This document shows positions 1 through 62,948 of a DNA stretch of 62,948 nt, piece after piece (within the stretch, counting starts at the first letter, position 1; the number at the start of each line of letters is the position of its first letter). Below the pieces are notes generated by a model that was not told where the DNA came from, made no database searches, and worked only from the letters and a program-made list of their open reading frames with translations. The translations under genes were made by a program, and so were the position numbers. The DNA is from Calditrichia bacterium (GTDB lineage: Bacteria; Calditrichota; Calditrichia; Calditrichales; Calditrichaceae): contig JALSTK010000073.1 of the NCBI GenBank assembly GCA_026983775.1, positions 1-62,948 of the forward strand, in the 5' to 3' direction.

Positions 1-16
1 CTTGCCGAGCGTCTGC

Positions 17-2344
17 TCATTTAGTTTTGGCTTTGCTTTTAAGCGATGAATCTGTATTTCCATCATTTCCCGATTTTTCCGCTCTTGCCTTTTCTTTCTG
101 AACCGCTTTTTTTTTGTTTTCCGCATCGGGATATTCGATGCGGTGCTGGAAAACTCCATAAAGCACGGGCAGAAAAGCATCCACAATATTTTTTAAATCC
201 CGAATAGTCAGTTCACATTCATCCAGTTCCCCGTCCCGGAAGCGTTCGTCTACCAATTTTTCCACAAAAGCCCGGATCTTACTGGGCGTGGGATTATTCA
301 GTGTACGCGTGGCCGCTTCCACGGCATCGGCTAACATCACTATGGCCGTTTCCTTACTGCGCGGCTTCGGTCCCGGGTAACGAAAATCGGCTTCGTTAAC
401 TTCATTGTCTCCGGCGCCTTCCAGAGCTTTATTATAGAAGTATTTCATGATATTCGTACCATGATGCTCCGGGATAAAATCGCGGACACGCCTGGGAATA
501 TTATATTTCTCTGCCATTTCCATACCCACTTTGACATGAGAAGCCAGGATCAGAGCACTCATATTGGGAGATAACTGGTTATGGCGATTCTCGGCATCCA
601 TCTGATTTTCCACAAAATACTCGGGTTTTTCCATTTTACCGATATCATGGTAATAGCTTCCTACTCTGGCTAACAATGGATTTGCTCCGATTGCCTTGGC
701 AGCTGCTTCGGCCAGATTCCCGACCACCATACTATGATGGAATGTCCCGGGAGCCTCCATGGAAAGGCGTTTTAATAAAGGATGATTCATATCCGATAAT
801 TCGAGCAAAGTTACATCCGTGGTTATATCAAAGGCCCGTTCGAACAGACCGAGCAGGATAAAGGTTAACAGAGGTGAAAACACAGAATTCGGTAACAGAA
901 AATAGGTATACATTTTCAGGGCTTCAAAAAAGGACTCATATCGCAAAGCCGTTAGAGCCAGGTAAGTCCACAAATAAGCCAGGGCAATATAGATAATGGC
1001 CTTAAAAACCTGGTTTCGGTTACGGATACTGTGGACAGAATAGATGCCGACCAGACCGCTGATCACGGTCAGCAACACGAAATCGAATCCCGTTCCCTGT
1101 AACCCGGCCAGGATCAGCGCCACAATTATGATGCCCAAAAAAGCAATTCCGGAATCCACCAGAATCGCCAATAACATAGCCACTACCGTAGTAGGAATAA
1201 GGAAAGCATGCCAATTCAACCAGTTATAAAACACGGCTGCAGTGACCATCTCTGCCAAAATAATCAGCGTGATCATAAACAGTTGTTTATTATCACGGAA
1301 AATATTTTTGCGGAACGAGAACAGATATAGGCCGGCCACAAACAGAATGGCCAGCAAAAGCATAATTCTGGCCAGTAAGTTTATGCCGGTTGTCCACTCT
1401 CCCTCCTGCTGACTTCGTTCCAACCGGGCCATTTTCAGGGAATACAATTTTTGATATATATCCTTATCGATGCGCTGATTGGCGTCGACAATGCGTTCAT
1501 TCTCATAAACAATATCTTTTGTCCGTGAAATAGAGGCCACGGCTTCATCCACTTTTTGTTTGGTGAACTGCTCATTGAAAATGAAGTTGGGTTGAATGAG
1601 CTGGGAAAACAGATAATTCAGAACAATCGTCTGATTTACATTAAAACGCTGCAAAAGGATGTTTTCGATCGCATTTTGAACGGTGGGAAGGTCCACCCGC
1701 TCATCCGTATTAAGTACCTCTTCTATACCGTTACGAATCACGACGACATTGGGACGGGAAATCTCACTCAGACGCAGGCTTAAAATACCGTTTTTTATAT
1801 ACTGGCGCGAAATTTCCACCGCTTTATCCAGAGAAGCAATATTTTTAGCATCCTTTAAAATATCGAATAAAACCCGCAAATTGGCTTCTGTGAATTGAAT
1901 CTGAAATTCATCCAGTAATGCCCTCTTGATATCGAGCAGGACAGAATCGGATCTAACCGAATCATAACGTGCATGACGAAACTCCTTACGGGCATTGATC
2001 AGAAATGGCAGAATGCGTTTTAAACGGCTTTCTTGTTCTCTGGTAACGGAGTCGTCATAAGTAAAGTAAAAGGGTACTTTTTGCGTATTCAGCTTTCTTT
2101 CCTTATCCAGCTCTTCGGGTGTTTTTAGTATATAGAAATTAAAGGGGGCAACCACTTTACGCGGCGCAATACTGCCGATCTTTAAATCCATATTCTGGTA
2201 AGGTTTCTCCGATGTAAAAAAGACCAGTCCACTGGTGATGATCAACAAAACCAATAGGGTTTTGGCCAGAACATCCCATAGATTCGTTCGGCCCACGGGA
2301 ATTTCTTCTAAACGTCGAATTAAATCCTGTCCGTATTTTTTCAT
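17..2344 (-). CDS. 7TM-HD family membrane phosphodiesterase (PgpH-like)
   Basis: Predicted inner-membrane cyclic-dinucleotide (c-di-AMP type) phosphodiesterase. What is seen: one N-terminal membrane segment (about residues 28-46), a long extracytoplasmic domain to about residue 310, a cluster of hydrophobic segments (about 325-510), and then a cytoplasmic HD domain with the HHSMVVGNLA and YYHDIGK motifs that supply the metal ligands. The tail is Lys/Glu rich and probably disordered. 775 aa is normal for the 7TMR-HDED/7TMR-HD family. It is the last gene of a minus-strand run, starting 5 nt after the acyl-CoA dehydrogenase stop. The family assignment is firm; the c-di-AMP substrate is inferred from characterised PgpH proteins. 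Confidence 0.9.
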   Translation of the reverse strand: MKKYGQDLIRRLEEIPVGRTNLWDVLAKTLLVLLIITSGLVFFTSEKPYQNMDLKIGSIAPRKVVAPFNFYILKTPEELDKERKLNTQKVPFYFTYDDSVTREQESRLKRILPFLINARKEFRHARYDSVRSDSVLLDIKRALLDEFQIQFTEANLRVLFDILKDAKNIASLDKAVEISRQYIKNGILSLRLSEISRPNVVVIRNGIEEVLNTDERVDLPTVQNAIENILLQRFNVNQTIVLNYLFSQLIQPNFIFNEQFTKQKVDEAVASISRTKDIVYENERIVDANQRIDKDIYQKLYSLKMARLERSQQEGEWTTGINLLARIMLLLAILFVAGLYLFSFRKNIFRDNKQLFMITLIILAEMVTAAVFYNWLNWHAFLIPTTVVAMLLAILVDSGIAFLGIIIVALILAGLQGTGFDFVLLTVISGLVGIYSVHSIRNRNQVFKAIIYIALAYLWTYLALTALRYESFFEALKMYTYFLLPNSVFSPLLTFILLGLFERAFDITTDVTLLELSDMNHPLLKRLSMEAPGTFHHSMVVGNLAEAAAKAIGANPLLARVGSYYHDIGKMEKPEYFVENQMDAENRHNQLSPNMSALILASHVKVGMEMAEKYNIPRRVRDFIPEHHGTNIMKYFYNKALEGAGDNEVNEADFRYPGPKPRSKETAIVMLADAVEAATRTLNNPTPSKIRAFVEKLVDERFRDGELDECELTIRDLKNIVDAFLPVLYGVFQHRIEYPDAENKKKAVQKEKARAEKSGNDGNTDSSLKSKAKTK

Positions 2345-2349
2345 GTCCG

Positions 2350-3504
2350 TTAAAACCTATCTAATTTTTTTAAGAGCTCACGGTAGATTACAATCCTTTG
2401 CACTTCGGAAGTCCCTTCACCTATCTCCAATAGTTTGGCATCCCTCCAAAACCTTTCCACCTCATATTCCTTGGTATAACCGACGCCGCCATGGATTTGT
2501 ATCGCCTGATTGGATATGGCCGTAGCCGCTTCCGTGGCAAAAAGTTTGGCCATTCCCGCTTCATGAATATAGGGTAAACCGGCCTGCTTTCTTTCGGCGG
2601 CATCATAGATCATTAATTCGGCGGCCTGAATCTGCGTGGCCATATCCGCCAATTTAAATTGAATGCCCTGAAAATCTCCGATCTTGCGGCCGAACTGTTC
2701 GCGTTCCCGGGAATAAAGCAGGCTGCGTTTGAATGCTTCTTTGGCGATTCCCAGAGCCTGGGCGGCAATTCCTACCCTGCCCCCGTCCAGAGTCGACAAA
2801 AACTGTTTATATCCTTCATTCTCCGTACCGAGTAAATTTTCGGCCGGTACCCGGCAGTCGGAAAAATGGAGCATACAGGTGGGCGAAGCGCGCATACCGA
2901 GTTTTTTTTCTTTTTTGCCCACTTCAAATCCGGGAAAATTCCGTTCCACAATAAAATTTGAGATCCCTTTCCTTCCCTTTTCAGGATCGGTTAAGGCCGC
3001 TACCACAAAGATATCGGCCACTTCGGCATTGGTAATCCACATTTTGGAACCGTTAAGAATATATGCATCCCCATCTTTCAAGGCCGTTGTTTTAAGAGAA
3101 CCGGCATCGCTACCGGAAGAAGGTTCCGTTAAGCCAAAGGAACCGATTTTTTCCCCCTCGGCCAGGGGCCTCAGATATTTTTCTTTCTGTTCATCCGTAC
3201 CGAACTGGTCGATAGGGCTGGCCGCCAATGAGACATGTGCCGAATAAGAAAGAGCCGTGGAAGCACAAACCCGGGCGAATTCTTCCAGAGTGATGACATA
3301 GGAGATATAATCGAAGCCGGCCCCCCCCCAACGCTCATCAAAAGGCATCCCCAGCAAATTTAGTTCTGCCATTTTTTTAAAGGTCTCTTCGGGAAATCGC
3401 TCCTTTTCATCAATATCAATAGCAATGGGTGCCATCTCCTTACGGGCGAAATCACGAACCATTTTACGTACCATCCGGTGTTCTTCAGAAAATTTTATCA
3501 TCAA
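2350..3504 (-). CDS. Acyl-CoA dehydrogenase (short/medium-chain type)
   Basis: FAD-dependent alpha,beta-dehydrogenation of an acyl-CoA, passing electrons to ETF; cytosolic beta-oxidation or amino-acid breakdown. The 384-aa length matches the family. Visible motifs are the GLTEPSSGSDAGS and WITNAEVADI flavin/substrate segments, the RxxFGRKIGDFQGIQF segment, and the C-terminal LLEIGEGTSEVQR, where Glu363 is the position of the usual catalytic base. It sits between the ClC gene and the 7TM-HD gene on the same strand with short gaps, so it is probably co-transcribed. No ETF genes are in the window, so the chain-length preference cannot be read from context. Confidence 0.93.
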   Translation of the reverse strand: MMIKFSEEHRMVRKMVRDFARKEMAPIAIDIDEKERFPEETFKKMAELNLLGMPFDERWGGAGFDYISYVITLEEFARVCASTALSYSAHVSLAASPIDQFGTDEQKEKYLRPLAEGEKIGSFGLTEPSSGSDAGSLKTTALKDGDAYILNGSKMWITNAEVADIFVVAALTDPEKGRKGISNFIVERNFPGFEVGKKEKKLGMRASPTCMLHFSDCRVPAENLLGTENEGYKQFLSTLDGGRVGIAAQALGIAKEAFKRSLLYSREREQFGRKIGDFQGIQFKLADMATQIQAAELMIYDAAERKQAGLPYIHEAGMAKLFATEAATAISNQAIQIHGGVGYTKEYEVERFWRDAKLLEIGEGTSEVQRIVIYRELLKKLDRF

Positions 3505-3535
3505 TCTTCCACTCCCTCATTAAGGATTTCAACCG

Positions 3536-5644
3536 TCAATGCAATTTTTTGTTCAAGGGTTTCAGCTTCCGGAAGTTCTCCGCATCCTCCTTCAGCCCAA
3601 AAACCAGCAGGACATCATTCAGCTTCAAATGGGTTTGAGCATGGGGGTGAATGTACTGTGTGGCCTTCTTATTCCGAATGGTCCGGGTGCGGCGGATGAG
3701 AATCAATTCCAAATTATATTTTTTGCGCAAATCAATTTCTATTAAAGATTTTCCAATTAAAGGAGACGGTACATCCAGTTCATAAAAATAATATTTATCC
3801 ACCACATGGACGGACTTACCTTCATTCACATGGTGAACGCTATCCGCCACTTCACCGGACATATCCCTTAAGAATATTTGTTGATTATAAGCGTTGATCA
3901 CATCGCGTTGCCAAATAGTTCCCAGAATGCGCTTCTCATGATCATCCGAAATGACCGGCATTTCTTCCAGACCGGTACGTCCGAATTGTTTCATCACATA
4001 ATCCAGATTATCGGATTCCCGGACGATTTCCACATCGGGCAGAGCCACATCGCGGGCGATAAGCAGGTGCTTTAAATTTTCATAGTCGGTGATAGTTTGC
4101 CGAATTTCATGCATGGAAATATATCCGGTCAGCTGATCATTTTCATCTACAACATAGGCATAATTATGCGGAGAATGGATAATCTGTTCCAGCACATCCG
4201 TAAAGGAATCATTTTCCCGAATAAGATTAATACTCTGCTTAACCACATCGGACACCTTTAAAGATTTTAGCACATTCACTTCCCGGCCGGCAAAGATATT
4301 AATGCCCCTGCGCACTAATTTCAGGGTATAAATGGATTCTTTTTGCATTCGCATGGAAATCAAAGTAGAGATAATCGTAGTGATCATCAATGGTAAAATA
4401 ATTTTATAATCATTGGTCAATTCAAAAATGATGAGAATAGCAGTAATCGGCCCGTGAGTCGTTGCCCCTACGACGCCGCCCATGGCCACTAAGGCATAGG
4501 CGCCCGGACCTGCCGTCCAATCCGGAAACCAATAATGAATCAGGCCGCCGAAAAAGACGCCGAGTAAAGCTCCCATGAATAAAGAGGGGGCAAAAATACC
4601 ACCCGAACCACCGGATCCCAAACTAATGGAAGTGGCGATGACCTTTACTCCAACGAGAATGAGCGCCAGCCAGCCAGCAATGTGACCGGCCAGAGCCATA
4701 TCAATGGAATCGTATCCAACGCCGAATATCTCAGGAAATTTAATGCCGATCAATCCGATGGCAATACCTCCGATGGCACTCTGGACATATTGGGGTGTTT
4801 TCATGTTATCGAAGAAATCTTCCATATAATAGAGAGATTTAATAAAGGCAACCGCTGTCATTCCGGCCAGAACGCCAAGAACTACGTAATTGATCAGTTC
4901 CAACGGTGAATACAGATGATAGGCCGGAACCACAAAAGCCGGAAAATCACCTAGAAAATGGCGTGAAACAATGGTGGCCGTTACCGAAGAGATCACAATG
5001 GGACTGAATTGGGGAACAGCGAAATCCCCCAAAATAATTTCAACTGCGAACAGAGCTCCTGCAACCGGAGCATTAAAAGCGGCGGCAATTCCGGAAGCGG
5101 CGCCACAGGCCACAAAAGTACGCATTCGCTTATGAGTGACTTTAAAGAACTGGCCCACACTGGAACCGACGGCCGAGCCGATTTGGATCACCGGCCCCTC
5201 ACGACCCACCGAGCCGCCGGCAGCGATATAAAGAGCGGAAGAGAACAACTTGGCAATGACCACCCGGACCCTTATAATCCCGTTATGCAAAGCAATCGCT
5301 TCCATCACTTCCGGAACGCCGTGCCCTTTGGCCTCACGAGCATAAAACTGGATTACCAGACCGACGACAATTCCGCCTCCTAAAGGAATAATGACTTTCC
5401 AGTACCAGGCAATGGCATGAATCGTTTCCAGGTTAAAAGTCCCGCGCCAGAACAGATGCTGAAACACCCGGATTGTGAATTGAATAAGAACCGCACCATA
5501 GCCCCCGAGCAATCCGATGACGACCGCCATCAAGAGAACAAACGTATGTTCCGTCATTTTCATACGGTCTGTACTGGATAAAATTTTCTTATAGATGGAC
5601 TGGTAAAACGATTTAAACGAGGAAACCGGTTCGTTGGATTGCAT
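3536..5644 (-). CDS. ClC-family chloride channel with CBS and TrkA-C domains
   Basis: Voltage-gated-type chloride channel or transporter of the inner membrane. Membrane domain about residues 35-445. The selectivity signatures are GHGVPE (about 107-112), GREGP with gating Glu149, and GSGGIFAPSL. A CBS pair follows (about 465-590), then a TrkA-C-like domain (about 615-695), so nucleotide or ligand gating is likely. At the internal proton-glutamate site (E203 in E. coli ClC-ec1) the sequence reads FAVEII, with Glu202 kept and Ile at 203. That pattern is seen in ClC channels rather than in coupled H+/Cl- exchangers. The gene starts 5 nt after the panD stop. Confidence 0.9.
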   Translation of the reverse strand: MQSNEPVSSFKSFYQSIYKKILSSTDRMKMTEHTFVLLMAVVIGLLGGYGAVLIQFTIRVFQHLFWRGTFNLETIHAIAWYWKVIIPLGGGIVVGLVIQFYAREAKGHGVPEVMEAIALHNGIIRVRVVIAKLFSSALYIAAGGSVGREGPVIQIGSAVGSSVGQFFKVTHKRMRTFVACGAASGIAAAFNAPVAGALFAVEIILGDFAVPQFSPIVISSVTATIVSRHFLGDFPAFVVPAYHLYSPLELINYVVLGVLAGMTAVAFIKSLYYMEDFFDNMKTPQYVQSAIGGIAIGLIGIKFPEIFGVGYDSIDMALAGHIAGWLALILVGVKVIATSISLGSGGSGGIFAPSLFMGALLGVFFGGLIHYWFPDWTAGPGAYALVAMGGVVGATTHGPITAILIIFELTNDYKIILPLMITTIISTLISMRMQKESIYTLKLVRRGINIFAGREVNVLKSLKVSDVVKQSINLIRENDSFTDVLEQIIHSPHNYAYVVDENDQLTGYISMHEIRQTITDYENLKHLLIARDVALPDVEIVRESDNLDYVMKQFGRTGLEEMPVISDDHEKRILGTIWQRDVINAYNQQIFLRDMSGEVADSVHHVNEGKSVHVVDKYYFYELDVPSPLIGKSLIEIDLRKKYNLELILIRRTRTIRNKKATQYIHPHAQTHLKLNDVLLVFGLKEDAENFRKLKPLNKKLH

Positions 5645-5649
5645 TGAGT

Positions 5650-6021
5650 CTACTTGATGGATTGGGTTTGGATGGATTGCACATGATTATGTTCATCGAC
5701 TAATACGGCTTTTGTGGAAAATGTGTCCAGTTCTTTCTTTTCCAAATGGACATAAGATATGATAATCAACAAATCGCCCACGTGACCCAAGCGGGCGGCA
5801 CCGCCGTTCAAACAAATTTCACCGCTGCCTTTCTTGCCCAGCAAAGCATAGGTAGTAAAGCGATCGCCGGTACTGATATTAACCACATCCACTTTCTCAT
5901 AAGGAAGGATATCGGCGGCGATCATTAGATCGGAATCGATCGTAATACTGCCTTCATAATTGAGATTGGCTTCGGTAACGGTCGCCCGATGAATTTTTGA
6001 TTTAAAAAAAATACGTTCCAT
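5650..6021 (-). CDS. panD: Aspartate 1-decarboxylase proenzyme
   Basis: Pyruvoyl-dependent conversion of L-aspartate to beta-alanine for pantothenate and coenzyme A synthesis. The 123-aa length is typical. The self-processing site is visible as YEGS (Gly24-Ser25), where cleavage generates the N-terminal pyruvoyl group. The downstream segment with NISTGDRFTTYALLGKKGSG and LNGGAARLGHVGD carries the usual substrate-binding pattern. It is the first gene of the minus-strand run panD, clc, acyl-CoA dehydrogenase, 7TM-HD. No panB or panC lies nearby. Confidence 0.96.
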   Translation of the reverse strand: MERIFFKSKIHRATVTEANLNYEGSITIDSDLMIAADILPYEKVDVVNISTGDRFTTYALLGKKGSGEICLNGGAARLGHVGDLLIIISYVHLEKKELDTFSTKAVLVDEHNHVQSIQTQSIK

Positions 6022-6448
6022 ACTGCTGTCTGCGCTATCCGATCTTTAATGTGCTAAATGCCCTGTTTCTATTATATATTGGAAACGTTGCGAATTTAAA
6101 GAATAATCCCCATTAGAGCAAATACATAAAGGTTAAATTCTAAAATGCATTTTCCCGTACCGCACATGCGCTGTTTTCCCTCATTGGGCTCATATTGACT
6201 TTCTATCCTCCTTATTATTCGGCTTAAATCCATAATTCTTCAACCGGTTTTATAAAAGCCGTCGGCTATGGAGAAGAACCGTAAGAGTTAAACCCCTTTC
6301 CAAAATCCCCTTTCATCGAAAGGTGAAACTCTTCATTGAAAACCACCTATTCCCATTTTCGATTCTCATGACCTTTCTTTTCAATTTTATGTACATATTT
6401 CCGATACTTTATTAAATTACCAACGAGCAACACACAGAAAGGTATAAA
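6022..6448. other. Divergent intergenic region
   Basis: 427 nt between the divergent panD and aldo/keto reductase genes; it must hold both promoters. I see no RNA motif that I can name and no clear repeat. Short reading frames on the minus strand here run into the reductase gene and look accidental. Confidence 0.5.
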
Positions 6449-7414
6449 ATGAAATATGTTCGTTTGGGAAAAAGAGGGCCAAAGGTATCCACCATCGGAT
6501 TCGGCGCCTGGGCCATCGGTGGCATGAATTGGGGAAAAACCGACGATCGGGATTCTTTGCGTGCTTTGCATTCGGCGCTCGATCACGGCGTAACATTGAT
6601 CGATACAGCGGATGTATACGGTTTCGGCCATTCGGAAGAACTGATTGCCAAAGTGATTGCGGAACGGGGTAAAAACAACCTGGTAATCGCCACAAAGGCC
6701 GGAAATGACTTTTACAATGCAGATGAAAAAGACGACCAGGGATATGGCCCGATTAAACAGACCTATTCCAAAGAATATCTGATTTTTGCGGCCGAACAGA
6801 GCATCAGAAGGCTCGGTGTGGAAGCGCTTGATATCTTACAATTACACAGTCCGGATCTGGATAAGCTGGAACAAGAGGAACCATGGCAGGCTCTGGAACA
6901 ATTGAAACGGGATGGTAAAATCTTACATGCCGGTCTCAGTATTCAATCTTTCAAGGAAACGGAACAGGCGCATTTGTTAGATACGCACCATGACCTTCTG
7001 GATACGATTCAGGTTCGTTACAATCTGCTGGAACGTCAGGCGGAAAAGGTTCTTTTTCCCAAAGCCTTGCAATACGGTATCGGGGTCATTGTGCGTATCC
7101 CGCTCTTATTCGGTTTCTTAACCGGTAAATTCAACACGGATTCCCGTTTTACGGAGGATGACCATCGCAAAATGAATTTGAGCCCTGAAAAGCTGGAACA
7201 TTACCTGGGACAGGTAGCGAAAATGCGCCCTTTATTTGATCGCTATCCCCAGCAGACTATGGCTCAGGTCAGCCTGCGCTTCTGTATTTCGCACCCGGCC
7301 TGTCAGGTGGCCATTCCGGGAGCCAAGACGAATAAACAGGTGGAAGAAAATTGTGCCGCTTCCGATTTCGGGACGATTCCGGAACACGAAATTCCGGCCC
7401 TGGATTTAATGTAA
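6449..7414 (+). CDS. Aldo/keto reductase
   Basis: NAD(P)H-dependent oxidoreductase of the AKR superfamily, cytosolic. The full catalytic tetrad is visible: Asp52 and Tyr57 (DTADVYGFGHSE), Lys83 (IATKAG) and His133 (LQLHSP). The 321-aa length and the C-terminal VAIPGAKTNKQVEEN cofactor-binding segment fit the YajO/Tas-like branch, which acts on aldehydes or sugars. The start has an AGAAAGG-type ribosome site a few bases upstream. It stands alone between a divergent and a co-directional gene, so no physiological substrate can be inferred. Confidence 0.92.
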   Translation: MKYVRLGKRGPKVSTIGFGAWAIGGMNWGKTDDRDSLRALHSALDHGVTLIDTADVYGFGHSEELIAKVIAERGKNNLVIATKAGNDFYNADEKDDQGYGPIKQTYSKEYLIFAAEQSIRRLGVEALDILQLHSPDLDKLEQEEPWQALEQLKRDGKILHAGLSIQSFKETEQAHLLDTHHDLLDTIQVRYNLLERQAEKVLFPKALQYGIGVIVRIPLLFGFLTGKFNTDSRFTEDDHRKMNLSPEKLEHYLGQVAKMRPLFDRYPQQTMAQVSLRFCISHPACQVAIPGAKTNKQVEENCAASDFGTIPEHEIPALDLM

Positions 7415-7670
7415 TTTTTATTCAAGTTTGCGCCTGAGTCTCCGATAATCACCATATTGTAAACGGTGGTATGGCAAGTTATATCCGCCCTTCCGGTGTT
7501 CCTTAAATTTTAGAATAATTCGAAGCATTTTCTGAAGGAATCGGAAGGGAATTTTATTTCATCGGAAGAAATGAAATTTGCTGTAGGTAATTTGCTATGA
7601 GGCAAATTTATTCCACCCGCTTTTCTGATAAATCAGATCCGGATCGGATTAACAGGGAGCTGGACCCTTA

Positions 7671-8336
7671 ATGGAGTCGAATGCGCATCTTGTACTGGTA
7701 GATGACGAAGCGAATGCTTTGCAAATGTATACTATAATTTTGCGCAAAGAGGGCTATCTTGTACATGAATTTCTGTCCGGTATGGATGCCATATCCTTCC
7801 TGAAATTTACCGATAAGCGTATTGAACTCATCATTACCGATCTTAACATGCCATATATGGACGGCCTGACTTTTATCAAACAAATCCGTAAGTTACCCGA
7901 ATATAAAGCGACTCCGTTCATAATTTTGACGGCTGTGAATGATAATCTTTTTCAACTCGACGCCCTGCAATACGGAGCGATCGATTATATTAGCAAGCCT
8001 ATTCAAAACGATCTCTTTCTGGCCAAGGTGCAATCCATCGTACGTTCCTATCGAAGGAACGCCTTAAATCAAAATATACTGTTACGTGGTGATCAAACCA
8101 TGTTCAGCCTCGAAGAGATTATTGAATATTCCGAACAGGAGCGGGTTAGCGGTTATGCCTTTGTAAATCATTTAAATGAACACGGGATGATCACCTTTGA
8201 AAAAGGGGTGTTGAAAGAAATACGATTCGGTAAAAGCAAGGATACGGCAGCCTTCGAAAAAATGAAATCATGGAATCAATACAAATTTCTTATCATTCGC
8301 GGCGCATATAATCCCGAAACCCCTTATTTTTTATAA
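7671..8336 (+). CDS. Response regulator with DUF4388 (PATAN-like) output domain
   Basis: An N-terminal receiver domain (about residues 6-122) has the acidic pair Asp11/Asp12, phosphoacceptor Asp57 (IITDLNMP), a Thr in FIILTA and the Lys of the ISKPI segment, so it should be phosphorylatable. Residues about 138-215 have the pattern of the DUF4388/PatA N-terminal domain (FSLEEIIEYSEQERVSG and GMITFEKGVLKEIRFG), which binds partners rather than DNA. No histidine kinase lies next to it, so it is an orphan. The role is unknown; motility or surface regulation would be a guess from PatA-like proteins. Confidence 0.85.
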   Translation: MESNAHLVLVDDEANALQMYTIILRKEGYLVHEFLSGMDAISFLKFTDKRIELIITDLNMPYMDGLTFIKQIRKLPEYKATPFIILTAVNDNLFQLDALQYGAIDYISKPIQNDLFLAKVQSIVRSYRRNALNQNILLRGDQTMFSLEEIIEYSEQERVSGYAFVNHLNEHGMITFEKGVLKEIRFGKSKDTAAFEKMKSWNQYKFLIIRGAYNPETPYFL

Positions 8337-8351
8337 AAATTCTTCGTCAAG

Positions 8352-9545
8352 TTAGTTTAATTTTTGGATGACAAATCCTTTTAAATACTTCCCCTCCGGG
8401 AAATTCAGAGCCACCGGATGATCCGCTCCCTGAGACAAAGAATAAAGGATGACCGCTTTTGCCCGGGCATCTAAGGCGGCGTCGGCAACTATCTTCTGGA
8501 ATAAATCCGCTTTCATGTGGCCGGAGCAGGAGAAGGTGAAAAGATATCCTCCGGGCTTCAACAATTCAAAGCTCAAACGATTAATATCTTTGTAACCCCT
8601 GCTTCCTTTGCGAATATCACGAACGGCCTGAACAAATTTCGGCGGATCGAGGATAATCACATCGAAACGACGCTTCTCAGCCTGAAAGGAACGTAATTGT
8701 TCAAATACATCGCCCTGAATTTGCTGCACTTTATCCCCGGAAAGGGCATTCAATTCCAGATTTTTACGGCCAATCTGCAAAGCATTCTCCGAGGCATCGA
8801 TGTTAATTACACGTCTGGCCCCGCTGTTCAGCGCATAAACAGCAAAACCGGCCGTATAGGAAAAGGCATTCAGGATTTCCTTATCCCGGGCAAAGCCACT
8901 CAATAACTGCCTGTTATCCCGTTGATCGAGATAAAATCCTGTTTTATGTCCCTCTTTAATATCGATTAAAAAACGTAAATTATTTTCCTTGATTTCAATC
9001 AGCTCCGGGGGCTCTTTCCCGTTCAGGGAACCTTTTCGCAAAGGTAAGCCCTCTTTACTTCGTACTGCCGATTCGGAACGTTCGTATATAGCGTAACCGG
9101 GAAACTGTGCCCGCAGTTCGCTGAGAATCAGAGGAAGTAAATAATCCGCACCGGCCGAAAGAGTCTGGATCACCAACCAGGAAGCATAATGGTCGACGAT
9201 CAATCCCGGTAATCCATCCGACTCACCGTTAATCAGCCGAAAAGCATTCGTCTTTTTTACATCAATTATATTTCTACGCAGCCGGATTGCCGTGTTTACC
9301 CGCCTGGTAATAAATTTTGCATCCACATCTTCCTCTACCCCAAAGGTCCACATGCGTACCCGAATTTGGGAAGAAGGCGAAAACGCACCCTGACCAAATA
9401 CAGAGCCCTCTCCCGAACGTACCAACACGGTCTGGCCGGCCTGAGGGTCCCCTTTTATTTCGGCGATTGATCCGGAAAAAATCCAGGGATGATGATTGTT
9501 CAGCGATTTCTCACGCTCTTTCTTAATGATTACTTCGGCTGACAT
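8352..9545 (-). CDS. Class I SAM-dependent rRNA methyltransferase (RlmI-like)
   Basis: Predicted 23S rRNA cytosine-5 methyltransferase. It has an N-terminal PUA-like domain (about residues 1-75: HHPWIFSGSIAEI), a middle EEHEE-like segment, and a Rossmann methyltransferase domain with SAM motif I LNAFSYTAGFAVYAL, acidic ribose-binding IDASENA, and the substrate motif ILDPPKF followed by FSCSGHM, whose Cys is a typical catalytic residue. The 397-aa length is almost that of E. coli RlmI (396). It converges on the response regulator and follows glgX on the same strand with a 43-nt gap. Confidence 0.9.
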   Translation of the reverse strand: MSAEVIIKKEREKSLNNHHPWIFSGSIAEIKGDPQAGQTVLVRSGEGSVFGQGAFSPSSQIRVRMWTFGVEEDVDAKFITRRVNTAIRLRRNIIDVKKTNAFRLINGESDGLPGLIVDHYASWLVIQTLSAGADYLLPLILSELRAQFPGYAIYERSESAVRSKEGLPLRKGSLNGKEPPELIEIKENNLRFLIDIKEGHKTGFYLDQRDNRQLLSGFARDKEILNAFSYTAGFAVYALNSGARRVINIDASENALQIGRKNLELNALSGDKVQQIQGDVFEQLRSFQAEKRRFDVIILDPPKFVQAVRDIRKGSRGYKDINRLSFELLKPGGYLFTFSCSGHMKADLFQKIVADAALDARAKAVILYSLSQGADHPVALNFPEGKYLKGFVIQKLN

Positions 9546-9588
9546 AAATAGGCTCTTTTTGCGATGTTCAAATTTCTATTTTAAAAGG

Positions 9589-11724
9589 CTACAGGGAGAC
9601 CAGAACTGCGATCGAGTGTGCTTTAAGCCGCAGGGTCTGCTGATCTGTAACCAGCATTTCTTTGCCGGTTTCATAAGCATCGTCGGGTGCGGATTGTCCG
9701 GTATCAAATTTGAGATGCCATTTACGCTGATTACCTGCGGCCGGTAATTCGAATAGCTGCTCTTTCTCATCCATATTCATGAGAATATAGATATCATTCG
9801 CATCTTGTTCCTGTGCCAAATACAGCACGGCTAAGGTATGTGACTTAGCCGACCAATCGGGTTGATTAACCTGTAGGCCGTGCCAGCTCATTTCGGGCCG
9901 GCCTTTTATTTTTTCCACCCGGAACCTGGATCGTCTTAAATTCTTATGCTGTTTACGAAAATGAATTAATTCCTTAAAGAATCGTAACAAATCCTTGTTT
10001 TCACTGGCCAACTCCCAGTTAACCCAGCTGATCTCATTATCCTGACAATAGGCATTATTATTCCCCTGTTGGGTACGACCGAACTCATCACCGGCCAGGA
10101 GCATGGGTACACCCTGGGAAAGCAATAATAAAGCGGCAAAGTTACGGACCTGTCTGGAACGAAGGTCCAGTACCTCTTTATCATCGGTCTCACCCTCGAT
10201 GCCGCAATTCCAGCTTAGATTAAAATCATTCCCATCCCGATTGTTTTCTCCGTTGGCTTCATTATGTTTCCGGTTATACGAGACCAGGTCGTGCAAGGTA
10301 AAACCATCATGGCAGGTAATAAAATTAACGCTGTGATAGGGTTCCCGGCCATCGTCCTGATAGAGATCGGCGCTACCGGCAATACGGGTGGCAATCACCG
10401 GCACCATGCCCTCGTCACCGCGCACAAAACGACGCACATCGTCCCGAAACTTGCCATTCCACTCCATCCACCGTTTCCATGACGGAAAATCACCCACCTG
10501 ATACAATCCGGCAGCATCCCAGGCCTCAGCAATGAGCTTGGTCTGCGCCAAAATGGGATCCTCGGCGATTCGCTCGATTAGAGGAGGGTTGGACAAGACC
10601 TGACCGTCTCTACCCCTGCCAAGTATGGAGGCCAGATCAAAACGAAAACCATCGATATGCATCTCGGTTACCCAGTAGCGCAAGCTATCCAGAATCATAT
10701 CCCTTACAACAGGGTGATTACAGTTTAAAGTATTGCCGCACCCGCTGTAATTCAGATACTTACCGCTCTCAGGGTCTATCAGATAATAGACCCGTGCATC
10801 CAGAGCTTTAAAATGGTATATGGGGCCGTTCTCATTCCCTTCCCCGGTATGGTTAAAAACCATATCCAAAATCACTTCCATGCCGGCCTGATGAAAGGAT
10901 TTAACCATGCTTTTAAATTCGGATACCTGCCGCCCCATACCGCCATTTTTTGCATAGGAAGCCTTAAGGGCAAAAAAGCTGATGGGATCATAGCCCCAGA
11001 AGTTAAGGAGGCGTTCCCCGCTTTGGGGATTTTTATTCCCCGGATAGGTTTCATCGAAATCGGTAACCGGCATTAATTCGACGGCAGTAATTCCCAAATC
11101 TTTAAGGTAAGGTATTTTTTCCGTTAACCCTAAAAACGTACCGGGTGCCGAACTGGCCGAAGAAGCATGTCTGGTATATCCGCGGACATGCATTTCATAG
11201 ATGATGGTATCCTGTAAAGGAATTTGCAGAGGGCGATCCATATCCCATTCGAATTGATTATCGGTAATTACGGAAAGCCGAAAAGTATGTTGTTTTCGCT
11301 TTCGTTTAATGGTCAGCGGGTTTCCCCACTCCTCTCCGCCGCAGGTAGCCCGGGCATACGGATCCAATAAAACGATATCTTGCCGACAAAGAGGATTGCT
11401 CTTTGACTTCTTTTTGTCACAAATCGCCCGGTAGCCATAACGGATATCCGTATCCAATCCCTTAATAAAAATATGCCAGACATTTCCGGTGCGGTTGATT
11501 ACAGGATCGAGAGGAAATTCAAGGACGCTGGTAGCGGCACAACGATCAAAAATGACCAGGGAGATAATGCGGGCATTGGGCGAAAAAACGGAAAAATTTA
11601 TCCCGCCGCGTAGCAAAGTTGCCCCGAACGGTTGGGCAAAACCGCGGGTAATCTCGAAATCCGTATTGACCAGACCGAGTATTTCCCTACGTTTGGTTTC
11701 CGATTCCATCTGTTCCTGTGCCAT
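9589..11724 (-). CDS. glgX: Glycogen debranching enzyme (GH13, GlgX type)
   Basis: Isoamylase-type hydrolysis of alpha-1,6 branches in (partly degraded) glycogen, cytosolic. An N-terminal CBM48 domain (about residues 25-150) precedes the GH13 catalytic barrel. The nucleophile region DGFRFDLAS, the acid/base region LIAEAWDAAG and the transition-state Asp in NFITCHDGFTLHD are all present, as is the GlgX/isoamylase segment GRxxQGNNNAYCQDNEISW. The 711-aa length is normal. No signal peptide. With glgA at 49-50.6 kb it indicates glycogen storage; the two are not in one operon. Confidence 0.95.
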   Translation of the reverse strand: MAQEQMESETKRREILGLVNTDFEITRGFAQPFGATLLRGGINFSVFSPNARIISLVIFDRCAATSVLEFPLDPVINRTGNVWHIFIKGLDTDIRYGYRAICDKKKSKSNPLCRQDIVLLDPYARATCGGEEWGNPLTIKRKRKQHTFRLSVITDNQFEWDMDRPLQIPLQDTIIYEMHVRGYTRHASSASSAPGTFLGLTEKIPYLKDLGITAVELMPVTDFDETYPGNKNPQSGERLLNFWGYDPISFFALKASYAKNGGMGRQVSEFKSMVKSFHQAGMEVILDMVFNHTGEGNENGPIYHFKALDARVYYLIDPESGKYLNYSGCGNTLNCNHPVVRDMILDSLRYWVTEMHIDGFRFDLASILGRGRDGQVLSNPPLIERIAEDPILAQTKLIAEAWDAAGLYQVGDFPSWKRWMEWNGKFRDDVRRFVRGDEGMVPVIATRIAGSADLYQDDGREPYHSVNFITCHDGFTLHDLVSYNRKHNEANGENNRDGNDFNLSWNCGIEGETDDKEVLDLRSRQVRNFAALLLLSQGVPMLLAGDEFGRTQQGNNNAYCQDNEISWVNWELASENKDLLRFFKELIHFRKQHKNLRRSRFRVEKIKGRPEMSWHGLQVNQPDWSAKSHTLAVLYLAQEQDANDIYILMNMDEKEQLFELPAAGNQRKWHLKFDTGQSAPDDAYETGKEMLVTDQQTLRLKAHSIAVLVSL

Positions 11725-12030
11725 CTTTAATTCCTTTTCTATAACACCAAAAATCTACCACAGATTGTATGACATAAGCTAATATTAAAAAAGGAAATTT
11801 ACCAAAATAAATGGCTATCAAAATCTTTAATCTACGAAAAATGTTACCTATCTTCCCCAATGTTGAATTTATGATCTGCTTTTAGTATATTTTGTATCGG
11901 TCAATACCTATAGAAAATCATCTTCATTCTGATAATTTCATTTATATAGAACGGAAGACAGTAATCTTCATCCGGCATCAGCGCACGATCTATTAATTTT
12001 CTTGATTACTTTTCATAAGGAGAATTAATA
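11725..12030. other. Divergent intergenic region, AT-rich
   Basis: 306 nt between glgX (minus) and the 978-aa T9SS protein (plus). It is AT-rich and holds the two divergent promoters. A strong AAGGAGAATTA ribosome site lies just before the 12031 start. Nothing else is recognised. Confidence 0.5.
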
Positions 12031-14967
12031 ATGTCCCTTGCCGATAGTATTGATAGATGGTTTCATTCCATACAATTCCATCTGATTTTAACGATTTTTA
12101 TATTTTATTCGGTTGCTGTTCGATCTCAGTCAATGACAAATAACCTGGTGCATGATCCGAATTCTTTCATCCCACGCGGTTTAAAAGATCTCGCTCAGGA
12201 TGAAGCGTCTAATTCCGTACCTTCTCTAAGAATTGACAATTCAGATAGTCTCGATATAGAGTGGGAAAAAACGTTTGTCCCGCCGGATAAAGATTATTAT
12301 AATAATGATATTGCTAATGTGATTGTCGATAAAGCCGGTAATTTTTACATGTGCGGAACTACATGGAGTACACCTGCCGGAGCTGATATCCTGCTCACCA
12401 AATACGATGCGCAACGTCACATCATTTGGCAACGCATTTATAACGGCGAACTAAGCGGACATGACCAGGCCTGTAAAATAATGTTCGATCACACCGGGAA
12501 CTTGCTGGTAATCGGACAATCATTTTACGAAAATAGCAGCTGTGATTTCTTACTTTTAAAATATGATCCGGATGGACAATTGCTGCAGAAATCCCACTTT
12601 GGCAGTAAGAACTATGATTATTATGCTTATGCCGCTCTGGATAGTGCCGGGAATTTGGTTGTAGCAGGTACATTTGAAGAAGGGAATCAAAAATTTTTGC
12701 TTATAGATAGAGTAAACGATAATGGACAATTGATTTGGCAAAAGACCTATTTATTAGATGATGAACTATTTTATTCCGCCAGATTTCGCATGGATAGTTC
12801 AGGTCGAATCTATGCAGTATTTGAAAATACTAGTAGTGGAATTTCTATTTTAATGATCGATTATTACGGAATATTAAAGTGGAAAACAAAATATTCCCTG
12901 GAGGATAGTTTGCAACTTCTGCTTAGTTCCTGCAGCATCGATACGAAAAAAAATCTGGTTGTTGTCGGCATCGGATATTCACAGTCATCCGGCTTTCCAA
13001 ACGGCCAGATGATACTTATAACCAGTTTTGATCCCAAGGGATTCGTAATCCGGCAGAAGCGGTTACAAGCTAAGGGCAACTTTCGGATATTCAAAGTTTT
13101 GCCATTAATTTTCGAGAAAGAGGGTAACTTCAACCTTCTTTTTAAGGAATTTTCGAATGACACATCCCAAGCAATTGAATTTACAAAATTCGATTCCGAC
13201 TGGTCGCTGTTACAACGGGTAATGATTGATTCGACGCTGCCTCCATTCAATTCTTCTCTAGCAATTTTAAACAAACAGAATGACCTATTGCTACTTATTA
13301 ACCCTGGTAATTATTCTTATGACGGACTGAATTTTTACCGGATAGATACATCCGGACAAATTTTTACGAAAACCGTATTTGTATTTCCGGATAAACAGGA
13401 AGCCGTTTCTATTCATGGTATGTTCCCTTTAAATGATGGCGCTTTGTTCTATTTTTCCAAAAAAGAATATGGTAAGAGAAAGATCGGTATGGCACTACTT
13501 AATCCAGACGGAGAGATTCTATGGTCCATACGAGGCGGGGAAAAAGGTGTTGTACCTCAACATATAGTCAGGATGTCTGTCACCAGTCAGGGAAATATCT
13601 ATCTTGTAACCAGCGGGGAAAATAATAATTATTGCAGCAAATTTAATTCTGGCGGACATCTTCTGTGGGTGCAATCCGATACATTGAAATTGAATTCTAT
13701 CATAAAAATGACCCAATCAAAAAATGAAAATCTGTATATTCTGTCACTGCAACATACTCTAAATCTCTCTTTAGGTAAGTCATTTATATTAAAAAAAATT
13801 ACTGCAGACGGTCAGGTAAAATGGCAAAGCACCTGGAGCCCGAATATTATTTTTGATACATATTATCTGAAAGCAAGATTGTATGTGGACAAAAATGAGA
13901 ACGTTTATGTTCTTATAAAGATTTTTAATTATGAAGCAGCAAATAGCAAGGTTTATCTGTTAAAATACACGGATAACGGCGAGCTAGAAGGAAAATTTGA
14001 ATATACATCCTCTATGTACTTTCCTTATACAATGTTTTTAAACACCAGTGCCTATGTATGGGACTATACTCCTATGGAAAGTGATTCTCTTAGTATCGTC
14101 AAATTTTCAACTGCCGGAATAGAATGGAAAAAGATGGCAATACCGTTCAGTACAACTTTCGGTACTCAGGATCTGTTCGGAAATTTATATACTGCTTATT
14201 TAAATAAAACGGAACAAGACACTTCCTATTTAAACATAATAAAGATTAATAAACAGGGCGAAATTATCCGTATCTTTAAATATCCTTTGGGATTCGGCTC
14301 AAAATATCTGATTAGTATAGCTGTAAACCGCTTGGGTAAAATATATATAACTTATCGTGATTCTGTTGTCCATTTAATCGCATTCGAATCCAATGGAACC
14401 GTCAGTTTACAGAAAACGTTGGGTGATCCAACTCTTTTCTTTGGAAGATTGCAGTTTGATTATCAAGATAATATTTATATAAAAAGCATGAAAATTTTAT
14501 CGAAATTCGACTCCGGGGGTCATCTTAAATGGACCCTGCCAACTATTAATAAACACCATTTTACTTCGTTTATTGGCAATGTTTATATATCCTTATCCGG
14601 AACTATTTATCTGTCCACAGAAAGTTATAATTTCCCATATTGGTCACAGGTATCAGTGATGAAAATAAATCAAACATATCCGGAGAAAATCGTTCAAACT
14701 TCACCGGTGCAATTATTCGAAAACTATCCGAATCCATTCAATAACGTGACGATCATTTCATTTTCCTTAAATAAGGAAGGACCGGTAGAGTTTATCGTTT
14801 ATAATATATTGGGTCAGGCTGTTCTAAAAAGAAAGCTGGGCTATCTTAAACCTGAAAAATATTGGCTACAATTTAACAGTGCCGGTACACTGGCCACGGG
14901 TATGTACTTTTACCAGATCAAATTGGACCATTTTACACAAACCAGACGCATGCTTTATTTAAAATAA
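12031..14967 (+). CDS. Secreted beta-propeller (SBBP-like) protein with T9SS sorting domain
   Basis: A large exported protein, 978 aa. An N-terminal hydrophobic signal (about residues 18-32) is followed by many repeats of the type GNFYMCGTTW...DILLTKYDAQ, the pattern of SBBP-like seven-bladed propeller repeats in which each strand pair ends in LLxKYDxxG. The last 80 residues form a T9SS type A sorting domain starting with LFENYPNPFNN and ending MLYLK. It should be exported by Sec, carried across the outer membrane by T9SS, and anchored or released. The gene is visibly AT-rich (19 of 60 bases are G or C in 12661-12720). Function unknown; binding or surface display is plausible. Confidence 0.85.
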   Translation: MSLADSIDRWFHSIQFHLILTIFIFYSVAVRSQSMTNNLVHDPNSFIPRGLKDLAQDEASNSVPSLRIDNSDSLDIEWEKTFVPPDKDYYNNDIANVIVDKAGNFYMCGTTWSTPAGADILLTKYDAQRHIIWQRIYNGELSGHDQACKIMFDHTGNLLVIGQSFYENSSCDFLLLKYDPDGQLLQKSHFGSKNYDYYAYAALDSAGNLVVAGTFEEGNQKFLLIDRVNDNGQLIWQKTYLLDDELFYSARFRMDSSGRIYAVFENTSSGISILMIDYYGILKWKTKYSLEDSLQLLLSSCSIDTKKNLVVVGIGYSQSSGFPNGQMILITSFDPKGFVIRQKRLQAKGNFRIFKVLPLIFEKEGNFNLLFKEFSNDTSQAIEFTKFDSDWSLLQRVMIDSTLPPFNSSLAILNKQNDLLLLINPGNYSYDGLNFYRIDTSGQIFTKTVFVFPDKQEAVSIHGMFPLNDGALFYFSKKEYGKRKIGMALLNPDGEILWSIRGGEKGVVPQHIVRMSVTSQGNIYLVTSGENNNYCSKFNSGGHLLWVQSDTLKLNSIIKMTQSKNENLYILSLQHTLNLSLGKSFILKKITADGQVKWQSTWSPNIIFDTYYLKARLYVDKNENVYVLIKIFNYEAANSKVYLLKYTDNGELEGKFEYTSSMYFPYTMFLNTSAYVWDYTPMESDSLSIVKFSTAGIEWKKMAIPFSTTFGTQDLFGNLYTAYLNKTEQDTSYLNIIKINKQGEIIRIFKYPLGFGSKYLISIAVNRLGKIYITYRDSVVHLIAFESNGTVSLQKTLGDPTLFFGRLQFDYQDNIYIKSMKILSKFDSGGHLKWTLPTINKHHFTSFIGNVYISLSGTIYLSTESYNFPYWSQVSVMKINQTYPEKIVQTSPVQLFENYPNPFNNVTIISFSLNKEGPVEFIVYNILGQAVLKRKLGYLKPEKYWLQFNSAGTLATGMYFYQIKLDHFTQTRRMLYLK

Positions 14968-15144
14968 ATTGTCGGAAATGTTTTTCCCAATTAGACATAA
15001 TGCTTTTAGCATGAACAATTCTCCTCCTGTCACTTCCATCGTCACAAGCCACCTACGGTTCGTTACCGAATAATATGAATTACCTTTTACTTTTCATAAT
15101 ATTTGCTTAAATTACCGTTTTGAAATACGAATAGAGTAAACTGT

Positions 15145-15159
15145 AAGGAGGTTGTTTTG
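15145..15159 (+). promoter_or_regulatory. Strong ribosome binding site deciding a TTG start
   Basis: AAGGAGG at 15145-15151 lies 5 nt before a TTG at 15157-15159. No ATG or GTG in frame gives a better fit to the peptidase N-terminus, so the TTG is taken as the start of pepD. Confidence 0.75.
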
Positions 15160-16611
15160 AGAGAAGCCATAGAAGCGTTGGAGCCCCGATTGATATGGAA
15201 AAATTTTTATGCTCTTAACCAGATTCCACGCTGTTCCAAACATGAAGAAAAGGTGTCCGAATTTGTAATGGATTTTGCAAAAAAACTCGGCCTGCCCGTA
15301 AAAAAAGATGAAGCCGGAAACGTGCTCATTTCCAAACCGGCCACACCGGGAATGGAAAAACGACCCGCGGTAGTCATTCAGGGTCATCTGGATATGGTCT
15401 GTGAGAAGAATAATGACGTGGAACATGATTTCAGTAAAGACCCGATCAAGATGAGAGTGGAAGACGGCTGGGTAACGGCCGAAGGAACCACCCTCGGTGC
15501 GGATAATGGTATCGCCATCGCCATCGGTATGGCTTTGATGGAAGCGACCGACATTCCTCATCCGCCGCTTGAGTTTCTCTTTACCATCGACGAAGAGACC
15601 GGGTTGACCGGAGCCAACGCATTAAAGAGCGATTTTGTTCAGGGACGCATCCTGCTCAATATCGATTCTGAAGAAGAAGGGGCGCTGTACATCGGCTGCG
15701 CAGGTGGATTGAATACGGCCATCTCCCATACAATCGATTGGCAGGAGGCTCCTGCCCATAGTGAAACGTTCGCTTTAAAAATCGGCGGATTACGCGGCGG
15801 CCATTCCGGATTGAATATCAACGACGGTCTTGGCAATGCCATTATTCTCATGGGACGGCTGCTCTATGCCTTATCCGATAAAGTAAATGTACACCTGGCA
15901 GCAATCAACGCCGGTAGTAAACACAACGCCATCCCCAGAGAATGTGAAAGCATTATCGTCATTCCCGAGAACCAAAAAGAGGCAGCCAGGAAAGTAATTA
16001 AGGAATATGAGAATTATTTTCGTGAAGAATTGAAGTTTACCGATAAAGGAATCTTCATTTCTTTAGAAACCTCGGATCAGGCCAAAAAAGTTTTCGATGC
16101 CAAGCTGACTGCGCATACGATCCGCCTGATTTATGCCATACCGAACGGGGTGATGGCCATGAGCCATGCCATCGAAGGATTGGTAGAAACATCCACCACG
16201 CTGGCCATCATCAAAACAAACGATGATTCCATCGATCTGCTCACTTCGCAACGTTCTTCTGTTGCCAGTTCAGTTGATGATACAGCCAACAAAATTAAGG
16301 CCATTAGTGAGTTGGCCGGTTTCTCAGTGAAATTCGAGGACGGCTATCCGTCCTGGGAACCCAATCCCGATTCCAAGCTATTGGCAACCTGTAAAAAAAT
16401 CTATGCCAATAAATACGGAAAAGAACCGGAAGTAAAAGCGATTCATGCCGGTCTGGAATGTGGTATTATCGGCGAACATTACGAGGGAATGGATATGATT
16501 TCCTTCGGGCCGGATATCTTCGGCGCCCATTCGCCGGATGAAAAGATGCGTATCAGTTCCGTCCAACATATCTGGGACTATGTACAGGAAATCCTGAAAA
16601 ATATCCAATAG
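15157..16611 (+). CDS. pepD: Aminoacyl-histidine dipeptidase (beta-alanyl-histidine dipeptidase)
   Basis: Zinc metallopeptidase of the M20 family that splits Xaa-His and other dipeptides in the cytosol. Metal and catalytic residues are visible in order: His77 (GHLDMV), Asp116 (LGADNG), Glu146/Glu147 (FTIDEETG), Asp170 (NIDSEEEG) and a C-terminal His in FGAHSPDE. The 484 aa almost equals E. coli PepD (485). The start is TTG behind a near-perfect Shine-Dalgarno sequence. A clean bidirectional hairpin follows the stop and separates it from the convergent S9 peptidase gene. Confidence 0.95.
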   Translation: MREAIEALEPRLIWKNFYALNQIPRCSKHEEKVSEFVMDFAKKLGLPVKKDEAGNVLISKPATPGMEKRPAVVIQGHLDMVCEKNNDVEHDFSKDPIKMRVEDGWVTAEGTTLGADNGIAIAIGMALMEATDIPHPPLEFLFTIDEETGLTGANALKSDFVQGRILLNIDSEEEGALYIGCAGGLNTAISHTIDWQEAPAHSETFALKIGGLRGGHSGLNINDGLGNAIILMGRLLYALSDKVNVHLAAINAGSKHNAIPRECESIIVIPENQKEAARKVIKEYENYFREELKFTDKGIFISLETSDQAKKVFDAKLTAHTIRLIYAIPNGVMAMSHAIEGLVETSTTLAIIKTNDDSIDLLTSQRSSVASSVDDTANKIKAISELAGFSVKFEDGYPSWEPNPDSKLLATCKKIYANKYGKEPEVKAIHAGLECGIIGEHYEGMDMISFGPDIFGAHSPDEKMRISSVQHIWDYVQEILKNIQ

Positions 16612-16629
16612 ACTTGTTTGGTTTCCATT

Positions 16630-16657
16630 AAAAAGGCAGTCCATGGACTGCCTTTTT
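16630..16657 (+). terminator. Rho-independent terminator, probably bidirectional
   Basis: Perfect 28-nt palindrome with the GC-rich core GGCAGTCC/GGACTGCC flanked by A-run and T-run, immediately after pepD. The symmetry lets it serve pepD (plus) and the convergent S9 peptidase gene (minus, ending at 16762). Confidence 0.9.
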
Positions 16658-16761
16658 ATTTAGCTTCCTACCCAAACCCTGTTCCCCATCGACCGCAGTG
16701 GGCCACCGATGGAAGGGAAACTCTATCTTACCGACCCGGATCAAATCATTCTGTTTTAAAC

Positions 16762-18915
16762 CTAAAGGTGCAATTTAAAATAATCGGTGATCTTTTGATA
16801 GAGATGCACCCGGTCTTTACCGCGCATATTGTGTTCATCACCCGGATAAACAAAATAGTCCAGCTGTTTGCCCTTATCAATGGCCTTGCGCAGATAAAGC
16901 AGACTGTTTTGCCAGACCACTACCGGATCCACCGTGCCGTGAATAATGAGTAAATTCCCTTTCAAATTATCGATATAATTGAAAAGAGAGGCCTCTTTAT
17001 ATCCGTCGGGATTGGACTGAGGCGTATCCATGTAGCGTTCACCATACATAACCTCGTAATAACGCCAGTCCGTAACCGGACCACCGGCTACCGCTACTTT
17101 AAAAATGCCGGGCCGACGGGTCAGCATGGAGATAGTCATAAATCCGCCGTAACTCCAGCCATGCACCCCCATTCGCGTACTATCCACATAGGACAATGAT
17201 TTCAGATAACGTACTCCGGCCATTTGATCGGCCACCTCCACCGTGCCGAGATGGCGAAATATGGCCTGCTCGAAGGCCAGTCCGCGGGCATTGGTGCCCC
17301 GGTTATCCAGGGTAAAGATGATATAGCCGCGTTCGGCCATATACTGAAACCACAACCTCCAGCCGCTGATCCAGCTATCGGTAATCATCTGTCCGTGAGG
17401 TCCGCCGTAGACATAAACGATTACCGGATATTTCTTATGAGGATCAAAATCCGCAGGTAAAATGATCCGCCCGTTAAGCAGTGTACCCTGAGGATTCTTG
17501 ATTTTAATTAAATTTATTTTCCCTGTTTTATAAGCACTCAGTGGATTCTTTGCAGTGAGCAGTATACGCTTCACCTTTCCTCTGCGGCCCAGCAGGGAAA
17601 TAATCCGGGGAGTGGTATGATTGCTGAAAGTATCCAAAAAATAGCTTCCGACTTTCGAAGGTTTTACGCGATGTACTCCCTGCTGAGAAGTGATTTTTCG
17701 AATCTTTCTTCCGCTAATTTTAACCCTGTAAGCCTGTCGCTGCAAACCATCTGGCGAAGCGGCTATAAAAAAGGCATACTTCCCACTCTTGTCAAATTGT
17801 AAAAAACGGGTAATATCGGGCAGACCTTTGGTGAGCGCTTTGGGATGTTTTCCGGACAAATCATAAAGATAGAGGTGATTGAAACCGTCACGATGCGAAA
17901 ACCACAGAAATCGTTTCTCATCCTGATTAATAAAAAGAGGGCCGTGCTCCGGCTCTACCCATTTGTCATTCCGTTCTTCCAGAATAGTGCGCAGCGGCTT
18001 ACCGCTTAAAGGATCGTATTGAATAAGACGCAGATGATTTTGATCCCGGTTCAGCTCAACCACATAGATATATTTTTCATCCGGACTCCAGGTAATATTG
18101 GTCAGGTAGTGATCTGCCGGTTGTCCGCTCTGCAAATAGGTCACGGAACCGGTTTGGTAATGGTAGATAGCAACCCTGGCCTGTTCGCTGGTCATGCCGG
18201 TCATCGGATAGCGAATCATACGCAGATGAGCCGGGCGCGTGTCCAGATCTACCAGAGGATAGCGGGTTACCATGCGTCGATCCAGGTGGTAATAGGCCAG
18301 ATAATTTCCCTTTGGCGACCAGAAAGTGCCCCTGGTGATTCCGAATTCATTACGATGCACAGAGTTTGAGCCGTTGCTAATCCCGTCCAGCGAATCATGA
18401 GTCACCTGTACGATTTTATCCACACCGGTAGAGATATAAAGGTTTTGCCCGCTGGTAAAGGCCAGACGCAGGGTTTGCTTCTGCAGATCAATATTTTCGG
18501 CCTTCTCGGGGACACCGTTTTTCAACCATACTCTTTGTTGATCCAAATCATATAAAAATAATTTCTTATTATTGAAAAAAAGGAAAGAATGTCTGTCTAA
18601 CCACTGAATACGTGGAAATTTCCGTACAGTATCCTGAGCCGCTGCCTGTAGACGGCTGTTCAAGGAATCCAGACTAAGCCACATCTCTTCATTGGAATCG
18701 GCCGCCCCGCCACGGATTAGCCCATATTGGCCATTCAGCGAATCCACATAGCAGAACTGATCCGAATCAGCAATCCATTGCAATTGTTTAAGATTGGCCA
18801 CCTTTAAATTTTTGTAGCTGCCCAAAATGGCTTCCTTCATGGTGAGCATCTTTTGCTGGCCAAAAACGATTGTGGAAAAGACCAGCACAATAATCATTCC
18901 TCTGTTCCAGCGCAT
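16762..18915 (-). CDS. Secreted prolyl oligopeptidase-family peptidase (S9, DPP IV-like)
   Basis: Predicted exported serine exopeptidase that removes N-terminal dipeptides. An N-terminal beta-propeller domain (about residues 60-450) is followed by an alpha/beta-hydrolase domain with nucleophile Ser in GVHGWSYGGF, Asp in IHGTVDPVV and His in GDEHNM. I chose the ATG at 18915 rather than the one 24 nt upstream because AAGAGGAG lies 7-8 nt before it, and the protein then begins with a compact signal peptide ending near VFGQQ. It follows the secreted GH13 gene by about 46 nt on the same strand, so both may be in one nutrient-scavenging operon. Confidence 0.92.
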   Translation of the reverse strand: MRWNRGMIIVLVFSTIVFGQQKMLTMKEAILGSYKNLKVANLKQLQWIADSDQFCYVDSLNGQYGLIRGGAADSNEEMWLSLDSLNSRLQAAAQDTVRKFPRIQWLDRHSFLFFNNKKLFLYDLDQQRVWLKNGVPEKAENIDLQKQTLRLAFTSGQNLYISTGVDKIVQVTHDSLDGISNGSNSVHRNEFGITRGTFWSPKGNYLAYYHLDRRMVTRYPLVDLDTRPAHLRMIRYPMTGMTSEQARVAIYHYQTGSVTYLQSGQPADHYLTNITWSPDEKYIYVVELNRDQNHLRLIQYDPLSGKPLRTILEERNDKWVEPEHGPLFINQDEKRFLWFSHRDGFNHLYLYDLSGKHPKALTKGLPDITRFLQFDKSGKYAFFIAASPDGLQRQAYRVKISGRKIRKITSQQGVHRVKPSKVGSYFLDTFSNHTTPRIISLLGRRGKVKRILLTAKNPLSAYKTGKINLIKIKNPQGTLLNGRIILPADFDPHKKYPVIVYVYGGPHGQMITDSWISGWRLWFQYMAERGYIIFTLDNRGTNARGLAFEQAIFRHLGTVEVADQMAGVRYLKSLSYVDSTRMGVHGWSYGGFMTISMLTRRPGIFKVAVAGGPVTDWRYYEVMYGERYMDTPQSNPDGYKEASLFNYIDNLKGNLLIIHGTVDPVVVWQNSLLYLRKAIDKGKQLDYFVYPGDEHNMRGKDRVHLYQKITDYFKLHL

Positions 18916-18985
18916 ATCGTAACTCCTCTTTAATGTCAACTGTTTATAGCAAAAAATTCATCCCGCCGGGAATCAAACCTGCTTT

Positions 18986-21685
18986 CTATTCTTTTTTCAC
19001 CCAGATTAGCAGGGACTGTTTGCCTAAATGAATTTTTTGGGTACCCGGACCCTTTAAAGTTGAAACCGGATAATTCAAAATATCCTGCTGCAAATCAATG
19101 CGATTTTTATCGCCGATGAGTATCCAGCGCCCGCCGGGTAAATCAAAATGGAAAGCACCTTCCTTATCGTCCGTGTTTAACAAAACCAGCACGGTGTTAT
19201 GAACAATATAGCCCAGCAATCTTTTATTAGCCGGTTCGATCCAGCGGTAGTAGTCTTGCGGCGGTTTTTCGGCAATGCGAAAGACTTTTCCATATTTACT
19301 TTTGCGCAGGGCGATCAGGCCCTTCCAGAATTCGAACATATTCTGGTAATTGCAATACACATTCGGATTATCGCCCCTGTTGAGTCCTAAATCTTCCCAG
19401 ATAAAGGCGTTGGCCCGGGCCAGATTATAGGTATCGCGCTTACCGTGGAAATAAAGGGGTTTACCGTCGAGATATTTCACGACTTCTTTTAAAGGAGCCG
19501 ATCCTTTACTGCGTAAAAATTCCGTACCGCCCTGGATGACGATCGGGCCTAAAGAAGTAAAAAGCAAGGTAGCCGCTATTTTCACGGCTCCTTCATCCAC
19601 ACCGAAGCGGCCGTCCCAGTTGTGTGCAGCAAAGCGGTCGGCCAGAGCCCAGTTATCATGAATATCCAGATAATTAATTCCAGAAAGCGGTGACTTATCC
19701 GTAGAAAATCCGGCGGCCAGTGCTTTTTTAACCGCTTCCCGTTGCCCGCTCCCTCCGGCATAGCCTCGATCGGTCCGTTTGTTTTTCGGATTATCCGGCG
19801 GCCCTTTAAAAGCGTTGCGGGAATCATCCTGGAAAAAAGTGATCGGTGCATCTTCTTTTGACCAGCGCCAGTCCGGATTGGCAATAAAGGCAGTATCGGA
19901 TGGATTGATCCAGGGTTCGCCATAGATGATTTTATCAGGTCCTACAGCCTGTCGCACCATTCGAAGGGTCTGTTTGTCCGTTAGAGCCGCCAGATCAATG
20001 CGAAAGCCATCGATTCCGTATTGATCAACCAAAGCAGTACATTGATCGACGATCCAGCGCTGGACCATGGGACGGTCTTCGGATTTGGTTTCCGTACCAT
20101 AGGCTCCGAGATAATTAAACGCAGCGTCAGTCCGATAAAAGTAGGGGATGTCCATAGCGGCAAAATTAAAATAGAACTGCCTTCCATCCATTCGTTCTGC
20201 CGTATGATTAAATACCAGATCAACGATGACCGCCAGACCGTGCTCGTGAAACGCTTCAACCAAATCCCGAAACTGGGCATTCTGCGCCCCCCAGGGGCTG
20301 CCTTTTACACGGTAGCGGCTCTCCAGGGCAAACGCATGGGAAGTACGATATCCCCATTGATAATCTTCTTTATTAATGCCCTGCGCTATCATATAGGGAT
20401 CATTTTCAAAAGCCGCTTTCCATTCCCGGTCCGGATAATGCAGATACTCCTGAACCGGCATCAGATGCACCACATTGATACCCAGATCCAGAAGATGGTC
20501 GAAGCCTATTTTCGCTCCATGACTGTTAATCAGTCCGGACTGAATAAATCCTTTGAAGGTTCCCTTCAGGGAATCGGGCAGAGGCAGATTACGGGTAAAA
20601 TCCTGAACATGTACTTCATAAGCAACCACATCCTGCATGGCCGGAATACCATTGGGCAAGGGACGGGCCGGTTTTATTTCAGGCCAGATACGGCAGGGAC
20701 CAAAGGAATCCACACTGACCCGTCCATAGGGATCCGTAAAATGAATAAGCCGGGATGATGAAAAATGATTACCGGGCTCATTGGCCCCAAATGCCGTAAA
20801 ATCATAATAGCGTCCTTCCCAGTTTCCGGCCAGACTCAATGACCAAATGCCGTTGTCTTCTTTGTTCATTTTATAGACCCAGTTGGCTTTAGTGAATGGT
20901 TGGCGATACAAATAGACAAAAACCGAATCCGCCCTGGGAATGAAGATGCGAATCACGGTCGAATCCGTAGCGGCATCGTAATTGGCCCCTAAGTCCACAT
21001 CGGAATACAAATGACGGAACCAGCCGTCATAGGTTACCGGCACGGTTTGCTGCAAGGGCAGAAATGTTATGTAGTGCAAACGACGAATATCGACTTTCTT
21101 TACGGGAATCAGTTGCAATTCAGCCCGTTTACTATATAACACACGTTCGATGGGAATTTTTCCTCTTTTCGAATCAACCAACAGGTAGTGATCCGGATGA
21201 TAATCATATTCGGAAGGTCGCCGGTTAAATTGAAGACGGATATCCGTGGCGGAAACAATTTCGGCCCTTAATTTCAAAGAAAGCCTTTGTCCGGCAAAGA
21301 TCAGGTTCCCCCGGCGAACATTCTCCGCCCCGGCGGGCGGATCCAGCCATCGCCCCTGATTAATCCGGAACTTAAAAGAGGCTCCGGGTGCAATGACCGT
21401 AAAATCAGGGTTAGGAATGGACAGAGTCCAAATGGATGCTTTACTTTGCCGGTGTAACCACCACTGCGGTTTATTCAAATCATGATCCCATTGACGCATG
21501 GACCCTTCCAGTATAACCCGCTGCGGGTGGAGAGCATACACCTCTTCATCAAAGATGAAAACAGTGGTATCTCCGCGCTGCGCATATCCCTGAATGCGCT
21601 CTGCCTGAGTAAACGAGCCGGCTCTTAACACGAACAAAGGCCAGAGCATAAATAAAAAAGTGATACATAATATTCGATATTTCAA
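18986..21685 (-). CDS. Secreted GH13 pullulanase-like glycoside hydrolase
   Basis: Exported alpha-glucan debranching enzyme. Signal peptide LCITFLFMLWPLFVLRAGS; N-terminal carbohydrate-binding/Ig-like region with a CBM48-type module (about residues 220-320); GH13 barrel with VAYEVHVQDFTR (pullulanase-type YExHVxDFT), nucleophile region DGFRIDLAAL, acid/base IIYGEPW and transition-state Asp in YLDIHDNWAL. No ATG suits the N-terminus. I take the TTG at 21685, with GAGGA about 10 nt upstream; an earlier TTG at 21724 has no ribosome site. The exact start is uncertain. The short C-terminal beta domain ends near LLIWVKKE. Confidence 0.88.
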   Translation of the reverse strand: MKYRILCITFLFMLWPLFVLRAGSFTQAERIQGYAQRGDTTVFIFDEEVYALHPQRVILEGSMRQWDHDLNKPQWWLHRQSKASIWTLSIPNPDFTVIAPGASFKFRINQGRWLDPPAGAENVRRGNLIFAGQRLSLKLRAEIVSATDIRLQFNRRPSEYDYHPDHYLLVDSKRGKIPIERVLYSKRAELQLIPVKKVDIRRLHYITFLPLQQTVPVTYDGWFRHLYSDVDLGANYDAATDSTVIRIFIPRADSVFVYLYRQPFTKANWVYKMNKEDNGIWSLSLAGNWEGRYYDFTAFGANEPGNHFSSSRLIHFTDPYGRVSVDSFGPCRIWPEIKPARPLPNGIPAMQDVVAYEVHVQDFTRNLPLPDSLKGTFKGFIQSGLINSHGAKIGFDHLLDLGINVVHLMPVQEYLHYPDREWKAAFENDPYMIAQGINKEDYQWGYRTSHAFALESRYRVKGSPWGAQNAQFRDLVEAFHEHGLAVIVDLVFNHTAERMDGRQFYFNFAAMDIPYFYRTDAAFNYLGAYGTETKSEDRPMVQRWIVDQCTALVDQYGIDGFRIDLAALTDKQTLRMVRQAVGPDKIIYGEPWINPSDTAFIANPDWRWSKEDAPITFFQDDSRNAFKGPPDNPKNKRTDRGYAGGSGQREAVKKALAAGFSTDKSPLSGINYLDIHDNWALADRFAAHNWDGRFGVDEGAVKIAATLLFTSLGPIVIQGGTEFLRSKGSAPLKEVVKYLDGKPLYFHGKRDTYNLARANAFIWEDLGLNRGDNPNVYCNYQNMFEFWKGLIALRKSKYGKVFRIAEKPPQDYYRWIEPANKRLLGYIVHNTVLVLLNTDDKEGAFHFDLPGGRWILIGDKNRIDLQQDILNYPVSTLKGPGTQKIHLGKQSLLIWVKKE

Positions 21686-21940
21686 AATTAAAAAATCCTC
21701 TACAATGCCTGATGCATTAAACAAAATTTACAAAGTTAACCGGCTGCATCTTCAAAACCCATGTTTAAATTTAAAGAATTATTTACTTACCTGCCTGAAA
21801 AAAAATAATTAAAAACAATATTTTATTTTGAGAAGTCGAACCTTTTCCGGAGCGGTATATAAAGATTTGGAGCTCTGATGAAATGATGGTAATTTCAATA
21901 AGTATCCATAAAAACGAATTCAACAGGAAGAGACCCATCT

Positions 21941-23203
21941 GTGTCAGAAATCTTAATAAAAAACGGACAACTGATTTACCCGGGCCGAACGGAAAAAGCG
22001 GATATTTTAATTCAAGATGAGAAGATAAGCCGGATTGCACCGACCCTGTCCGGTTCATACGAGCACATCATAGACGCCACAGGGAAATACATTCTGCCCG
22101 GTTTTATTGATTACGCATCCATTGCATGGGATTCAGCGCCGGAGACTCTAACCTCAATTTCACAAACCGCCCTGAACGGAGGGATCACCACTCTTTTCCT
22201 GAATCTGCCGGCAGATCCAAAGCAAGACATCGATCGAATCGAATCCCTTGCCGTTCAATCCTGCCGGACGGATTTTTCGTTTCATGGTACGCTTACTCAT
22301 TTTAGTGCATTGACAGCCGATTTTTTAAAGGACTGTGTGCAAAAAGGAATCTTGGGATTTCATATTTCGCTGCTCAACGAACCGGAATGGAGCGATGGTC
22401 GGATTCTTGCATTACTGTGGCAGCTTAAACAATTAGGCGGTACATTAATGGTCCATGCCGAGAATAAAGGTCTGGTGGATTTTTTGACGAATCGTTTACA
22501 AAAATTGCACAAAGACGGCCCTTCTTTTCATCCCTACACGCATCCGGCCGAGGCGGAACTGGAGGCGGTCACCCGCTTAATCACATTGAACCAATTCGTG
22601 GAATGTCCCCTCTATTTCACTCCGGTCACTACCACGCAAACCCTGCAACTATTACAAATGGCCAAGCAAAATAAGTTTCCGGTCTTCGCAGAAAGCCGCT
22701 TGCCTTATCTTCTATTCAATCAATCGGTTTATGAACAGGAAGAGGCCGGGCCATTCTGCCTTATTCCCTCTTTGCGAAGCAAAGCGGATCAACAAGCTCT
22801 GTGGGAAGCCGTCCGGGAGGGAACGATCGATGTCCTGTCGGCTCACTATGAATATAAAGAAGGAACAAAAAATACCGTTTCGAATCGAGAACCGTTTCCC
22901 GACTTCAGTCGGTTTTTTACCAGTCTCTTCTTCTCAAAAAAATTAAGTATGAACCAAATCATCCGGACCGTATCGGAGGAGCCGGCCCGTCTCTTCGGCT
23001 TGTTTCCGAGAAAGGGTATCTTACGGAAAGACAGCGATGCCGATCTGCTTCTTTTTGAACCGCACCGGCCGATTCCCGAATCCAAAGAGAAGTTATATTC
23101 ACCATTTCATTCCGTTCTCATACGGGGCCGATGGATGGTAAAGGAGCATCTGGCGTTCCCTTCCGGTCATTCCGCCGGTAAATTTATTCCCGCCCTTTTT
23201 TAA
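21941..23203 (+). CDS. Dihydropyrimidinase/dihydroorotase-like protein lacking metal ligands
   Basis: Amidohydrolase-fold protein of the hydantoinase/allantoinase/dihydroorotase group by its overall pattern: ILIKNGQLIYPG start, DATGKYILPGFID strand and the C-terminal GRWMVKEH...GKFIPALF. The catalytic centre is degraded. The HxH after GFID is Ala59/Ile61, the carbamylated-Lys site reads GFHIS, the HxS motif reads FTPVT, and the TDHAPH motif reads SAHYEYK; only the His of MVHAEN remains. It is therefore probably a non-catalytic homologue, like the inactive dihydroorotases that act as partners of aspartate transcarbamylase. GTG start with an AGGAAGAG ribosome site. A second copy of its 3' end lies at 26254-26415. 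Confidence 0.8.
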   Translation: MSEILIKNGQLIYPGRTEKADILIQDEKISRIAPTLSGSYEHIIDATGKYILPGFIDYASIAWDSAPETLTSISQTALNGGITTLFLNLPADPKQDIDRIESLAVQSCRTDFSFHGTLTHFSALTADFLKDCVQKGILGFHISLLNEPEWSDGRILALLWQLKQLGGTLMVHAENKGLVDFLTNRLQKLHKDGPSFHPYTHPAEAELEAVTRLITLNQFVECPLYFTPVTTTQTLQLLQMAKQNKFPVFAESRLPYLLFNQSVYEQEEAGPFCLIPSLRSKADQQALWEAVREGTIDVLSAHYEYKEGTKNTVSNREPFPDFSRFFTSLFFSKKLSMNQIIRTVSEEPARLFGLFPRKGILRKDSDADLLLFEPHRPIPESKEKLYSPFHSVLIRGRWMVKEHLAFPSGHSAGKFIPALF

Positions 23204-23478
23204 TAATTGATTTCAGGAAATCTTCTTTTTGAAGTATCGTTCTACCGGTCTGCAAGTGCTTATAATTATCTGAGCCGAGTTAAAACGTTTCAGTACGAAT
23301 CTGACCATTCGTGAATCGCTTTGTTTAAATTGCGGGAGAGCGGTTAGCAGCTGTGGATTTAAACCCCGCACCCGATAGATTTGGATGAAGAGTAGTTGCT
23401 GTTTTCATTGCCTGATTTGTTTTGTAAATAGGGCATGAATTTAACCCGGGTATCGTTGCCCGGCAATCCCTCAGGACA
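23204..23478. other. Intergenic region without recognised features
   Basis: 275 nt after the dihydropyrimidinase-like gene. No open frame, RNA motif or repeat that I can name. Confidence 0.4.
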
Positions 23479-24111
23479 TTATTTAATACCTTGATTTAAA
23501 AGAAAAAGGTTAGATTCTCCTTTTATTGGAAACTGAATATAAGCTTCTTGTGATTTTTCACCAAACGCATTGGCCATAAAATAATAATGGCTCTACTGGG
23601 GTTCTTGTGAAGTCAAATATTAAATAAAGACTGACAATATGATTTTACTGCTTCGTTCATTTTGCATTTAATAATAAAAGTGTCCGAAGGATACTAATGT
23701 AAGTAGCCGCAGGCGGAGCCTGTGGTAAAGCGGAAAAAGAGAGCGCGACGTTGAAGGCGTCGAATGTGGGACACAGAGCGTTCTAACGAAACAGGAGACC
23801 TTATACATTGAAAGGCCTGGTTTATTTTACCGTTTTGCGGTAACCCTATTCGGTTGCATCTTGCCAACAGGCTTCACTCCTGCCCGGCGGCTGACGGGTG
23901 TGGCTACTCATATTGCATCACTTCGTGATGATTTAAGGATGATATTTTTGCGGCGTTTAACCACAAAAAACCCACTAGAGCCATAATAATTAGAAAACTC
24001 CCGGGCGACTTCATCAGGAAGCTCATATTCGTGTCCGTTAATTCTTAAATAAATTTTTGAAACAACACTTTGTTCTTCTGCATAAGATAATGTAATAAAA
24101 ACAAAAAGCAT
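23479..24111 (-). pseudogene. Small secreted-protein gene split by a miniature transposable element
   Basis: A minus-strand gene begins with MLFVFITLSYAEE (signal-peptide-like) and runs to ...EVAREFSNYY, where the element at 23589-23982 interrupts it. Past the element the same frame resumes as FMANAFGEKSQEAY and stops at 23479-23481. Removing the element and one copy of the 8-nt target duplication rejoins the two halves in frame as a protein of about 76 aa. The interrupted frame now reads into the element and ends about 25 codons inside it. The region before the ATG has a good AAAGGAGG site 27 nt upstream but no in-frame start there, so the 5' end may also be damaged. Function unknown. Confidence 0.75.
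23589..23982 (+). mobile_element. Non-autonomous ISL3-type miniature element, copy A (394 bp)
   Basis: Left end GGCTCTACTGGGGTTCTTGT; right end is its imperfect inverted repeat (GGCTCTAGTGGGTTTTTTGT on the other strand). It is flanked on both sides by the identical 8-mer ATAATAAT, a target-site duplication. It has no coding capacity of its own. The interior holds several short hairpins. Copies B and C lie at 33444-33681 and 39117-39500. The 8-bp duplication and GGCTCT ends are typical of the ISL3 family, and an ISL3 transposase remnant lies 2 kb away. Confidence 0.88.
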
Positions 24112-24155
24112 GAGAAGTAAAGATTTTAATATAGCACATCCTCCTTTCAGTTGAT

Positions 24156-25598
24156 TTATTTTACGAATAAAAGCTTATGGTTTTGGGTTACCTTTTCGGT
24201 TTTTAAAACAGCCACATAAATCCCGCTGCTGACTACAGTTTCGCTGTTATTCCGGCCGTACCAGGCAAACGTATGTTGTCCGGCTTTTAGCGGATGATCG
24301 ACTAACAGACGGCTTATTTGTTGGCCTCGCACGTTATAAATTTCCAAACTTACTGTTTCCGGTTGTGAAAGTGTAAAGCGAATAAATGTCGAATTGTTAA
24401 AGGGATTGGGGAAGTTCCACAGATTATATTCTTTTGGAACAGCAGGATTTTTTTTATTTTTTATCCCTACCGGCGACGTATCCTGGAAGCGGCCCGTTCC
24501 GTCGTTATAAAGAATGTTTACATTGGAGGCAATCTCTTCATAAAGGGTGCGTACGGTAACCACATCGTTATAGCCGTTGCCGTCCAGGTCGGCGCAGAAT
24601 GATTTCCGCCATATCTCGCCGTAATTCGGGATCGGGAAAAACTCAGGGTCGGATAAAATAAAATTACCTTCATTATACAAAACATAGATACCGTCCAAAG
24701 CGGTATAAACCATATCGGGCAGGCTGTCGTTGTTCACGTCCGATACAACAAGCGTTGAAGTGGAAGGACTGAATTTTTTCTTTTCATGTAGAATAAAACT
24801 ATCTTCACCTGAATATTCGTAAGTAGTATTTGTAGTAAAGCTAAATATCAAATTTTCAGAAACAACCACATCCTTGTCGCCATCTTTATCCATATCCGTA
24901 AGAACAATATTATCTTTAAAGCCATTTTCTTCCAAAATGACCGCTTTAAAGGAATCCGGGTAGCTGAAATACACCCGGGTAGTCTGGGCACTGACCCCGA
25001 CATCGGCCCGACCGTCGCCGTTTATATCGCCGCAGGCTATATCGCTGGGGTAGTTTTCCTCATAATAATGGTAGTTAGGTTCAGAGAAGTTGCCGTTTCC
25101 GTCATTGTAAATCCAACCCCAGAACAAACCGTCATTTGAAGCAAAAACAATGTCAGTATCTCCATCTCCATCTATATCTCCACTTGAATAATAACCAACA
25201 CCTTCATTGGTATTTAGTGAAATAAAATTAGTATCTGTCAAATCACTATTATATATAATCGCTATATATTCATTATCATTTTCTTTATCATAATACTTTG
25301 CTATAATTTCCGGTTTTAGATTACTATCCAAATTACATGTAAAAATATTTGTTTGTCCTCCATAAAGATACAGGGAATCTGCTAAGGAAAAATCTCCAAC
25401 AGAATCCTGTATTAAAATAGATATCCCGGACCATTCCGTATTAAAATCATAGTTATGCCCAATAACCAGGTCCATATCGCCATCAAGGTCTAAATCAGCT
25501 GCAGTAACGGAAGCGGCAGCGGTGGGAACTTTGTATTCTGCGGCTATGGTGACGCCCAATAAAAAGATAAATATTGAAGTAGTAATCAGAAATTTCAT
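24156..25598 (-). CDS. Secreted FG-GAP/VCBS-repeat protein with T9SS sorting domain
   Basis: 480-aa exported protein. A signal peptide (about residues 1-20, ending VTIAAE) precedes FG-GAP/VCBS-like repeats with calcium-binding loops such as DLDLDGDMDL, DIDGDGDTDI, DINGDGRADV and DMDKDGDKDV, which suggest an integrin-alpha-like propeller. The last 80 residues are a T9SS type A sorting domain beginning NFPNPFNNS and ending KLLFVK. Likely surface-attached or released; ligand unknown. It lies upstream of the split small secreted-protein gene on the same strand, about 45 nt away, so the two were probably one transcript. Confidence 0.88.
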   Translation of the reverse strand: MKFLITTSIFIFLLGVTIAAEYKVPTAAASVTAADLDLDGDMDLVIGHNYDFNTEWSGISILIQDSVGDFSLADSLYLYGGQTNIFTCNLDSNLKPEIIAKYYDKENDNEYIAIIYNSDLTDTNFISLNTNEGVGYYSSGDIDGDGDTDIVFASNDGLFWGWIYNDGNGNFSEPNYHYYEENYPSDIACGDINGDGRADVGVSAQTTRVYFSYPDSFKAVILEENGFKDNIVLTDMDKDGDKDVVVSENLIFSFTTNTTYEYSGEDSFILHEKKKFSPSTSTLVVSDVNNDSLPDMVYTALDGIYVLYNEGNFILSDPEFFPIPNYGEIWRKSFCADLDGNGYNDVVTVRTLYEEIASNVNILYNDGTGRFQDTSPVGIKNKKNPAVPKEYNLWNFPNPFNNSTFIRFTLSQPETVSLEIYNVRGQQISRLLVDHPLKAGQHTFAWYGRNNSETVVSSGIYVAVLKTEKVTQNHKLLFVK

Positions 25599-25623
25599 AA
25601 TTTTTTACCTTTTATTGTTAAAT

Positions 25624-25728
25624 TTATCTTAACAGCAACATCCGTTTTGCGCTCACTGTGTTTTCCGTTTTTAAAATAATCATAAAAATCCCGCTGCTCA
25701 CCTCCTTTCCCTTATACCCCCCAAATTA
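25624..25728 (-). pseudogene. Remnant of a T9SS C-terminal sorting domain
   Basis: The minus strand encodes about 33 residues, GYKGKEVSSGIFMIILKT...KRMLLLR-stop, the usual last strands of a T9SS type A domain (compare VVSSGIYVAVLKTEK...KLLFVK of the neighbouring gene). An in-frame stop lies just upstream and there is no start or body. It is what is left of another T9SS cargo gene. Confidence 0.7.
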
Positions 25729-25919
25729 GCTGAGGATATACAATTTAAATTCAGTATTTATGTTTGTCCTGCCATTGTAAAACGCTATTATGTTATTTTT
25801 TCCCTTAATGCGGGTTTCAAAAGAATTCTAAAGCAATATAGATAGCTGTTTTAGCATCTGCAATAAGAATTTTAATTTTTATAAATATCTGCGTACTATC
25901 TTACTCTTCTTTCTTAAAA

Positions 25920-26273
25920 ATGAAAAAGTCATGGCTAGCGGATCAACAGCATTTTGACGGATTTGGAAAAGGCTGCTATATCGCCTTCTATCGCTTGGGC
26001 TTTAAAATCAAGAATATACAAACCGCGAAAATCCGCGCTCGCCCTATGAAAAAGGTTCCTAAGATGCTAAGCGAAAAACAAGAGTTGATAATGAATCGGT
26101 TTGACACAAATCCAAAACTTTCTTTCGGGATTGTAGAAGGATTTAACAATAAAGCCAAACCGACTATCAAAAAGGCATGCGGTTTTAAAGACGGAAAATA
26201 TCTGCAATACGCCTTGTATCTTACACTCGGAGAATTACCTATGCCTAGATTTACCCATAGATTTAACGGTTGA
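25920..26273 (+). pseudogene. ISL3-family transposase C-terminal remnant
   Basis: 117 codons. The second half has the ISL3 DDE transposase C-terminus: a run like LSFGIVEGFNNKAKPTIKKA, then GFKDGKYLQYALYLTLGELP and a final FTHRF. Full ISL3 transposases are about 400 aa with an N-terminal zinc finger and DDE residues; these are missing. The conserved Glu of GIVEGFNNKAK is the only catalytic position present. Terminal inverted repeats matching the nearby miniature elements are not intact here. It is a decayed insertion sequence, a plausible former source of transposase for the three miniature elements. Confidence 0.8.
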
Positions 26274-26415
26274 ACCGCAAGTACATCCACAAGGCGCTGA
26301 AAATCCACACATACCATTGCAATCTGTTTTCATCAGAGGTCGGTGGATAGTAAAGGATTACAAACCGCTGCAATCGAAACGAACTGCCGGAAAGTCCATC
26401 CCCGCCCTGTTTTAA
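26254..26415 (+). pseudogene. Duplicate 3' end of the dihydropyrimidinase-like gene
   Basis: In the frame ending at TAA 26413-26415 the sequence reads SVFIRGRWIVKDY, then KRTAGKSIPALF-stop. The gene at 21941-23203 ends SVLIRGRWMVKEH, then HSAGKFIPALF-stop. The match covers roughly the last 45 codons; upstream it merges with the ISL3 remnant. It is a paralogous fragment, or the tail of a lost second copy. Confidence 0.75.
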
Positions 26416-26505
26416 ACATTGCTTCAGGAATTAATTTTCTTAATGCATCGTTATAATCAATCGTAACATTAATCGTATCCAATATTAAGTTTTTTCGGAG
26501 ACAAT

Positions 26506-27036
26506 ATGCTTAAATTTATTATCGCAGGAGTTTTTATGTTCGCATTAAGCCTGGTAGCAGCCCCTCAATTGAAACCGGGTGATGCGGCGCCCGATTTTTC
26601 ATTGCCGGATGCAGACGGAAAAATACACACGTTAAAAGAGTATCGGGGAAAAATCGTCGTTCTCTATTTTTACCCCAAAGACGATACACCGGGTTGTACG
26701 GCAGAAGCCTGTAATATCCGCGATAACTACGCTGAATTACAAAAAGCCGGCCTTGTTATCTTAGGCGTCAGTTACGACGACGCTTCATCCCATCGGAAAT
26801 TTGCCGGGAAATACAAATTACCTTTCCCCCTCCTTTCGGACACCAAAAAAGAAGTGGCTGCCGCCTATGGTGCCAAAGGCACGCTCACCGGATTTCTGGT
26901 AGCACAACGCAAGACGTTCCTGATCGATAAAGACGGTAAAATCCTGCATATTTTTAATAAAGTGCAGACGAATGATCATACCCGGCAAATCCTGGATATT
27001 TTGAAAGAACTTCACCAGTCGCCTGACAAAAAATAG
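26506..27036 (+). CDS. Exported peroxiredoxin (Bcp/PrxQ type)
   Basis: Thiol peroxidase that reduces H2O2 and organic hydroperoxides, using thioredoxin-like donors. After a signal peptide (MLKFIIAGVFMFALSLVAA) the AhpC/TSA fold is complete. Peroxidatic Cys64 lies in the DDTPGCT motif, and a second Cys69 five residues later is the classic resolving Cys of the Bcp/PrxQ class. Length 176 aa including the signal. A periplasmic location is inferred from the signal. It stands alone and converges on the chrA gene. Confidence 0.93.
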   Translation: MLKFIIAGVFMFALSLVAAPQLKPGDAAPDFSLPDADGKIHTLKEYRGKIVVLYFYPKDDTPGCTAEACNIRDNYAELQKAGLVILGVSYDDASSHRKFAGKYKLPFPLLSDTKKEVAAAYGAKGTLTGFLVAQRKTFLIDKDGKILHIFNKVQTNDHTRQILDILKELHQSPDKK

Positions 27037-27128
27037 AAACGTTTTCATCTTCCGAAATTTTATAATTAGCACTTTTGCGTCATCTGAATTTGCATAAAGA
27101 ATGCATTGAAGCCTTCAAGCCGCATGGG

Positions 27129-28364
27129 TCAGTTTAAAACGATTCCAAACTGGTAACAACCGATGGATAGAATGATTCCAATCGCAAATATCCACAGAAT
27201 ATTAAGTTTAAGATAGCGGACGGCCAGGAAAGCGCCCACCGCCCAGATATAGGGTAAGGGTGAAGTGAGAGCTACCTTGCCCAGACTCAGCAAGACAAAG
27301 AGCAGCATACCTGTGAAGGAGGCCAGGACACCTTGAAGTGCCTGCCGGATGGGTCGCAGGTGTTTAATCTTGCCATAGATCTCGGAAACAATTAAAGTAT
27401 AAAAGAAAGACGGAAAGAACATGCCGAAGGTGGCCAGAGCACTGCCGGCTATGCCGCCCACTTTATAACCGATAAAAGTTGCGGTAATAAGGAAAGGTCC
27501 GGGGGTGATCTGCCCCATGGCAATACCGTCGGCAAATTGTTTCATGGTTAACCAGTGATGGGAGATGACCGCTTCCTGTTGTAGAAGGGGCATGATAGTA
27601 AACCCGCTACCGAAAGCCACGGCCCCTATTTTAAACATGGATAGTAAAAGTTTTGCCGAAGATTTCTCGAATATCAGTCCCGCTGCGATAATAGTAAAAA
27701 ATCCCGCGCCGGTGACAACGATTGCAAATATACGGTGACTCATTTTGCCGGGAATCATGGCAACATCCGAACCGTCCTCTTTCTCTCCTCTCTTAATATC
27801 CCGCAGCAAAGCAATTCCCAAAAAGATGGCCAGAACAATCACATAGAAAGCATTTACTTTAAAGAGCATTAGTAAAAAAGCCAATCCGCCAACGAGCGCT
27901 CCAGCTTTTGTTTTCAGATAGCGTTCACTGAAATCAATGAAAATATGAGCCACGATGCCTGTGACCATGGCTTCCAGAGCAATAAACAAAGGATGGATCC
28001 ATGATACCAGCCCGTAACTGAAATAAACCCACGATAAGACTACCATAAGTACATACGATGGCAGTAAAAAAACAAAACTGCCCAAAAGCGCACCGCTGAA
28101 TCCTCGGGTACGGTAAGCGCCATAGGTAGCCAGATTATACATAATGGGGCCGGGATACATTTGCACCATGCCCAGGCCCTCATCCAACTGCCGGCGAGTA
28201 AGCCATTTTTTGCCGATGATCAGCGCCTTAAGCTGCTGCAGGATGGCCATGCCATAGGCAGTTAAACCGATTTTAAAGAAAGCCCCCGTAAGTTTCCACA
28301 AAGAAGGCTCGGACGATTCTTGATTGCTATTTTTCATTTTCTTGCTTTCAATCTTTCTCCTCAT
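27129..28364 (-). CDS. chrA: ChrA-family chromate/anion transporter
   Basis: Inner-membrane CHR-family protein, 411 aa, with two homologous halves (about residues 20-200 and 215-405), the normal long-chain architecture. Each half has its family signature, GLGMVQMYPGPIMYNLATYGAY and the matching DGIAMGQITPGPFLITATFIGY region. Characterised members expel chromate using the proton-motive force; sulfate analogues are also handled. It is the last gene of the six-gene operon that starts at 31979, 9 nt after the ferredoxin gene. The link to the operon suggests export or exchange of an oxyanion. Confidence 0.9.
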   Translation of the reverse strand: MRRKIESKKMKNSNQESSEPSLWKLTGAFFKIGLTAYGMAILQQLKALIIGKKWLTRRQLDEGLGMVQMYPGPIMYNLATYGAYRTRGFSGALLGSFVFLLPSYVLMVVLSWVYFSYGLVSWIHPLFIALEAMVTGIVAHIFIDFSERYLKTKAGALVGGLAFLLMLFKVNAFYVIVLAIFLGIALLRDIKRGEKEDGSDVAMIPGKMSHRIFAIVVTGAGFFTIIAAGLIFEKSSAKLLLSMFKIGAVAFGSGFTIMPLLQQEAVISHHWLTMKQFADGIAMGQITPGPFLITATFIGYKVGGIAGSALATFGMFFPSFFYTLIVSEIYGKIKHLRPIRQALQGVLASFTGMLLFVLLSLGKVALTSPLPYIWAVGAFLAVRYLKLNILWIFAIGIILSIGCYQFGIVLN

Positions 28365-28373
28365 GGTTTCAAT

Positions 28374-29024
28374 TTAAGAAATTCTGTTTTCAGAAACGAG
28401 GACAACGCCGTTTTCCTTAAAAATAGTTTTAATTTTTTGCAAATAGGGCGTTACATCGCCATATTCGGTTGAGACCAGTCGGAATCGGCAATATGAAGGC
28501 GCTTTTTCTTTCCAGCAACTTTTTAAACCGGGCGTCTCGATGTTGAGGTACAAAACATCGCACGGATCGTTCTTGATGGCCTCGTATATTTTGGGAATGA
28601 TCCGGCGTTCACCAAAATGCCCGGTGGCTTCGATTTCGATGTTTGTCATTACGGAATTTAAAATGGATTCCGCTTTGGCCCGCGCTTCTTCGTACTCCTT
28701 TTTTGTTTTTTTCTCTTTGGCAATTTGACGCACTACTTTTAGAATCTTGTATTCTTTCTCCAATTTCTGCACGAATTCTTTGGGAGGAAATTCGATGGCC
28801 GCCGTGGGACAAATGGTTGCGCAGGTGGTACAGCCGACCAAACAATTGTAGGGCCGCTCGACGAGAGCTTTTCGGGTAGCATCCTCATACTCGAACACTT
28901 CCCGGCCACAGCTTACATAACAAAGCTGACAACCAATGCATTTTTCTTCCACAATCTTCGGGAACCACTCGATTTCCATGCGAGGAATCCCATGCCATTG
29001 GGTTTTGCTTAAATCTTTAGCCAT
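28374..29024 (-). CDS. Ferredoxin-like protein, two [4Fe-4S] clusters plus C-terminal domain
   Basis: Cysteines are at C29-x2-C32-x2-C35-x3-C39 and C61-x3-C65-x2-C68-x3-C72 (the last followed by Pro), the pattern of an 8Fe-8S bacterial ferredoxin with a non-standard spacing in cluster two. Residues about 85-216 form an extra domain with two further cysteines (LKSCWKEKAPSYC) that I do not recognise. A GGAGGCGGAG ribosome site precedes the ATG. It sits between the UspA gene and chrA and presumably feeds electrons to a redox step of the operon; the partner is unknown. Confidence 0.8.
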   Translation of the reverse strand: MAKDLSKTQWHGIPRMEIEWFPKIVEEKCIGCQLCYVSCGREVFEYEDATRKALVERPYNCLVGCTTCATICPTAAIEFPPKEFVQKLEKEYKILKVVRQIAKEKKTKKEYEEARAKAESILNSVMTNIEIEATGHFGERRIIPKIYEAIKNDPCDVLYLNIETPGLKSCWKEKAPSYCRFRLVSTEYGDVTPYLQKIKTIFKENGVVLVSENRIS

Positions 29025-29095
29025 TGCTCCGCCTCCATATACTTTAACGTGGAAATGCTTACCGCTAAGAAGGTAACGAATCGTTAGTTGACGAA

Positions 29096-29584
29096 TTAGT
29101 GTGTTGAACTATTCGGATGGTTCTTAGGCTTAACCACCAAAACCGGTACATTGCCATGGGCCAGCACACGACCGGTGGTGCTTCCGAACAGTTTTTCCAC
29201 AAAACCGTGTTCACCGTGCGAGCCCATAACGATTAGCGATACGTGTAAATTATCCGCCGCTTGAATGATTTTTTGATAAGGGATACCCACTTCTACAATA
29301 AGTTCCGTTTTAAACGAAAAATGTGTAATCTCTTTTTCCAACTCTTTTAAACGGTCAAATCCATTTTCCAGCATCCGTTTAAGAACATCATGCCTGGATT
29401 TTTCCAGCGGCTCTTCCGGATGAATCTGGGCCTCCACTTCCCATTGAACATCCACATCGCGCTCGTCGTACACGTGCAGTAAAATCACTTCTTCCGTCCC
29501 GGCTTCTTTCAATTTTTTTACATATTCCAAAGCCTCTTCGGCCGAGGCAGAGAAATCGGTGGGATACAGAATTTTCCGAAACAT
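29096..29584 (-). CDS. Universal stress protein (UspA family)
   Basis: Cytosolic alpha/beta protein, 162 aa. The typical start RKILYPTDFSASAEEAL and the ATP-binding motif MGSHGEHGFVEKLFGSTTGRVL (G-2x-G-9x-G-S/T) are both present. It starts 2 nt after the permease stop, so it is translationally linked to that gene. In many bacteria Usp proteins accompany transporters and modulate them under stress; here that is an inference from the operon. Confidence 0.92.
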   Translation of the reverse strand: MFRKILYPTDFSASAEEALEYVKKLKEAGTEEVILLHVYDERDVDVQWEVEAQIHPEEPLEKSRHDVLKRMLENGFDRLKELEKEITHFSFKTELIVEVGIPYQKIIQAADNLHVSLIVMGSHGEHGFVEKLFGSTTGRVLAHGNVPVLVVKPKNHPNSSTH

Positions 29585-29586
29585 GA

Positions 29587-30606
29587 TCAGGCTCCTTCGC
29601 TGTTTATGTTCGTTTCCAAAATCGCGTCTTGTTTGTTCCGTTCGGCGAATTTAGAGAATAGCTTGTACCAAATGGAAGCAAAAGGCATTTGGAACAACAT
29701 GCAGGGCACAACCCCCAACAAGGCCATCGGACCGAAAGCAGCAATGGCCAGGCCCATGGCGATCGATAAGTTTTTCGTTGAAAATCCGTAGGTGATGGGA
29801 ATGGCCTTTTCGTGCGGTTCCTTTAATATTTTAATCGCAAAATAATAGGAAAAAGGATAAGCTACACCGTAATAAATCAGCATACCCAGCGCCGGGAAAA
29901 TAATAAGTCCCGGTTCTCTGTAAATCAGATGCGCTTGAACACTCATGGCAACGAAAACCATGTACAGGGCCAATAAAGAAGAAATAAGATGGGAAATAGG
30001 CATGATTTTAACAATGCCTTTCCAGGTATATTTTTTGCTGACCGCCTTTTGCGTGAGATAGGCCAGGACCAAGGGAATAACGACCATGACAATTATTTTA
30101 ATAAGCAATGTGGTGGTATGGACATCTACCCGACTGCCGACAAATAATTTCATTCCCAACGGTACCCAAATAATGGAAACCAAAAGGGTCACCGTTTGAA
30201 TCGCCGTAGCCAAACCGATGTTCGCCCCCAGAATGCCCGTCCAATAGGTAATCATACCACCGGGAGGCACAATGGAAGCTAACAGTAATCCCGTATATAA
30301 ATTGGGATTCTTAGTAAAAACCGTTGCAACGGGAATCATCAGTAAGGGCGCAACCAATAGCGAAAGAATGCTGCCGTAAATCATCCCTTTGGGATAAATA
30401 AATGCATTTTTCAATTCATCCATGCGCATGGTAATCAGCATGGCATAAATCATGATAATAACCGAGGGCAAAATGGAAGCCTTGATGAAATGAATTTGTG
30501 CTCTATCCAATTGCAAACCTATCCAATAGCCGAAGACCAACACCGCCAAAATGATGGCGGGCATATATTTTTTTATGAAAGCATCCAAACGTTTAATCAT
30601 TGCCAT
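29587..30606 (-). CDS. BASS/Acr3-superfamily permease
   Basis: Polytopic inner-membrane protein with about 10 hydrophobic segments, 339 aa, of the bile acid:sodium symporter/arsenical resistance-3 superfamily (SIVPPGGMITYWTGI segment and VAYPFSYYFAI end). Acr3 arsenite pumps have a conserved Cys in the fourth membrane segment. That position region here reads SIVPPGGM without Cys, so I do not call it Acr3. Linked to the DGC protein (13 nt upstream) and UspA (2 nt downstream). The substrate is unknown, possibly a metalloid or sulfur anion. Confidence 0.8.
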   Translation of the reverse strand: MAMIKRLDAFIKKYMPAIILAVLVFGYWIGLQLDRAQIHFIKASILPSVIIMIYAMLITMRMDELKNAFIYPKGMIYGSILSLLVAPLLMIPVATVFTKNPNLYTGLLLASIVPPGGMITYWTGILGANIGLATAIQTVTLLVSIIWVPLGMKLFVGSRVDVHTTTLLIKIIVMVVIPLVLAYLTQKAVSKKYTWKGIVKIMPISHLISSLLALYMVFVAMSVQAHLIYREPGLIIFPALGMLIYYGVAYPFSYYFAIKILKEPHEKAIPITYGFSTKNLSIAMGLAIAAFGPMALLGVVPCMLFQMPFASIWYKLFSKFAERNKQDAILETNINSEGA

Positions 30607-30619
30607 GAATCACTTCCTT

Positions 30620-31036
30620 TCATTTAGGAACGAGCTCGTGCTTTTTCTTTTCCATTAGTTCCTGCGCCAGTTTTTTTACCTTTTCAATCACATCGCGGGC
30701 AAGCAGTTCAACAGTTTCTTGATCATAATCCAGACCAGGTATTTTTTCCACACCGTAATCTTCATCCGGAGCGATACGCAGAGCCGGAACAAAACCACCC
30801 AATCTGATCGTTTCCAATACGCAGGCCTCCTTGCAGCCATCAATAACGACAATCGCGTCAGCCTCCTGGAATTTGCCCGCCGGTTTCAGCCCCGGAAAGA
30901 TAGCCGGCAGACAATTGATATTGGCATAAGGCAGAGCCTTATCCACGCGTTTGGCAATTTCCGCCGACATTTGGCCGATATTGGAACGCCCGGCACAATT
31001 GGCGATGGAAATTTTAATTTCAAGTGGTTGCTTCAT
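30620..31036 (-). CDS. DGC-domain putative zinc-binding protein
   Basis: 138-aa soluble protein. The diagnostic DGC motif (Asp-Gly-Cys, Cys68) is followed by Cys72; Cys14 (IANCAGRSN) and Cys42 (INCLPA) complete four conserved cysteines that should bind a metal or form disulfides. This family (PF08859-like) has no known reaction but recurs in metal and metalloid resistance loci. It starts behind a GGGGAG ribosome site and lies 40 nt after the outer-membrane protein gene. A cytosolic metal chaperone or sensor for the adjacent permease is a reasonable guess. Confidence 0.8.
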   Translation of the reverse strand: MKQPLEIKISIANCAGRSNIGQMSAEIAKRVDKALPYANINCLPAIFPGLKPAGKFQEADAIVVIDGCKEACVLETIRLGGFVPALRIAPDEDYGVEKIPGLDYDQETVELLARDVIEKVKKLAQELMEKKKHELVPK

Positions 31037-31076
31037 ACGGTTCTTCTCCCCTTCTTTTATGTTTGTTTAATGATAT

Positions 31077-31979
31077 TCACAATAAAAAATATAAACCCAG
31101 CCACGTTTCATAATCGGCGCTGAATTTAACCCTGGCATCTACGGTAACCGGCACAACCCATTGAACCAAAAAGGTACGTCGCAATCGGTACTGAAGCGCC
31201 GGAATAAATTGGAAAAGGTGGTAGCTGGGATTAACCCTGTCCCGGGCAATGGATTTGTAAAGAAATGTGCTTTCGGCAATGAAGCGTCGGTTTAAATTGT
31301 AAGCCGTACTCCACGACAAACTGACCACATCCCCCAAATCCATATGTTGCTTATTTTTACCGCGGGCAATGTAAAAAGCCGACCAACGCAGGTCCCATTT
31401 GCCCGTTCCCCATTCCGGCATCAGGGCAAAACCGGCATCGAAGCTGCCCGTACCAAGCGGCATTTTTGTAAGGGCAAGATGTCCGTCATCGGCCTTTCCT
31501 GTCGGGGATTTGGTAAACAGCAATCCGGAGAACAGAAACCGATGTGTTTTGTTGAAGTAAAATTTGTAAAGCAATGCACCGATTACATCGCCGATACCCT
31601 CGCCGGATTTTTCTATTTTAAGCGATTTAAAACGTTTGTGAATGTAAGGCAGATTTACGATGGCCGTAAAGCGATTTAGGATGCCATAGCGGACTTTTAA
31701 AATGTAAGAATCTGCCGTAAATTCCGTCCCGCCGGGCAAACTCGTCATTTTGCCTGTTTTGGAATTGAGCATTCGGGTAAAATGAGGGAAAACCGCGTAC
31801 CCGCGAAAAACCCAGTGCCCCCGGGGTAAAGTCTTGGCCGGAATGCCGTACAAAGGAGGGCGGGGCCTCAGTTTTTGTGCCGATGCCAAATGAATATGGA
31901 AAGCCAACAACAGAATCAAAACGAGACAGAAAATTCTTAATTTACTCATATTCCGCTTCTTCTCTATAGTGAACAACAT
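31077..31979 (-). CDS. Putative outer-membrane beta-barrel protein
   Basis: 300-aa exported protein with a signal peptide ending near LASAQ, then alternating aromatic/hydrophobic strands and a final Leu-Phe-type end (WLGLYFLL), which suits BAM insertion. The pattern (GIGDVIGALLYKFY, LPRGHWVFRG and similar) resembles Phenol_MetA_deg-type transporter-like barrels. First gene of the operon; the start at 31979 has AAGGGAAGGA before it, and an alternative ATG at 31949 would give a shorter signal. It may provide an exit or entry pore for the operon's substrate. Exact family uncertain. Confidence 0.6.
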   Translation of the reverse strand: MLFTIEKKRNMSKLRIFCLVLILLLAFHIHLASAQKLRPRPPLYGIPAKTLPRGHWVFRGYAVFPHFTRMLNSKTGKMTSLPGGTEFTADSYILKVRYGILNRFTAIVNLPYIHKRFKSLKIEKSGEGIGDVIGALLYKFYFNKTHRFLFSGLLFTKSPTGKADDGHLALTKMPLGTGSFDAGFALMPEWGTGKWDLRWSAFYIARGKNKQHMDLGDVVSLSWSTAYNLNRRFIAESTFLYKSIARDRVNPSYHLFQFIPALQYRLRRTFLVQWVVPVTVDARVKFSADYETWLGLYFLL

Positions 31980-32466
31980 CGTTCCTTCCCTTTCTTAGCC
32001 AGTTCCAAATTTCGGTTGACGAGCATTCCGGTTGATATATACTCAAGAATAGCCGTATCCGGGAATTCCGCCAACCTTTATTCTTATATATGCGCATATT
32101 GGCATTAATATAAGCATAAAAATCAGTTTGTCAATACCTGAATAGATTTTCTGAATCTACATGAGAGATATTTTATTTTTTTCTCTAGTTTTTATGCTTC
32201 TTTCTTCAACGGTATGGGTCCAGCAAGTCAAGCCACTTTTAAGTAAAGGTTCTACCCGTCGGATTTCATCATAAGTTGTTACTCTATTTTGCAATTGTAC
32301 AAGTTTACAATTATAAAGTAAAAAAACTTTCTTAATTGTGTTTCATAAAACGCTTGCTCATATCAAACGCACACTCGTTTCTTTTTTTATTTGCTTGAAC
32401 AATTATGCAATAACTTGCAAAGAAACGAAAAATTTTTAAGCTGTTAGCCCGGTTAAATGAAAAACC
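31980..32466. other. Intergenic region with operon promoter
   Basis: 487 nt upstream of the six-gene operon and downstream of the NifX-like gene. It holds the ArsR-type candidate operator (32087-32113). Further upstream, around 32401-32420, ATTATGCAATAACTTGCAA contains half-sites resembling the operator before the arsR gene at 33247, but this is weak. Confidence 0.5.
32087..32113 (-). promoter_or_regulatory. Candidate ArsR operator/promoter of the six-gene operon
   Basis: Plus-strand TATATGCGCA then TATTGGCATT then AATATAA. It aligns with 37501-37528 at 24 of 28 columns, including the uninterrupted blocks TATATGCGC, TATTG and AATATAA. It contains the palindrome ATATGCGCATAT and lies about 108 nt before the outer-membrane protein start, oriented as at the second site. 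The other copy sits directly upstream of an arsR gene, so the natural reading is a shared binding site. Confidence 0.65.
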
Positions 32467-32886
32467 TTAATCCGTGCGTTCTTCAACCAGATTGTGAATC
32501 TTTTTCTCTATCAATGCCGAAACGGATTCTTCGATGTCCTGATAATCGGTTAAGATCACATTCAATCCGGCAGCCTTAAAACTCTCGTAAGCTCCGGAAC
32601 CCATGCCGCCGGCGATTAAAACATCGCAGTCGGCAATCTCAGCGGCCATCATGGAATGACGTCCCCGGGCCTCGGCACCGTAGCCATGGCGTCCCTGCGG
32701 ATCACGATGCTCCTGTTCATCCGGCCTGGCCTGCTGCTGCGGGGCAAAATGACCGGTACCCCGTTCCCGTAGCGCACTTTCGGTTACAACTCCATTCTCT
32801 ATCGTAACAATTTTATAATAGCGTGAGCGGCCGAAGTGTTGACTAATCGTTCGACCGTCATTGGTAACAATGGCAACTTTCATCAT
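32467..32886 (-). CDS. NifX/NifB-type (MTH1175-like) dinitrogenase-cofactor domain protein
   Basis: About 139-aa soluble protein of the Nitro_FeMo-Co fold. MKVAIVTNDGRTISQHFGRS is the typical start, and IADCDVLIAGGMGSGAYESFKAAGLNVI the typical second half. The His-rich middle common in this group appears as a Gln/His/Arg-rich stretch. The start is ATG at 32886 (or the next codon) behind GGGAGAG; longer forms overlap arsR and are less likely. It follows arsR by 28 nt. No nif genes are here, so a nitrogenase role is unlikely; a metal or Fe-S cluster carrier is the better guess. Confidence 0.85.
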   Translation of the reverse strand: MMKVAIVTNDGRTISQHFGRSRYYKIVTIENGVVTESALRERGTGHFAPQQQARPDEQEHRDPQGRHGYGAEARGRHSMMAAEIADCDVLIAGGMGSGAYESFKAAGLNVILTDYQDIEESVSALIEKKIHNLVEERTD

Positions 32887-32914
32887 GTACTCTCCCATTC
32901 TATTAATAAGATAT

Positions 32915-33247
32915 TTAAAAAAATTCTTGAAATCGATTATACCAGTCTTTAGAAATCTGTGTAGCGGTTTCAATAATTTGAAAAACCCGCTGATCGGCAA
33001 TTGCAAAATAGGATGCAACGCCCTCCTTACGGGCCGTCACCAGTCCCACATTACGTAACAGCATCAGATGGCGGGAAATCACCGAAGCATCGAGATGTAA
33101 TTCATCAATAATTTGCTGGGAGCCTTTTTCCCCTTCTTTTAATAATCCGATGATTTTTAAGCGTTGATCGCTGGCCAGGGCCATAAAAAAACGGCTGCGG
33201 GGATCCGTCATGGGCCCCATCATTCCCCTCTTCATTCCTCTCGGCAT
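32915..33247 (-). CDS. ArsR-family transcriptional regulator (no metal-site cysteines)
   Basis: 110-aa winged-helix repressor with helix-turn-helix LHLDASVISRHLMLLRNVGLV and wing segment VTARKEGVASYFAIAD. It has no cysteine, so it is not the classic arsenic/cadmium type. The N-terminus is Met/Arg rich (MPRGMKRGMMGPM), perhaps an unusual copper- or redox-sensing tail, but that is speculative. It probably represses its own operon with the NifX-like gene through the palindrome 14 nt upstream. Confidence 0.9.
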   Translation of the reverse strand: MPRGMKRGMMGPMTDPRSRFFMALASDQRLKIIGLLKEGEKGSQQIIDELHLDASVISRHLMLLRNVGLVTARKEGVASYFAIADQRVFQIIETATQISKDWYNRFQEFF

Positions 33248-33261
33248 AATTGTTCCATTTC

Positions 33262-33285
33262 ATTATTGCGTAAATGTGCAATAAT
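33262..33285 (-). promoter_or_regulatory. Palindromic candidate operator of arsR (33247)
   Basis: Perfect 8-bp arms ATTATTGC and GCAATAAT, 8 nt apart, ending 14 nt before the start codon. The size and position fit autoregulation by the ArsR protein it precedes. It differs from the two sites at 32087 and 37501, so two separate ArsR specificities are likely. Confidence 0.6.
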
Positions 33286-33443
33286 ATAAATTAAAAGGAG
33301 ACCGAAATCAACCCTTGCGTGTTTTTTAATATAAAATAAAAGAATAATTTACAGTGCGTAGACTCATACCCTACGTTCGATCCGAACTTCATCCGTCGAA
33401 AAGGGATCAGAGTTGTCCCCGCAAACCTTCCCTTTTAAAAAAT

Positions 33444-33681
33444 GGCTCTACCGGGTTTCTTATGAAGCCGTATATTAACTGAAGACGGATAAAAGGAATG
33501 AAACAATTTTTTATGGTTTCGTTCATCTTGTATTTAAAGACAATAGTATCCGAAGGATACGAATATGAGTAGCCACCGGCTTCGCTCCTGCCCGGCGGCT
33601 AACGGGTGTGGCTACTCATATTGCATCACTTCGTGATGATTTAAGGATGCGGCGTTTAACCACAAATATCCCGGTAGAGCC
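33444..33681 (+). mobile_element. Non-autonomous ISL3-type miniature element, copy B (238 bp)
   Basis: Ends GGCTCTACCGGG and, inverted, CCCGGTAGAGCC. Flanks are TAAAAAAT on the left and AAAAAAAT on the right (7 of 8 identical, but A-rich). It lacks about 146 nt present in copy C; the missing segment is bounded in copy C by the direct repeat CCACAGGCTT at 39245 and 39390, so B looks like a deletion product. The 14-nt inner inverted repeat ATATGAGTAGCCAC is complete. Confidence 0.85.
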
Positions 33682-33735
33682 AAAAAAATTATACTCGGTA
33701 TAACGAGATATATCGGGATATGCCGGACTCGTTCC

Positions 33736-34092
33736 TTAATGCAGTACGATCATCTTCCGGGAGATAGAAATACCGCTGGAAGTAGACAAACGATAGATAT
33801 ACACACCGCTTGCCAGACGTTGGGCGGTAAAGTTTACCCGGTATCGACCGGAGGGGAAATTGCCGCGGATCAGGGTAGCCAATTCCCTTCCGTTAAGGTC
33901 ATATACTTTCAAACTCAGGGTAGTTTGCACCGGAAGTTCAAAGGCTATTACCGTACTCCGGGAGCCTTCCATCGTGGAGATGCCCCTACCGAAGGGATTC
34001 GGATAGTTTTGGAATAAATGAAATTGCCTGATGACTGAAGAATTCGGTTCTTTAACTCCCGTATAGACCGGGAAGGCAATTCCCTGCCCTCT
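33736..34092 (-). pseudogene. Out-of-frame T9SS sorting domain of the DUF3160 protein
   Basis: In the frame ending at 33736 the sequence reads TGVKEPNSSVIRQ, then FHLFQNYPNPFGRG, then a complete type A domain (LPVQTTLSLKVYDLNGREL and so on) to KMIVLH-stop. The upstream DUF3160 frame runs into nonsense (GASPRWKAPGVR) over the same bases. A single -1 shift around 34060-34095 would join them. Either a frameshift mutation, programmed slippage, or a sequencing error. Confidence 0.8.
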
Positions 34093-36314
34093 GCATATTT
34101 TCTTCCCCGGGCATCACTTAAAAAAATGTTGACCCAGTCCGGCCGTTCAGGTAAGCGGCCGTTCTCAACTCGTGTCGCCCACTCTTCATCCGTCAGTCGA
34201 TTAAAATTATCGGTGACTGTTTGGTAATAGGACATAACCGGCCCCACAAAAGCAAGCGGCAGAGCATCCGAGTCCGGTGCATTCGCCAGGAAAACACCGA
34301 GATTAACCTTTCCGGTAGCTACGTGTAAAATTTTGCCTACCGGATTCCCCTCAAAATCGGTGGGTTGAGTGTGGACGTCGGCAATGATATAATTAAAACA
34401 GGCGGCATCTTCCGGATAAAAATAAAGCGAAGAATACCATCCCGTATAAGGGGGTTCCCCACTCTCCATCCCCTCGAATAACATCTTTTTCAGCCATTGC
34501 CGCTCTTCTTCGGAAAGAGGGACATGTTGTAATTCCTTGCGGGCTATGGCTTCCAATTTTTGCATCACATCCCGGAATTTGGGAAAGAAATGATGAATCC
34601 GGGCCATTTCGATTCCGTTTTCGGGAAAGTCTGCAAAATAGTTTTCCGCCTTTTCAGCAAACCCGGCCAGTCGGGCATACAGCTCCGGTACCGGTTCAAC
34701 CAATGAGTAAGGATACGAACAACCCGTTGCCCCGGTATAGGATTGTTTGGCGTAGAGAAGATTATCATGGCGCAATTGGGCCCAGGAGGCCAGTTGGGCA
34801 TTCATTCTACTTTGATGCCAGGCCGCACTTTGCATAAAAAAGGGCCGATCCTTTTGATTTTGCGGGGGATTCAGAGCGCGAATGGAGTTCAGCCACACAT
34901 TATACAGCGACAGATTCCAAAATGAGGCATTATAAGAATCGACCAGATAGCGCAGGGCGTCCAATTGAGAAGCGTATTTGTATTGATCAATTTCGTTTTT
35001 CAGGAGATACAGGGCGTCATCATTGCCCAGTACAAATAAAATATCCAGAGGGTCCGGCAAGGGACGCCATATTTTTTGGCCCTGATACACAATTCGATCA
35101 AAAACCACATTGAAAAAGATATAGGAATCAAGAATGAACCGTTGGCCCATCAGACGAAACGAGACAGGCAGAGGAGCCGGTTCGCTGTTAAAGGGGTTAA
35201 CCATCATAATCTGGGAGAGGATTTTTTGATCGGAACCGGGATAATTTATCAGGGCCTTTTGATAATCCTCATAGACAGAATCCGTTAACAATTGGCGGAC
35301 GTCAGTCAGGTCTAAGGAATCCAGTAATTCTTTATATTCCCGAGGAGTCAGATTATCCGATTCACCGACCATAAAGGTAATGATTTCATCGTTCTGATTC
35401 AGGACAGGGCGCGACCGGGCCCTATCTAATAATTCGTTCAGTAGAAAGGAACCCAGATTCATGCGCTGTATTTGTTCCTTGCTCCAGGGTTCTTCATACG
35501 GATTTTCCGGGGGCGGAGTTAGCAAGAAATCAATACGCCCCAGCCACATCATGGCTTTAAAATAGTCGCGCAGTTCATCCCGTGTGTAGTGTCCCCTTAC
35601 CTTAAACTGGCTAAAATCCAGGGTACGGTAATGATCGGAGAAGAGCGGCAGGGAAATAACCTGCTCGTCCTGGATGGCCTGCCAAATCTGATCTACCTGG
35701 TTTTGATCCGTGAATTGAGGGGATAATTCCCGACCGTTGATCAGAGAGCGAAAGATGGTCACATACAGATCCACATCCCGGAGTGCCGGGCCGAGATCAT
35801 TCTCGGAATCATATTTGTCTTTCAGCGCCGGAAAGGATGCATAAAGATTTTCTGCCAATTCGATTAAGTTCGGTTTTAAGACACTGATCTCCAGGGCGGC
35901 GAGAATTTGATCGTACGACATATGCAGGGCATGAAGAATGGCGTCGGAAGAGATAAATACCGGCAAATCATTGGCGTAAATTTGATGAAAGGCCTTGCCG
36001 AAACAATCATAATTCAGTCGTTCGCTTACCACAAAATAATTCTGCTTAAGCAGTTCCAGCTCCTCCGAAGTCAAAGCGAATTTTATTTTGATCGAATCGA
36101 GGTATTTAAAGCGATTTAAATCGGTATTCGCCTGGCGGCCTTTATAGTAGGGGGCGGATAAGGGAAACTGACTTTGTAATTGTTCGTAAGTTAAATCCTG
36201 ATTTTGTTGCAGAAAGTTCTCATAGTCATCAACGGAAAATTCACTCTGGCCCACAATGGGGGACTGCCAGATACCCAATAACATCGCCACCAGTAAAATG
36301 ATGAACGATTTCAT
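33948..36314 (-). CDS. Secreted DUF3160 protein, C-terminus shifted out of frame
   Basis: 788 codons. Signal peptide (about residues 1-22, ending IVGQS), then the DUF3160 domain with NYFVVSERLNYDCFGKAFHQIY and the typical FISSDAILHALHMSYDQIL segment, continuing to about residue 745. The function of this family is unknown; it occurs in secreted proteins of FCB and archaeal genomes. Beyond about residue 745 the reading becomes implausible, while a T9SS domain is intact in another frame. So the gene as sequenced encodes an unsorted protein unless ribosomes shift. Single gene between a miniature element and a thioredoxin-like gene. Confidence 0.85.
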   Translation of the reverse strand: MKSFIILLVAMLLGIWQSPIVGQSEFSVDDYENFLQQNQDLTYEQLQSQFPLSAPYYKGRQANTDLNRFKYLDSIKIKFALTSEELELLKQNYFVVSERLNYDCFGKAFHQIYANDLPVFISSDAILHALHMSYDQILAALEISVLKPNLIELAENLYASFPALKDKYDSENDLGPALRDVDLYVTIFRSLINGRELSPQFTDQNQVDQIWQAIQDEQVISLPLFSDHYRTLDFSQFKVRGHYTRDELRDYFKAMMWLGRIDFLLTPPPENPYEEPWSKEQIQRMNLGSFLLNELLDRARSRPVLNQNDEIITFMVGESDNLTPREYKELLDSLDLTDVRQLLTDSVYEDYQKALINYPGSDQKILSQIMMVNPFNSEPAPLPVSFRLMGQRFILDSYIFFNVVFDRIVYQGQKIWRPLPDPLDILFVLGNDDALYLLKNEIDQYKYASQLDALRYLVDSYNASFWNLSLYNVWLNSIRALNPPQNQKDRPFFMQSAAWHQSRMNAQLASWAQLRHDNLLYAKQSYTGATGCSYPYSLVEPVPELYARLAGFAEKAENYFADFPENGIEMARIHHFFPKFRDVMQKLEAIARKELQHVPLSEEERQWLKKMLFEGMESGEPPYTGWYSSLYFYPEDAACFNYIIADVHTQPTDFEGNPVGKILHVATGKVNLGVFLANAPDSDALPLAFVGPVMSYYQTVTDNFNRLTDEEWATRVENGRLPERPDWVNIFLSDARGRKYAEGRELPSRSIRELKNRILQSSGNFIYSKTIRIPSVGASPRWKAPGVR

Positions 36315-36420
36315 GGCATTCTCCTCAAGATAGTAACTTATAAAAAGAGCACTAACGATTTAAATATAGAGGATGCGATTGCGGAAATCAAGGGACAATA
36401 AAATTATATTTCGGGTATGG

Positions 36421-37002
36421 TCAGTCTTCTATCCAGGGCCACATGCGGGCTTCGGGGCTTTGGGGATATAATTCCCGAATCTGTCGCATATGTGCCCGGA
36501 ATTGTTTATTATCCCAGGTCTGCAGATAGTTTATCATGCCCATGCGAAAGAGGAGTGCGGAAGCACGGGGATTGTCCGCGAAAAGGTCCAGACCTTCCTG
36601 CAGAACCTGTTTAGCGTGGGAATATTGGCCACGGGGAATCAGATACTCGGCCAGTCCGATACGCAGTACTACCCGAAAATCCTCGATCTCTAAAAATCCG
36701 GCTTGTTGAAAATAGGACTGACCTTTATAGTCCAGCACATAGAAAGACGGTGTCCAGACAGCTGCATATCGAGATCGTATCTTTCGATCCTTACGGATAT
36801 CCTGGCGCAGGCAGATAAACCAGTCGTGCATTTCCTTTTTCACCATAAGATCGGGATAAACGGAAGTATATAATTTTTTACACCCGGAGCAAGACTCGCG
36901 ATGAAATTGAAGCAGAACGGGTTTTCGTTCTTTGGCAGATTGTTTGAGAGCCGACTCATATTCGAAGAGCCAGTTCTGCCAGATATCGGTTTCCATAATC
37001 AT
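36421..37002 (-). CDS. Thioredoxin-like protein with TPR-like C-terminal half
   Basis: 193 aa. The N-terminal thioredoxin fold has a redox CxxC (Cys38-Ser-Gly-Cys41 in HRESCSGCKKL) and the cis-Pro segment VWTPSFYVL. The C-terminal half (about 110-193) is helical with TPR-like repeats. No signal peptide, so cytosolic. It follows the cysteine-type arsR by 56 nt on the same strand and is probably in its operon. A role in thiol supply or reduction linked to metalloid stress is likely but unproven; it is not ArsC. Confidence 0.82.
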   Translation of the reverse strand: MIMETDIWQNWLFEYESALKQSAKERKPVLLQFHRESCSGCKKLYTSVYPDLMVKKEMHDWFICLRQDIRKDRKIRSRYAAVWTPSFYVLDYKGQSYFQQAGFLEIEDFRVVLRIGLAEYLIPRGQYSHAKQVLQEGLDLFADNPRASALLFRMGMINYLQTWDNKQFRAHMRQIRELYPQSPEARMWPWIED

Positions 37003-37058
37003 TCCTTACCTGGATACCGGAAAAAGCCAAAAAGAGAACATAGTAATCGTAAAATGAA

Positions 37059-37484
37059 TTAACCATGAAATTTCGAACTGTTTCTCTTTCCTTTTTCCTG
37101 TTTACTTAAGGATCCCTCTTTCTCGATGAGGGCATAGCCAAGCACACAACGTCCGGCTTCACGTTTGGCCAACCGGTCATTGAGCCGCTTAATATCTTCG
37201 CCATATTTTTGTTTAAAATGCTTTTCAATGACCGCCATCAGGTCGGCCGTGCAAGGCGAAGCGTTTCGATCGAGTGAATAATAAATCCATGTTCCAAAGC
37301 GTTCGGTAGTCATCAAACCGATATTTTTAAGAACGGTAAGATGACGGGAAATCTGATATTGAGGTACAAGCATGGCGTCGGTCATTTCACAGACACAAAT
37401 CGCCTCTTTACTCTGTACAAACAGATTAACTAATCGCAGACGGGTTTCGTCACCCAACGCTCTGAACAATCTTAAAAAATCCAT
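37059..37484 (-). CDS. ArsR-family regulator with As(III)-type cysteine pair
   Basis: 141-aa winged-helix repressor. Cys30 and Cys32 in the AICVCEMTD segment correspond to the arsenite site ELCVCDL of the classical ArsR; the HTH is VPQYQISRHLTVLKNIGLM. The C-terminus extends about 30 residues beyond the core and has two more cysteines. Arsenite or another thiophilic ion would release it from DNA. Its own promoter carries the operator that is repeated upstream of the six-gene operon. Confidence 0.92.
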   Translation of the reverse strand: MDFLRLFRALGDETRLRLVNLFVQSKEAICVCEMTDAMLVPQYQISRHLTVLKNIGLMTTERFGTWIYYSLDRNASPCTADLMAVIEKHFKQKYGEDIKRLNDRLAKREAGRCVLGYALIEKEGSLSKQEKGKRNSSKFHG

Positions 37485-37500
37485 ATCGTTCCATTCCCAT

Positions 37501-37528
37501 TATATGCGCTTATTGACATGTAATATAA
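37501..37528 (-). promoter_or_regulatory. Candidate operator upstream of the As-type arsR
   Basis: Plus-strand TATATGCGCT then TATTGACAT then GTAATATAA, beginning 16 nt before the arsR start codon. On the gene strand a TATAAT lies at its edge, so binding would block RNA polymerase. Near-copy of 32087-32113 (24 of 28 aligned columns). Confidence 0.65.
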
Positions 37529-37590
37529 TTATTAAGAGTTATTTGTCAAATATTTTTAGGATAGTTGGAACGGATTTGTAAACTATCGAC

Positions 37591-38952
37591 TTACTCCAGA
37601 TACTTTTGCGGCTTACGCGGAGTCGGCTTTCTTCCGTAAAAGAAGTCATCCATTTTTAAGGCCATCCACTGAAAGGCACTGGATTGTTTCAATCCTTTCC
37701 GAACCAGATTATGAAGCAGGTTATCAGGATGGGAATAGGGGCAGACCGCTACACAACGGGCACAATCCGTACCGACTTCCGTCCAGTACGTATAACACTT
37801 TTCCTGATCGATTTTCCAGCGGACGACCCCGTTTATCTCCTTAGGATCATCAAACGAGATGGCTTTGCTCGGACAGGCATCGGCACATTTTTTACAACGG
37901 GCACAAAATTCCTGTACGGTCCATTCTTCCCTACCCTGCTCTGTTAGTAAAGGGTAATCGGTAGTGACGACACCGATTCGTACCCGTGGTCCAAGAGTAG
38001 GAGTCATCAGTAACCCCATACGACCCAGTTCCCCCAATCCGGCATCCCGGGCTACCAGGGGACAGACGACACGGTAATTTCCATCGATGTGCGCTCGGGC
38101 CGAATAACCGAGCTGTTTGATGAATTCCGCGATTTGTACGGCAATGGCCCCGGCATCCATATATTTTCTGGCCGACTCCATGACCGTCGGCCCGTAAGGA
38201 GCATAGTCCAGACTGGTTTTATCCATTTCTACCGTGAAGGCAACAGCAACCGTATGAGGTAATTGCACTTCCCGGCCGAAATGTGGGCCCCTGCCCACAT
38301 GGGAATACAGGTGATAGTCGCGCAAAGTAGTAATACCCACGGAATAAGCCCCGAGCTTTTTCGCCCAATTTTTTATAAAACGGCTCACCTGACCGGAAGG
38401 AAGGTGAACAGGTTCCACGGATATCGTTTCATTTTCTACCAGACTATGCAGGGCTGTGACCGAAATAAAGCTGGCATTGGCAGCGGCAAACATCAACGGG
38501 TGGTAAAAACGGCTTCCTTTTCCCAGTAATCCGGGATTGGCCCTGAAACCGTCGTCTATGGATTTATATTCCGGGTGCGACCGGTAGTAAGTACGATAAC
38601 GTTCCGTTCCCTTTTCATATAAGCGGCGTGAAAACATGATATCCCGTTCATCGATCCGTCCTGCAGGAATACGATCCACATCAATTCTTGTCCGGTGGAA
38701 AGGGAACAGCAAATAAATTCCGGTTAATACGGTCATTGCTATTAAGATGGTAAGAATCGTTTGTTGTCCGCTAAAAGAGACGAAAGCAAAAAAAGCATAG
38801 GGCAATGGTAAAAGTATGGCAAGAATCAATGCTCTGAGTGCAGCACGCTGTTCATGTTCCAAAATTGATTGAATCGTATAGACCAGAAAGAAGATGAAGA
38901 TCATTCCGGCCAGCAGATAGCTGATAACAGACAATACATTAGTCGAGAACAA
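37591..38952 (-). CDS. Reductive dehalogenase-like Fe-S protein (membrane anchored)
   Basis: 453 aa. Three N-terminal membrane segments (about residues 5-90), then the RdhA-like signature IDERDIMFSRR and YYRSHPEYKSIDDGFRANPG, a cobalamin-domain-like middle (THTVAVAFTVEMD region), and two [4Fe-4S] motifs, CARCKKCADACP and CARCVAVCPYSHP with an upstream partner Cys in DQEKCYTY. True RdhA proteins have a Tat signal and a separate RdhB anchor; here the anchor is fused and no Tat motif is seen. The electron acceptor is unknown. TTG start with AAGGGA about 10 nt upstream. Confidence 0.75.
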   Translation of the reverse strand: MFSTNVLSVISYLLAGMIFIFFLVYTIQSILEHEQRAALRALILAILLPLPYAFFAFVSFSGQQTILTILIAMTVLTGIYLLFPFHRTRIDVDRIPAGRIDERDIMFSRRLYEKGTERYRTYYRSHPEYKSIDDGFRANPGLLGKGSRFYHPLMFAAANASFISVTALHSLVENETISVEPVHLPSGQVSRFIKNWAKKLGAYSVGITTLRDYHLYSHVGRGPHFGREVQLPHTVAVAFTVEMDKTSLDYAPYGPTVMESARKYMDAGAIAVQIAEFIKQLGYSARAHIDGNYRVVCPLVARDAGLGELGRMGLLMTPTLGPRVRIGVVTTDYPLLTEQGREEWTVQEFCARCKKCADACPSKAISFDDPKEINGVVRWKIDQEKCYTYWTEVGTDCARCVAVCPYSHPDNLLHNLVRKGLKQSSAFQWMALKMDDFFYGRKPTPRKPQKYLE

Positions 38953-39116
38953 TTATTTGCAATCCCTTAAATACATTCCACCCGAATTTAAGCTCTACTG
39001 GATTTGGATGCAAAAGAGGGAAAAAGAATTGGGATCTGCTGCTGATATTCTTTACATTCAAAGCTAAGTGAATGAAAAATATGCGGAAATCATGGACTGT
39101 AAATAAATCGTTACTT
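38953..39116. other. Spacer between Fe-S protein gene and miniature element
   Basis: 164 nt that carry the promoter of the 37591-38952 gene. Nothing else recognised. Confidence 0.4.
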
Positions 39117-39500
39117 GGCTCTACCGGGTTTCTTGTGAAGCTGTATATTAATGAAGACGGATAAAAGGAATTAAACAATTTTTTATTGTTTCGTTCATCT
39201 TGTATATAAAAACAATAGTATCCGAAGGATACGAATATGAGTAGCCACAGGCTTTGCCTGTGGTAAAGCGGAAAAAGAGAGTTCGACGCTGAAGGCGTCG
39301 AATGTGGAACACAGAGCGTTCTAACGAAATAGGATACCCTATACATTGAAAGGCCTGGTTTATTTTAACCCTATTCGGTTGCATCTTGCCCACAGGCTTC
39401 GCTCCTGCCCGGCAGCTGACGGGTGTGGCTACTCAAATTGCATCATTTCGTGATGATTTAAGGATGCGCGACGTTTAACCGCAAGAATCCCGGTAGAGCC
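39117..39500 (+). mobile_element. Non-autonomous ISL3-type miniature element, copy C (384 bp)
   Basis: Ends GGCTCTACCGGG-T-TTCTTG and the inverted GGCTCTACCGGG-A-TTCTTG (19 of the first 20 match). The flanking octamers CGTTACTT and AATTTATT do not match, so the duplication has decayed or recombination has occurred. The interior contains hairpins such as GTATCC-gaa-GGATAC, TTCGACGC/GCGTCGAA and CATCAtttcGTGATG, and an inner inverted repeat GAGTAGCCAC/GTGGCTACTC. No protein is likely; the overlapping minus-strand frame is spurious. Confidence 0.88.
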
Positions 39501-39851
39501 AATTTATTTATGATAGATATATCTCAGATATAATTACCCCCGATTCGAGTTGAATGGACGAAAAAACAACTCATCCCTCTTTCCCCTCTCTTCGCATGGA
39601 GGAAGTTAAAACATCAGATTTGCGGAAATACCGTGGAACTATCCGTTCCGGTTCAAATGATTGCTTCATTAAAAAACGTAGGGATTTGGAAAAAGGAATC
39701 CGGCAATCCGGTCGGATATTTATTTTACCTGACGGAATCCTACCCACATAGAATGACATAGAACCTATTTCCGGTTATTTCTCTGCGAATAAAAATAATC
39801 ATTATTTTATGGCCAAAAAAGGATTCGGCATGCCATTCAACCGGAAATTTT
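39501..39851. other. Intergenic region downstream of copy C
   Basis: 351 nt. A 65-codon plus-strand frame (39554-39751) and an overlapping minus-strand frame have no recognisable protein and no good ribosome site. I see no RNA motif. Confidence 0.4.
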
Positions 39852-41165
39852 TTATTCATTCATCGGACGCCAGATGTATTTACGGCTTAAAATCCATAGC
39901 GAAAGTCCGCGGAAGATCATGAAAAAGGTCATGGCCAACCACATGCCGTTGTTTCCCCATATAGGTCGCATGATATAGTATGCCGGTAGGAAGAAAACAA
40001 ATAGGGCCAGAATACTGGTATTGCGCATAGCTTTAGTAGCGGTTGCACCCAAATAGATTCCGTCCCAGATATAGCAGAAGCTGTTCAGAACAGGAGCAAT
40101 CATGGTCCAGCCCATATAACTTAGGGCAATATTTACAACTGCTTGTTGATTAGTAAATACGTAGATCAAAGGTCGGGGAAAAAGAAAATAGACAAGCGAA
40201 AAAAAGAGGCCAAGGCCGCTTCCCCAGTAAAAAAGATAGCGTATTACTCGCCGCAAATTCGAATAGTCTCTACCGCCCCAGAACTTACCTACCAGACTCT
40301 CGCCGGAAAAAGCAAATCCGTCGATGGCATACGAGAAAATCAGCCACAGCTGCATCAAAACCGAATTGGCCGCCAGCACTCCGTCACCGAACTCAGCTGA
40401 TTTTGCCGTGAAAAACGAAAAAGCAAAAACCAGCAGCAAAGTGCGTAAAAAGATATCCGAATTAATGGATAAGAAGCGCCGAAAACGGGCAACATCAAAC
40501 AATCGTTTACGATCCATATCGCCCAGATAAGATCGATATCTCCTGCAGAACAGCCAGACAGCCAAAACAAGACCGATATACTGAGCCAGGACAGTGCCCA
40601 GGGCGACTCCATCGGAATTCATTCCCAGACCGTAGACAAATAGAAAATCGAAACCCACATTCAGAAGATTAGTCACTACGGTTAAAACGAGGGGATACCG
40701 GGCATTTTGCATACCCAGAAACCAACCTTGAAACGCATAAAGGGCAAGAGTAGCCGGAGCGGCAAAGATACGGATAAAATAGTAATTACGAGCATAGTGC
40801 TCTACTTCATTTGAGGCATGAATCAGATGGAAACTCAACTGAGCCAAAGGCTTTTGCAGGACAATTATCAACAAGCTGCCGGATAGAGCTACGATTAGTC
40901 CCCTTCCCAATATGGTAATAATTTCTTTGCGTTTTCCGGCGCCGAAAGCCTGAGCGGTCAAACCGGTTGTGCCCATGCGCAGAAATCCGAATCCCCAGTA
41001 TATAAAGTTGAAAATCATACTGCCTACAGCCACGGCACCGATGAAATAGGTCTGGGGAAGATGCCCAACCAGCGCCGTATCTACCCCGGAAAGAAGGGGC
41101 ACCGACAGATTGCTGATGATGTTGGGAATGGCAAGATGTAAAATCTGTTTATTGAGCCGCATCAA
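39852..41165 (-). CDS. MATE-family efflux transporter (DinF-like)
   Basis: 437-aa inner-membrane protein with about 12 hydrophobic segments in two halves. The DinF-like start LNKQILHLAIPNIISNLSVPLLSGVDTALVG is present, including the Asp of the first membrane helix that couples to H+ or Na+. Second-half signature AIDGFAFSGESLVGKFWG. Exports cationic drugs or organic compounds in characterised relatives. It begins 7 nt after the FAD/Fe-S dehydrogenase stop, so it is co-transcribed with it. Confidence 0.92.
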   Translation of the reverse strand: MMRLNKQILHLAIPNIISNLSVPLLSGVDTALVGHLPQTYFIGAVAVGSMIFNFIYWGFGFLRMGTTGLTAQAFGAGKRKEIITILGRGLIVALSGSLLIIVLQKPLAQLSFHLIHASNEVEHYARNYYFIRIFAAPATLALYAFQGWFLGMQNARYPLVLTVVTNLLNVGFDFLFVYGLGMNSDGVALGTVLAQYIGLVLAVWLFCRRYRSYLGDMDRKRLFDVARFRRFLSINSDIFLRTLLLVFAFSFFTAKSAEFGDGVLAANSVLMQLWLIFSYAIDGFAFSGESLVGKFWGGRDYSNLRRVIRYLFYWGSGLGLFFSLVYFLFPRPLIYVFTNQQAVVNIALSYMGWTMIAPVLNSFCYIWDGIYLGATATKAMRNTSILALFVFFLPAYYIMRPIWGNNGMWLAMTFFMIFRGLSLWILSRKYIWRPMNE

Positions 41166-41172
41166 ACCGGGC

Positions 41173-44004
41173 CTATTTCGCTTTAGGCGTAGTAACCCGA
41201 TCTACCAGATAAAAAATGGACTGGTAAGAGATATCGCTATGTTCGGTCAGGCCGATTTCACAGGTTCGGCTGGTGGAATAGCCGTGTTTTACTTCAGCCG
41301 GAATCTGTTCTTTCAGATACTTTAAACCGGCATCATTCAACTCGGGATGGGTAAAGCCCCGGTCACCGGCAAAGCCGCAGCAAGCGCTTTCGTTGACAAT
41401 GACCTTAGTGCTGCACATGCGGGCCAGCTTGAGAAAAGATTCTTCCAGTCCCATCTTTTTGGCGCTACAAACGGAAAAGATAGTAATCGGTTCGTCACTC
41501 GGTTCGAATTCCAGCCGTTCGGTCAGAAATTCCAGAGCAAACTCAATGGGATCATATAATTTTAGAGAAGGATCAAATACTTCTTTCATACGATACAAGC
41601 AAGGACTCATATCAACCAGAACAGGATACACCCCGTTTTCGGAAGCCTTGATTAAAGCCGCTTCCAACTCGTGCGCCTTACGGTCGCCAATTTCTTTGAA
41701 TCCTTTGCTGGCCCAGGGCATACCGCAGCAAAGGCGGTTGATATTTTCGGGATAGATAATCTCATAGCCCGCTTTACGCAACAGTTGTTCGGTTTTAACG
41801 GTTAAAGGCACTTGCTGGTCATAATCTTTCGAGATGCCCATGGAGCGGTTAATACATGACGAAAAATAGACTACTTTAAGCGGATTGGCTTCATCGACAG
41901 CAGCAGGCAGGGCCGGTCTTCCGCCCCGGGGCATGGCCGGCATCCATTTGGGTATGCGGTTGCCGGATAAGGATCGGATACCGTCGGCTATATTCTTCAT
42001 TAAAGAACTGCCAAGCAAGAGATGCGTATAATGCACAATATCCAGACTAAAGCGCATGAAAGCCGTCACCCGATCCATATTATCGGCAATCCAGGCCGCG
42101 ATCTTTTTGGAACGTGGCGTTAATTTTTCAGCCCGGATTTCCTTAATGAGCAAGCCGGTATCGATTCCCACAGGGCAGCTCAGGGCGCACAATCCGTCCG
42201 TAGCGCAGGTCTGGTCACCATAATAATTAAAATCATCCTGCAACTGGGCCAAACGGTGCGGCTCTGCCCCTGTACGCGTCAAATGACTGATTTCCCGGTA
42301 AATAACGATGCGCTGCCGCGGTGAAAGGGTAAGATCACGCGAAACACAGCTGTTTTCACAGAAACCGCACTCAATACAGGCATCGATCAGCTCATGGGCC
42401 ATGGGCATCGGTTTCAGGTTCTTCAGATGCACTTCCCGGTCATCATTGAGCAATACACCCGGATTAAATATATTTTCTGCGTCGAAGATGTGCTTCACCT
42501 GATGCATGATTTGATAAATTTCGCTGCCCCATTCCTTTTCCACGAAAGGTGCCATATTTCGACCCGTACCGTGCTCCGCTTTCAACGAGCCGTCATATCG
42601 ATCGAGTACCAGAGTAACCAGTTCATCAATAAAGGCCTGATAGCGCTGCAGCTCTCCCTCTCTGGAAAAATTCTGGGTTAACACAAAATGGACATTGCCG
42701 TCAAAGGCGTGTCCCCAGATGATGGCATCGTTATAATGGTATTTTTTAAAGCGCTTTTGCAGCTCCAGCAAAGCCTCGGCCAGATGCTCGTAAGGGACGG
42801 CAATATCTTCAATGATTACGGTTGTCCCCTTTTCTCTGGAAGAAGCCACCGAGGTAAACAATCCTTTCCGTACATTCCATAATCCGGCGATCTTCCTGGC
42901 ATCCGTGGTAAATTCCAACGGACGTACCAGAGGTACTTTACTTAATTTTTTCTTGATTTCAGCAACCTGCTTCTGCAGGGTACGATCCGTTTTGGCCCGG
43001 GTTTCCACCAATAAAGCAGCCACCCCTTCATCCAGAGTTTTGAGATAGTCCGGCATCTCATCCTTGTCTTCCACAGATCGTAAAGAAGCCCGATCCATCA
43101 TTTCTGCCGTGGCCACTTTACAGGTTTTCAAAATGGGGATGGTCTCGCAGGCGGTTTTGATATCCGGGAAAAGAATCAAAGCCGTGGCTTTCTTCGGAGG
43201 ATCATCAATGGTCTTAAAGCTGATTTCCGAAACAAATCCCAGTGTACCTTCCGCACCCACCATCAAATGCATGATGATATCAATAGGATCGGTGAAGTCC
43301 ACCAGAGCATTTACACTGTAACCGGTCGTATTTTTAATGCTGAATTTATCTTTGATCCGTTTCGCTACGGTACGTTTTCTCTTGGTAGATTTAGCCAGAT
43401 CTGTGAGTTTTTTAACTAATTCCTTTTTTTGAGTAAGAAATAATTTTCGGCTCTCGTCATCCCGTGTATCGAGTACAGTGCCGTCATTAAAGACGATGCG
43501 CATGCCGCTGACGGTATGGTAACTATTCCACCGTACGCCGCTAGACATACCGGCTGCATTATTGGAGACGATGCCTCCGATCTGGGCATGATTGATGGAA
43601 GCGGGGTCCGGACCGAGTCGCCGTCCGTAGGGCATCAAATACTGATTGATCTTATAGCCGAGCACACCGGGTTGAACCGTAATTTCCGAGCCCTTCTCGT
43701 TTATGGAATAGGTCTGCCATTCCGAACCAACCACGAGCATCAGTACCGATTCCGTGATGGCCTGACCGGAAAGGCTGGTGCCGGAACCACGCACCGTCAG
43801 GGGAAGGTTCAACGTGCGACAACTTTTAATAACATGAATGGCCTCCGCTTCATTATGGACTTTCACTACCAGATGCGGAATCAGTCGGTAAAAACTGGCG
43901 TCCGTTCCAAAGGCCAAAACACGCAAATCGTCATGGATTAAACGATCAACCGGAATGACGGTTTGCAAACGACTGTAAAGTTCACGGTATTTCCCTGCTA
44001 ACAT
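41173..44004 (-). CDS. FAD/Fe-S D-lactate dehydrogenase-like protein
   Basis: 943-aa fusion. A PCMH-type FAD-binding domain (about residues 40-215, PLTVRGSGTSLSGQA and PGVLGYKINQYLMPYGRRLGPDPAS) is followed by an FAD-oxidase C-terminal domain to about 535 (LKAEHGTGRNMAPFV). Then come two [4Fe-4S] motifs (CIECGFCENSC and CATDGLCALSCP) and CCG-type cysteine-rich segments (NRLCCGMPW and ESACCGFAGD). This order is that of quinone-linked D-lactate/2-hydroxyacid dehydrogenases (Dld-II/YdiJ type), peripheral on the inner membrane. A 2-hydroxyacid is the likely substrate. First gene of the pair with the MATE transporter. Confidence 0.9.
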   Translation of the reverse strand: MLAGKYRELYSRLQTVIPVDRLIHDDLRVLAFGTDASFYRLIPHLVVKVHNEAEAIHVIKSCRTLNLPLTVRGSGTSLSGQAITESVLMLVVGSEWQTYSINEKGSEITVQPGVLGYKINQYLMPYGRRLGPDPASINHAQIGGIVSNNAAGMSSGVRWNSYHTVSGMRIVFNDGTVLDTRDDESRKLFLTQKKELVKKLTDLAKSTKRKRTVAKRIKDKFSIKNTTGYSVNALVDFTDPIDIIMHLMVGAEGTLGFVSEISFKTIDDPPKKATALILFPDIKTACETIPILKTCKVATAEMMDRASLRSVEDKDEMPDYLKTLDEGVAALLVETRAKTDRTLQKQVAEIKKKLSKVPLVRPLEFTTDARKIAGLWNVRKGLFTSVASSREKGTTVIIEDIAVPYEHLAEALLELQKRFKKYHYNDAIIWGHAFDGNVHFVLTQNFSREGELQRYQAFIDELVTLVLDRYDGSLKAEHGTGRNMAPFVEKEWGSEIYQIMHQVKHIFDAENIFNPGVLLNDDREVHLKNLKPMPMAHELIDACIECGFCENSCVSRDLTLSPRQRIVIYREISHLTRTGAEPHRLAQLQDDFNYYGDQTCATDGLCALSCPVGIDTGLLIKEIRAEKLTPRSKKIAAWIADNMDRVTAFMRFSLDIVHYTHLLLGSSLMKNIADGIRSLSGNRIPKWMPAMPRGGRPALPAAVDEANPLKVVYFSSCINRSMGISKDYDQQVPLTVKTEQLLRKAGYEIIYPENINRLCCGMPWASKGFKEIGDRKAHELEAALIKASENGVYPVLVDMSPCLYRMKEVFDPSLKLYDPIEFALEFLTERLEFEPSDEPITIFSVCSAKKMGLEESFLKLARMCSTKVIVNESACCGFAGDRGFTHPELNDAGLKYLKEQIPAEVKHGYSTSRTCEIGLTEHSDISYQSIFYLVDRVTTPKAK

Positions 44005-44234
44005 AGTTCCTCACTTATTACGGTTTCTTATCTGCAAAGCAAATTTAACAGAAAATGCCCATGCTTCAAAGAAAAATCCCATATGGGCTGATTTTATTTC
44101 CGGAAAGGATCGTTTTGTAATTGCCGATTGATCATTGAACATTCTACGCGCTGAAAATTTTCTTGATTTTTAAAAATATCTTTGTAATTTTCATGGTGTA
44201 CGTTCGTAACATTTTTATTAAAAACGGAATAACA

Positions 44235-47200
44235 ATGACTGAATTTGTTCACCTGCACACCCATAGCTATTACAGTCTGTTGGACGGTGTGGCCTCACCC
44301 GAAGAATTGATCCGGGCCGCAAAGAGAGCCGGAATGAAGGCTCTGGCCTTAACCGATCACAACGGATTATACGGAGCCGTGGAATTTTACCAAAAAGCCC
44401 GGGAATACGGTTTAAAACCGATCATCGGTGCCGAACTCGGTTTCGACGATGGCCACCGGCTGGTTCTTCTGGTCAAAAACGAGATAGGCTACCGTCACCT
44501 GTGTCATTTGATTTCTCTGGGTCGCATAAACGGCGGACACAATCGTTTTAAACTGAATATTAAGGATTTAAAAAATCACACGGTCGGTCTGATCGCCCTT
44601 TCCGCAGGCCGCGAGGGTCATATTTACCATTTACTGAATAAACGCCGTTTCGAAGAAGCGGCCCGCTTTGCCGTGCACCTGTCGGAATTGTTCGACGGCG
44701 CTTTTTTCCTGGAAATGCAATATTTTACCGCACAGGATACGCTGGTCAATATGCGCCTGCGTGATCTGGGGCTGGCCAATAACATTCCACTGGCGGCCGG
44801 TAACGATGTCCATTTTATTGAGCAGAAGGACTGGCATTTACGCCGTGTTTTGCATGCCATCGATGCCAACACAGTACAGGACAACGTACAAACCGCCGGT
44901 ACTCCACAGCAATTTCTAAAAAGTGCGGCAGAGATGCAGCAGCTGTTTAAGGCTTTTCCGGAAGCGCTGGCCAACACCTGCTTTATTGCCGACTCCTGCC
45001 GTTTCGAGTTCCAACTGGGCCGGCCTGTTTTCCCTTCCATCGAGCTGCCGGAGGGCGAAACGGAATTTTCCTATCTGTGGAAAAAGAGCTTTGCAGGAGC
45101 CACCATCCGCTACCGTCCCCTGACCAGCGCGGTCATTAAACGTCTGGAATACGAGTTGCAGACCATCAACGATTTGGGATTCGCCCCCTATTTTTTAATT
45201 GTAAAGGATATCGTGGATTATTGCCACCGCGAGCATATTCCCTGCGTGGGTCGCGGCTCGGCAGCCGATAGTCTGGTTTCCTATGTATTGCAAATCACTC
45301 AGGTCGACCCGTTGCGTCACAAGCTCTATTTTGAGCGTTTCCTCAATCCCGAACGCAGCGATCCTCCGGATATCGATCTGGATATCTGCTGGAAAAACCG
45401 CGACCGGGTACTTAAATATGTCTACGATCGTTTCGGTCACGAACGTACGGCCATGATTTGCACCTTTAACACCTTTCAAAATCGTTCGGCCATACGCGAT
45501 GTGGCCAAAACCTTTGGTCTGCCCGAAGATGAGATATCCCGCTTAACCAAGCATCTGCCCCATTACGCCCCGGATCGTTTGGAAGAAGCGATGCGCACCC
45601 TGCCGGAACTAAAAGCCCTGTCGATCGACTTTTCCCTGTATGAGAATATCATGCGTATTGCCCGGCGCATCAGTGATTTTCCACGTCACCTATCCATCCA
45701 TCCCGGAGGTGTTATTATCGCCCCGGATCGTATCACTTTTCACACTCCGCTGGAGAGGGCCGGTAAAGATTTGGTTATTTCCCAATACGACATGTATTCT
45801 ATCGAAAAACTGGGACTGGTAAAGATGGATCTGCTCGGAGTACGTTCCTTGAGCGTCATTACCGATACATTAAAGACGATTAAGGAATCGTCTACGCCCT
45901 CGGCACACGGTTTACCACATATGCTTTTGTTGAAAAAAAGCAACGAAATATCTCCCCTCGACCTGCGCATCATTCCGGAGAACGATCCGCAGGTTACGGC
46001 TTTTATCCGCTCCGGGCAGACCCTGGGTTGTTTCCAGTTGGAGAGTCCGGCCATGCGCGGTCTGTTAACGAAGATGAGAATCGAACATGTGGATGATGTA
46101 ATCACCGCCGTGGCCCTGATTCGTCCCGGCGCTTCGGGCAGCGGAATGAAGGAAGTCTATATCCGGCGACGGGCCGGGCTGGAAGCCGTGCATTACATTC
46201 ATCCCACACTTAAACCCGCTCTGGAAGACACGTACGGGGTGATCATTTACCAGGAACAGGTTCTGCAGGTCGCCCATTTTGTGGCCGGCTTAACCCTGGG
46301 CCAGGCCGACCTGCTGCGTCGGGCCATGACCAAATCGCGTACTAAAAAAGATTTCCTGCGTCTGCACGACACTTTTACACAGGGCGCCCGTGAGCACGGC
46401 CTCTCCTCTGGCCAGGCGGAGACCGTCTGGAAATTTCTGGCCAAATTCGTCGGTTACGGCTTCAACAAAGCGCATTCGGCCACCTACGGGGTCATCGCTT
46501 ACCAGACCGCCTATTTAAAATATTATTTTCCTGCACCGTATATGTGCGCCGTACTCAATAATCAGGGCGGATTTTACAGTGCCATGGCCTATGTGGAGGA
46601 AGCGCGACGTATGGGGCTGACCATTCTGCCCCCGGATGTGCATCGTTCGCAAAAAGAATTTACCTGTGAGCAGGGTGCCATCCGTACCGGCCTGCAACCG
46701 GTTTTGGACCTTACCCGGCGTACCATGGAGGCTATTGTAAGCGAGCGGACTAAACGGCCGTTTCGCGACCTGTTCGATTTTGTGCAGCGAACCCGGGCCG
46801 GTCGCAAAGAGGTGGAACATTTGATTAAGGTCGGCGCATTGAATTCGCTTCATCCCAACGAACCGGATTTGCTTCTTTCGGCCGAAATATTTTTTAAAAA
46901 CCAAAAAAAGAGCGAACTGACCCGGATGCTGACCCGGGAAATTCATCTACCGCCTTTCAATCGCTGCCAAAAGATCATAAACGAACTGGAACTGCTGGGC
47001 TTTGCGATTACCGCCCATCCGCTGACGCTGTATAGCGAGCAGATCAAACGGATTAAATCCGTTTCTTCGTTCCAACTGAGTGCATACAAAAATCGGCGGG
47101 TAACCTTTGTGGGCTGGCTGGTAACCATGCGTCGGGTGACTACAGCCGGGAATCAATTAATGAAATTTTTGACTCTCGAAGATTTGCAGGGTTTGTGTGA

Positions 47201-47408
47201 AGCCGTACTCTTCCCTGCCGTCTATAACCGTTATGGTCATTTGATTCAGGGTCACGGTCCCTATGTCGTTACCGGCCGGGTGCAGTCCGGCCTGCCGGGT
47301 TTATCCGAGGGACAGGGGACAAACTTGATGAATCTGATTGTGGGAAAAATAGAAGTTTTACAACTGAGCAAGGAAAAAATAGAATCGGCAATGATGGTCA
47401 TGGAATGA
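44235..47408 (+). CDS. dnaE2: DNA polymerase III alpha-type subunit, error-prone DnaE2 class
   Basis: About 1057 aa from the ATG at 44235, where the PHP domain begins (MTEFVHLHTHSYYSLLDG); a longer frame adds 24 AT-rich codons with no match. Catalytic acidic residues lie in PPDIDLDICWKNRD and the later VKMDLLGVRSL segment. Features of DnaE2/ImuC rather than replicative DnaE1 are the short length, KMDLLGVRSL, and NNQGGFYSAMAYVEEARRMGLTILPPDV. An OB-fold segment closes the protein. No imuA or imuB is next to it. G+C is clearly higher than its neighbours (37 of 60 in 44641-44700). Confidence 0.85.
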   Translation: MTEFVHLHTHSYYSLLDGVASPEELIRAAKRAGMKALALTDHNGLYGAVEFYQKAREYGLKPIIGAELGFDDGHRLVLLVKNEIGYRHLCHLISLGRINGGHNRFKLNIKDLKNHTVGLIALSAGREGHIYHLLNKRRFEEAARFAVHLSELFDGAFFLEMQYFTAQDTLVNMRLRDLGLANNIPLAAGNDVHFIEQKDWHLRRVLHAIDANTVQDNVQTAGTPQQFLKSAAEMQQLFKAFPEALANTCFIADSCRFEFQLGRPVFPSIELPEGETEFSYLWKKSFAGATIRYRPLTSAVIKRLEYELQTINDLGFAPYFLIVKDIVDYCHREHIPCVGRGSAADSLVSYVLQITQVDPLRHKLYFERFLNPERSDPPDIDLDICWKNRDRVLKYVYDRFGHERTAMICTFNTFQNRSAIRDVAKTFGLPEDEISRLTKHLPHYAPDRLEEAMRTLPELKALSIDFSLYENIMRIARRISDFPRHLSIHPGGVIIAPDRITFHTPLERAGKDLVISQYDMYSIEKLGLVKMDLLGVRSLSVITDTLKTIKESSTPSAHGLPHMLLLKKSNEISPLDLRIIPENDPQVTAFIRSGQTLGCFQLESPAMRGLLTKMRIEHVDDVITAVALIRPGASGSGMKEVYIRRRAGLEAVHYIHPTLKPALEDTYGVIIYQEQVLQVAHFVAGLTLGQADLLRRAMTKSRTKKDFLRLHDTFTQGAREHGLSSGQAETVWKFLAKFVGYGFNKAHSATYGVIAYQTAYLKYYFPAPYMCAVLNNQGGFYSAMAYVEEARRMGLTILPPDVHRSQKEFTCEQGAIRTGLQPVLDLTRRTMEAIVSERTKRPFRDLFDFVQRTRAGRKEVEHLIKVGALNSLHPNEPDLLLSAEIFFKNQKKSELTRMLTREIHLPPFNRCQKIINELELLGFAITAHPLTLYSEQIKRIKSVSSFQLSAYKNRRVTFVGWLVTMRRVTTAGNQLMKFLTLEDLQGLCEAVLFPAVYNRYGHLIQGHGPYVVTGRVQSGLPGLSEGQGTNLMNLIVGKIEVLQLSKEKIESAMMVME

Positions 47409-47502
47409 GAAAGAATGGACTACCTTCTGGAAAGCAACGAAGTAGTTTTAAATTAGGAATTGGGGGGAGAAAAAAAAATAAATCCTGCTTATAGACCTTC
47501 TT

Positions 47503-47544
47503 AAAAAAAAAGGTTTACAGAATTCTCACTATTTCCGTAAACCC
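47503..47544 (-). terminator. Rho-independent terminator of the stable-RNA array
   Basis: On the minus strand GGTTTACGGAA pairs with TTCTGTAAACC (11 bp with one G-U) around a 10-nt loop and is followed by nine T. It lies just downstream of tRNA-Leu. Confidence 0.85.
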
Positions 47545-47577
47545 TTGTTTATTCCCGAAGGAATCCCTTCGGTATTG

Positions 47578-47663
47578 TACCGGGGACCGGACTTGAACCG
47601 GTACGGAGTTTAACCTCCGAGGGATTTTAAGTCCCTTGTGTCTACCAATTCCACCACCCCGGC
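47578..47663 (-). tRNA. tRNA-Leu(UAA)
   Basis: 86 nt, with acceptor GCCGGGG pairing with CCCCGGT, a long class II variable arm (CGGAGGTTAAACTCCG) and T-arm GGTTCAAGTCC. Anticodon loop CTTAAAA gives UAA. CCA is not encoded. Last RNA of the minus-strand array. Confidence 0.95.
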
Positions 47664-47674
47664 AGATATATTTT

Positions 47675-47720
47675 TCGAGGCGACCAGCGGATTTGCCCGC
47701 CTAAGGCGGGTTGCAGACCT
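47675..47720 (-). pseudogene. tRNA-Cys 3'-half remnant with palindrome
   Basis: On the minus strand AGGTCTGCAA, then the palindrome CCCGCCTTAGGCGGG in place of the anticodon-stem/T-arm, then CAAATCCGCTGGTCGCCTCGA. The first and last blocks match tRNA-Cys. It begins 3 nt after the GIY-YIG stop, so the GIY-YIG gene lies between the intact tRNA-Cys and this partial copy. Confidence 0.75.
47696..47710. repeat. 15-nt palindrome CCCGCC-TAA-GGCGGG
   Basis: Same sequence at 48104-48118 in another broken tRNA-Cys copy; similar arms occur in tmRNA at 48865-48884. Confidence 0.85.
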
Positions 47721-47723
47721 GAT

Positions 47724-47972
47724 CTAATATCCTTGATCCCGCAGATACTCTCGTCCCCGGCCGGTCTTTAAAAACTTTTCCCGCTCCATTGCCGAGGTTT
47801 TATCGGCGAACACCTCGCTATATACCAATTCCAATGGTCTTCTGTTTCTTGTCGATTTTACGAGTCCTTTATTATGCTCTGCAAGCCTTCTTTGGATATT
47901 ACTCGTTGAACCTATATACCGTTTCCCGTCCTTTTTACTCCGCAGAACATAGACTCTGTATTCTTTCAACAT
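47724..47972 (-). CDS. Small GIY-YIG endonuclease-domain protein
   Basis: 82-aa single-domain GIY-YIG protein (UPF0213/YhbQ-like). It has VYVLRS as the GIY strand, RYIGST as the YIG strand, Arg-x2-EHN (RRLAEHNKG) and a later Glu in AMEREKFLK. The catalytic Tyr, Arg and Glu are present, so it may cut DNA. The ATG is only 2 nt after the end of tRNA-Cys and has no ribosome site of its own; after 3' processing of the tRNA the message would be almost leaderless. It is bracketed by tRNA-Cys sequence on both sides, which suggests it arrived or was duplicated with it. Confidence 0.85.
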   Translation of the reverse strand: MLKEYRVYVLRSKKDGKRYIGSTSNIQRRLAEHNKGLVKSTRNRRPLELVYSEVFADKTSAMEREKFLKTGRGREYLRDQGY

Positions 47973-47974
47973 CG

Positions 47975-48047
47975 AGGCGACGGCCGGATTTGAACCGGCG
48001 AATAAAGGTTTTGCAGACCTCTCCCTTAGCCACTTGGGTACGTCGCC
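47975..48047 (-). tRNA. tRNA-Cys(GCA)
   Basis: 73 nt with acceptor GGCGACG/CGTCGCC and discriminator U, anticodon loop CTGCAAA (GCA) and T-arm GCCGGTTCAAATCCGGC. Intact. A pseudo-copy lies upstream (48093-48163) and a 3'-half copy downstream (47675-47720). Confidence 0.95.
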
Positions 48048-48103
48048 TTATATTTCAGATTTCAAATTAATTCCACTCAACGGTCTGACTTCGAGCGGAT
48101 TCG

Positions 48104-48118
48104 CCCGCCTAAGGCGGG
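48104..48118. repeat. 15-nt palindrome CCCGCC-TAA-GGCGGG (second copy)
   Basis: Identical to 47696-47710 and in the same position of a tRNA-Cys copy. Confidence 0.85.
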
Positions 48119-48137
48119 TTGCAGACCTCTCCCTTAG

Positions 48138-48153
48138 TCCCGACTTATCGGGA
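48138..48153. repeat. 16-nt palindrome TCCCGA-CTTA-TCGGGA
   Basis: Sits inside the broken tRNA-Cys copy. A sister with loop CACG is at 48312-48327 inside a broken tRNA-Gly copy: same arms, different loop. Confidence 0.85.
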
Positions 48154-48181
48154 TACGTCGCTCTTTTTTTCCATAAAAAAG

Positions 48182-48254
48182 AGCGAGAGACGGGATTCGA
48201 ACCCGCGACCCCAACCTTGGCAAGGTTGTGCTCTACCAGCTGAGCTACTCTCGC
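48182..48254 (-). tRNA. tRNA-Gly(GCC)
   Basis: 73 nt with acceptor GCGAGAG/CTCTCGC and discriminator U, D-arm GCTCAGCTGGTAGAGC, anticodon stem CAACCTTGCCAAGGTTG giving GCC, and T-arm GCGGGTTCGAATCCCGT. Intact. Confidence 0.95.
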
Positions 48255-48288
48255 TTATAATATATCTACAACTATTTTGTTCTTTTCA

Positions 48289-48353
48289 TGCCAAGGTTAC
48301 CCCAACCTTGGTCCCGACACGTCGGGATGCTCTACCAGCTGAGCTACTCTCGC
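48289..48353 (-). pseudogene. Broken tRNA-Gly copy with palindrome
   Basis: On the minus strand GCGAGAGTAGCTCAGC and the rest of the 5' half are identical to tRNA-Gly up to GAGCA. Then the palindrome TCCCGACGTGTCGGGA follows, then CCAAGGTTGGGGT, and finally AACCTTGGC, an inverted piece of the anticodon stem. The 3' half and acceptor partner are missing. Confidence 0.8.
48312..48327. repeat. 16-nt palindrome TCCCGA-CACG-TCGGGA
   Basis: Occupies the 5' anticodon-stem position of the broken tRNA-Gly copy. Confidence 0.85.
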
Positions 48354-48414
48354 TTAATTTTCTTCATTAATAGCGCGCAAATATACAAGGAATTTCTGTT
48401 TGAGTCAATTTTTT

Positions 48415-48546
48415 TTAATCCCATCTTCCTTTGATTTTCTTTACCATTTTACGCTTTTGGAGTGCACTTTTACGGTTCGTTTTTTTGGCCTTGAACAATA
48501 ACCAAACAAAGAAAAATGATAAAATAATTAAAATGATACTTTCCAC
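48415..48546 (-). CDS. Possible small membrane protein
   Basis: 43 codons from a GTG at 48546. One hydrophobic segment (IILIILSFFFVWLLF) is followed by a strongly basic tail (KAKKTNRKSALQKRKMVKKIKGRW). It lies 17 nt after the tmRNA 3' end. The ribosome site is weak (GGAAA). A longer frame begins inside tmRNA and is not credible. I do not recognise it; it may be spurious. Confidence 0.3.
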   Translation of the reverse strand: MESIILIILSFFFVWLLFKAKKTNRKSALQKRKMVKKIKGRWD

Positions 48547-48563
48547 GATTTTCCGAAATAAAG

Positions 48564-48948
48564 TGGAGACGCCGGGAGTTGAACCCGGGTCCGAGCATGG
48601 ACCAATATGAACATCTACAACCATAGCCGATAAGTTAATCTCATCAACTAACCGGGTTATCGGCCGCCCAATTAGTTGACCAGCTCACAGAATTATGCAG
48701 AATTAAGAGTGAGCAATTTAATTCCGCAATCCGCCTGAAATCGGCGTTTTCCCCATCTCCGGCGAATTAGAGAAAAGGGAAAACGTGACCGCATTATTTA
48801 TGCAGCCAGTGCGTAATTATAATCGGCATTTACTTTTGCCCTGATCAGTTTTACCCCAAAAGGGCCCGCCAGTCGGCGGACGGGATAATCAGAAGCCCGG
48901 GTTGCTATTCATACCCTTCTCATGCCCGTCGAATCCAGAATCGTCCCC
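48564..48948 (-). ncRNA. ssrA: tmRNA
   Basis: 385 nt, single-piece transfer-messenger RNA. The tRNA-like ends pair (GGGGACG with CGTCTCC, discriminator A) and the T-arm GGGTTCAACTCCC lies near the 3' end. The reading frame GCC GAT TAT AAT TAC GCA CTG GCT GCA TAA encodes the tag ADYNYALAA, preceded by AAAAGTAAAT as the resume region. An upstream GCA in frame would give a longer tag, but the spacing from pseudoknot 1 favours GCC. First RNA of the minus-strand array; it rescues stalled ribosomes and marks peptides for proteolysis. Confidence 0.95.
48865..48884. repeat. GC-rich hairpin in tmRNA pseudoknot 1
   Basis: CCCGCC-AGTC-GGCGG-ac-GGG on the plus strand, between the two halves of the presumed first stem ATCCC/GGGGT. 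Its arms match the 15-nt palindromes in the tRNA copies, so it may be the same kind of insertion. Confidence 0.55.
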
Positions 48949-49160
48949 ATAGTGATATTTTCAATGAACTTTATTGAAAAAAGAAGGTGAACCGTTCAGT
49001 TAAGGCCGGGGGAAAGCCATTAAACTGAGGATGGTATCACCTTCTGAATTTCAAGACGAATATACAATCTTTATGCATCAAGTGCAATAAGGCCTTTCCC
49101 ACAGCTATTTAATTATATCAACGATCCGGAACAAAAATGGTTCACTTCCGATTCATCAAA

Positions 49161-50630
49161 TTACTTGATCTTTCCGGGAAGCATACGTGTATACAGCTCA
49201 ACATACTTATGGATTTGTTCCTCCCAGGAAAAATTTTGCAGCATGGCGCGACGTATTAATTTTTTCCACACATTTTTATGGGCATAGGTAGAAAGAGCAT
49301 ATTCCAGTGCCCACTGTAAACCGCTTTGTGTATAGTGTTCAAAAACAAATCCGGTTCCCTGCCCGGTACGCCAATCATAAGGTTGCACTGTATCTGCCAA
49401 TCCTCCTGTTTTTCGCACAACGGGAATCGTGCCGTATTTAAGACTGTATATTTGATTTAAACCACAGGGTTCGTATTTAGAAGGCATCACAAAAATATCG
49501 CTCCCTGCTTCGATTAAATGGGACAAGGGATAATCATATCCTTTAAAAAATACGGCTTTTTCGGGAAAACTACTCTGGATATAGTGTAAAAACTGCTCGT
49601 AGGATTCTTCTCCCGCTCCCAACACAATAAAACGTACATTATATTGCGCAAGGATTAATTCCAGGGTTCCACGCAGCAAGGCAATTCCCTTTTGTTCAGC
49701 CAAACGGGTGATCATCCCAATTACTGGAATCGAGCGGTCATAGCTTAGTCCCATCTTCTTTAAAAGAAATCGTTTATTCAAATTTTTGCCGCGTAAATTA
49801 TGTACAGAATAGGTATATGGGATCAGATTATCTTTTTGCGGGTCCCATTGCTGATAATCCACTCCGTTCAGAATACCAACCAAATCCTCTGACCGGTTTT
49901 GTAAATCCTTATGCAGTCCTTCTCCATAATCTGCCGTCTGGATTTCCCTGGCATAGGTTTCACTGACTGTGGATAATTTATGGGCATGTCTGATTCCCGT
50001 CCGTAAAAAATTCAATCGCCCATGATATAAATCCGAAGCGTCAAAATAGGTATAATAGGTATTGAGACCAAGATCGTTTATGACGTCGGCGCCAAAGCTT
50101 CCCTGGTAGCCGATATTATGAATGGTAAGCAGGGTCTTTGTATTATGAAACAAGCCGTCCCAGCTATAAAGCGTCTTTAAATAAACCGGAATCAGAGCGG
50201 TTTGCCAATCATTCAGATGAAAGATATGCGGAGCCCAGTTCATGCGCTGGCACAGTTCTATAGCAGCTCTGTTCAACAGGGCGAACCGTATCGGTTCATC
50301 CGCATCGTTTGTATAAAGGGAGGGACGTGCATAGAGCTCGGGACAATGAACCAAATAGACCGCGGCATCCGTTCCGGGTAATTGGGTTGTGTACATATGA
50401 TAAGTATAGTGTTTAGAACCCATCTGAATTTCACAGTTCAGGGCATATTCCACGGGATAGAACTGATAATTCCGGGTATCAATCGCTGCATAAAAAGGCA
50501 TAATGAGACGAATATCATGATGCTGTGCAGATAGATAACGGCCGAAAGCTTCCGAAACATCCGCTAAGCCTCCTGTCTTGGCAAAGGGAGCTATTTCCGA
50601 GCTGACCAGGCAAATCTTTAATGTCGACAC
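49161..50630 (-). CDS. glgA: Glycogen (starch) synthase
   Basis: GT5 glycosyltransferase that extends alpha-1,4-glucan from ADP- or UDP-glucose, cytosolic, 489 aa. The KTGGLADV substrate loop (Lys18) is at the N-terminus. HLNDWQTALIPVYL, TIHNIGYQG, the ITRLAEQKG nucleotide site and the C-terminal PSKYEPCGLNQIYSLKYGT with the retaining Glu are all present. The start is GTG with AAGGGA upstream. Works with GlgX (9.6-11.7 kb) in glycogen turnover; no glgB or glgC is in the window. Confidence 0.95.
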   Translation of the reverse strand: MSTLKICLVSSEIAPFAKTGGLADVSEAFGRYLSAQHHDIRLIMPFYAAIDTRNYQFYPVEYALNCEIQMGSKHYTYHMYTTQLPGTDAAVYLVHCPELYARPSLYTNDADEPIRFALLNRAAIELCQRMNWAPHIFHLNDWQTALIPVYLKTLYSWDGLFHNTKTLLTIHNIGYQGSFGADVINDLGLNTYYTYFDASDLYHGRLNFLRTGIRHAHKLSTVSETYAREIQTADYGEGLHKDLQNRSEDLVGILNGVDYQQWDPQKDNLIPYTYSVHNLRGKNLNKRFLLKKMGLSYDRSIPVIGMITRLAEQKGIALLRGTLELILAQYNVRFIVLGAGEESYEQFLHYIQSSFPEKAVFFKGYDYPLSHLIEAGSDIFVMPSKYEPCGLNQIYSLKYGTIPVVRKTGGLADTVQPYDWRTGQGTGFVFEHYTQSGLQWALEYALSTYAHKNVWKKLIRRAMLQNFSWEEQIHKYVELYTRMLPGKIK

Positions 50631-50921
50631 TAATTCCCTTAATTTTTATGATCACTTCGATGTATATGTTTTGGCGAACCAAACGGCAAAAATACAGTTT
50701 AATTTATAAGAGAATTGATTGCAATATTTTCATGGAAGAGGGGCATTGTTCTTTTTTAATTTTTTTGCTTTCTAAATTTGATAACTTTTAATACCTTTAT
50801 TCAAGGGACAAATAAAGAATATGCCCATTCCCCGGTTTATGGCATCTCTTCACAAGAAAGAAGAAAGGACTCGTTCTACACTATTTAATCGGATAAAATT
50901 GGTTTAACTGACAGGTATTTC

Positions 50922-53258
50922 ATGAAACTAAAATCCATGAGCAACGCTCTTAAAATTGAAAATATTCTTTGGCTACTGCTATTTGTACTTATTATCTTCA
51001 CAGCCGCAAATTCTCTTCGCGCCCAGAACGATCCATATAATGCCCTTATTAGCCGAGGACAAGACTTACAAAATCAAAGGTTTTTCGACCGGGCCGAAGA
51101 GTTCTACCGGCAAGCCGGAAAACTGAACCCTAAAAATCCCCGGGCCTGGCTTCAATTGGGAAAATTAAATTATATATTGCACCGATGGCACAGAGCCAAA
51201 CCATGGCTAAAAAAAGTAATTTATCTGCGTCCCAATCATATTGAAGCACATTATCTCTTAGCTATTTGCGATCGGGAAGATGCCGTCGGACGGGATCAGG
51301 TATTAATGCGCATCATGTGGCATAATTCTCAGAAAAATTTTAGAAAAGTTATCCAATTCGATTCCACTTACAAACAGGTATTTTATGAGTTCGCCCTGTT
51401 ACGTCGCAACCAGGATAATCATGAGGAAGCCATCGATCTGTGTTTAAAACAAATCAAAATAAAACCCCGTTTACCTCAACCGCGATACGAAATTTTCAAA
51501 TTATATGACCGCTTTCTTTATCTGGGCGGAGAAAGCTTTTTGTCCCTTTTTAAAAATACAGATAATTACCAGATTCATTGGCTAAAAAAACGAAAGAGTA
51601 AGTACGATCTTTATTTTTTAGGCGAAAAATATAGGCGACTGGGACGATTCTCGCAGGCGGATAGTATCTTTCGGAAACTTATCCGGGAGGAGCCCCTGCC
51701 TTTTTCAAAAACCCCTGTCTATCTGTCTCTGGTACGCTTGTATTATCAAACCGGTCACCCTCAATTAGCCGAGAAAACATACTGGAAGGCTGTGGATAAT
51801 CTGGACTCTTTCTTTGACATTCGATTTATTTATGATGATGCCAAATATATCATGTCCGACCAGGACCTGCACATATCTTTTAAAAACATTAATGCCATCA
51901 AAAAATTCTATCACCAATTTTGGAACCGGAAAAACCCTTTGGGCAGCACCACATATAATACGAGGTTAGAAGAACACTATCTTCGTTTAGTAGAAGCAGA
52001 AAAAAATTATATTTATCTTGGCATGCGTTTGTCTATCTACAATCCGGACCGTTTACATATCTTAAAAATTCCGGAGGTATTTTCCAGAAATGATAAGTTT
52101 AATGATCGGGGGATGATTTATATTCGTTATGGAAAACCGGATGACATCGCCCGCTCCACCGGACAGGATGTGCGTTCGAACGAGTCATGGCTATACAAAG
52201 CCACTCGTTATAATCCCCGCACGATCTTTCATTTTGAAGTATCCGAACATGCTCCTTCCAATGATTGGAAACTGGTAGCCGTACCGACCGATCCCAGGAT
52301 GCTGGAATCCCGTTTAGGCTGGGACCAAAATTTGGATCGTTACTACATGTCCGGCGATGCTCTGGAACAGAGTGCGGCACTTCATGAATTGGAAATGGAA
52401 GCGCAAAAAAACACATCCAGGGCATTAAGCAAGGACCGTCCCACCTGGAAAGGGATACAGACGATTCCCATCTATTTGGCCGCCGCTCGTTTCCGGGGCA
52501 ATAAAAATGTAAACGAATATGAAATTTTTATGAGCATGCCTCAGAAAAAACTGTTCCCCACTGGAAATTTTTCCAACCTGCACCTGCAATTCGGCATTGC
52601 TTTGTATGATTCCCTCTGGAATCAAATTTACAAAAAACAAATTACCGATTCCCTCTTTAATACCGATTCTCTGCATTTTTCCCATGAGCAATATTTACAT
52701 CTATTCGATGTTTCTTCGCCTCTGTCCAAACTCTATTTTGCCGTACATGTTCAGGACCTGGATAGTAACCGCATCGGAGGACATAAATTCGCCTTACATT
52801 ATAAACCGTTTTCAAAGCATCATCTGGAGCTGAGTGATCTCATCCTGGCCTATAACATCAAACGCACGGGGGGAAAAGGGCCTTTTATTCGTCATGGATT
52901 ACAAATTATACCCAACCCTACCCAACGCTTCGGGCAGGATCAATTAATTCATCTCTATTTTGAGATTTATGATCTCACGCCTTCGAACGAGCAAACCCGA
53001 TATCGAATTACCACAAAAATCGATCCGGTCAAACAGCCTGGCAATCTGTTCCGGGCCATCGCCAATTTGTTCAAAGGAAAGAGGAAGCAGTTCATTTCTA
53101 TCTCACGGGATCAACAAGGAGCCTCTCCCACATCCTATGAGTATTCCGCCTATGATATCCATGCGCTAAGTTCCGGAACATACCGTTTTTCCATTACCGT
53201 TCAGGATTTGATATCCGGAGAAAAACGAACACAGGATACCGTTTTCCAAATCGAATAA
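50922..53258 (+). CDS. Secreted TPR and GWxTD-family protein
   Basis: 778 aa. Signal/membrane segment near residues 14-34 (ILWLLLFVLIIFTAAN), then two or three TPR-like repeats (about 38-130: AEEFYRQAGKLNPKNPRAWLQLGKLNYI), a helical middle, and the GWxTD-type segment FNDRGMIYIRYGKPDDI (about 390) followed by the family's beta-rich half. The eponymous GWxTD is diverged to DKFND here. The family is common in Calditrichota, KSB1 and Gemmatimonadota; its role is unknown and probably periplasmic. Followed by the ABC-F gene 85 nt later. Confidence 0.85.
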   Translation: MKLKSMSNALKIENILWLLLFVLIIFTAANSLRAQNDPYNALISRGQDLQNQRFFDRAEEFYRQAGKLNPKNPRAWLQLGKLNYILHRWHRAKPWLKKVIYLRPNHIEAHYLLAICDREDAVGRDQVLMRIMWHNSQKNFRKVIQFDSTYKQVFYEFALLRRNQDNHEEAIDLCLKQIKIKPRLPQPRYEIFKLYDRFLYLGGESFLSLFKNTDNYQIHWLKKRKSKYDLYFLGEKYRRLGRFSQADSIFRKLIREEPLPFSKTPVYLSLVRLYYQTGHPQLAEKTYWKAVDNLDSFFDIRFIYDDAKYIMSDQDLHISFKNINAIKKFYHQFWNRKNPLGSTTYNTRLEEHYLRLVEAEKNYIYLGMRLSIYNPDRLHILKIPEVFSRNDKFNDRGMIYIRYGKPDDIARSTGQDVRSNESWLYKATRYNPRTIFHFEVSEHAPSNDWKLVAVPTDPRMLESRLGWDQNLDRYYMSGDALEQSAALHELEMEAQKNTSRALSKDRPTWKGIQTIPIYLAAARFRGNKNVNEYEIFMSMPQKKLFPTGNFSNLHLQFGIALYDSLWNQIYKKQITDSLFNTDSLHFSHEQYLHLFDVSSPLSKLYFAVHVQDLDSNRIGGHKFALHYKPFSKHHLELSDLILAYNIKRTGGKGPFIRHGLQIIPNPTQRFGQDQLIHLYFEIYDLTPSNEQTRYRITTKIDPVKQPGNLFRAIANLFKGKRKQFISISRDQQGASPTSYEYSAYDIHALSSGTYRFSITVQDLISGEKRTQDTVFQIE

Positions 53259-53343
53259 CATCCGTTTAAGGAAACTTAATTGTTTGAACCGTTTCATATA
53301 AATGAATACATTACCATAAGAACGATGGAAACGGCAGACAAAT

Positions 53344-55293
53344 ATGTTACAGTTGCAGGACATATCCTATACGGTTGGCGAACGCACCTTATTCCAACAC
53401 GTCAACTGGACGATTCGTAGCGGAAAACGTATCGCCCTGGTTGGCCCGAACGGTACAGGTAAAACCACCTTACTACGGATCATTTATAAAGAACTAAGTC
53501 CCACATCCGGTAAAATAACTCACCCAAAAAAATTCACAATCGGATATTTGCCGCAGGAGGAACCGACTTTCGAAGAGGGCACCGTGTTGAGGCTGGTCAT
53601 GCAAGGAAATCCGGAAGCGGTTCAGATCGAGGAAGAGATGAAACGCATTCATGAGCAACTGGAGAGCGCATCCGATCATACGGAGAAATTAGTGGATCAA
53701 TTGGGCAGCCTGGAAGCCAGGTACGGTCAGATCGGCGGTTACGCTTTAGAAGCGGAGGCGCAGAAAATCCTGGCCGGTCTTGGATTTAAGGAAAAAGATT
53801 TTTCCGGTTCCATGTCGGTCTTAAGCGGAGGCTGGCGCATGCGTGTTTTCCTGGCCCGAATGTTGTTGCAGGGTCCCGATCTGATGCTTCTTGACGAACC
53901 TACCAATCATCTTGATTTACCCTCACTGGAATGGTTGGAAAATTATTTACGTAATTTTTCCGGAAGTATGATCATCGTTTCCCATGACCGTTTTTTTATC
54001 GATCGTCTGGCGCAAGAGATTGTGGAATTATATAATGGCCGACTCACGCATTATGCGGGCAATTATTCGTTTTATGAGAAACAACGCGCATTGCTTCATG
54101 AACAGATACTGAAAAAATATGATCAGCAGAAGGAGGAACGGGAACGACTGGAAAAATTTATTAACCGTTTTCGCTATAAGGCATCCAAAGCGGCACAGGT
54201 GCAAAGTCGGATCAAACAGCTGGAGAAGATGGAACGGATCGAATTACCCAAAGATCACGGAGTAATTCACTTTCAGATCAACGCGGATGTCCAAAGCTAT
54301 AAAGATGTATTACATTTGCAGAATATCTGGTTTCGCTATGACAGGGACTGGGTTTTGGAAGATCTGAATCTTAATATATATCGCGGTGAAAAAATTGCCC
54401 TTATTGGTGAAAACGGTGCCGGGAAGACCACTCTTACCCGCCTCATATCGCATGAGCTTTTACCTCAGAAGGGAACCATTAAATGGGGAGAGAGGGTTCA
54501 TCTTGCTTATTACGCGCAACATCAGATCGATGCCCTTGATCTGTCCAATACGGTTTTTCGGGAGGTGGAAGAAAATGCTGCACCCTCCTTTCGTCCCAAA
54601 TTACGTGATATATTAGGAGCTTTTCAATTCACAGGAGAGGACGTGGAAAAAAAGATCGGCGTCTTATCCGGCGGCGAAAAAGCCCGGGTTTCCCTGGCTA
54701 AAATCCTGCTTTCTCCGGGGAATTTGCTGATTATGGATGAGCCGACCAACCATCTGGATTTGAAATCCAAAGAGGCTCTGGAAAACGCTCTGGAGGATTA
54801 CAACGGAACCTTGCTGCTCATCTCTCATGACCGCTATTTTCTGGATAAACTGGTCAATCGGGTTATCGAGCTAAGGGCAGGCCGATTGTGGGAATTTGAA
54901 GGTAATTATTCGAACTATTTGGATCATAAAGCGGCCATGATCAGGCTTGAGGATAACTCTTCCTCTGCAGAAACCAATAGAAACAGCCGCCAGAAGAAGA
55001 GTAAAGAGTTAAAGCAGAAGCAGGCCCGGGCCCGTCAGGCCATAAGCAAAGAGCGGCAACGTTTAACCGGCCTCATCGAATCCCTGGAAGCGGAAATTGA
55101 GCGTCTGGAAGACCAGAAAGAGCGTCTGGAACTCAGCTTATCCAATCCGGAAAGTTATCAGGACCCCATGCTGGCTATCACCTTACAAAGAGAATATGAT
55201 TCTACTTTAAAAGAACTTGAGCTTAAAGAAACCCAATGGGAAGAGGCGCATCTTCAACTGGACGATCTGTTAGCTACCATGCAAAGCGGGTAA
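53344..55293 (+). CDS. ABC-F family ATPase (Uup/YheS-like)
   Basis: Soluble twin ABC ATPase, 649 aa, that acts on ribosomes rather than membranes. ABC1: Walker A GPNGTGKTT (about 34), signature LSGGWRMRV, Walker B LMLLDEPTNHLD. The linker of about 80 aa is Lys/Glu/Arg rich with KFINRFRYKASKAAQVQSR. ABC2: Walker A GENGAGKTT, signature LSGGEKARVSLA, Walker B LLIMDEPTNHLD. The C-terminal coiled coil (about 550-645) resembles Uup. Likely translation factor or quality control; not an exporter. Confidence 0.95.
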   Translation: MLQLQDISYTVGERTLFQHVNWTIRSGKRIALVGPNGTGKTTLLRIIYKELSPTSGKITHPKKFTIGYLPQEEPTFEEGTVLRLVMQGNPEAVQIEEEMKRIHEQLESASDHTEKLVDQLGSLEARYGQIGGYALEAEAQKILAGLGFKEKDFSGSMSVLSGGWRMRVFLARMLLQGPDLMLLDEPTNHLDLPSLEWLENYLRNFSGSMIIVSHDRFFIDRLAQEIVELYNGRLTHYAGNYSFYEKQRALLHEQILKKYDQQKEERERLEKFINRFRYKASKAAQVQSRIKQLEKMERIELPKDHGVIHFQINADVQSYKDVLHLQNIWFRYDRDWVLEDLNLNIYRGEKIALIGENGAGKTTLTRLISHELLPQKGTIKWGERVHLAYYAQHQIDALDLSNTVFREVEENAAPSFRPKLRDILGAFQFTGEDVEKKIGVLSGGEKARVSLAKILLSPGNLLIMDEPTNHLDLKSKEALENALEDYNGTLLLISHDRYFLDKLVNRVIELRAGRLWEFEGNYSNYLDHKAAMIRLEDNSSSAETNRNSRQKKSKELKQKQARARQAISKERQRLTGLIESLEAEIERLEDQKERLELSLSNPESYQDPMLAITLQREYDSTLKELELKETQWEEAHLQLDDLLATMQSG

Positions 55294-55348
55294 GGAATCC
55301 TTTTTATCTTTCAAATATATTTTTTGGTTCACCCTTTCTTCAGATAAG

Positions 55349-55672
55349 TTACTTTTCATCTTCCACAATGACCGCCGAACCGTATACCAGTATTTCCGCT
55401 GCATTGGCCATGATGTAAGAGGTAGTAAAACGAATACCAAGAATGGCATTGGCTCCTAATTTTTGCGCTTCCAGAACCATGCGATCGATTGCCTGCTCCC
55501 TACTTTCACCCATCAATTTGGTATATTCTTCGATTTCACCACCAATAATATTTTTGAAAACCGCCAGAATATCTCTGCCTATATTTCGGGCCCGCACCGT
55601 ATTGCCTTTCACTATACCTAATTGCTCTTTAACAGTTTTTCCGGGAATCCGGTCGATCGTGGAAAGAATCAT
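55349..55672 (-). CDS. YbjQ-family (UPF0145) protein
   Basis: 107 aa, complete YbjQ pattern: MILSTIDRIPGKTVKEQLGIVKGNTVRARNIGRDI, then GGEIEEYTKLMGESREQAIDRM and the closing LGANAILGIRFTTSYI. The pentameric fold is sometimes described as heavy-metal binding, but no reaction is known. It overlaps the anti-sigma gene by 4 nt, so it belongs to the ECF operon and is presumably controlled by the sigma factor. Confidence 0.93.
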   Translation of the reverse strand: MILSTIDRIPGKTVKEQLGIVKGNTVRARNIGRDILAVFKNIIGGEIEEYTKLMGESREQAIDRMVLEAQKLGANAILGIRFTTSYIMANAAEILVYGSAVIVEDEK

Positions 55673-56130
55673 CGTTTTATACTCCTGTATTTATCATCTT
55701 TGCGCAACATAATTTTTTCACGCAGCACCGAGACAAAGAGAATAATCGTCCCGAGAACCAGTGCGCCAACACCGATTTTCATCGACAATGGTTCCATAGG
55801 ATCGATAAAGAACTGTTCCATGGCCTGCCAAACGCTGTAGGCTAAAATAATAATAGCTCCAATGGATACTAAAATCCATGCTATACCACGTTCTATTTTA
55901 TTGTACACGTGTTGCCAATATTCATCCCAGTACATTTCGGGTAAGGGCTTAAGCTTCATATCGGACGTCTCCTTTTTTAATTTTTTGAAGGCCTGATATG
56001 TTTTCGCACAATTTGCACAACGATCCAGATGTTCTTCTACCTGCTTTTTTTGCTGTGCATTCAGTTCCCCATCCAGCATCCCCATCATTAAAATCTGGGC
56101 CTGCTCACAGGTTATCTGATTTTTATTCAT
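55669..56130 (-). CDS. Zinc-finger anti-sigma factor
   Basis: 153 aa. The N-terminal zf-HC2 anti-sigma domain has the ligand set His34-x3-Cys38-x2-Cys41 (EEHLDRCANCAK) plus Cys8. Two membrane segments follow (about 84-102 and 116-136). This is the ZAS-type cytoplasmic domain tethered to the inner membrane, which sequesters the ECF sigma factor until a signal releases it. It overlaps the sigma gene by 8 nt and YbjQ by 4 nt. The signal is unknown. Confidence 0.9.
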   Translation of the reverse strand: MNKNQITCEQAQILMMGMLDGELNAQQKKQVEEHLDRCANCAKTYQAFKKLKKETSDMKLKPLPEMYWDEYWQHVYNKIERGIAWILVSIGAIIILAYSVWQAMEQFFIDPMEPLSMKIGVGALVLGTIILFVSVLREKIMLRKDDKYRSIKR

Positions 56131-56671
56131 TCAAATACTCCAGTTCTTTCAATAATTTTTTCCGGGCATAGTACAACCGGGACATAACACTGCCCAGGGG
56201 AATACTCAGCGTCTCGGCAATTTCGTTGTAAGACATACCGTCAAATTCTTTAAGCACAATAATCTCTCTGTCTGTCTCTTTCAGTCTGTCCAGGGCATTC
56301 TCAATGGCAGCGGATCGTTCATTCCGCTCAAAAATTTCATCCGGGCGGCTTTCTCTTTCACTGAGAACCGCTCCGGGATACGTTCCGTCGGAAATAGGAA
56401 CATTTTCTTTTTTTCTGGAAATGAAATTCAGACAAACATTTCTTAAAATTTTGTAAAACCAGGTATAGAAATTTTTATCCGGATTAAAACGGTTCAGAGC
56501 CCGATAGGCCCGGTAGAAAGCTTCCTGCGACAAATCCAGCGCATCGTCTCTGTTTTTAGTATACATCAAGGCGGTATAATAAGCTCGGCTCTTGTATTTT
56601 TCTACTAATGTACGATACATTTCCGTCTTTCCGGCCTGACAGGCCAATATAGCATCCTTTTCTGTGATCAT
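56123..56671 (-). CDS. ECF (sigma-70 family) RNA polymerase sigma factor
   Basis: 182 aa with sigma region 2 (DALDLSQEAFYRAYRALNRF and the -10-binding NFYTWFYKILRNVCLN) and region 4 (DREIIVLKEFDGMSYNEIAETLSIPLGSVMSRLYYARKKL), and no region 3, as in ECF factors. First gene of the ECF / anti-sigma / YbjQ operon. Probably autoregulated. Confidence 0.95.
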   Translation of the reverse strand: MITEKDAILACQAGKTEMYRTLVEKYKSRAYYTALMYTKNRDDALDLSQEAFYRAYRALNRFNPDKNFYTWFYKILRNVCLNFISRKKENVPISDGTYPGAVLSERESRPDEIFERNERSAAIENALDRLKETDREIIVLKEFDGMSYNEIAETLSIPLGSVMSRLYYARKKLLKELEYLNE

Positions 56672-57089
56672 ACATCGCTTCCTGATTGACTATTTAGTTG
56701 TACACCGATCTTTTAACTTTATTCAATCATTTCGTAATTTATTATCAAAAGTTTCAGATTGAAACCAATATTTTTATTTATTCGAAACGACATGAAATTA
56801 TTATTGTTAGCTTTTCTTCTATACCTCTTCTTTTGGATTTTGTTTTAATGCCAACGATGGGTACCATAGTAAGATACCGATTGATGGGAGTTCCTTATTT
56901 TTAAGGTATAGGGGAATGTAAAATTCTTCCTGAAAGAATCAAATGGAAAGACAGCATGCTTTATTTGAAACCTTGGTATATATTTATTAAATTTTTAAAT
57001 TTGGCAATATTGTATCCCTTCTCTTTTTAGACGGAATCAACCGTTTTGGATACGGTGATTGAGGTTAATCAGTATTTAAACAGGATATT
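56672..57089. other. Divergent intergenic region
   Basis: 418 nt between the ECF gene (minus) and menF (plus). AT-rich. A possible ECF-type promoter (see 56729-56756); no other feature recognised. Confidence 0.45.
56729..56756 (-). promoter_or_regulatory. Possible ECF autoregulated promoter
   Basis: On the gene strand TGAAAC (-35-like) is 16 nt before CGAAA (-10-like), 58 nt or more upstream of the ECF start. It resembles ECF promoter boxes, but no second copy in the window supports it. Confidence 0.25.
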
Positions 57090-57989
57090 ATGGGTAAAGA
57101 AGCCGTACAGAACAGAGCCTTTTATCTTTTAAACCATACGGAATTGCAAGAACAGATCAAAGACCAATTATCCGCATCTGAACTCTCTGCAAAGCCGGTC
57201 ACTTATCCCAGAATCCTGCGTATCAAGATTGAAATAGATACTATCCATCCCCTGAGCTGGCTCGGAATTCAGAAAAGTGACTACAAGATTTACTGGCAAA
57301 GCAGGGATAAATCTTTTGAAATTGCCGGAGTGGGCAAAGGATATCTGCTGACCGGAGCCAATCAAGAAGAAATTGATACACAGTTTCATAAGGTACACCG
57401 CCTGATGGCCGATAATGATCGGATTCATTTTTTGGGTGGAATACGATTCGATCCTCTGAGTCCTTCATCCGGTGAATGGCATAACTTTTCCAGCTATTAT
57501 TTTTTTCTTCCCCGTTTCGAAATCAGGCGGGAAAATAACAACCACTTTTTGGCATACAATCTTTTTTTATCGAAAAAAGACGACCTGCGCCGACTAAAAA
57601 ACGAATTACTTAACACCCTGCCTTCTCTTTTCGTGAACGACCGGGAAGCTAAAACTTTTTCCCCGAAATACATAACCCGTCATGATAATCCCAACCGGCA
57701 AGACTGGGTACGTAACGTGCATTCCGCACTTAACGCCTTCGGTGCAGGGCTATTGAAGAAAGTTGTTTTGGCAAGAATGACAACCTTTACTTTACAACAA
57801 CCTGTGGATGCTGTCCGGCTCATGCAAATGTTGGAGCAACCCGGGCCGAATACTTTTCTCTTTCTCTTCCAATTCGGCCAACAAAGCATCTTCCCGGACA
57901 GTTCACCGGAACGTTTGTACAACCGGAAGCGTTGCGAACTTATGCCCTTAAAATTCTTACAAAAAAACAGGAAAGCAAATTTTAGATGA
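57090..57989 (+). CDS. menF: Truncated isochorismate synthase (MenF-like)
   Basis: 299 codons against about 430-450 for a full MenF. The N-terminal domain and the start of the chorismate-binding domain are intact (WVRNVHSALNAFGAGLLKKVVLAR, with the base Lys; PDSSPERLYNR). The C-terminal 130-150 residues with the Mg2+-binding Glu and the EH motif are missing. The frame ends in nonsense after RLYNR. A different frame over the same bases, GTFVQPEALRTYALK...ESKF-stop, ends exactly one base before the menG ATG, so it is likely the true tail of a lost upstream gene. The activity should be dead unless there is a sequence error. Confidence 0.75.
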   Translation: MGKEAVQNRAFYLLNHTELQEQIKDQLSASELSAKPVTYPRILRIKIEIDTIHPLSWLGIQKSDYKIYWQSRDKSFEIAGVGKGYLLTGANQEEIDTQFHKVHRLMADNDRIHFLGGIRFDPLSPSSGEWHNFSSYYFFLPRFEIRRENNNHFLAYNLFLSKKDDLRRLKNELLNTLPSLFVNDREAKTFSPKYITRHDNPNRQDWVRNVHSALNAFGAGLLKKVVLARMTTFTLQQPVDAVRLMQMLEQPGPNTFLFLFQFGQQSIFPDSSPERLYNRKRCELMPLKFLQKNRKANFR

Positions 57990-58711
57990 AACCATCGGCA
58001 CTTCCCCAGGGGATAGAACGGAAAAAGTATGTACGGACCATGTTTAATGCCATCGCCCACCGTTATGATCTGCTGAACCATTTGCTCAGTTTCGGGATCG
58101 ATATATATTGGCGGGGAAAAACAATCTCTTTTTTAAGAGCAGAAAGGGATGCTCTGATTTTAGATTTGGCCTGCGGAACGGGGGATCTGGCTGTCACTGC
58201 CGTTCAACGTAATAAATGCCGGGTAGTAGGTGTAGACATCGCCCTGCAAATGCTGCACATCGGCCGGGGTAAATTAGCTAAAAAGCATTTATTGCATCGG
58301 ATTGATTTACTCAATGGTGACGGAGAACAGTTGCCTTTTAAAGATGCTTCTTTCGACGGGGCCATGATTGCTTTTGGCATCCGTAATATGGGCGATATGG
58401 ATATGGCTATGAAAGAGGTACATCGTATATTAAAAGAGGATGCACCCTTTGTCGTCCTTGAATTTTCATTACCGACTTTTGCTCTTTTCAGGATAATTTA
58501 TCTCTGGTATTTTAAACATATTTTACCCTTCATCGGCAGGATGATCAGTGGCGATAGCGGTGCTTATAGTTATCTACCGGAATCCGTGGACAACTTTCCG
58601 GGTATCCGGGAATTCCGGCATCATTTATCCAAAACGGGTTTTAATGATTTACAACACAGAAAATTATTAAACGGTATTGCCGTTATCTATCGGGGAAAGA
58701 AGAAGTCCTGA
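57986..58711 (+). CDS. menG: Demethylmenaquinone/ubiquinone C-methyltransferase
   Basis: 241 aa SAM-dependent methyltransferase (UbiE/MenG) that converts demethylmenaquinone to menaquinone. It has KYVRTMFNAIAHRYDLLNHLLSFG, SAM motif I LDLACGTGDLA, GVDIALQML, and the UbiE signature IRNMGDMDMAMKEVHRILKEDA ending VVLEFS. It overlaps the truncated menF by 4 nt, so translation coupling is expected. Converges on menI. Confidence 0.95.
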   Translation: MKPSALPQGIERKKYVRTMFNAIAHRYDLLNHLLSFGIDIYWRGKTISFLRAERDALILDLACGTGDLAVTAVQRNKCRVVGVDIALQMLHIGRGKLAKKHLLHRIDLLNGDGEQLPFKDASFDGAMIAFGIRNMGDMDMAMKEVHRILKEDAPFVVLEFSLPTFALFRIIYLWYFKHILPFIGRMISGDSGAYSYLPESVDNFPGIREFRHHLSKTGFNDLQHRKLLNGIAVIYRGKKKS

Positions 58712-58754
58712 TATACTCAAAATGCCCATATCTTGAGCATGAACCGCTTTTCTA

Positions 58755-59195
58755 TTAGGATTCCGTCCTGAATTTCTTTATCACCGCCAGGGTTATGCGG
58801 CCTACCGAGATCAGGCGATGCTGCTCATCATGAATATGAATTTCCCAGACATGCAGTTTACTTCCTATATGCAGCGGTCTGGCCGTTCCCTCTACAAATC
58901 CATCGCTTTTTGATCGAAGATGATTGGCGTTGATTTCCACTCCGACACAATCGTACAGGGCGGGGTCCACACAGAGATAGGAGCCGAAACTGCCCAGGGT
59001 TTCCGCCAATGCTACCGATGCCCCGCCGTGTAAAAGTCCGGCCGGTTGTTTGGTGCGGTGATCCACAGGCATCTGAGCTTTCAGGTAATCATCACCAAAA
59101 TCGGTAATTTTAATCCCCAGGTGTTCAACCATGGTATTACGGCTGATCGCTTTTATTTGATCCAGGGTAAAGGGTTGAAACCAAATTGACATCAC
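58755..59195 (-). CDS. menI: 1,4-dihydroxy-2-naphthoyl-CoA hydrolase
   Basis: 146-aa hot-dog thioesterase, close to E. coli YdiI/MenI along its length: MPVDHRTKQPAGLLHGGASVALAETLGS with catalytic Glu65 (Glu63 in YdiI), and VGVEINANHLRSKSDGFVEG. It releases 1,4-dihydroxy-2-naphthoate for prenylation in menaquinone synthesis. It lies opposite menG, 43 nt away, which fits the pathway. Confidence 0.92.
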   Translation of the reverse strand: MMSIWFQPFTLDQIKAISRNTMVEHLGIKITDFGDDYLKAQMPVDHRTKQPAGLLHGGASVALAETLGSFGSYLCVDPALYDCVGVEINANHLRSKSDGFVEGTARPLHIGSKLHVWEIHIHDEQHRLISVGRITLAVIKKFRTES

Positions 59196-59246
59196 TCGTC
59201 TTTCTTGATAATTATACAGGTAGCTCTATATAAAGTTGAGTAAAAA

Positions 59247-61064
59247 CTATTTTACCACGGTAAGTTTTATTTCGTTTTTTGTTTTTCCTTGCAATATCGC
59301 AAAGTAAATACCGGAGGGACAAAGTCTTCCCGTGTCGCTTCTTCCATCCCATAAAATATCGTAGGTACCGGCCGGTAAATGTCGCTGATTTTGCAAGGAC
59401 CGTACTTTTTGGCCAAGGGCATTAAAAATACTCAGTGTAAGCCGTTCCGGCCTTGTCAATCGATAATGAATCCTGGTCATGAAACTATTTCGTATATGAA
59501 ACGGATTGGGATAAATCGCGAAATCAAGGACGAATCTTTCAACGATTTTCCCATCCGGTTGTAGGTCTTTCAGGGTCGTTGAGGCGCTGTCATATTCAAT
59601 AGCCCCCATATCAATTCTTTCATTCAGGATCCGCTCTTTACCGTCATAGTCGACAGAACCCACAATATCGGAGGTTAAATTAACCCCCTTGTCAATGGCC
59701 GGTGATGCGGGAGTAATGCGCAGATTTCCATTCACTGCATCCACATAGAGGGGATCGTCAAAAAGAGAATGGGCTTCCTGACCACTTCCCTGCGAATAGG
59801 CGCTGAGTGTGGTGTATTCGCTACCCTGCCAGCTCCAATAATTGCCGCCGGTTCCGTAATAGAGATTATAATCGAATTGGTTATCGGAACCCGTACCGGA
59901 GTCATGGATTAAAAAAGGTTTACCGGAAGCAGCATAAACGATGTTATTTTTAATAGTATTATTATGACAGTAGTACTGAATTAATATTTCCGAACCCCAG
60001 CCCAAATTATCCGTATTATTTTGGAAGAAGGAATTATTCACAATATAGCAATCATCGGTTGTACCGCGGTATTGATCATATCCACCGATGGAAACCCCGA
60101 TCACGGTATTATCATAAACAAAATTATTACGCATGGTTATTCTGCTGGTTGATTTACCGCTGTGTTCGCTGGCTAATTCAAAACCGATATTACATTGGTA
60201 AGCCGTATTTCTTTCCAATATAATATCGCGGCCGCCGTCCACATAAAAACCGTCGGCGGAAGCATCATCCCCATAACTGGGATTACCGCGGGAATCGATA
60301 TGGTGAGCCGTGTTGCCGATGACCTGCCCGTATCGCGCCTGATCCAGTTGTGGGTCGGGACATTCCCCTTCAAATCCGATAAAATCAAAGGCAATATTAT
60401 TGTTATCATGAATCGTATTATTCTGAATGGTGAACCCGCTTACATTGCCGTTTAAAACCAGGGATTCGCTCCAGCCCAGTTTACAGTCGTAGACCTCATT
60501 ATCCCGGATCAGAATATCATGGATGGAATCCGGCGATGACGTGCCGTAGACCCCGATCCCATGAGCCCCGGCTTGCGCATTATGTTGCTCAATATGATGA
60601 ATTCGGTTTCCAATCAGATCGATATGATGGCTGTGCCCGCGAATCCATATACCTGCCGGAAAAATATCGCTACTGGAAACGACCAGGTTACGCAATTCGA
60701 ATCCGGTTATTTTTATATAATTTTGGTTGATTATTTTAATCATTCCCGGCATATCCCCGGAACTTGTGGCCAGGCCGTCGCCATCGATCACCGGAGATTC
60801 ATTGGCCGCATTCTGTAAAACAATATAACCGGCAGCCGCCGAACCCGATACATGGAAAGCAACCAACTCGTTGTAAACCCCTCCGGCAACAGTAACCGTA
60901 TCCCCGGGACTGACGTGATCCACGGCATATTGAATCGTTTTCCAGGGATGGGAGGCACTGCCGTCGTTACCGTTACTACCGTTTTCAGCTACAAAATAGT
61001 TGGCAGCACCAAGGGTCAGAAAGCTTAAACAGACGAACAAAGAAACGGCTTTTATCGTTCTCAT
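59247..61064 (-). CDS. Secreted right-handed beta-helix protein with T9SS sorting domain
   Basis: 605 aa. Signal peptide (about residues 1-20, ending LGAAN); the N-terminal DUF1565-like YFVAENGSNGNDGSASHPWKTIQYA; then many Nxx-type parallel beta-helix rungs (ITGFELRNL, IHHIEQHN, IQNNTIHDNN, ITMRNNFVYDN, IVNNSFFQNN). A region of the pectate-lyase/PL9-like pattern ends around residue 500. The C-terminus is a T9SS type A domain (FAIYPNPFHIRN to IKLTVVK). Predicted to bind or cleave an acidic polysaccharide outside the cell; the catalytic residues cannot be assigned from sequence alone. Confidence 0.85.
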   Translation of the reverse strand: MRTIKAVSLFVCLSFLTLGAANYFVAENGSNGNDGSASHPWKTIQYAVDHVSPGDTVTVAGGVYNELVAFHVSGSAAAGYIVLQNAANESPVIDGDGLATSSGDMPGMIKIINQNYIKITGFELRNLVVSSSDIFPAGIWIRGHSHHIDLIGNRIHHIEQHNAQAGAHGIGVYGTSSPDSIHDILIRDNEVYDCKLGWSESLVLNGNVSGFTIQNNTIHDNNNIAFDFIGFEGECPDPQLDQARYGQVIGNTAHHIDSRGNPSYGDDASADGFYVDGGRDIILERNTAYQCNIGFELASEHSGKSTSRITMRNNFVYDNTVIGVSIGGYDQYRGTTDDCYIVNNSFFQNNTDNLGWGSEILIQYYCHNNTIKNNIVYAASGKPFLIHDSGTGSDNQFDYNLYYGTGGNYWSWQGSEYTTLSAYSQGSGQEAHSLFDDPLYVDAVNGNLRITPASPAIDKGVNLTSDIVGSVDYDGKERILNERIDMGAIEYDSASTTLKDLQPDGKIVERFVLDFAIYPNPFHIRNSFMTRIHYRLTRPERLTLSIFNALGQKVRSLQNQRHLPAGTYDILWDGRSDTGRLCPSGIYFAILQGKTKNEIKLTVVK

Positions 61065-61284
61065 GAAATCAAAATCCTTTCCAATAGGTCGGAAGTATAT
61101 CCTATGCTAAAAAATTATTATTCTTTGAGTATTCCCATCCTTGTGTTCAAAAATAATTTCGGATATGTTTCCAAACAAATATTATTACCTATTTTTCAAA
61201 ATTGTCCATCAAAAATAGGCGATTAAAGGATATGAATATTCCGTTATATCGCCTATCTTAATTTAAGTTGTCCGCGACTGGAAC

Positions 61285-62235
61285 TTATTGAACTACGATT
61301 TCAACCCTTCTGTTCTTCGCTTTTCCTGCTGCGGTCGAATTATTTGCTACCGGAGAAGCGGAGCCCACACCGAAGGCCTTCAACTGATCTTTATTGACAC
61401 CGTATTTTGAAACAAGCTCCTGAACCACGCTTTGCGCTCTGACAGTGGAAAGTTTTACATTCGCATCAAAATCACCTGTATTATCCGTATGACCGACAAT
61501 CAAAAACTTTTTACTCGTATTCGATTTTAGGAAATCGGCGATATTTTTTAATGCCTGCTGAGATTCGGGCTTAATAGTTGATTTACCCGTATCGAAATAA
61601 ACACCTGCCAAAGCTACATGTCCTGCAGAAGTCAGGCCCTCACCAAGATTTTGAACCGTGACCAAACCTTTGTCCATATGCTTAACTTCAACCGCATCAA
61701 AAGTTATTAAAGGGTAATTCCAATTTGTGATATACACGACAATATAAACTTCTTTGTCGTTAATTTTCTTTTTGGCGGACAGATAGGCAAATTCACCCTC
61801 TCTGTAATCCGGCTTTATCGAATTCCTGTCCGTTAAGGCATTCAGGCCGTTAAATTCACCGATATAAAGCTGCTCGCTTAAGTTGATTCCGCAATTATTT
61901 TTGTCCAGCGTGAGCAATATTTTAAATCCGGCATTTTTTAAAGCACTCTCATAGCTCTTGTATATTTCGAATACCGAGTGTTCTTTCTGTGATGAATACT
62001 GAATTCTTGTCACCTTACCGTCGATTTCGTAAGGTTGTAACTTGTTGTCTTTTAGGGATAGCATATAGTAGCGGTCGAAATTCTTAACCTGATACCATTC
62101 AATAACAGACCCGTTAAAACGGCTTACCAAAGGATAGTCTTTGCTGCCCTTGATATCGGTTGTTCTTTGTGCAAACAGACTCACACCAGTGAGCATCATC
62201 AGAGCGATTGTCGTTAAAAATATTTTGGCTTTCAT
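61285..62235 (-). CDS. OmpA-family protein (DUF4892-like N-terminal domain)
   Basis: 316 aa from the ATG at 62235, with GGAAGGG 6 nt upstream (the GTG 15 nt earlier is less likely). Signal peptide to about residue 22 (SLFAQ). The N-terminal domain resembles DUF4892 (DYPLVSRFNGSVIEWYQVKNFDRYYM), and the C-terminal OmpA/MotB peptidoglycan-binding domain starts VALAGVYFDTGKSTIKPES and ends NRRVEIVVQ. It probably links the outer membrane to the cell wall. Upstream lies the lipoprotein gene, same strand, with a gap of about 50 nt. Confidence 0.92.
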   Translation of the reverse strand: MKAKIFLTTIALMMLTGVSLFAQRTTDIKGSKDYPLVSRFNGSVIEWYQVKNFDRYYMLSLKDNKLQPYEIDGKVTRIQYSSQKEHSVFEIYKSYESALKNAGFKILLTLDKNNCGINLSEQLYIGEFNGLNALTDRNSIKPDYREGEFAYLSAKKKINDKEVYIVVYITNWNYPLITFDAVEVKHMDKGLVTVQNLGEGLTSAGHVALAGVYFDTGKSTIKPESQQALKNIADFLKSNTSKKFLIVGHTDNTGDFDANVKLSTVRAQSVVQELVSKYGVNKDQLKAFGVGSASPVANNSTAAGKAKNRRVEIVVQ

Positions 62236-62285
62236 TTCAAACCCTTCCACTAAACGTTATAATTTAAATATTTAACAAAAAAACA

Positions 62286-62816
62286 CTATCTTACAAAAGT
62301 TCCGCTGAAACTTATTTTATCGCCCGCAGGATTTCCGGAATCATCGGTTTTCTGCAGTTGGCCGCTGAAATTTCCTTTGATGGATACGACCTTAATCATA
62401 GATCCGTATTTAGCCTTTTGGGTTTCCAGCTTTTCAAGGTCTACTGAAATCTTATCGATTTTATAGCCGTTAATCTTTAACCGGGCTTCGGTCGCTGTTT
62501 GCTTATCCGATACAGAGAAGGCCAAATCGAAGGGACGGAAAGGCATGCCGTATTTGTTTTCTTCAATCTTCCCTGCCGTTATTTCATACAGGTTGCTAAG
62601 TTTCCCCTGATCGCCCAGATAGTGCACTGCACCGCCTTCAAATTTGAACTCTTTTCCCCCTATCAGGGCCGTAACCATAAGCGTTTTCTCTACGGGCTTT
62701 TCTTCCTTGGTCTGGATTTGTTTTGCACCGCTTGTTTTTTTTGTTTCCGAATTATTGCCGCAGGATAACAAGATAACGGATAAGATTAAAAAAGAGAGAA
62801 TAGATAGTTTTTTCAT
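62286..62816 (-). CDS. Putative lipoprotein
   Basis: 176 aa with a lipobox (VILLSCGNN; Cys19) after a short hydrophobic signal, so it should be a lipid-anchored envelope protein. Residues about 25-50 are Lys/Thr/Glu rich; the rest is beta-rich and unrecognised (KEFKFEGGAVHYLGDQGKLSN, ending KISFSGTFVR). Transcribed together with the OmpA-family gene. Confidence 0.85.
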   Translation of the reverse strand: MKKLSILSFLILSVILLSCGNNSETKKTSGAKQIQTKEEKPVEKTLMVTALIGGKEFKFEGGAVHYLGDQGKLSNLYEITAGKIEENKYGMPFRPFDLAFSVSDKQTATEARLKINGYKIDKISVDLEKLETQKAKYGSMIKVVSIKGNFSGQLQKTDDSGNPAGDKISFSGTFVR

Positions 62817-62948
62817 TTAGAGTCTCCTATGATAAAATCTTTAGTGTTATGAAGATTTCAATACAAAATTAGGGAAATCTTCAAAAATTAAATTCTCTTT
62901 TAAGGTCATATATATAATGTCCAATAATTTTCGAGACGTAGCAATAAT

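Follow-up and report, generated by a model that had tools for sequence, protein, structure and literature searches.

A miniature ISL3-type element transposed into a secreted-protein reading frame in a Calditrichia genome

Our analysis covered a window of 62,948 nucleotides, positions 1 to 62,948 of contig JALSTK010000073.1 from a Calditrichia bacterium. In this window an amidohydrolase gene and a gene for an FG-GAP repeat protein converge, and between them lie the two parts of an ORF that is split by a 394-bp insert (Table 1). The FG-GAP gene is upstream of the split ORF and the two probably constitute one operon. The original prediction had described this neighbor as a T9SS protein, and its sorting domain did score above the TIGR04183 cut-off. 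On the plus strand, positions 26313-26456 repeat the 3′ end of the amidohydrolase gene in diverged form (67% over 144 bp and 50% over 42 amino acids). The 144-bp match extends past the stop codon, and this stub is either a duplication or a lost paralogue.

Table 1. Coordinates of the element, the ORF that it splits, neighboring features and further copies in the window.
Feature	Position	Strand	Basis or remark
Non-autonomous ISL3-type MITE, 394 bp	23589..23982	+	inverted ends, octamer duplication, copies in the genome, ends like those of ISL3 insertion sequences
Left terminal inverted repeat GGCTCTACTGGGGTTCTTGTG	23589..23609	+	21-bp imperfect pair with right end
Right terminal inverted repeat GGCTCTAGTGGGTTTTTTGTG	23962..23982	-	21-bp imperfect pair with left end
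Target-site duplication, left copy ATAATAAT	23581..23588	.	identical to right octamer
Target-site duplication, right copy ATAATAAT	23983..23990	.	identical to left octamer
5′ part of split ORF: signal peptide and motif IYLRINGHEYELPDEVAREF	23991..24132	-	ATA 24132 or ATG 24111 start; similarity
3′ part of split ORF, FMANAFGEKSQEAYIQFPIKGESNLFLLNQGIK then stop	23480..23588	-	joined frame; homologue not found
FG-GAP repeat protein, T9SS type A sorting domain	24156..25598	-	TIGR04183 33.3 bits, cut-off 23
ISL3 3′ remnant with GGTTCAACCGTTAAATCTATGGGTAA end, like C154 copies	25935-26272	+	adjoins FG-GAP gene
Amidohydrolase gene	21941-23203	+	counterpart of the 26313-26456 stub
Third element copy, internally deleted, 238 bp	33444..33681	+	octamers match 7/8
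Second element copy, inside larger shared repeat	39117..39500	+	sequence match

Identical octamers had been reported to bracket the insert, and we found ATAATAAT on both sides of it. An exact 8/8 octamer match at a spacing of 360-450 bp was computed to arise at about 1e-5 per random window position. The terminal repeats GGCTCTACTGGGGTTCTTGTG and GGCTCTAGTGGGTTTTTTGTG sit within a longer inverted pair of 30 nt with 83% identity, and an ORF survey revealed no gene-like ORF within the element.

The window belongs to a 4.03 Mb draft genome of 179 contigs (G000). This genome contains at least 40 long matches to the element with 79-100% identity, a count that is a lower bound since 40 of 88 candidates were scored. 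Allowing up to two mismatches, we counted 92 sites for the end motif versus 19 for a reversed control pattern. The matches formed 60 clusters in 56 fetched stretches and the window, some of which were internal palindrome matches rather than separate copies; 42 were end-to-end copies. When the 8-bp flanks of these 42 copies were compared at fixed ends with no end shifts allowed, 13 pairs were exact, 6 had one mismatch and 23 had 2-7 mismatches. The exact octamers were 87% A+T, compared with 56% for the window. None of the copies examined contained a transposase. We aligned the 37 copies longer than 330 bp, leaving out five shorter ones. Mean pairwise identity was 88.5%, the nearest neighbor of a copy was 91-97% identical, and the 21-pair end helix was paired in 88.7% of cells. 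Six copies (window positions 39021-39765 and L040, L054, L060, L061 and L062) share flanks of up to about 174 bp on the left and about 280 bp on the right, and thus were copied inside a larger repeat. Another non-coding repeat of about 890 bp, 90-92% identical among three loci of this genome (L035 372-1253, L069 and L072), opens with the left ~170 bp of the element and continues with other repeat-like sequence. Among at most 11 candidates scored per genome, the element was found in none of 59 other genomes, all of them from outside the genus.

As DNA, the window copy folded better than shuffled sequences (z -4.1). However, the alignment of copies held double-sided changes at only 2 of 56 predicted pairs, and the structure comprising the ends and an internal 16-bp stem showed no covariation excess (0.069 versus 0.071 in shuffles); on these grounds an RNA function of the element was rejected. 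Rfam returned a single match with an E-value up to 1 across positions 23000-40000, to SR1 (29.1 bits, gathering threshold 45), which we take as chance. The hairpin-rich interior, present in 37 copies that are about 88% identical to one another in a genome that would have lost the mobilizing IS, might be more than transposon ballast and have been domesticated as a terminator, small RNA or DNA cruciform at gene ends, some of them those of T9SS genes; we regard this as very improbable.

A scan of GTDB genome contigs for the first 21 bases of the element gave a match only in the Calditrichota MAG Dive96_bin3.89, on two contigs. In that genome the end motif terminates a 1288-bp IS that encodes an intact transposase of 410 aa, which scored 314 bits against the NCBIfam ISL3 model NF033550 (cut-off 180) and 241 bits against the Pfam ISL3 model PF01610 (cut-off 23), with PF14690 and PF13542 also above cut-off. 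The single copy that could be read end to end there has octamers that do not match. An identical transposase occurs in G036, which is probably the same MAG. In addition, G005, a single-contig genome of 4,978,541 bases from the family to which the window belongs, carries 16 complete copies of a related IS whose transposase has 74% protein identity to that of Dive96_bin3.89, and 15 of the 16 are flanked by exact 8-bp A+T-rich duplications. The left consensus of the element family agrees with the left ends of the G005 and G036 elements at 20 of 24 positions each, and the right consensus agrees with their right ends at 18 (G005) and 21 (G036) of 24. Moreover, the element and both IS share the same asymmetry, GTGAA on the left and GTGG on the right. 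The likeness is confined to the ends, the interiors being dissimilar. The 32 end sites in G005 form exactly 16 pairs, so no miniature copies were detectable in that genome at two mismatches. Thus, G005 has the IS without MITEs and G000 has the MITEs without the IS.

No complete IS of the partner type was found in G000, a 179-contig draft that could miss one, and we therefore infer the mobilizing source from the relatives. The Pfam ISL3 model matched seven places in G000. An intact tandem pair on contig C154 was rejected as the partner since it ends in GGTTCTCTTGGCAAATCTATGGGTAA rather than in the ends of the element and its transposase is 30% identical to that of the partner; a copy on contig C139, decayed by one TAG and one TAA codon and 32% identical, was also rejected. 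The C154 pair consists of two complete copies in direct tandem (L066 2173-3542 and 3612-4982) that are 99.6% identical and about 1440 bp apart from start to start. Elsewhere in the genome, on contig C87, direct repeats opening with GGTTCTATT are spaced about 124 bp apart (L081 785-1404).

ISL3 elements generally generate 8-bp duplications and have GGCTCT-like ends, and 8-bp duplications are also made by other families, for example IS6 and IS1595. An origin of the element in such a non-ISL3 family would account for the finding that G000 contains no ISL3 transposase bearing the ends of the element and that its own intact ISL3 copies end differently. However, the left-to-left and right-to-right agreement with two different ISL3 insertion sequences, at 18-21 of 24 positions, together with the same end asymmetry and the same 8-bp A+T-rich duplication, makes this origin extremely unlikely. 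The G000 elements are an orphan ISL3-type MITE family, and the window element presumably was mobilized in trans by an ISL3-family transposase like those of the relatives. The claim that a real transposition had taken place was thus borne out by the inverted ends, the 8-bp duplication, the dozens of copies and the matching autonomous IS in relatives. We conclude that the insert at 23589-23982 is a miniature transposable element that was placed by transposition, and that the description of this event as transposition into an ORF stands.

We then considered the split ORF. The original prediction held that the upstream minus-strand frame ends with EVAREFSNYY at the insertion site. The frame does read as described up to the octamer, but it has no stop codon there and runs on into the element, forming a 67-aa hybrid ORF at 23908-24111; no open frame passes right through the element. 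As predicted, deletion of 402 nt, the element and one octamer, which is divisible by three, allowed the frame to continue with FMANAFGEKSQE to a stop codon, giving a joined ORF of 76 aa from ATG 24111. A ribosome binding site, AAAGGAGG, is located 7 nt ahead of an in-frame ATA codon at 24130-24132, seven codons upstream of the ATG and about 24 nt past the FG-GAP gene. The predicted signal-like N-terminus depends on the start: from ATA, which yields a joined ORF of 83 codons, the signal peptide appeared regular by eye, whereas the ATG falls in the middle of the signal and leaves only about 11 residues of it, none of them basic.

The precise in-frame repair had been put forward as support for a real gene. 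As a control, the flanks of the 42 end-to-end copies were joined either in the true register or shifted by one or two bases (84 trials). An ORF of 76 or more codons that crossed the junction resulted from 7 of the 42 true joins and from 13 of the 84 frame-shifted joins. Because shifted joins did as well, the in-frame join alone is no evidence for a gene, and this part of the original prediction was not supported. More generally, the measured control shows that, in A+T-rich DNA, restoring a frame by taking out an insert does little to prove that a gene was there.

Homology gave different results for the two halves. No homologue of the joined protein was found in 40 genomes of the class, GTDB contigs, viral contigs or plasmids, a set that included no second species of the genus; 132 stretches of the GTDB contigs matched the search pattern and none was confirmed. 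The rejoined protein had been expected in other genomes, and its absence is weak evidence, as the genomes searched lay outside the genus. Pfam and NCBIfam gave nothing above cut-off for the joined protein, and no homologue of the 3′ half was found in the genomes searched. In contrast, among the 40 class genomes the 5′ half matched a protein of G019 (E 6e-5) and, weakly, proteins of G006 (E 0.16) and G016 (E 0.5). These matches lie at the extreme N-termini of mutually related secreted proteins of about 1500 aa, which have in common with the 5′ half a signal peptide and an LR.NGH motif. A profile of these three proteins, built without the window sequence, ranked the window frame first of 6011 (E 1.2e-7, the next being 3.5), and the frame retained an E-value of 1.2e-6 when the signal peptide was removed. 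Since the three proteins were picked because they matched, the profile E-values are flattered, and the match of three related proteins at the same place seems the stronger point. The N-terminal profile also matched a 757-aa protein on contig C2 of G019 (E 2.7e-6). Weak matches occurred in other genomes; of four loci examined (L161, L162, L163 and L170), the match at L162 was apparently limited to the signal-peptide part. The genes for the ~1500-aa proteins (L115, L116 and L117 in G019, G006 and G016) each lie downstream of an ORF of 266-386 aa on the same strand, and the only domain recognized in the G006 protein is a T9SS sorting domain at its tail. Judged by this similarity to the N-termini of large secreted proteins in relatives, the 5′ half is genuine secreted-protein coding sequence.

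The likeness to the ~1500-aa proteins stops at the insertion site, as none of them could be aligned past NYY. Homologues ending naturally at this position were thus not found; the relatives of the 5′ half run on for about 1400 residues that are unlike the 3′ half. This suggests that a larger gene was truncated here, not that the locus held a gene for a small protein. The first 700 residues of the large protein left no other trace in G000.

An alternative is that a functional gene, encoding a small secreted protein of 76-83 aa, stood intact behind the T9SS FG-GAP gene until the element disrupted it. The in-frame join with its frame open throughout, the only frame open across the whole 3′ half, the good ribosome binding site close behind the upstream gene and the signal peptide are consistent with it, as are the weak codon signal of the 3′ half (shuffle p 0.011) and a 130-aa lipoprotein-like ORF in G002 with weak full-length similarity across the junction (E 0.018, 30%). 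However, the codon score of the 5′ half was not clearly above shuffles (p 0.13), an ATA is found where the start codon is expected, joins of this kind were not unusual in the control, no homologue of the joined protein was recovered from the genomes, viral contigs and plasmids searched, and the proteins related to the 5′ half are large. The small gene was also predicted to follow FG-GAP T9SS genes elsewhere, and no small gene lies downstream of the one good relative of the FG-GAP neighbor, in G031. On balance we consider an intact small gene unlikely. Plain insertion between two convergent genes, with the joined ORF arising by chance from A+T-rich flanks, is less likely still and in our view quite improbable. 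In the control, chance joins commonly reached 76 codons or more, and the element family otherwise lies mostly outside genes. Besides the window copy, 2 of the 13 joins at exact duplications reached 76 codons, both being 5′ extensions before a gene start. Nevertheless, the 5′ half is recognizable as the N-terminus of a known type of secreted protein, and for this half an intergenic origin is largely refuted.

A leftover stump is at least as likely as a working small gene, and we favor the stump, with some uncertainty, because of the ATA start, the unmatched tail, the remnant-rich neighborhood and the fact that the large protein family was found nowhere else in G000. Our overall reading, which we consider moderately probable, is that an ISL3-type MITE inserted into a secreted-protein ORF that probably was already a decaying 5′ stump. 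According to this model, the MITE would have moved by a cut-and-paste reaction in trans, driven by an ISL3-family transposase like that of the 1288-bp IS still complete in related Calditrichota. As the anatomy shows, it entered an AT-rich octamer and duplicated it. The target ORF, as the similarity to the ~1500-aa relatives shows, opens like a large secreted-protein gene, and this gene most likely was already truncated and decaying. Insertion would then have split the stump, such that translation from it would now run into the element and end there after about 24 foreign codons.

The mechanism of insertion is ordinary biology. As far as we searched the MITE/ISL3 and Caldithrix transposase literature, this MITE family and its ISL3 partner are undescribed. 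The main text of a review of MITEs does not mention ISL3 (PMC10969869), the sections consulted of a Caldithrix abyssi paper (PMC5317091) describe an 18-nt palindrome that is not the window element, and those of PMC9208149 describe no such element. Rickettsia palindromic elements, in the portion of the review that covers them, can yield in-frame fusions when inserted into an ORF (PMC10969869). Unlike these elements, the window element offers no open passage, the frame ending inside it. The G000 elements are a clear case of an orphan MITE family from a phylum that has received little study, and the IS of the relatives is their probable power source. Prokaryotic MITEs are short, non-coding elements with inverted ends, a duplicated target, tens of copies and a structured interior, and the element resembles them in size, inverted ends, target duplication, copy number and structured interior. 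Unlike the ISL3 insertion sequences of G005 and Dive96_bin3.89 (NF033550, PF01610), it lacks a transposase and is unlike them throughout its interior, but it shares with them inverted repeats beginning GGCTCTAC.GGG.TT..TGTG, the asymmetry between left and right ends, and 8-bp A+T-rich duplications.

Follow-up and report, generated by a model that had tools for sequence, protein, structure and literature searches.

A predicted ArsR operator common to an arsR gene and a six-gene DGC, BASS permease, ferredoxin and ChrA operon in a Calditrichia bacterium

In the classical ars operon, arsR is joined in one unit by arsC and either acr3 or arsB. Acr3 proteins conserve a cysteine in TM4 that is reported to be essential for transport (PMC9671657), and a survey of more than 700 transporters encoded in ars operons, covering the genomes available in 2015, recorded two chromate transporters and no BASS class other than Acr3 (PMC4435449). 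That an ArsR can act beyond its own operon is already known, from Agrobacterium tumefaciens 5A (PMC7965956) and from ArsR1 and ArsR2 of Pseudomonas putida (PMC7994332). A study of cadmium in Thermococcus described induced ArsR and permease genes with no tie to the gene set considered here, and nothing relevant on DGC proteins with arsenic was found in the library searched.

Here we describe a locus in a window of 62,948 nucleotides (the whole stretch of DNA analysed, contig JALSTK010000073.1 of a Calditrichia bacterium), where one operator is predicted to serve both an arsR gene, arsR1, and a six-gene operon (Table 1). The six genes are, as the original prediction had it, arranged as an operon: they are co-directional, the gaps between them are 2-71 bp, and they match the domain families expected of an outer-membrane barrel, a DGC protein, an SBF permease, a Usp, a two-[4Fe-4S] ferredoxin and a chromate transporter. 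The DGC protein (PF08859 at 58.9 bits) has both the DGC motif and the conserved cysteines, and its structure is confidently predicted as a flavodoxin-like alpha/beta fold (pLDDT 93.9), for which no match below E 0.001 was found in the PDB. The C-terminal domain of the ferredoxin has no Pfam name; in a moderately confident model (pLDDT 80) it resembles the N-terminal domain of MJ1480, with a ferredoxin/ACT-like fold. No plasmid homologues of the ferredoxin or the DGC protein were found, and a search of viral contigs with the ferredoxin returned no relative. The chromate transporter belongs to the CHR family by sequence (TIGR00937 at 217.5 bits, cut-off 171.7). ArsR1 contains the ArsR/SmtB winged-helix domain (PF01022 at 27.2 bits, cut-off 22; NF033788 at 73 bits, cut-off 55), and the arsenite cysteine pair attributed to it is indeed there, as a Cys-x-Cys pair in the motif ICVCEM before the recognition helix, and is kept in its orthologues; on these features ArsR1 is predicted to be a type-1 ArsR repressor that As(III) would release. 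The thioredoxin-fold gene that follows is probably co-transcribed with it. Between 27129 and 37484 no arsC, acr3 or arsB was found, so the locus is not a classical ars operon.

Table 1. Features of the arsR1 locus, with window coordinates
Feature	Coordinates	Strand	Evidence
ChrA-type chromate transporter (chrA), last gene of the operon	27129..28364	-	PF02417; TIGR00937
Two-[4Fe-4S] ferredoxin, eight invariant cysteines, C-terminal ferredoxin/ACT-like domain	28374..29024	-	alignment and predicted model
Universal stress protein (usp)	29096..29584	-	PF00582
BASS/SBF-family permease (sbf)	29587..30606	-	PF01758, 77.8 bits
DGC-domain protein (dgc), four near-invariant cysteines C14, C42, C68, C72	30620..31036	-	PF08859; alignment of 20
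Outer-membrane beta-barrel protein (barrel), likely start 31949	31077..31979	-	PF13557; 71% in G012, 63% in Latescibacteria
Operator O2 (predicted), 24 bp, ATGCCAATATGCGCATATATAAGA, downstream of the -10 box and ahead of the six-gene operon	32082..32105	-	best window score, 24.3 bits
Promoter P2 (candidate), TTGACA-16-TATATT	32107..32134	-	11/12 consensus positions
Thioredoxin-fold (CSGC) and TPR protein (trx)	36421..37002	-	PF13899; follows arsR1 in G012 (61%) and G013 (62%)
ArsR/SmtB repressor by family (arsR1), CVC pair C30/C32, C-terminal GRCVLG	37059..37484	-	PF01022 and NF033788 above cut-off
Operator O1 (predicted), 24 bp, ATGTCAATAAGCGCATATAATGGG, 5' of arsR1	37496..37519	-	second-best window score, 13.5 bits; position relative to arsR as in relatives
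Promoter P1 (candidate), TTGACA-16-TATATT	37522..37549	-	11/12 consensus positions

The two sites from which the shared operator was first proposed, 32087-32113 and 37501-37528, are correctly placed, but the 24 matching columns of 28 counted between them become 25 of 28 with one gap in a hand alignment, and pairwise comparison widens the similarity to about 49 bp, which starts at TTGACA, ends at CATATA and covers the operator together with both promoter boxes, -35 and -10. Read on the minus strand, each site has the form of a promoter with an operator, TTGACA-N16-TATATT followed directly by a palindrome, and the two promoter sequences are the two best sigma-70-like matches in 32000-37650. The operator itself is the 24-bp palindrome immediately downstream of the -10 box, and the -10 box makes up part of the 28-column match. 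At arsR1 the candidate operator overlaps the gene's own promoter; its symmetry is just 5/12, and its score is weak when taken alone.

Within the 4.03 Mb genome the sequence is rare rather than abundant: the 15-base pattern TATATGCGCNTATTG has two exact matches and, across the whole genome, none with one mismatch, and with two mismatches allowed the total of 23 is at background level, the reversed control giving 20. The 12-base core ATATGCGCATAT, allowing up to one mismatch, occurs in 10 places, and its perfect copy inside O2 is the only exact one in the genome; the eight places besides the two sites fall within open reading frames, and a wider regulon in this genome was rejected on that ground. 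The sites of the relatives define a perfect 24-bp palindrome with the consensus ATGCTTATATGC-GCATATAAGCAT, and a symmetric 24-bp scoring matrix trained on them only, with the sites of the window left out, ranks position 32082 first in the window and 37496 second. No site in 8 Mb of simulated DNA attained the first score, 24.3 bits; the second, 13.5 bits, is expected by chance at about 30 sites per genome, so the assignment of O1 leans also on its position and on synteny. In a leave-one-genome-out scan, four other genomes had the palindrome 35-43 bp 5' of their arsR1 orthologues (55-70% identity); it was also found 5' of two more distant ArsRs (L059, L061), and it was absent upstream of ArsRs less than 34% identical to ArsR1. 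The ranking by the relatives' matrix and the gene order in those relatives together uphold the proposal of one ArsR operator common to arsR1 and the six-gene operon. Neither finding that the original prediction named as telling against it, an abundance of the site in the genome or its absence from relatives that have the operon, was borne out.

That gene order comes from key relatives that are fragmented draft genomes. In one genome of the same family, G012, arsR1 (71%), trx (61%), barrel (71%), dgc (83%), sbf (81%), usp (71%) and then the ferredoxin gene form one run, with a predicted operator before arsR1 and another before barrel, as conservation of the sites alongside the operon would have it; the ferredoxin copy there is decayed. 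A Latescibacteria contig (NATK01000085) carries arsR1 (70%), barrel, dgc and sbf in the same order, at identities of 62-72%. The parts are more dispersed in G013, where 6-7 kb of one contig separates arsR1-trx from a barrel gene that has a site of its own, a run of permease, dgc, usp and ferredoxin lies on another, and the chrA relative sits with SufB- and SufC-type genes. In G037 the order is an arsR1 orthologue (70%), arsP and an Acr3-type gene, and each of the first two is preceded by a predicted operator. Within the family, arsR1 is present in three of 15 genomes and the gene set is patchy. Since relatives hold arsR1 and the operon genes in one run, we read the window as a two-promoter operon that has been interrupted, and the arsR that had been called distant is kept by those relatives at the head of the same operon. 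To judge from this order, arsR1 and the six genes were probably one unit ancestrally, split here by inserted genes; 4.4 kb of other genes, including DUF3160 and an arsR2/NifX-like pair, now separate arsR1-trx from the operon.

The original prediction saw in the gene set a metalloid or redox resistance circuit, and the company kept by its members elsewhere agrees with that view. An ars-type marker lies within 1.5 kb of the DGC gene at 17 of 30 loci from 30 sampled genomes and at none of 21 control loci, all of which come from the genome of the window itself. The markers were arsP-type permeases (10), arsR (6), acr3 (1), arsC (1) and possible arsM (2). Some of the arsP matches are weak and the arsM assignments rest on a short motif; given these points and the origin of the controls, the association indicates enrichment and is no calibrated test. 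The ferredoxin family likewise recurs adjoining arsR, arsP or dgc (L120, L121, L123, L134). Because the DGC protein and the ferredoxin recur with ars-type genes, the operon of the window belongs with these clusters, the BASS permease replacing ArsP, which is the permease usually found elsewhere.

We consider it likely that ArsR1 represses both promoters, that As(III) or Sb(III) releases them and that the products of the operon handle the metalloid. In this model, ArsR1 would bind the 24-bp palindrome between the -10 box and the translation start, over the transcription start, and so hold down its own promoter, for arsR1-trx, together with that of barrel-DGC-BASS-usp-ferredoxin-chrA. Binding of a thiol-seeking metalloid to C30/C32, with As(III) and Sb(III) the likeliest candidates, would then release both promoters. 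The division of labour among the products may be that the Cys4 DGC protein binds or shuttles the metalloid, reducing power comes from the thioredoxin-fold protein and the ferredoxin, anionic species are exported through the inner membrane by the BASS permease and ChrA, and the barrel passes the exported forms through the outer membrane. Of these steps the substrate is the least certain. A more specific suggestion is an undescribed way of detoxifying metalloids: the Cys4 DGC carrier would prepare a form of the metalloid with the help of a ferredoxin dedicated to the task, a BASS permease that has no Acr3 cysteine would export it, and a single ArsR would control the two promoters. This we hold to be doubtful.

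The permease, described at first as BASS/Acr3-like, does fall in the BASS/SBF superfamily, well above the PF01758 cut-off of 24.3 bits, and its PDB matches are bile-acid symporter homologues, but an Acr3 identity was rejected: it scores 62 bits with TIGR00832 against a cut-off of 282.8, and at the position of the TM4 cysteine it reads PPGGM where the Acr3 of this genome reads ARCIAM. Paralogues in L091, L092 and L097 carry a cysteine at that position. The true Acr3 of the genome (TIGR00832 at 424.9 bits) lies elsewhere, on C117, in a separate arsR-arsC-arsP-acr3 run with its own ArsR and with arsC-like and ArsP-like genes, so the operon of the window may serve another substrate. The same ArsR1 circuit could answer to an effector other than arsenite. 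BASS and ChrA would then export a different anion, such as thioarsenate, chromate, molybdate or a selenium or sulfur species, and redox damage would be repaired or reduced by the ferredoxin and thioredoxin proteins. The missing Acr3 cysteine and the ars genes on C117 point that way, as do the membership of ChrA in a family of oxyanion transporters and the placing of its relatives in G013 beside Fe-S assembly genes. The ArsR1 clade nevertheless retains the CVC pair, its member in G037 stands in front of arsP and near an Acr3-type gene, and relatives of the DGC protein and the ferredoxin sit with arsR and arsP, and on balance we think this reading unlikely.

Another ArsR paralogue might bind the six-gene operator in the cell, one candidate being arsR2 (32915-33247), which is closer, lying between the two parts and 1 kb from the operon promoter. 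It was rejected as the regulator of the shared operator: just upstream of arsR2 there is a different inverted repeat of its own (33262-33285), and the CVC pair is absent from its product. The operator of arsR1 also tracks arsR1 orthologues in other genomes, and we judge binding by a paralogue very improbable. Least credible of all is that no specific repressor binds the shared sequence, which would then be a generic strong promoter or the product of a recent promoter duplication. In favour of this, -35/-10 sequence makes up about half of the 49-bp similarity and the arsR1 site is weakly symmetric. Against it, relatives conserve the palindrome downstream of the -10 box, before both arsR1 and barrel in G012, and the motif occurs at these two promoters and nowhere else in the genome.

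The neighbourhood of ars-type genes at 17 of the 30 sampled DGC loci gives the uncharacterised DGC Cys4 family and its associated ferredoxin a testable role. The locus also suggests that BASS permeases other than Acr3 may export metalloids, and its predicted operator offers a means of searching further genomes for regulons of this kind. Among described systems, the classical ars operon shares with the window a CVC-type ArsR with an autoregulated promoter (predicted here) and a permease of the same superfamily, Acr3; the window differs in having no arsC, in a permease that scores below the Acr3 cut-off and has no Acr3 cysteine, and in a second promoter, at a distance of 5.4 kb, that is predicted to be under the same control. 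With the multi-target regulons of A. tumefaciens and P. putida it would have in common an ArsR that reaches beyond its own operon or acts on more than one promoter; here, however, the predicted second target is a ferredoxin/DGC/BASS/ChrA operon to which arsR was probably attached at one time, and a clear palindrome at the promoter forms the operator. The ArsP-type ars clusters (L120, L121, L123, L136, L150), with DGC, ferredoxin and CcdA, share ArsR, the Cys4 DGC protein, a related ferredoxin, a membrane permease and thioredoxin-type partners. In the window, by contrast, the permease is BASS and not ArsP (PF03773), an outer-membrane barrel, Usp and ChrA are added, and ccdA, arsC and arsM are absent. 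The combination, described at first as no standard ars operon, is therefore not without precedent but a variant of a recurring arsenic-type cluster of ArsR, permease, ferredoxin and DGC protein.

The gene for a DUF3160 protein is an insertion that separates arsR1-trx from the six-gene operon. The C-terminal sorting-type sequence of this protein appears to run on in a different frame (about 33740-34020). The second ArsR gene, arsR2, is paired with a gene for a NifX/NifB-type protein. This separate pair has its own upstream inverted repeat, ATTATTGC-N8-GCAATAAT (33262-33285), and it also precedes a BASS-family (SBF) permease on contig C514 (L093) of G012, a genome of the same family. The ferredoxin gene of G012 (L085 4243-4551) has decayed, with cysteines lost and its frame broken. 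A copy at the edge of contig C123 is partial and better preserved.

Genes of the window around arsR1-trx and the six-gene operon
Feature	Window position	Score
DUF3160 protein	33948-36314	563 bits
arsR2 and NifX/NifB-type protein gene, separate pair	32467-33285	
Reductive-dehalogenase-like iron-sulfur protein	37591-38952	TIGR02486, 153.9 bits (slightly under the cut-off of 160.35 bits)

Genes of the SufB/SufC type for Fe-S assembly adjoin a related ferredoxin-reductase and chrA in the relative G013 (L122 878-4352) and two DGC genes in another genome (G367, L137 679-3321), hinting that the DGC and ChrA genes are connected with Fe-S repair. In a genome from outside the class, the first gene of one cluster (L061 1429-3333) encodes an ArsR that has this type of operator as well; the cluster also comprises a small thioredoxin-like protein, a SLAC1/TehA-type anion channel and an ArsP-type permease.
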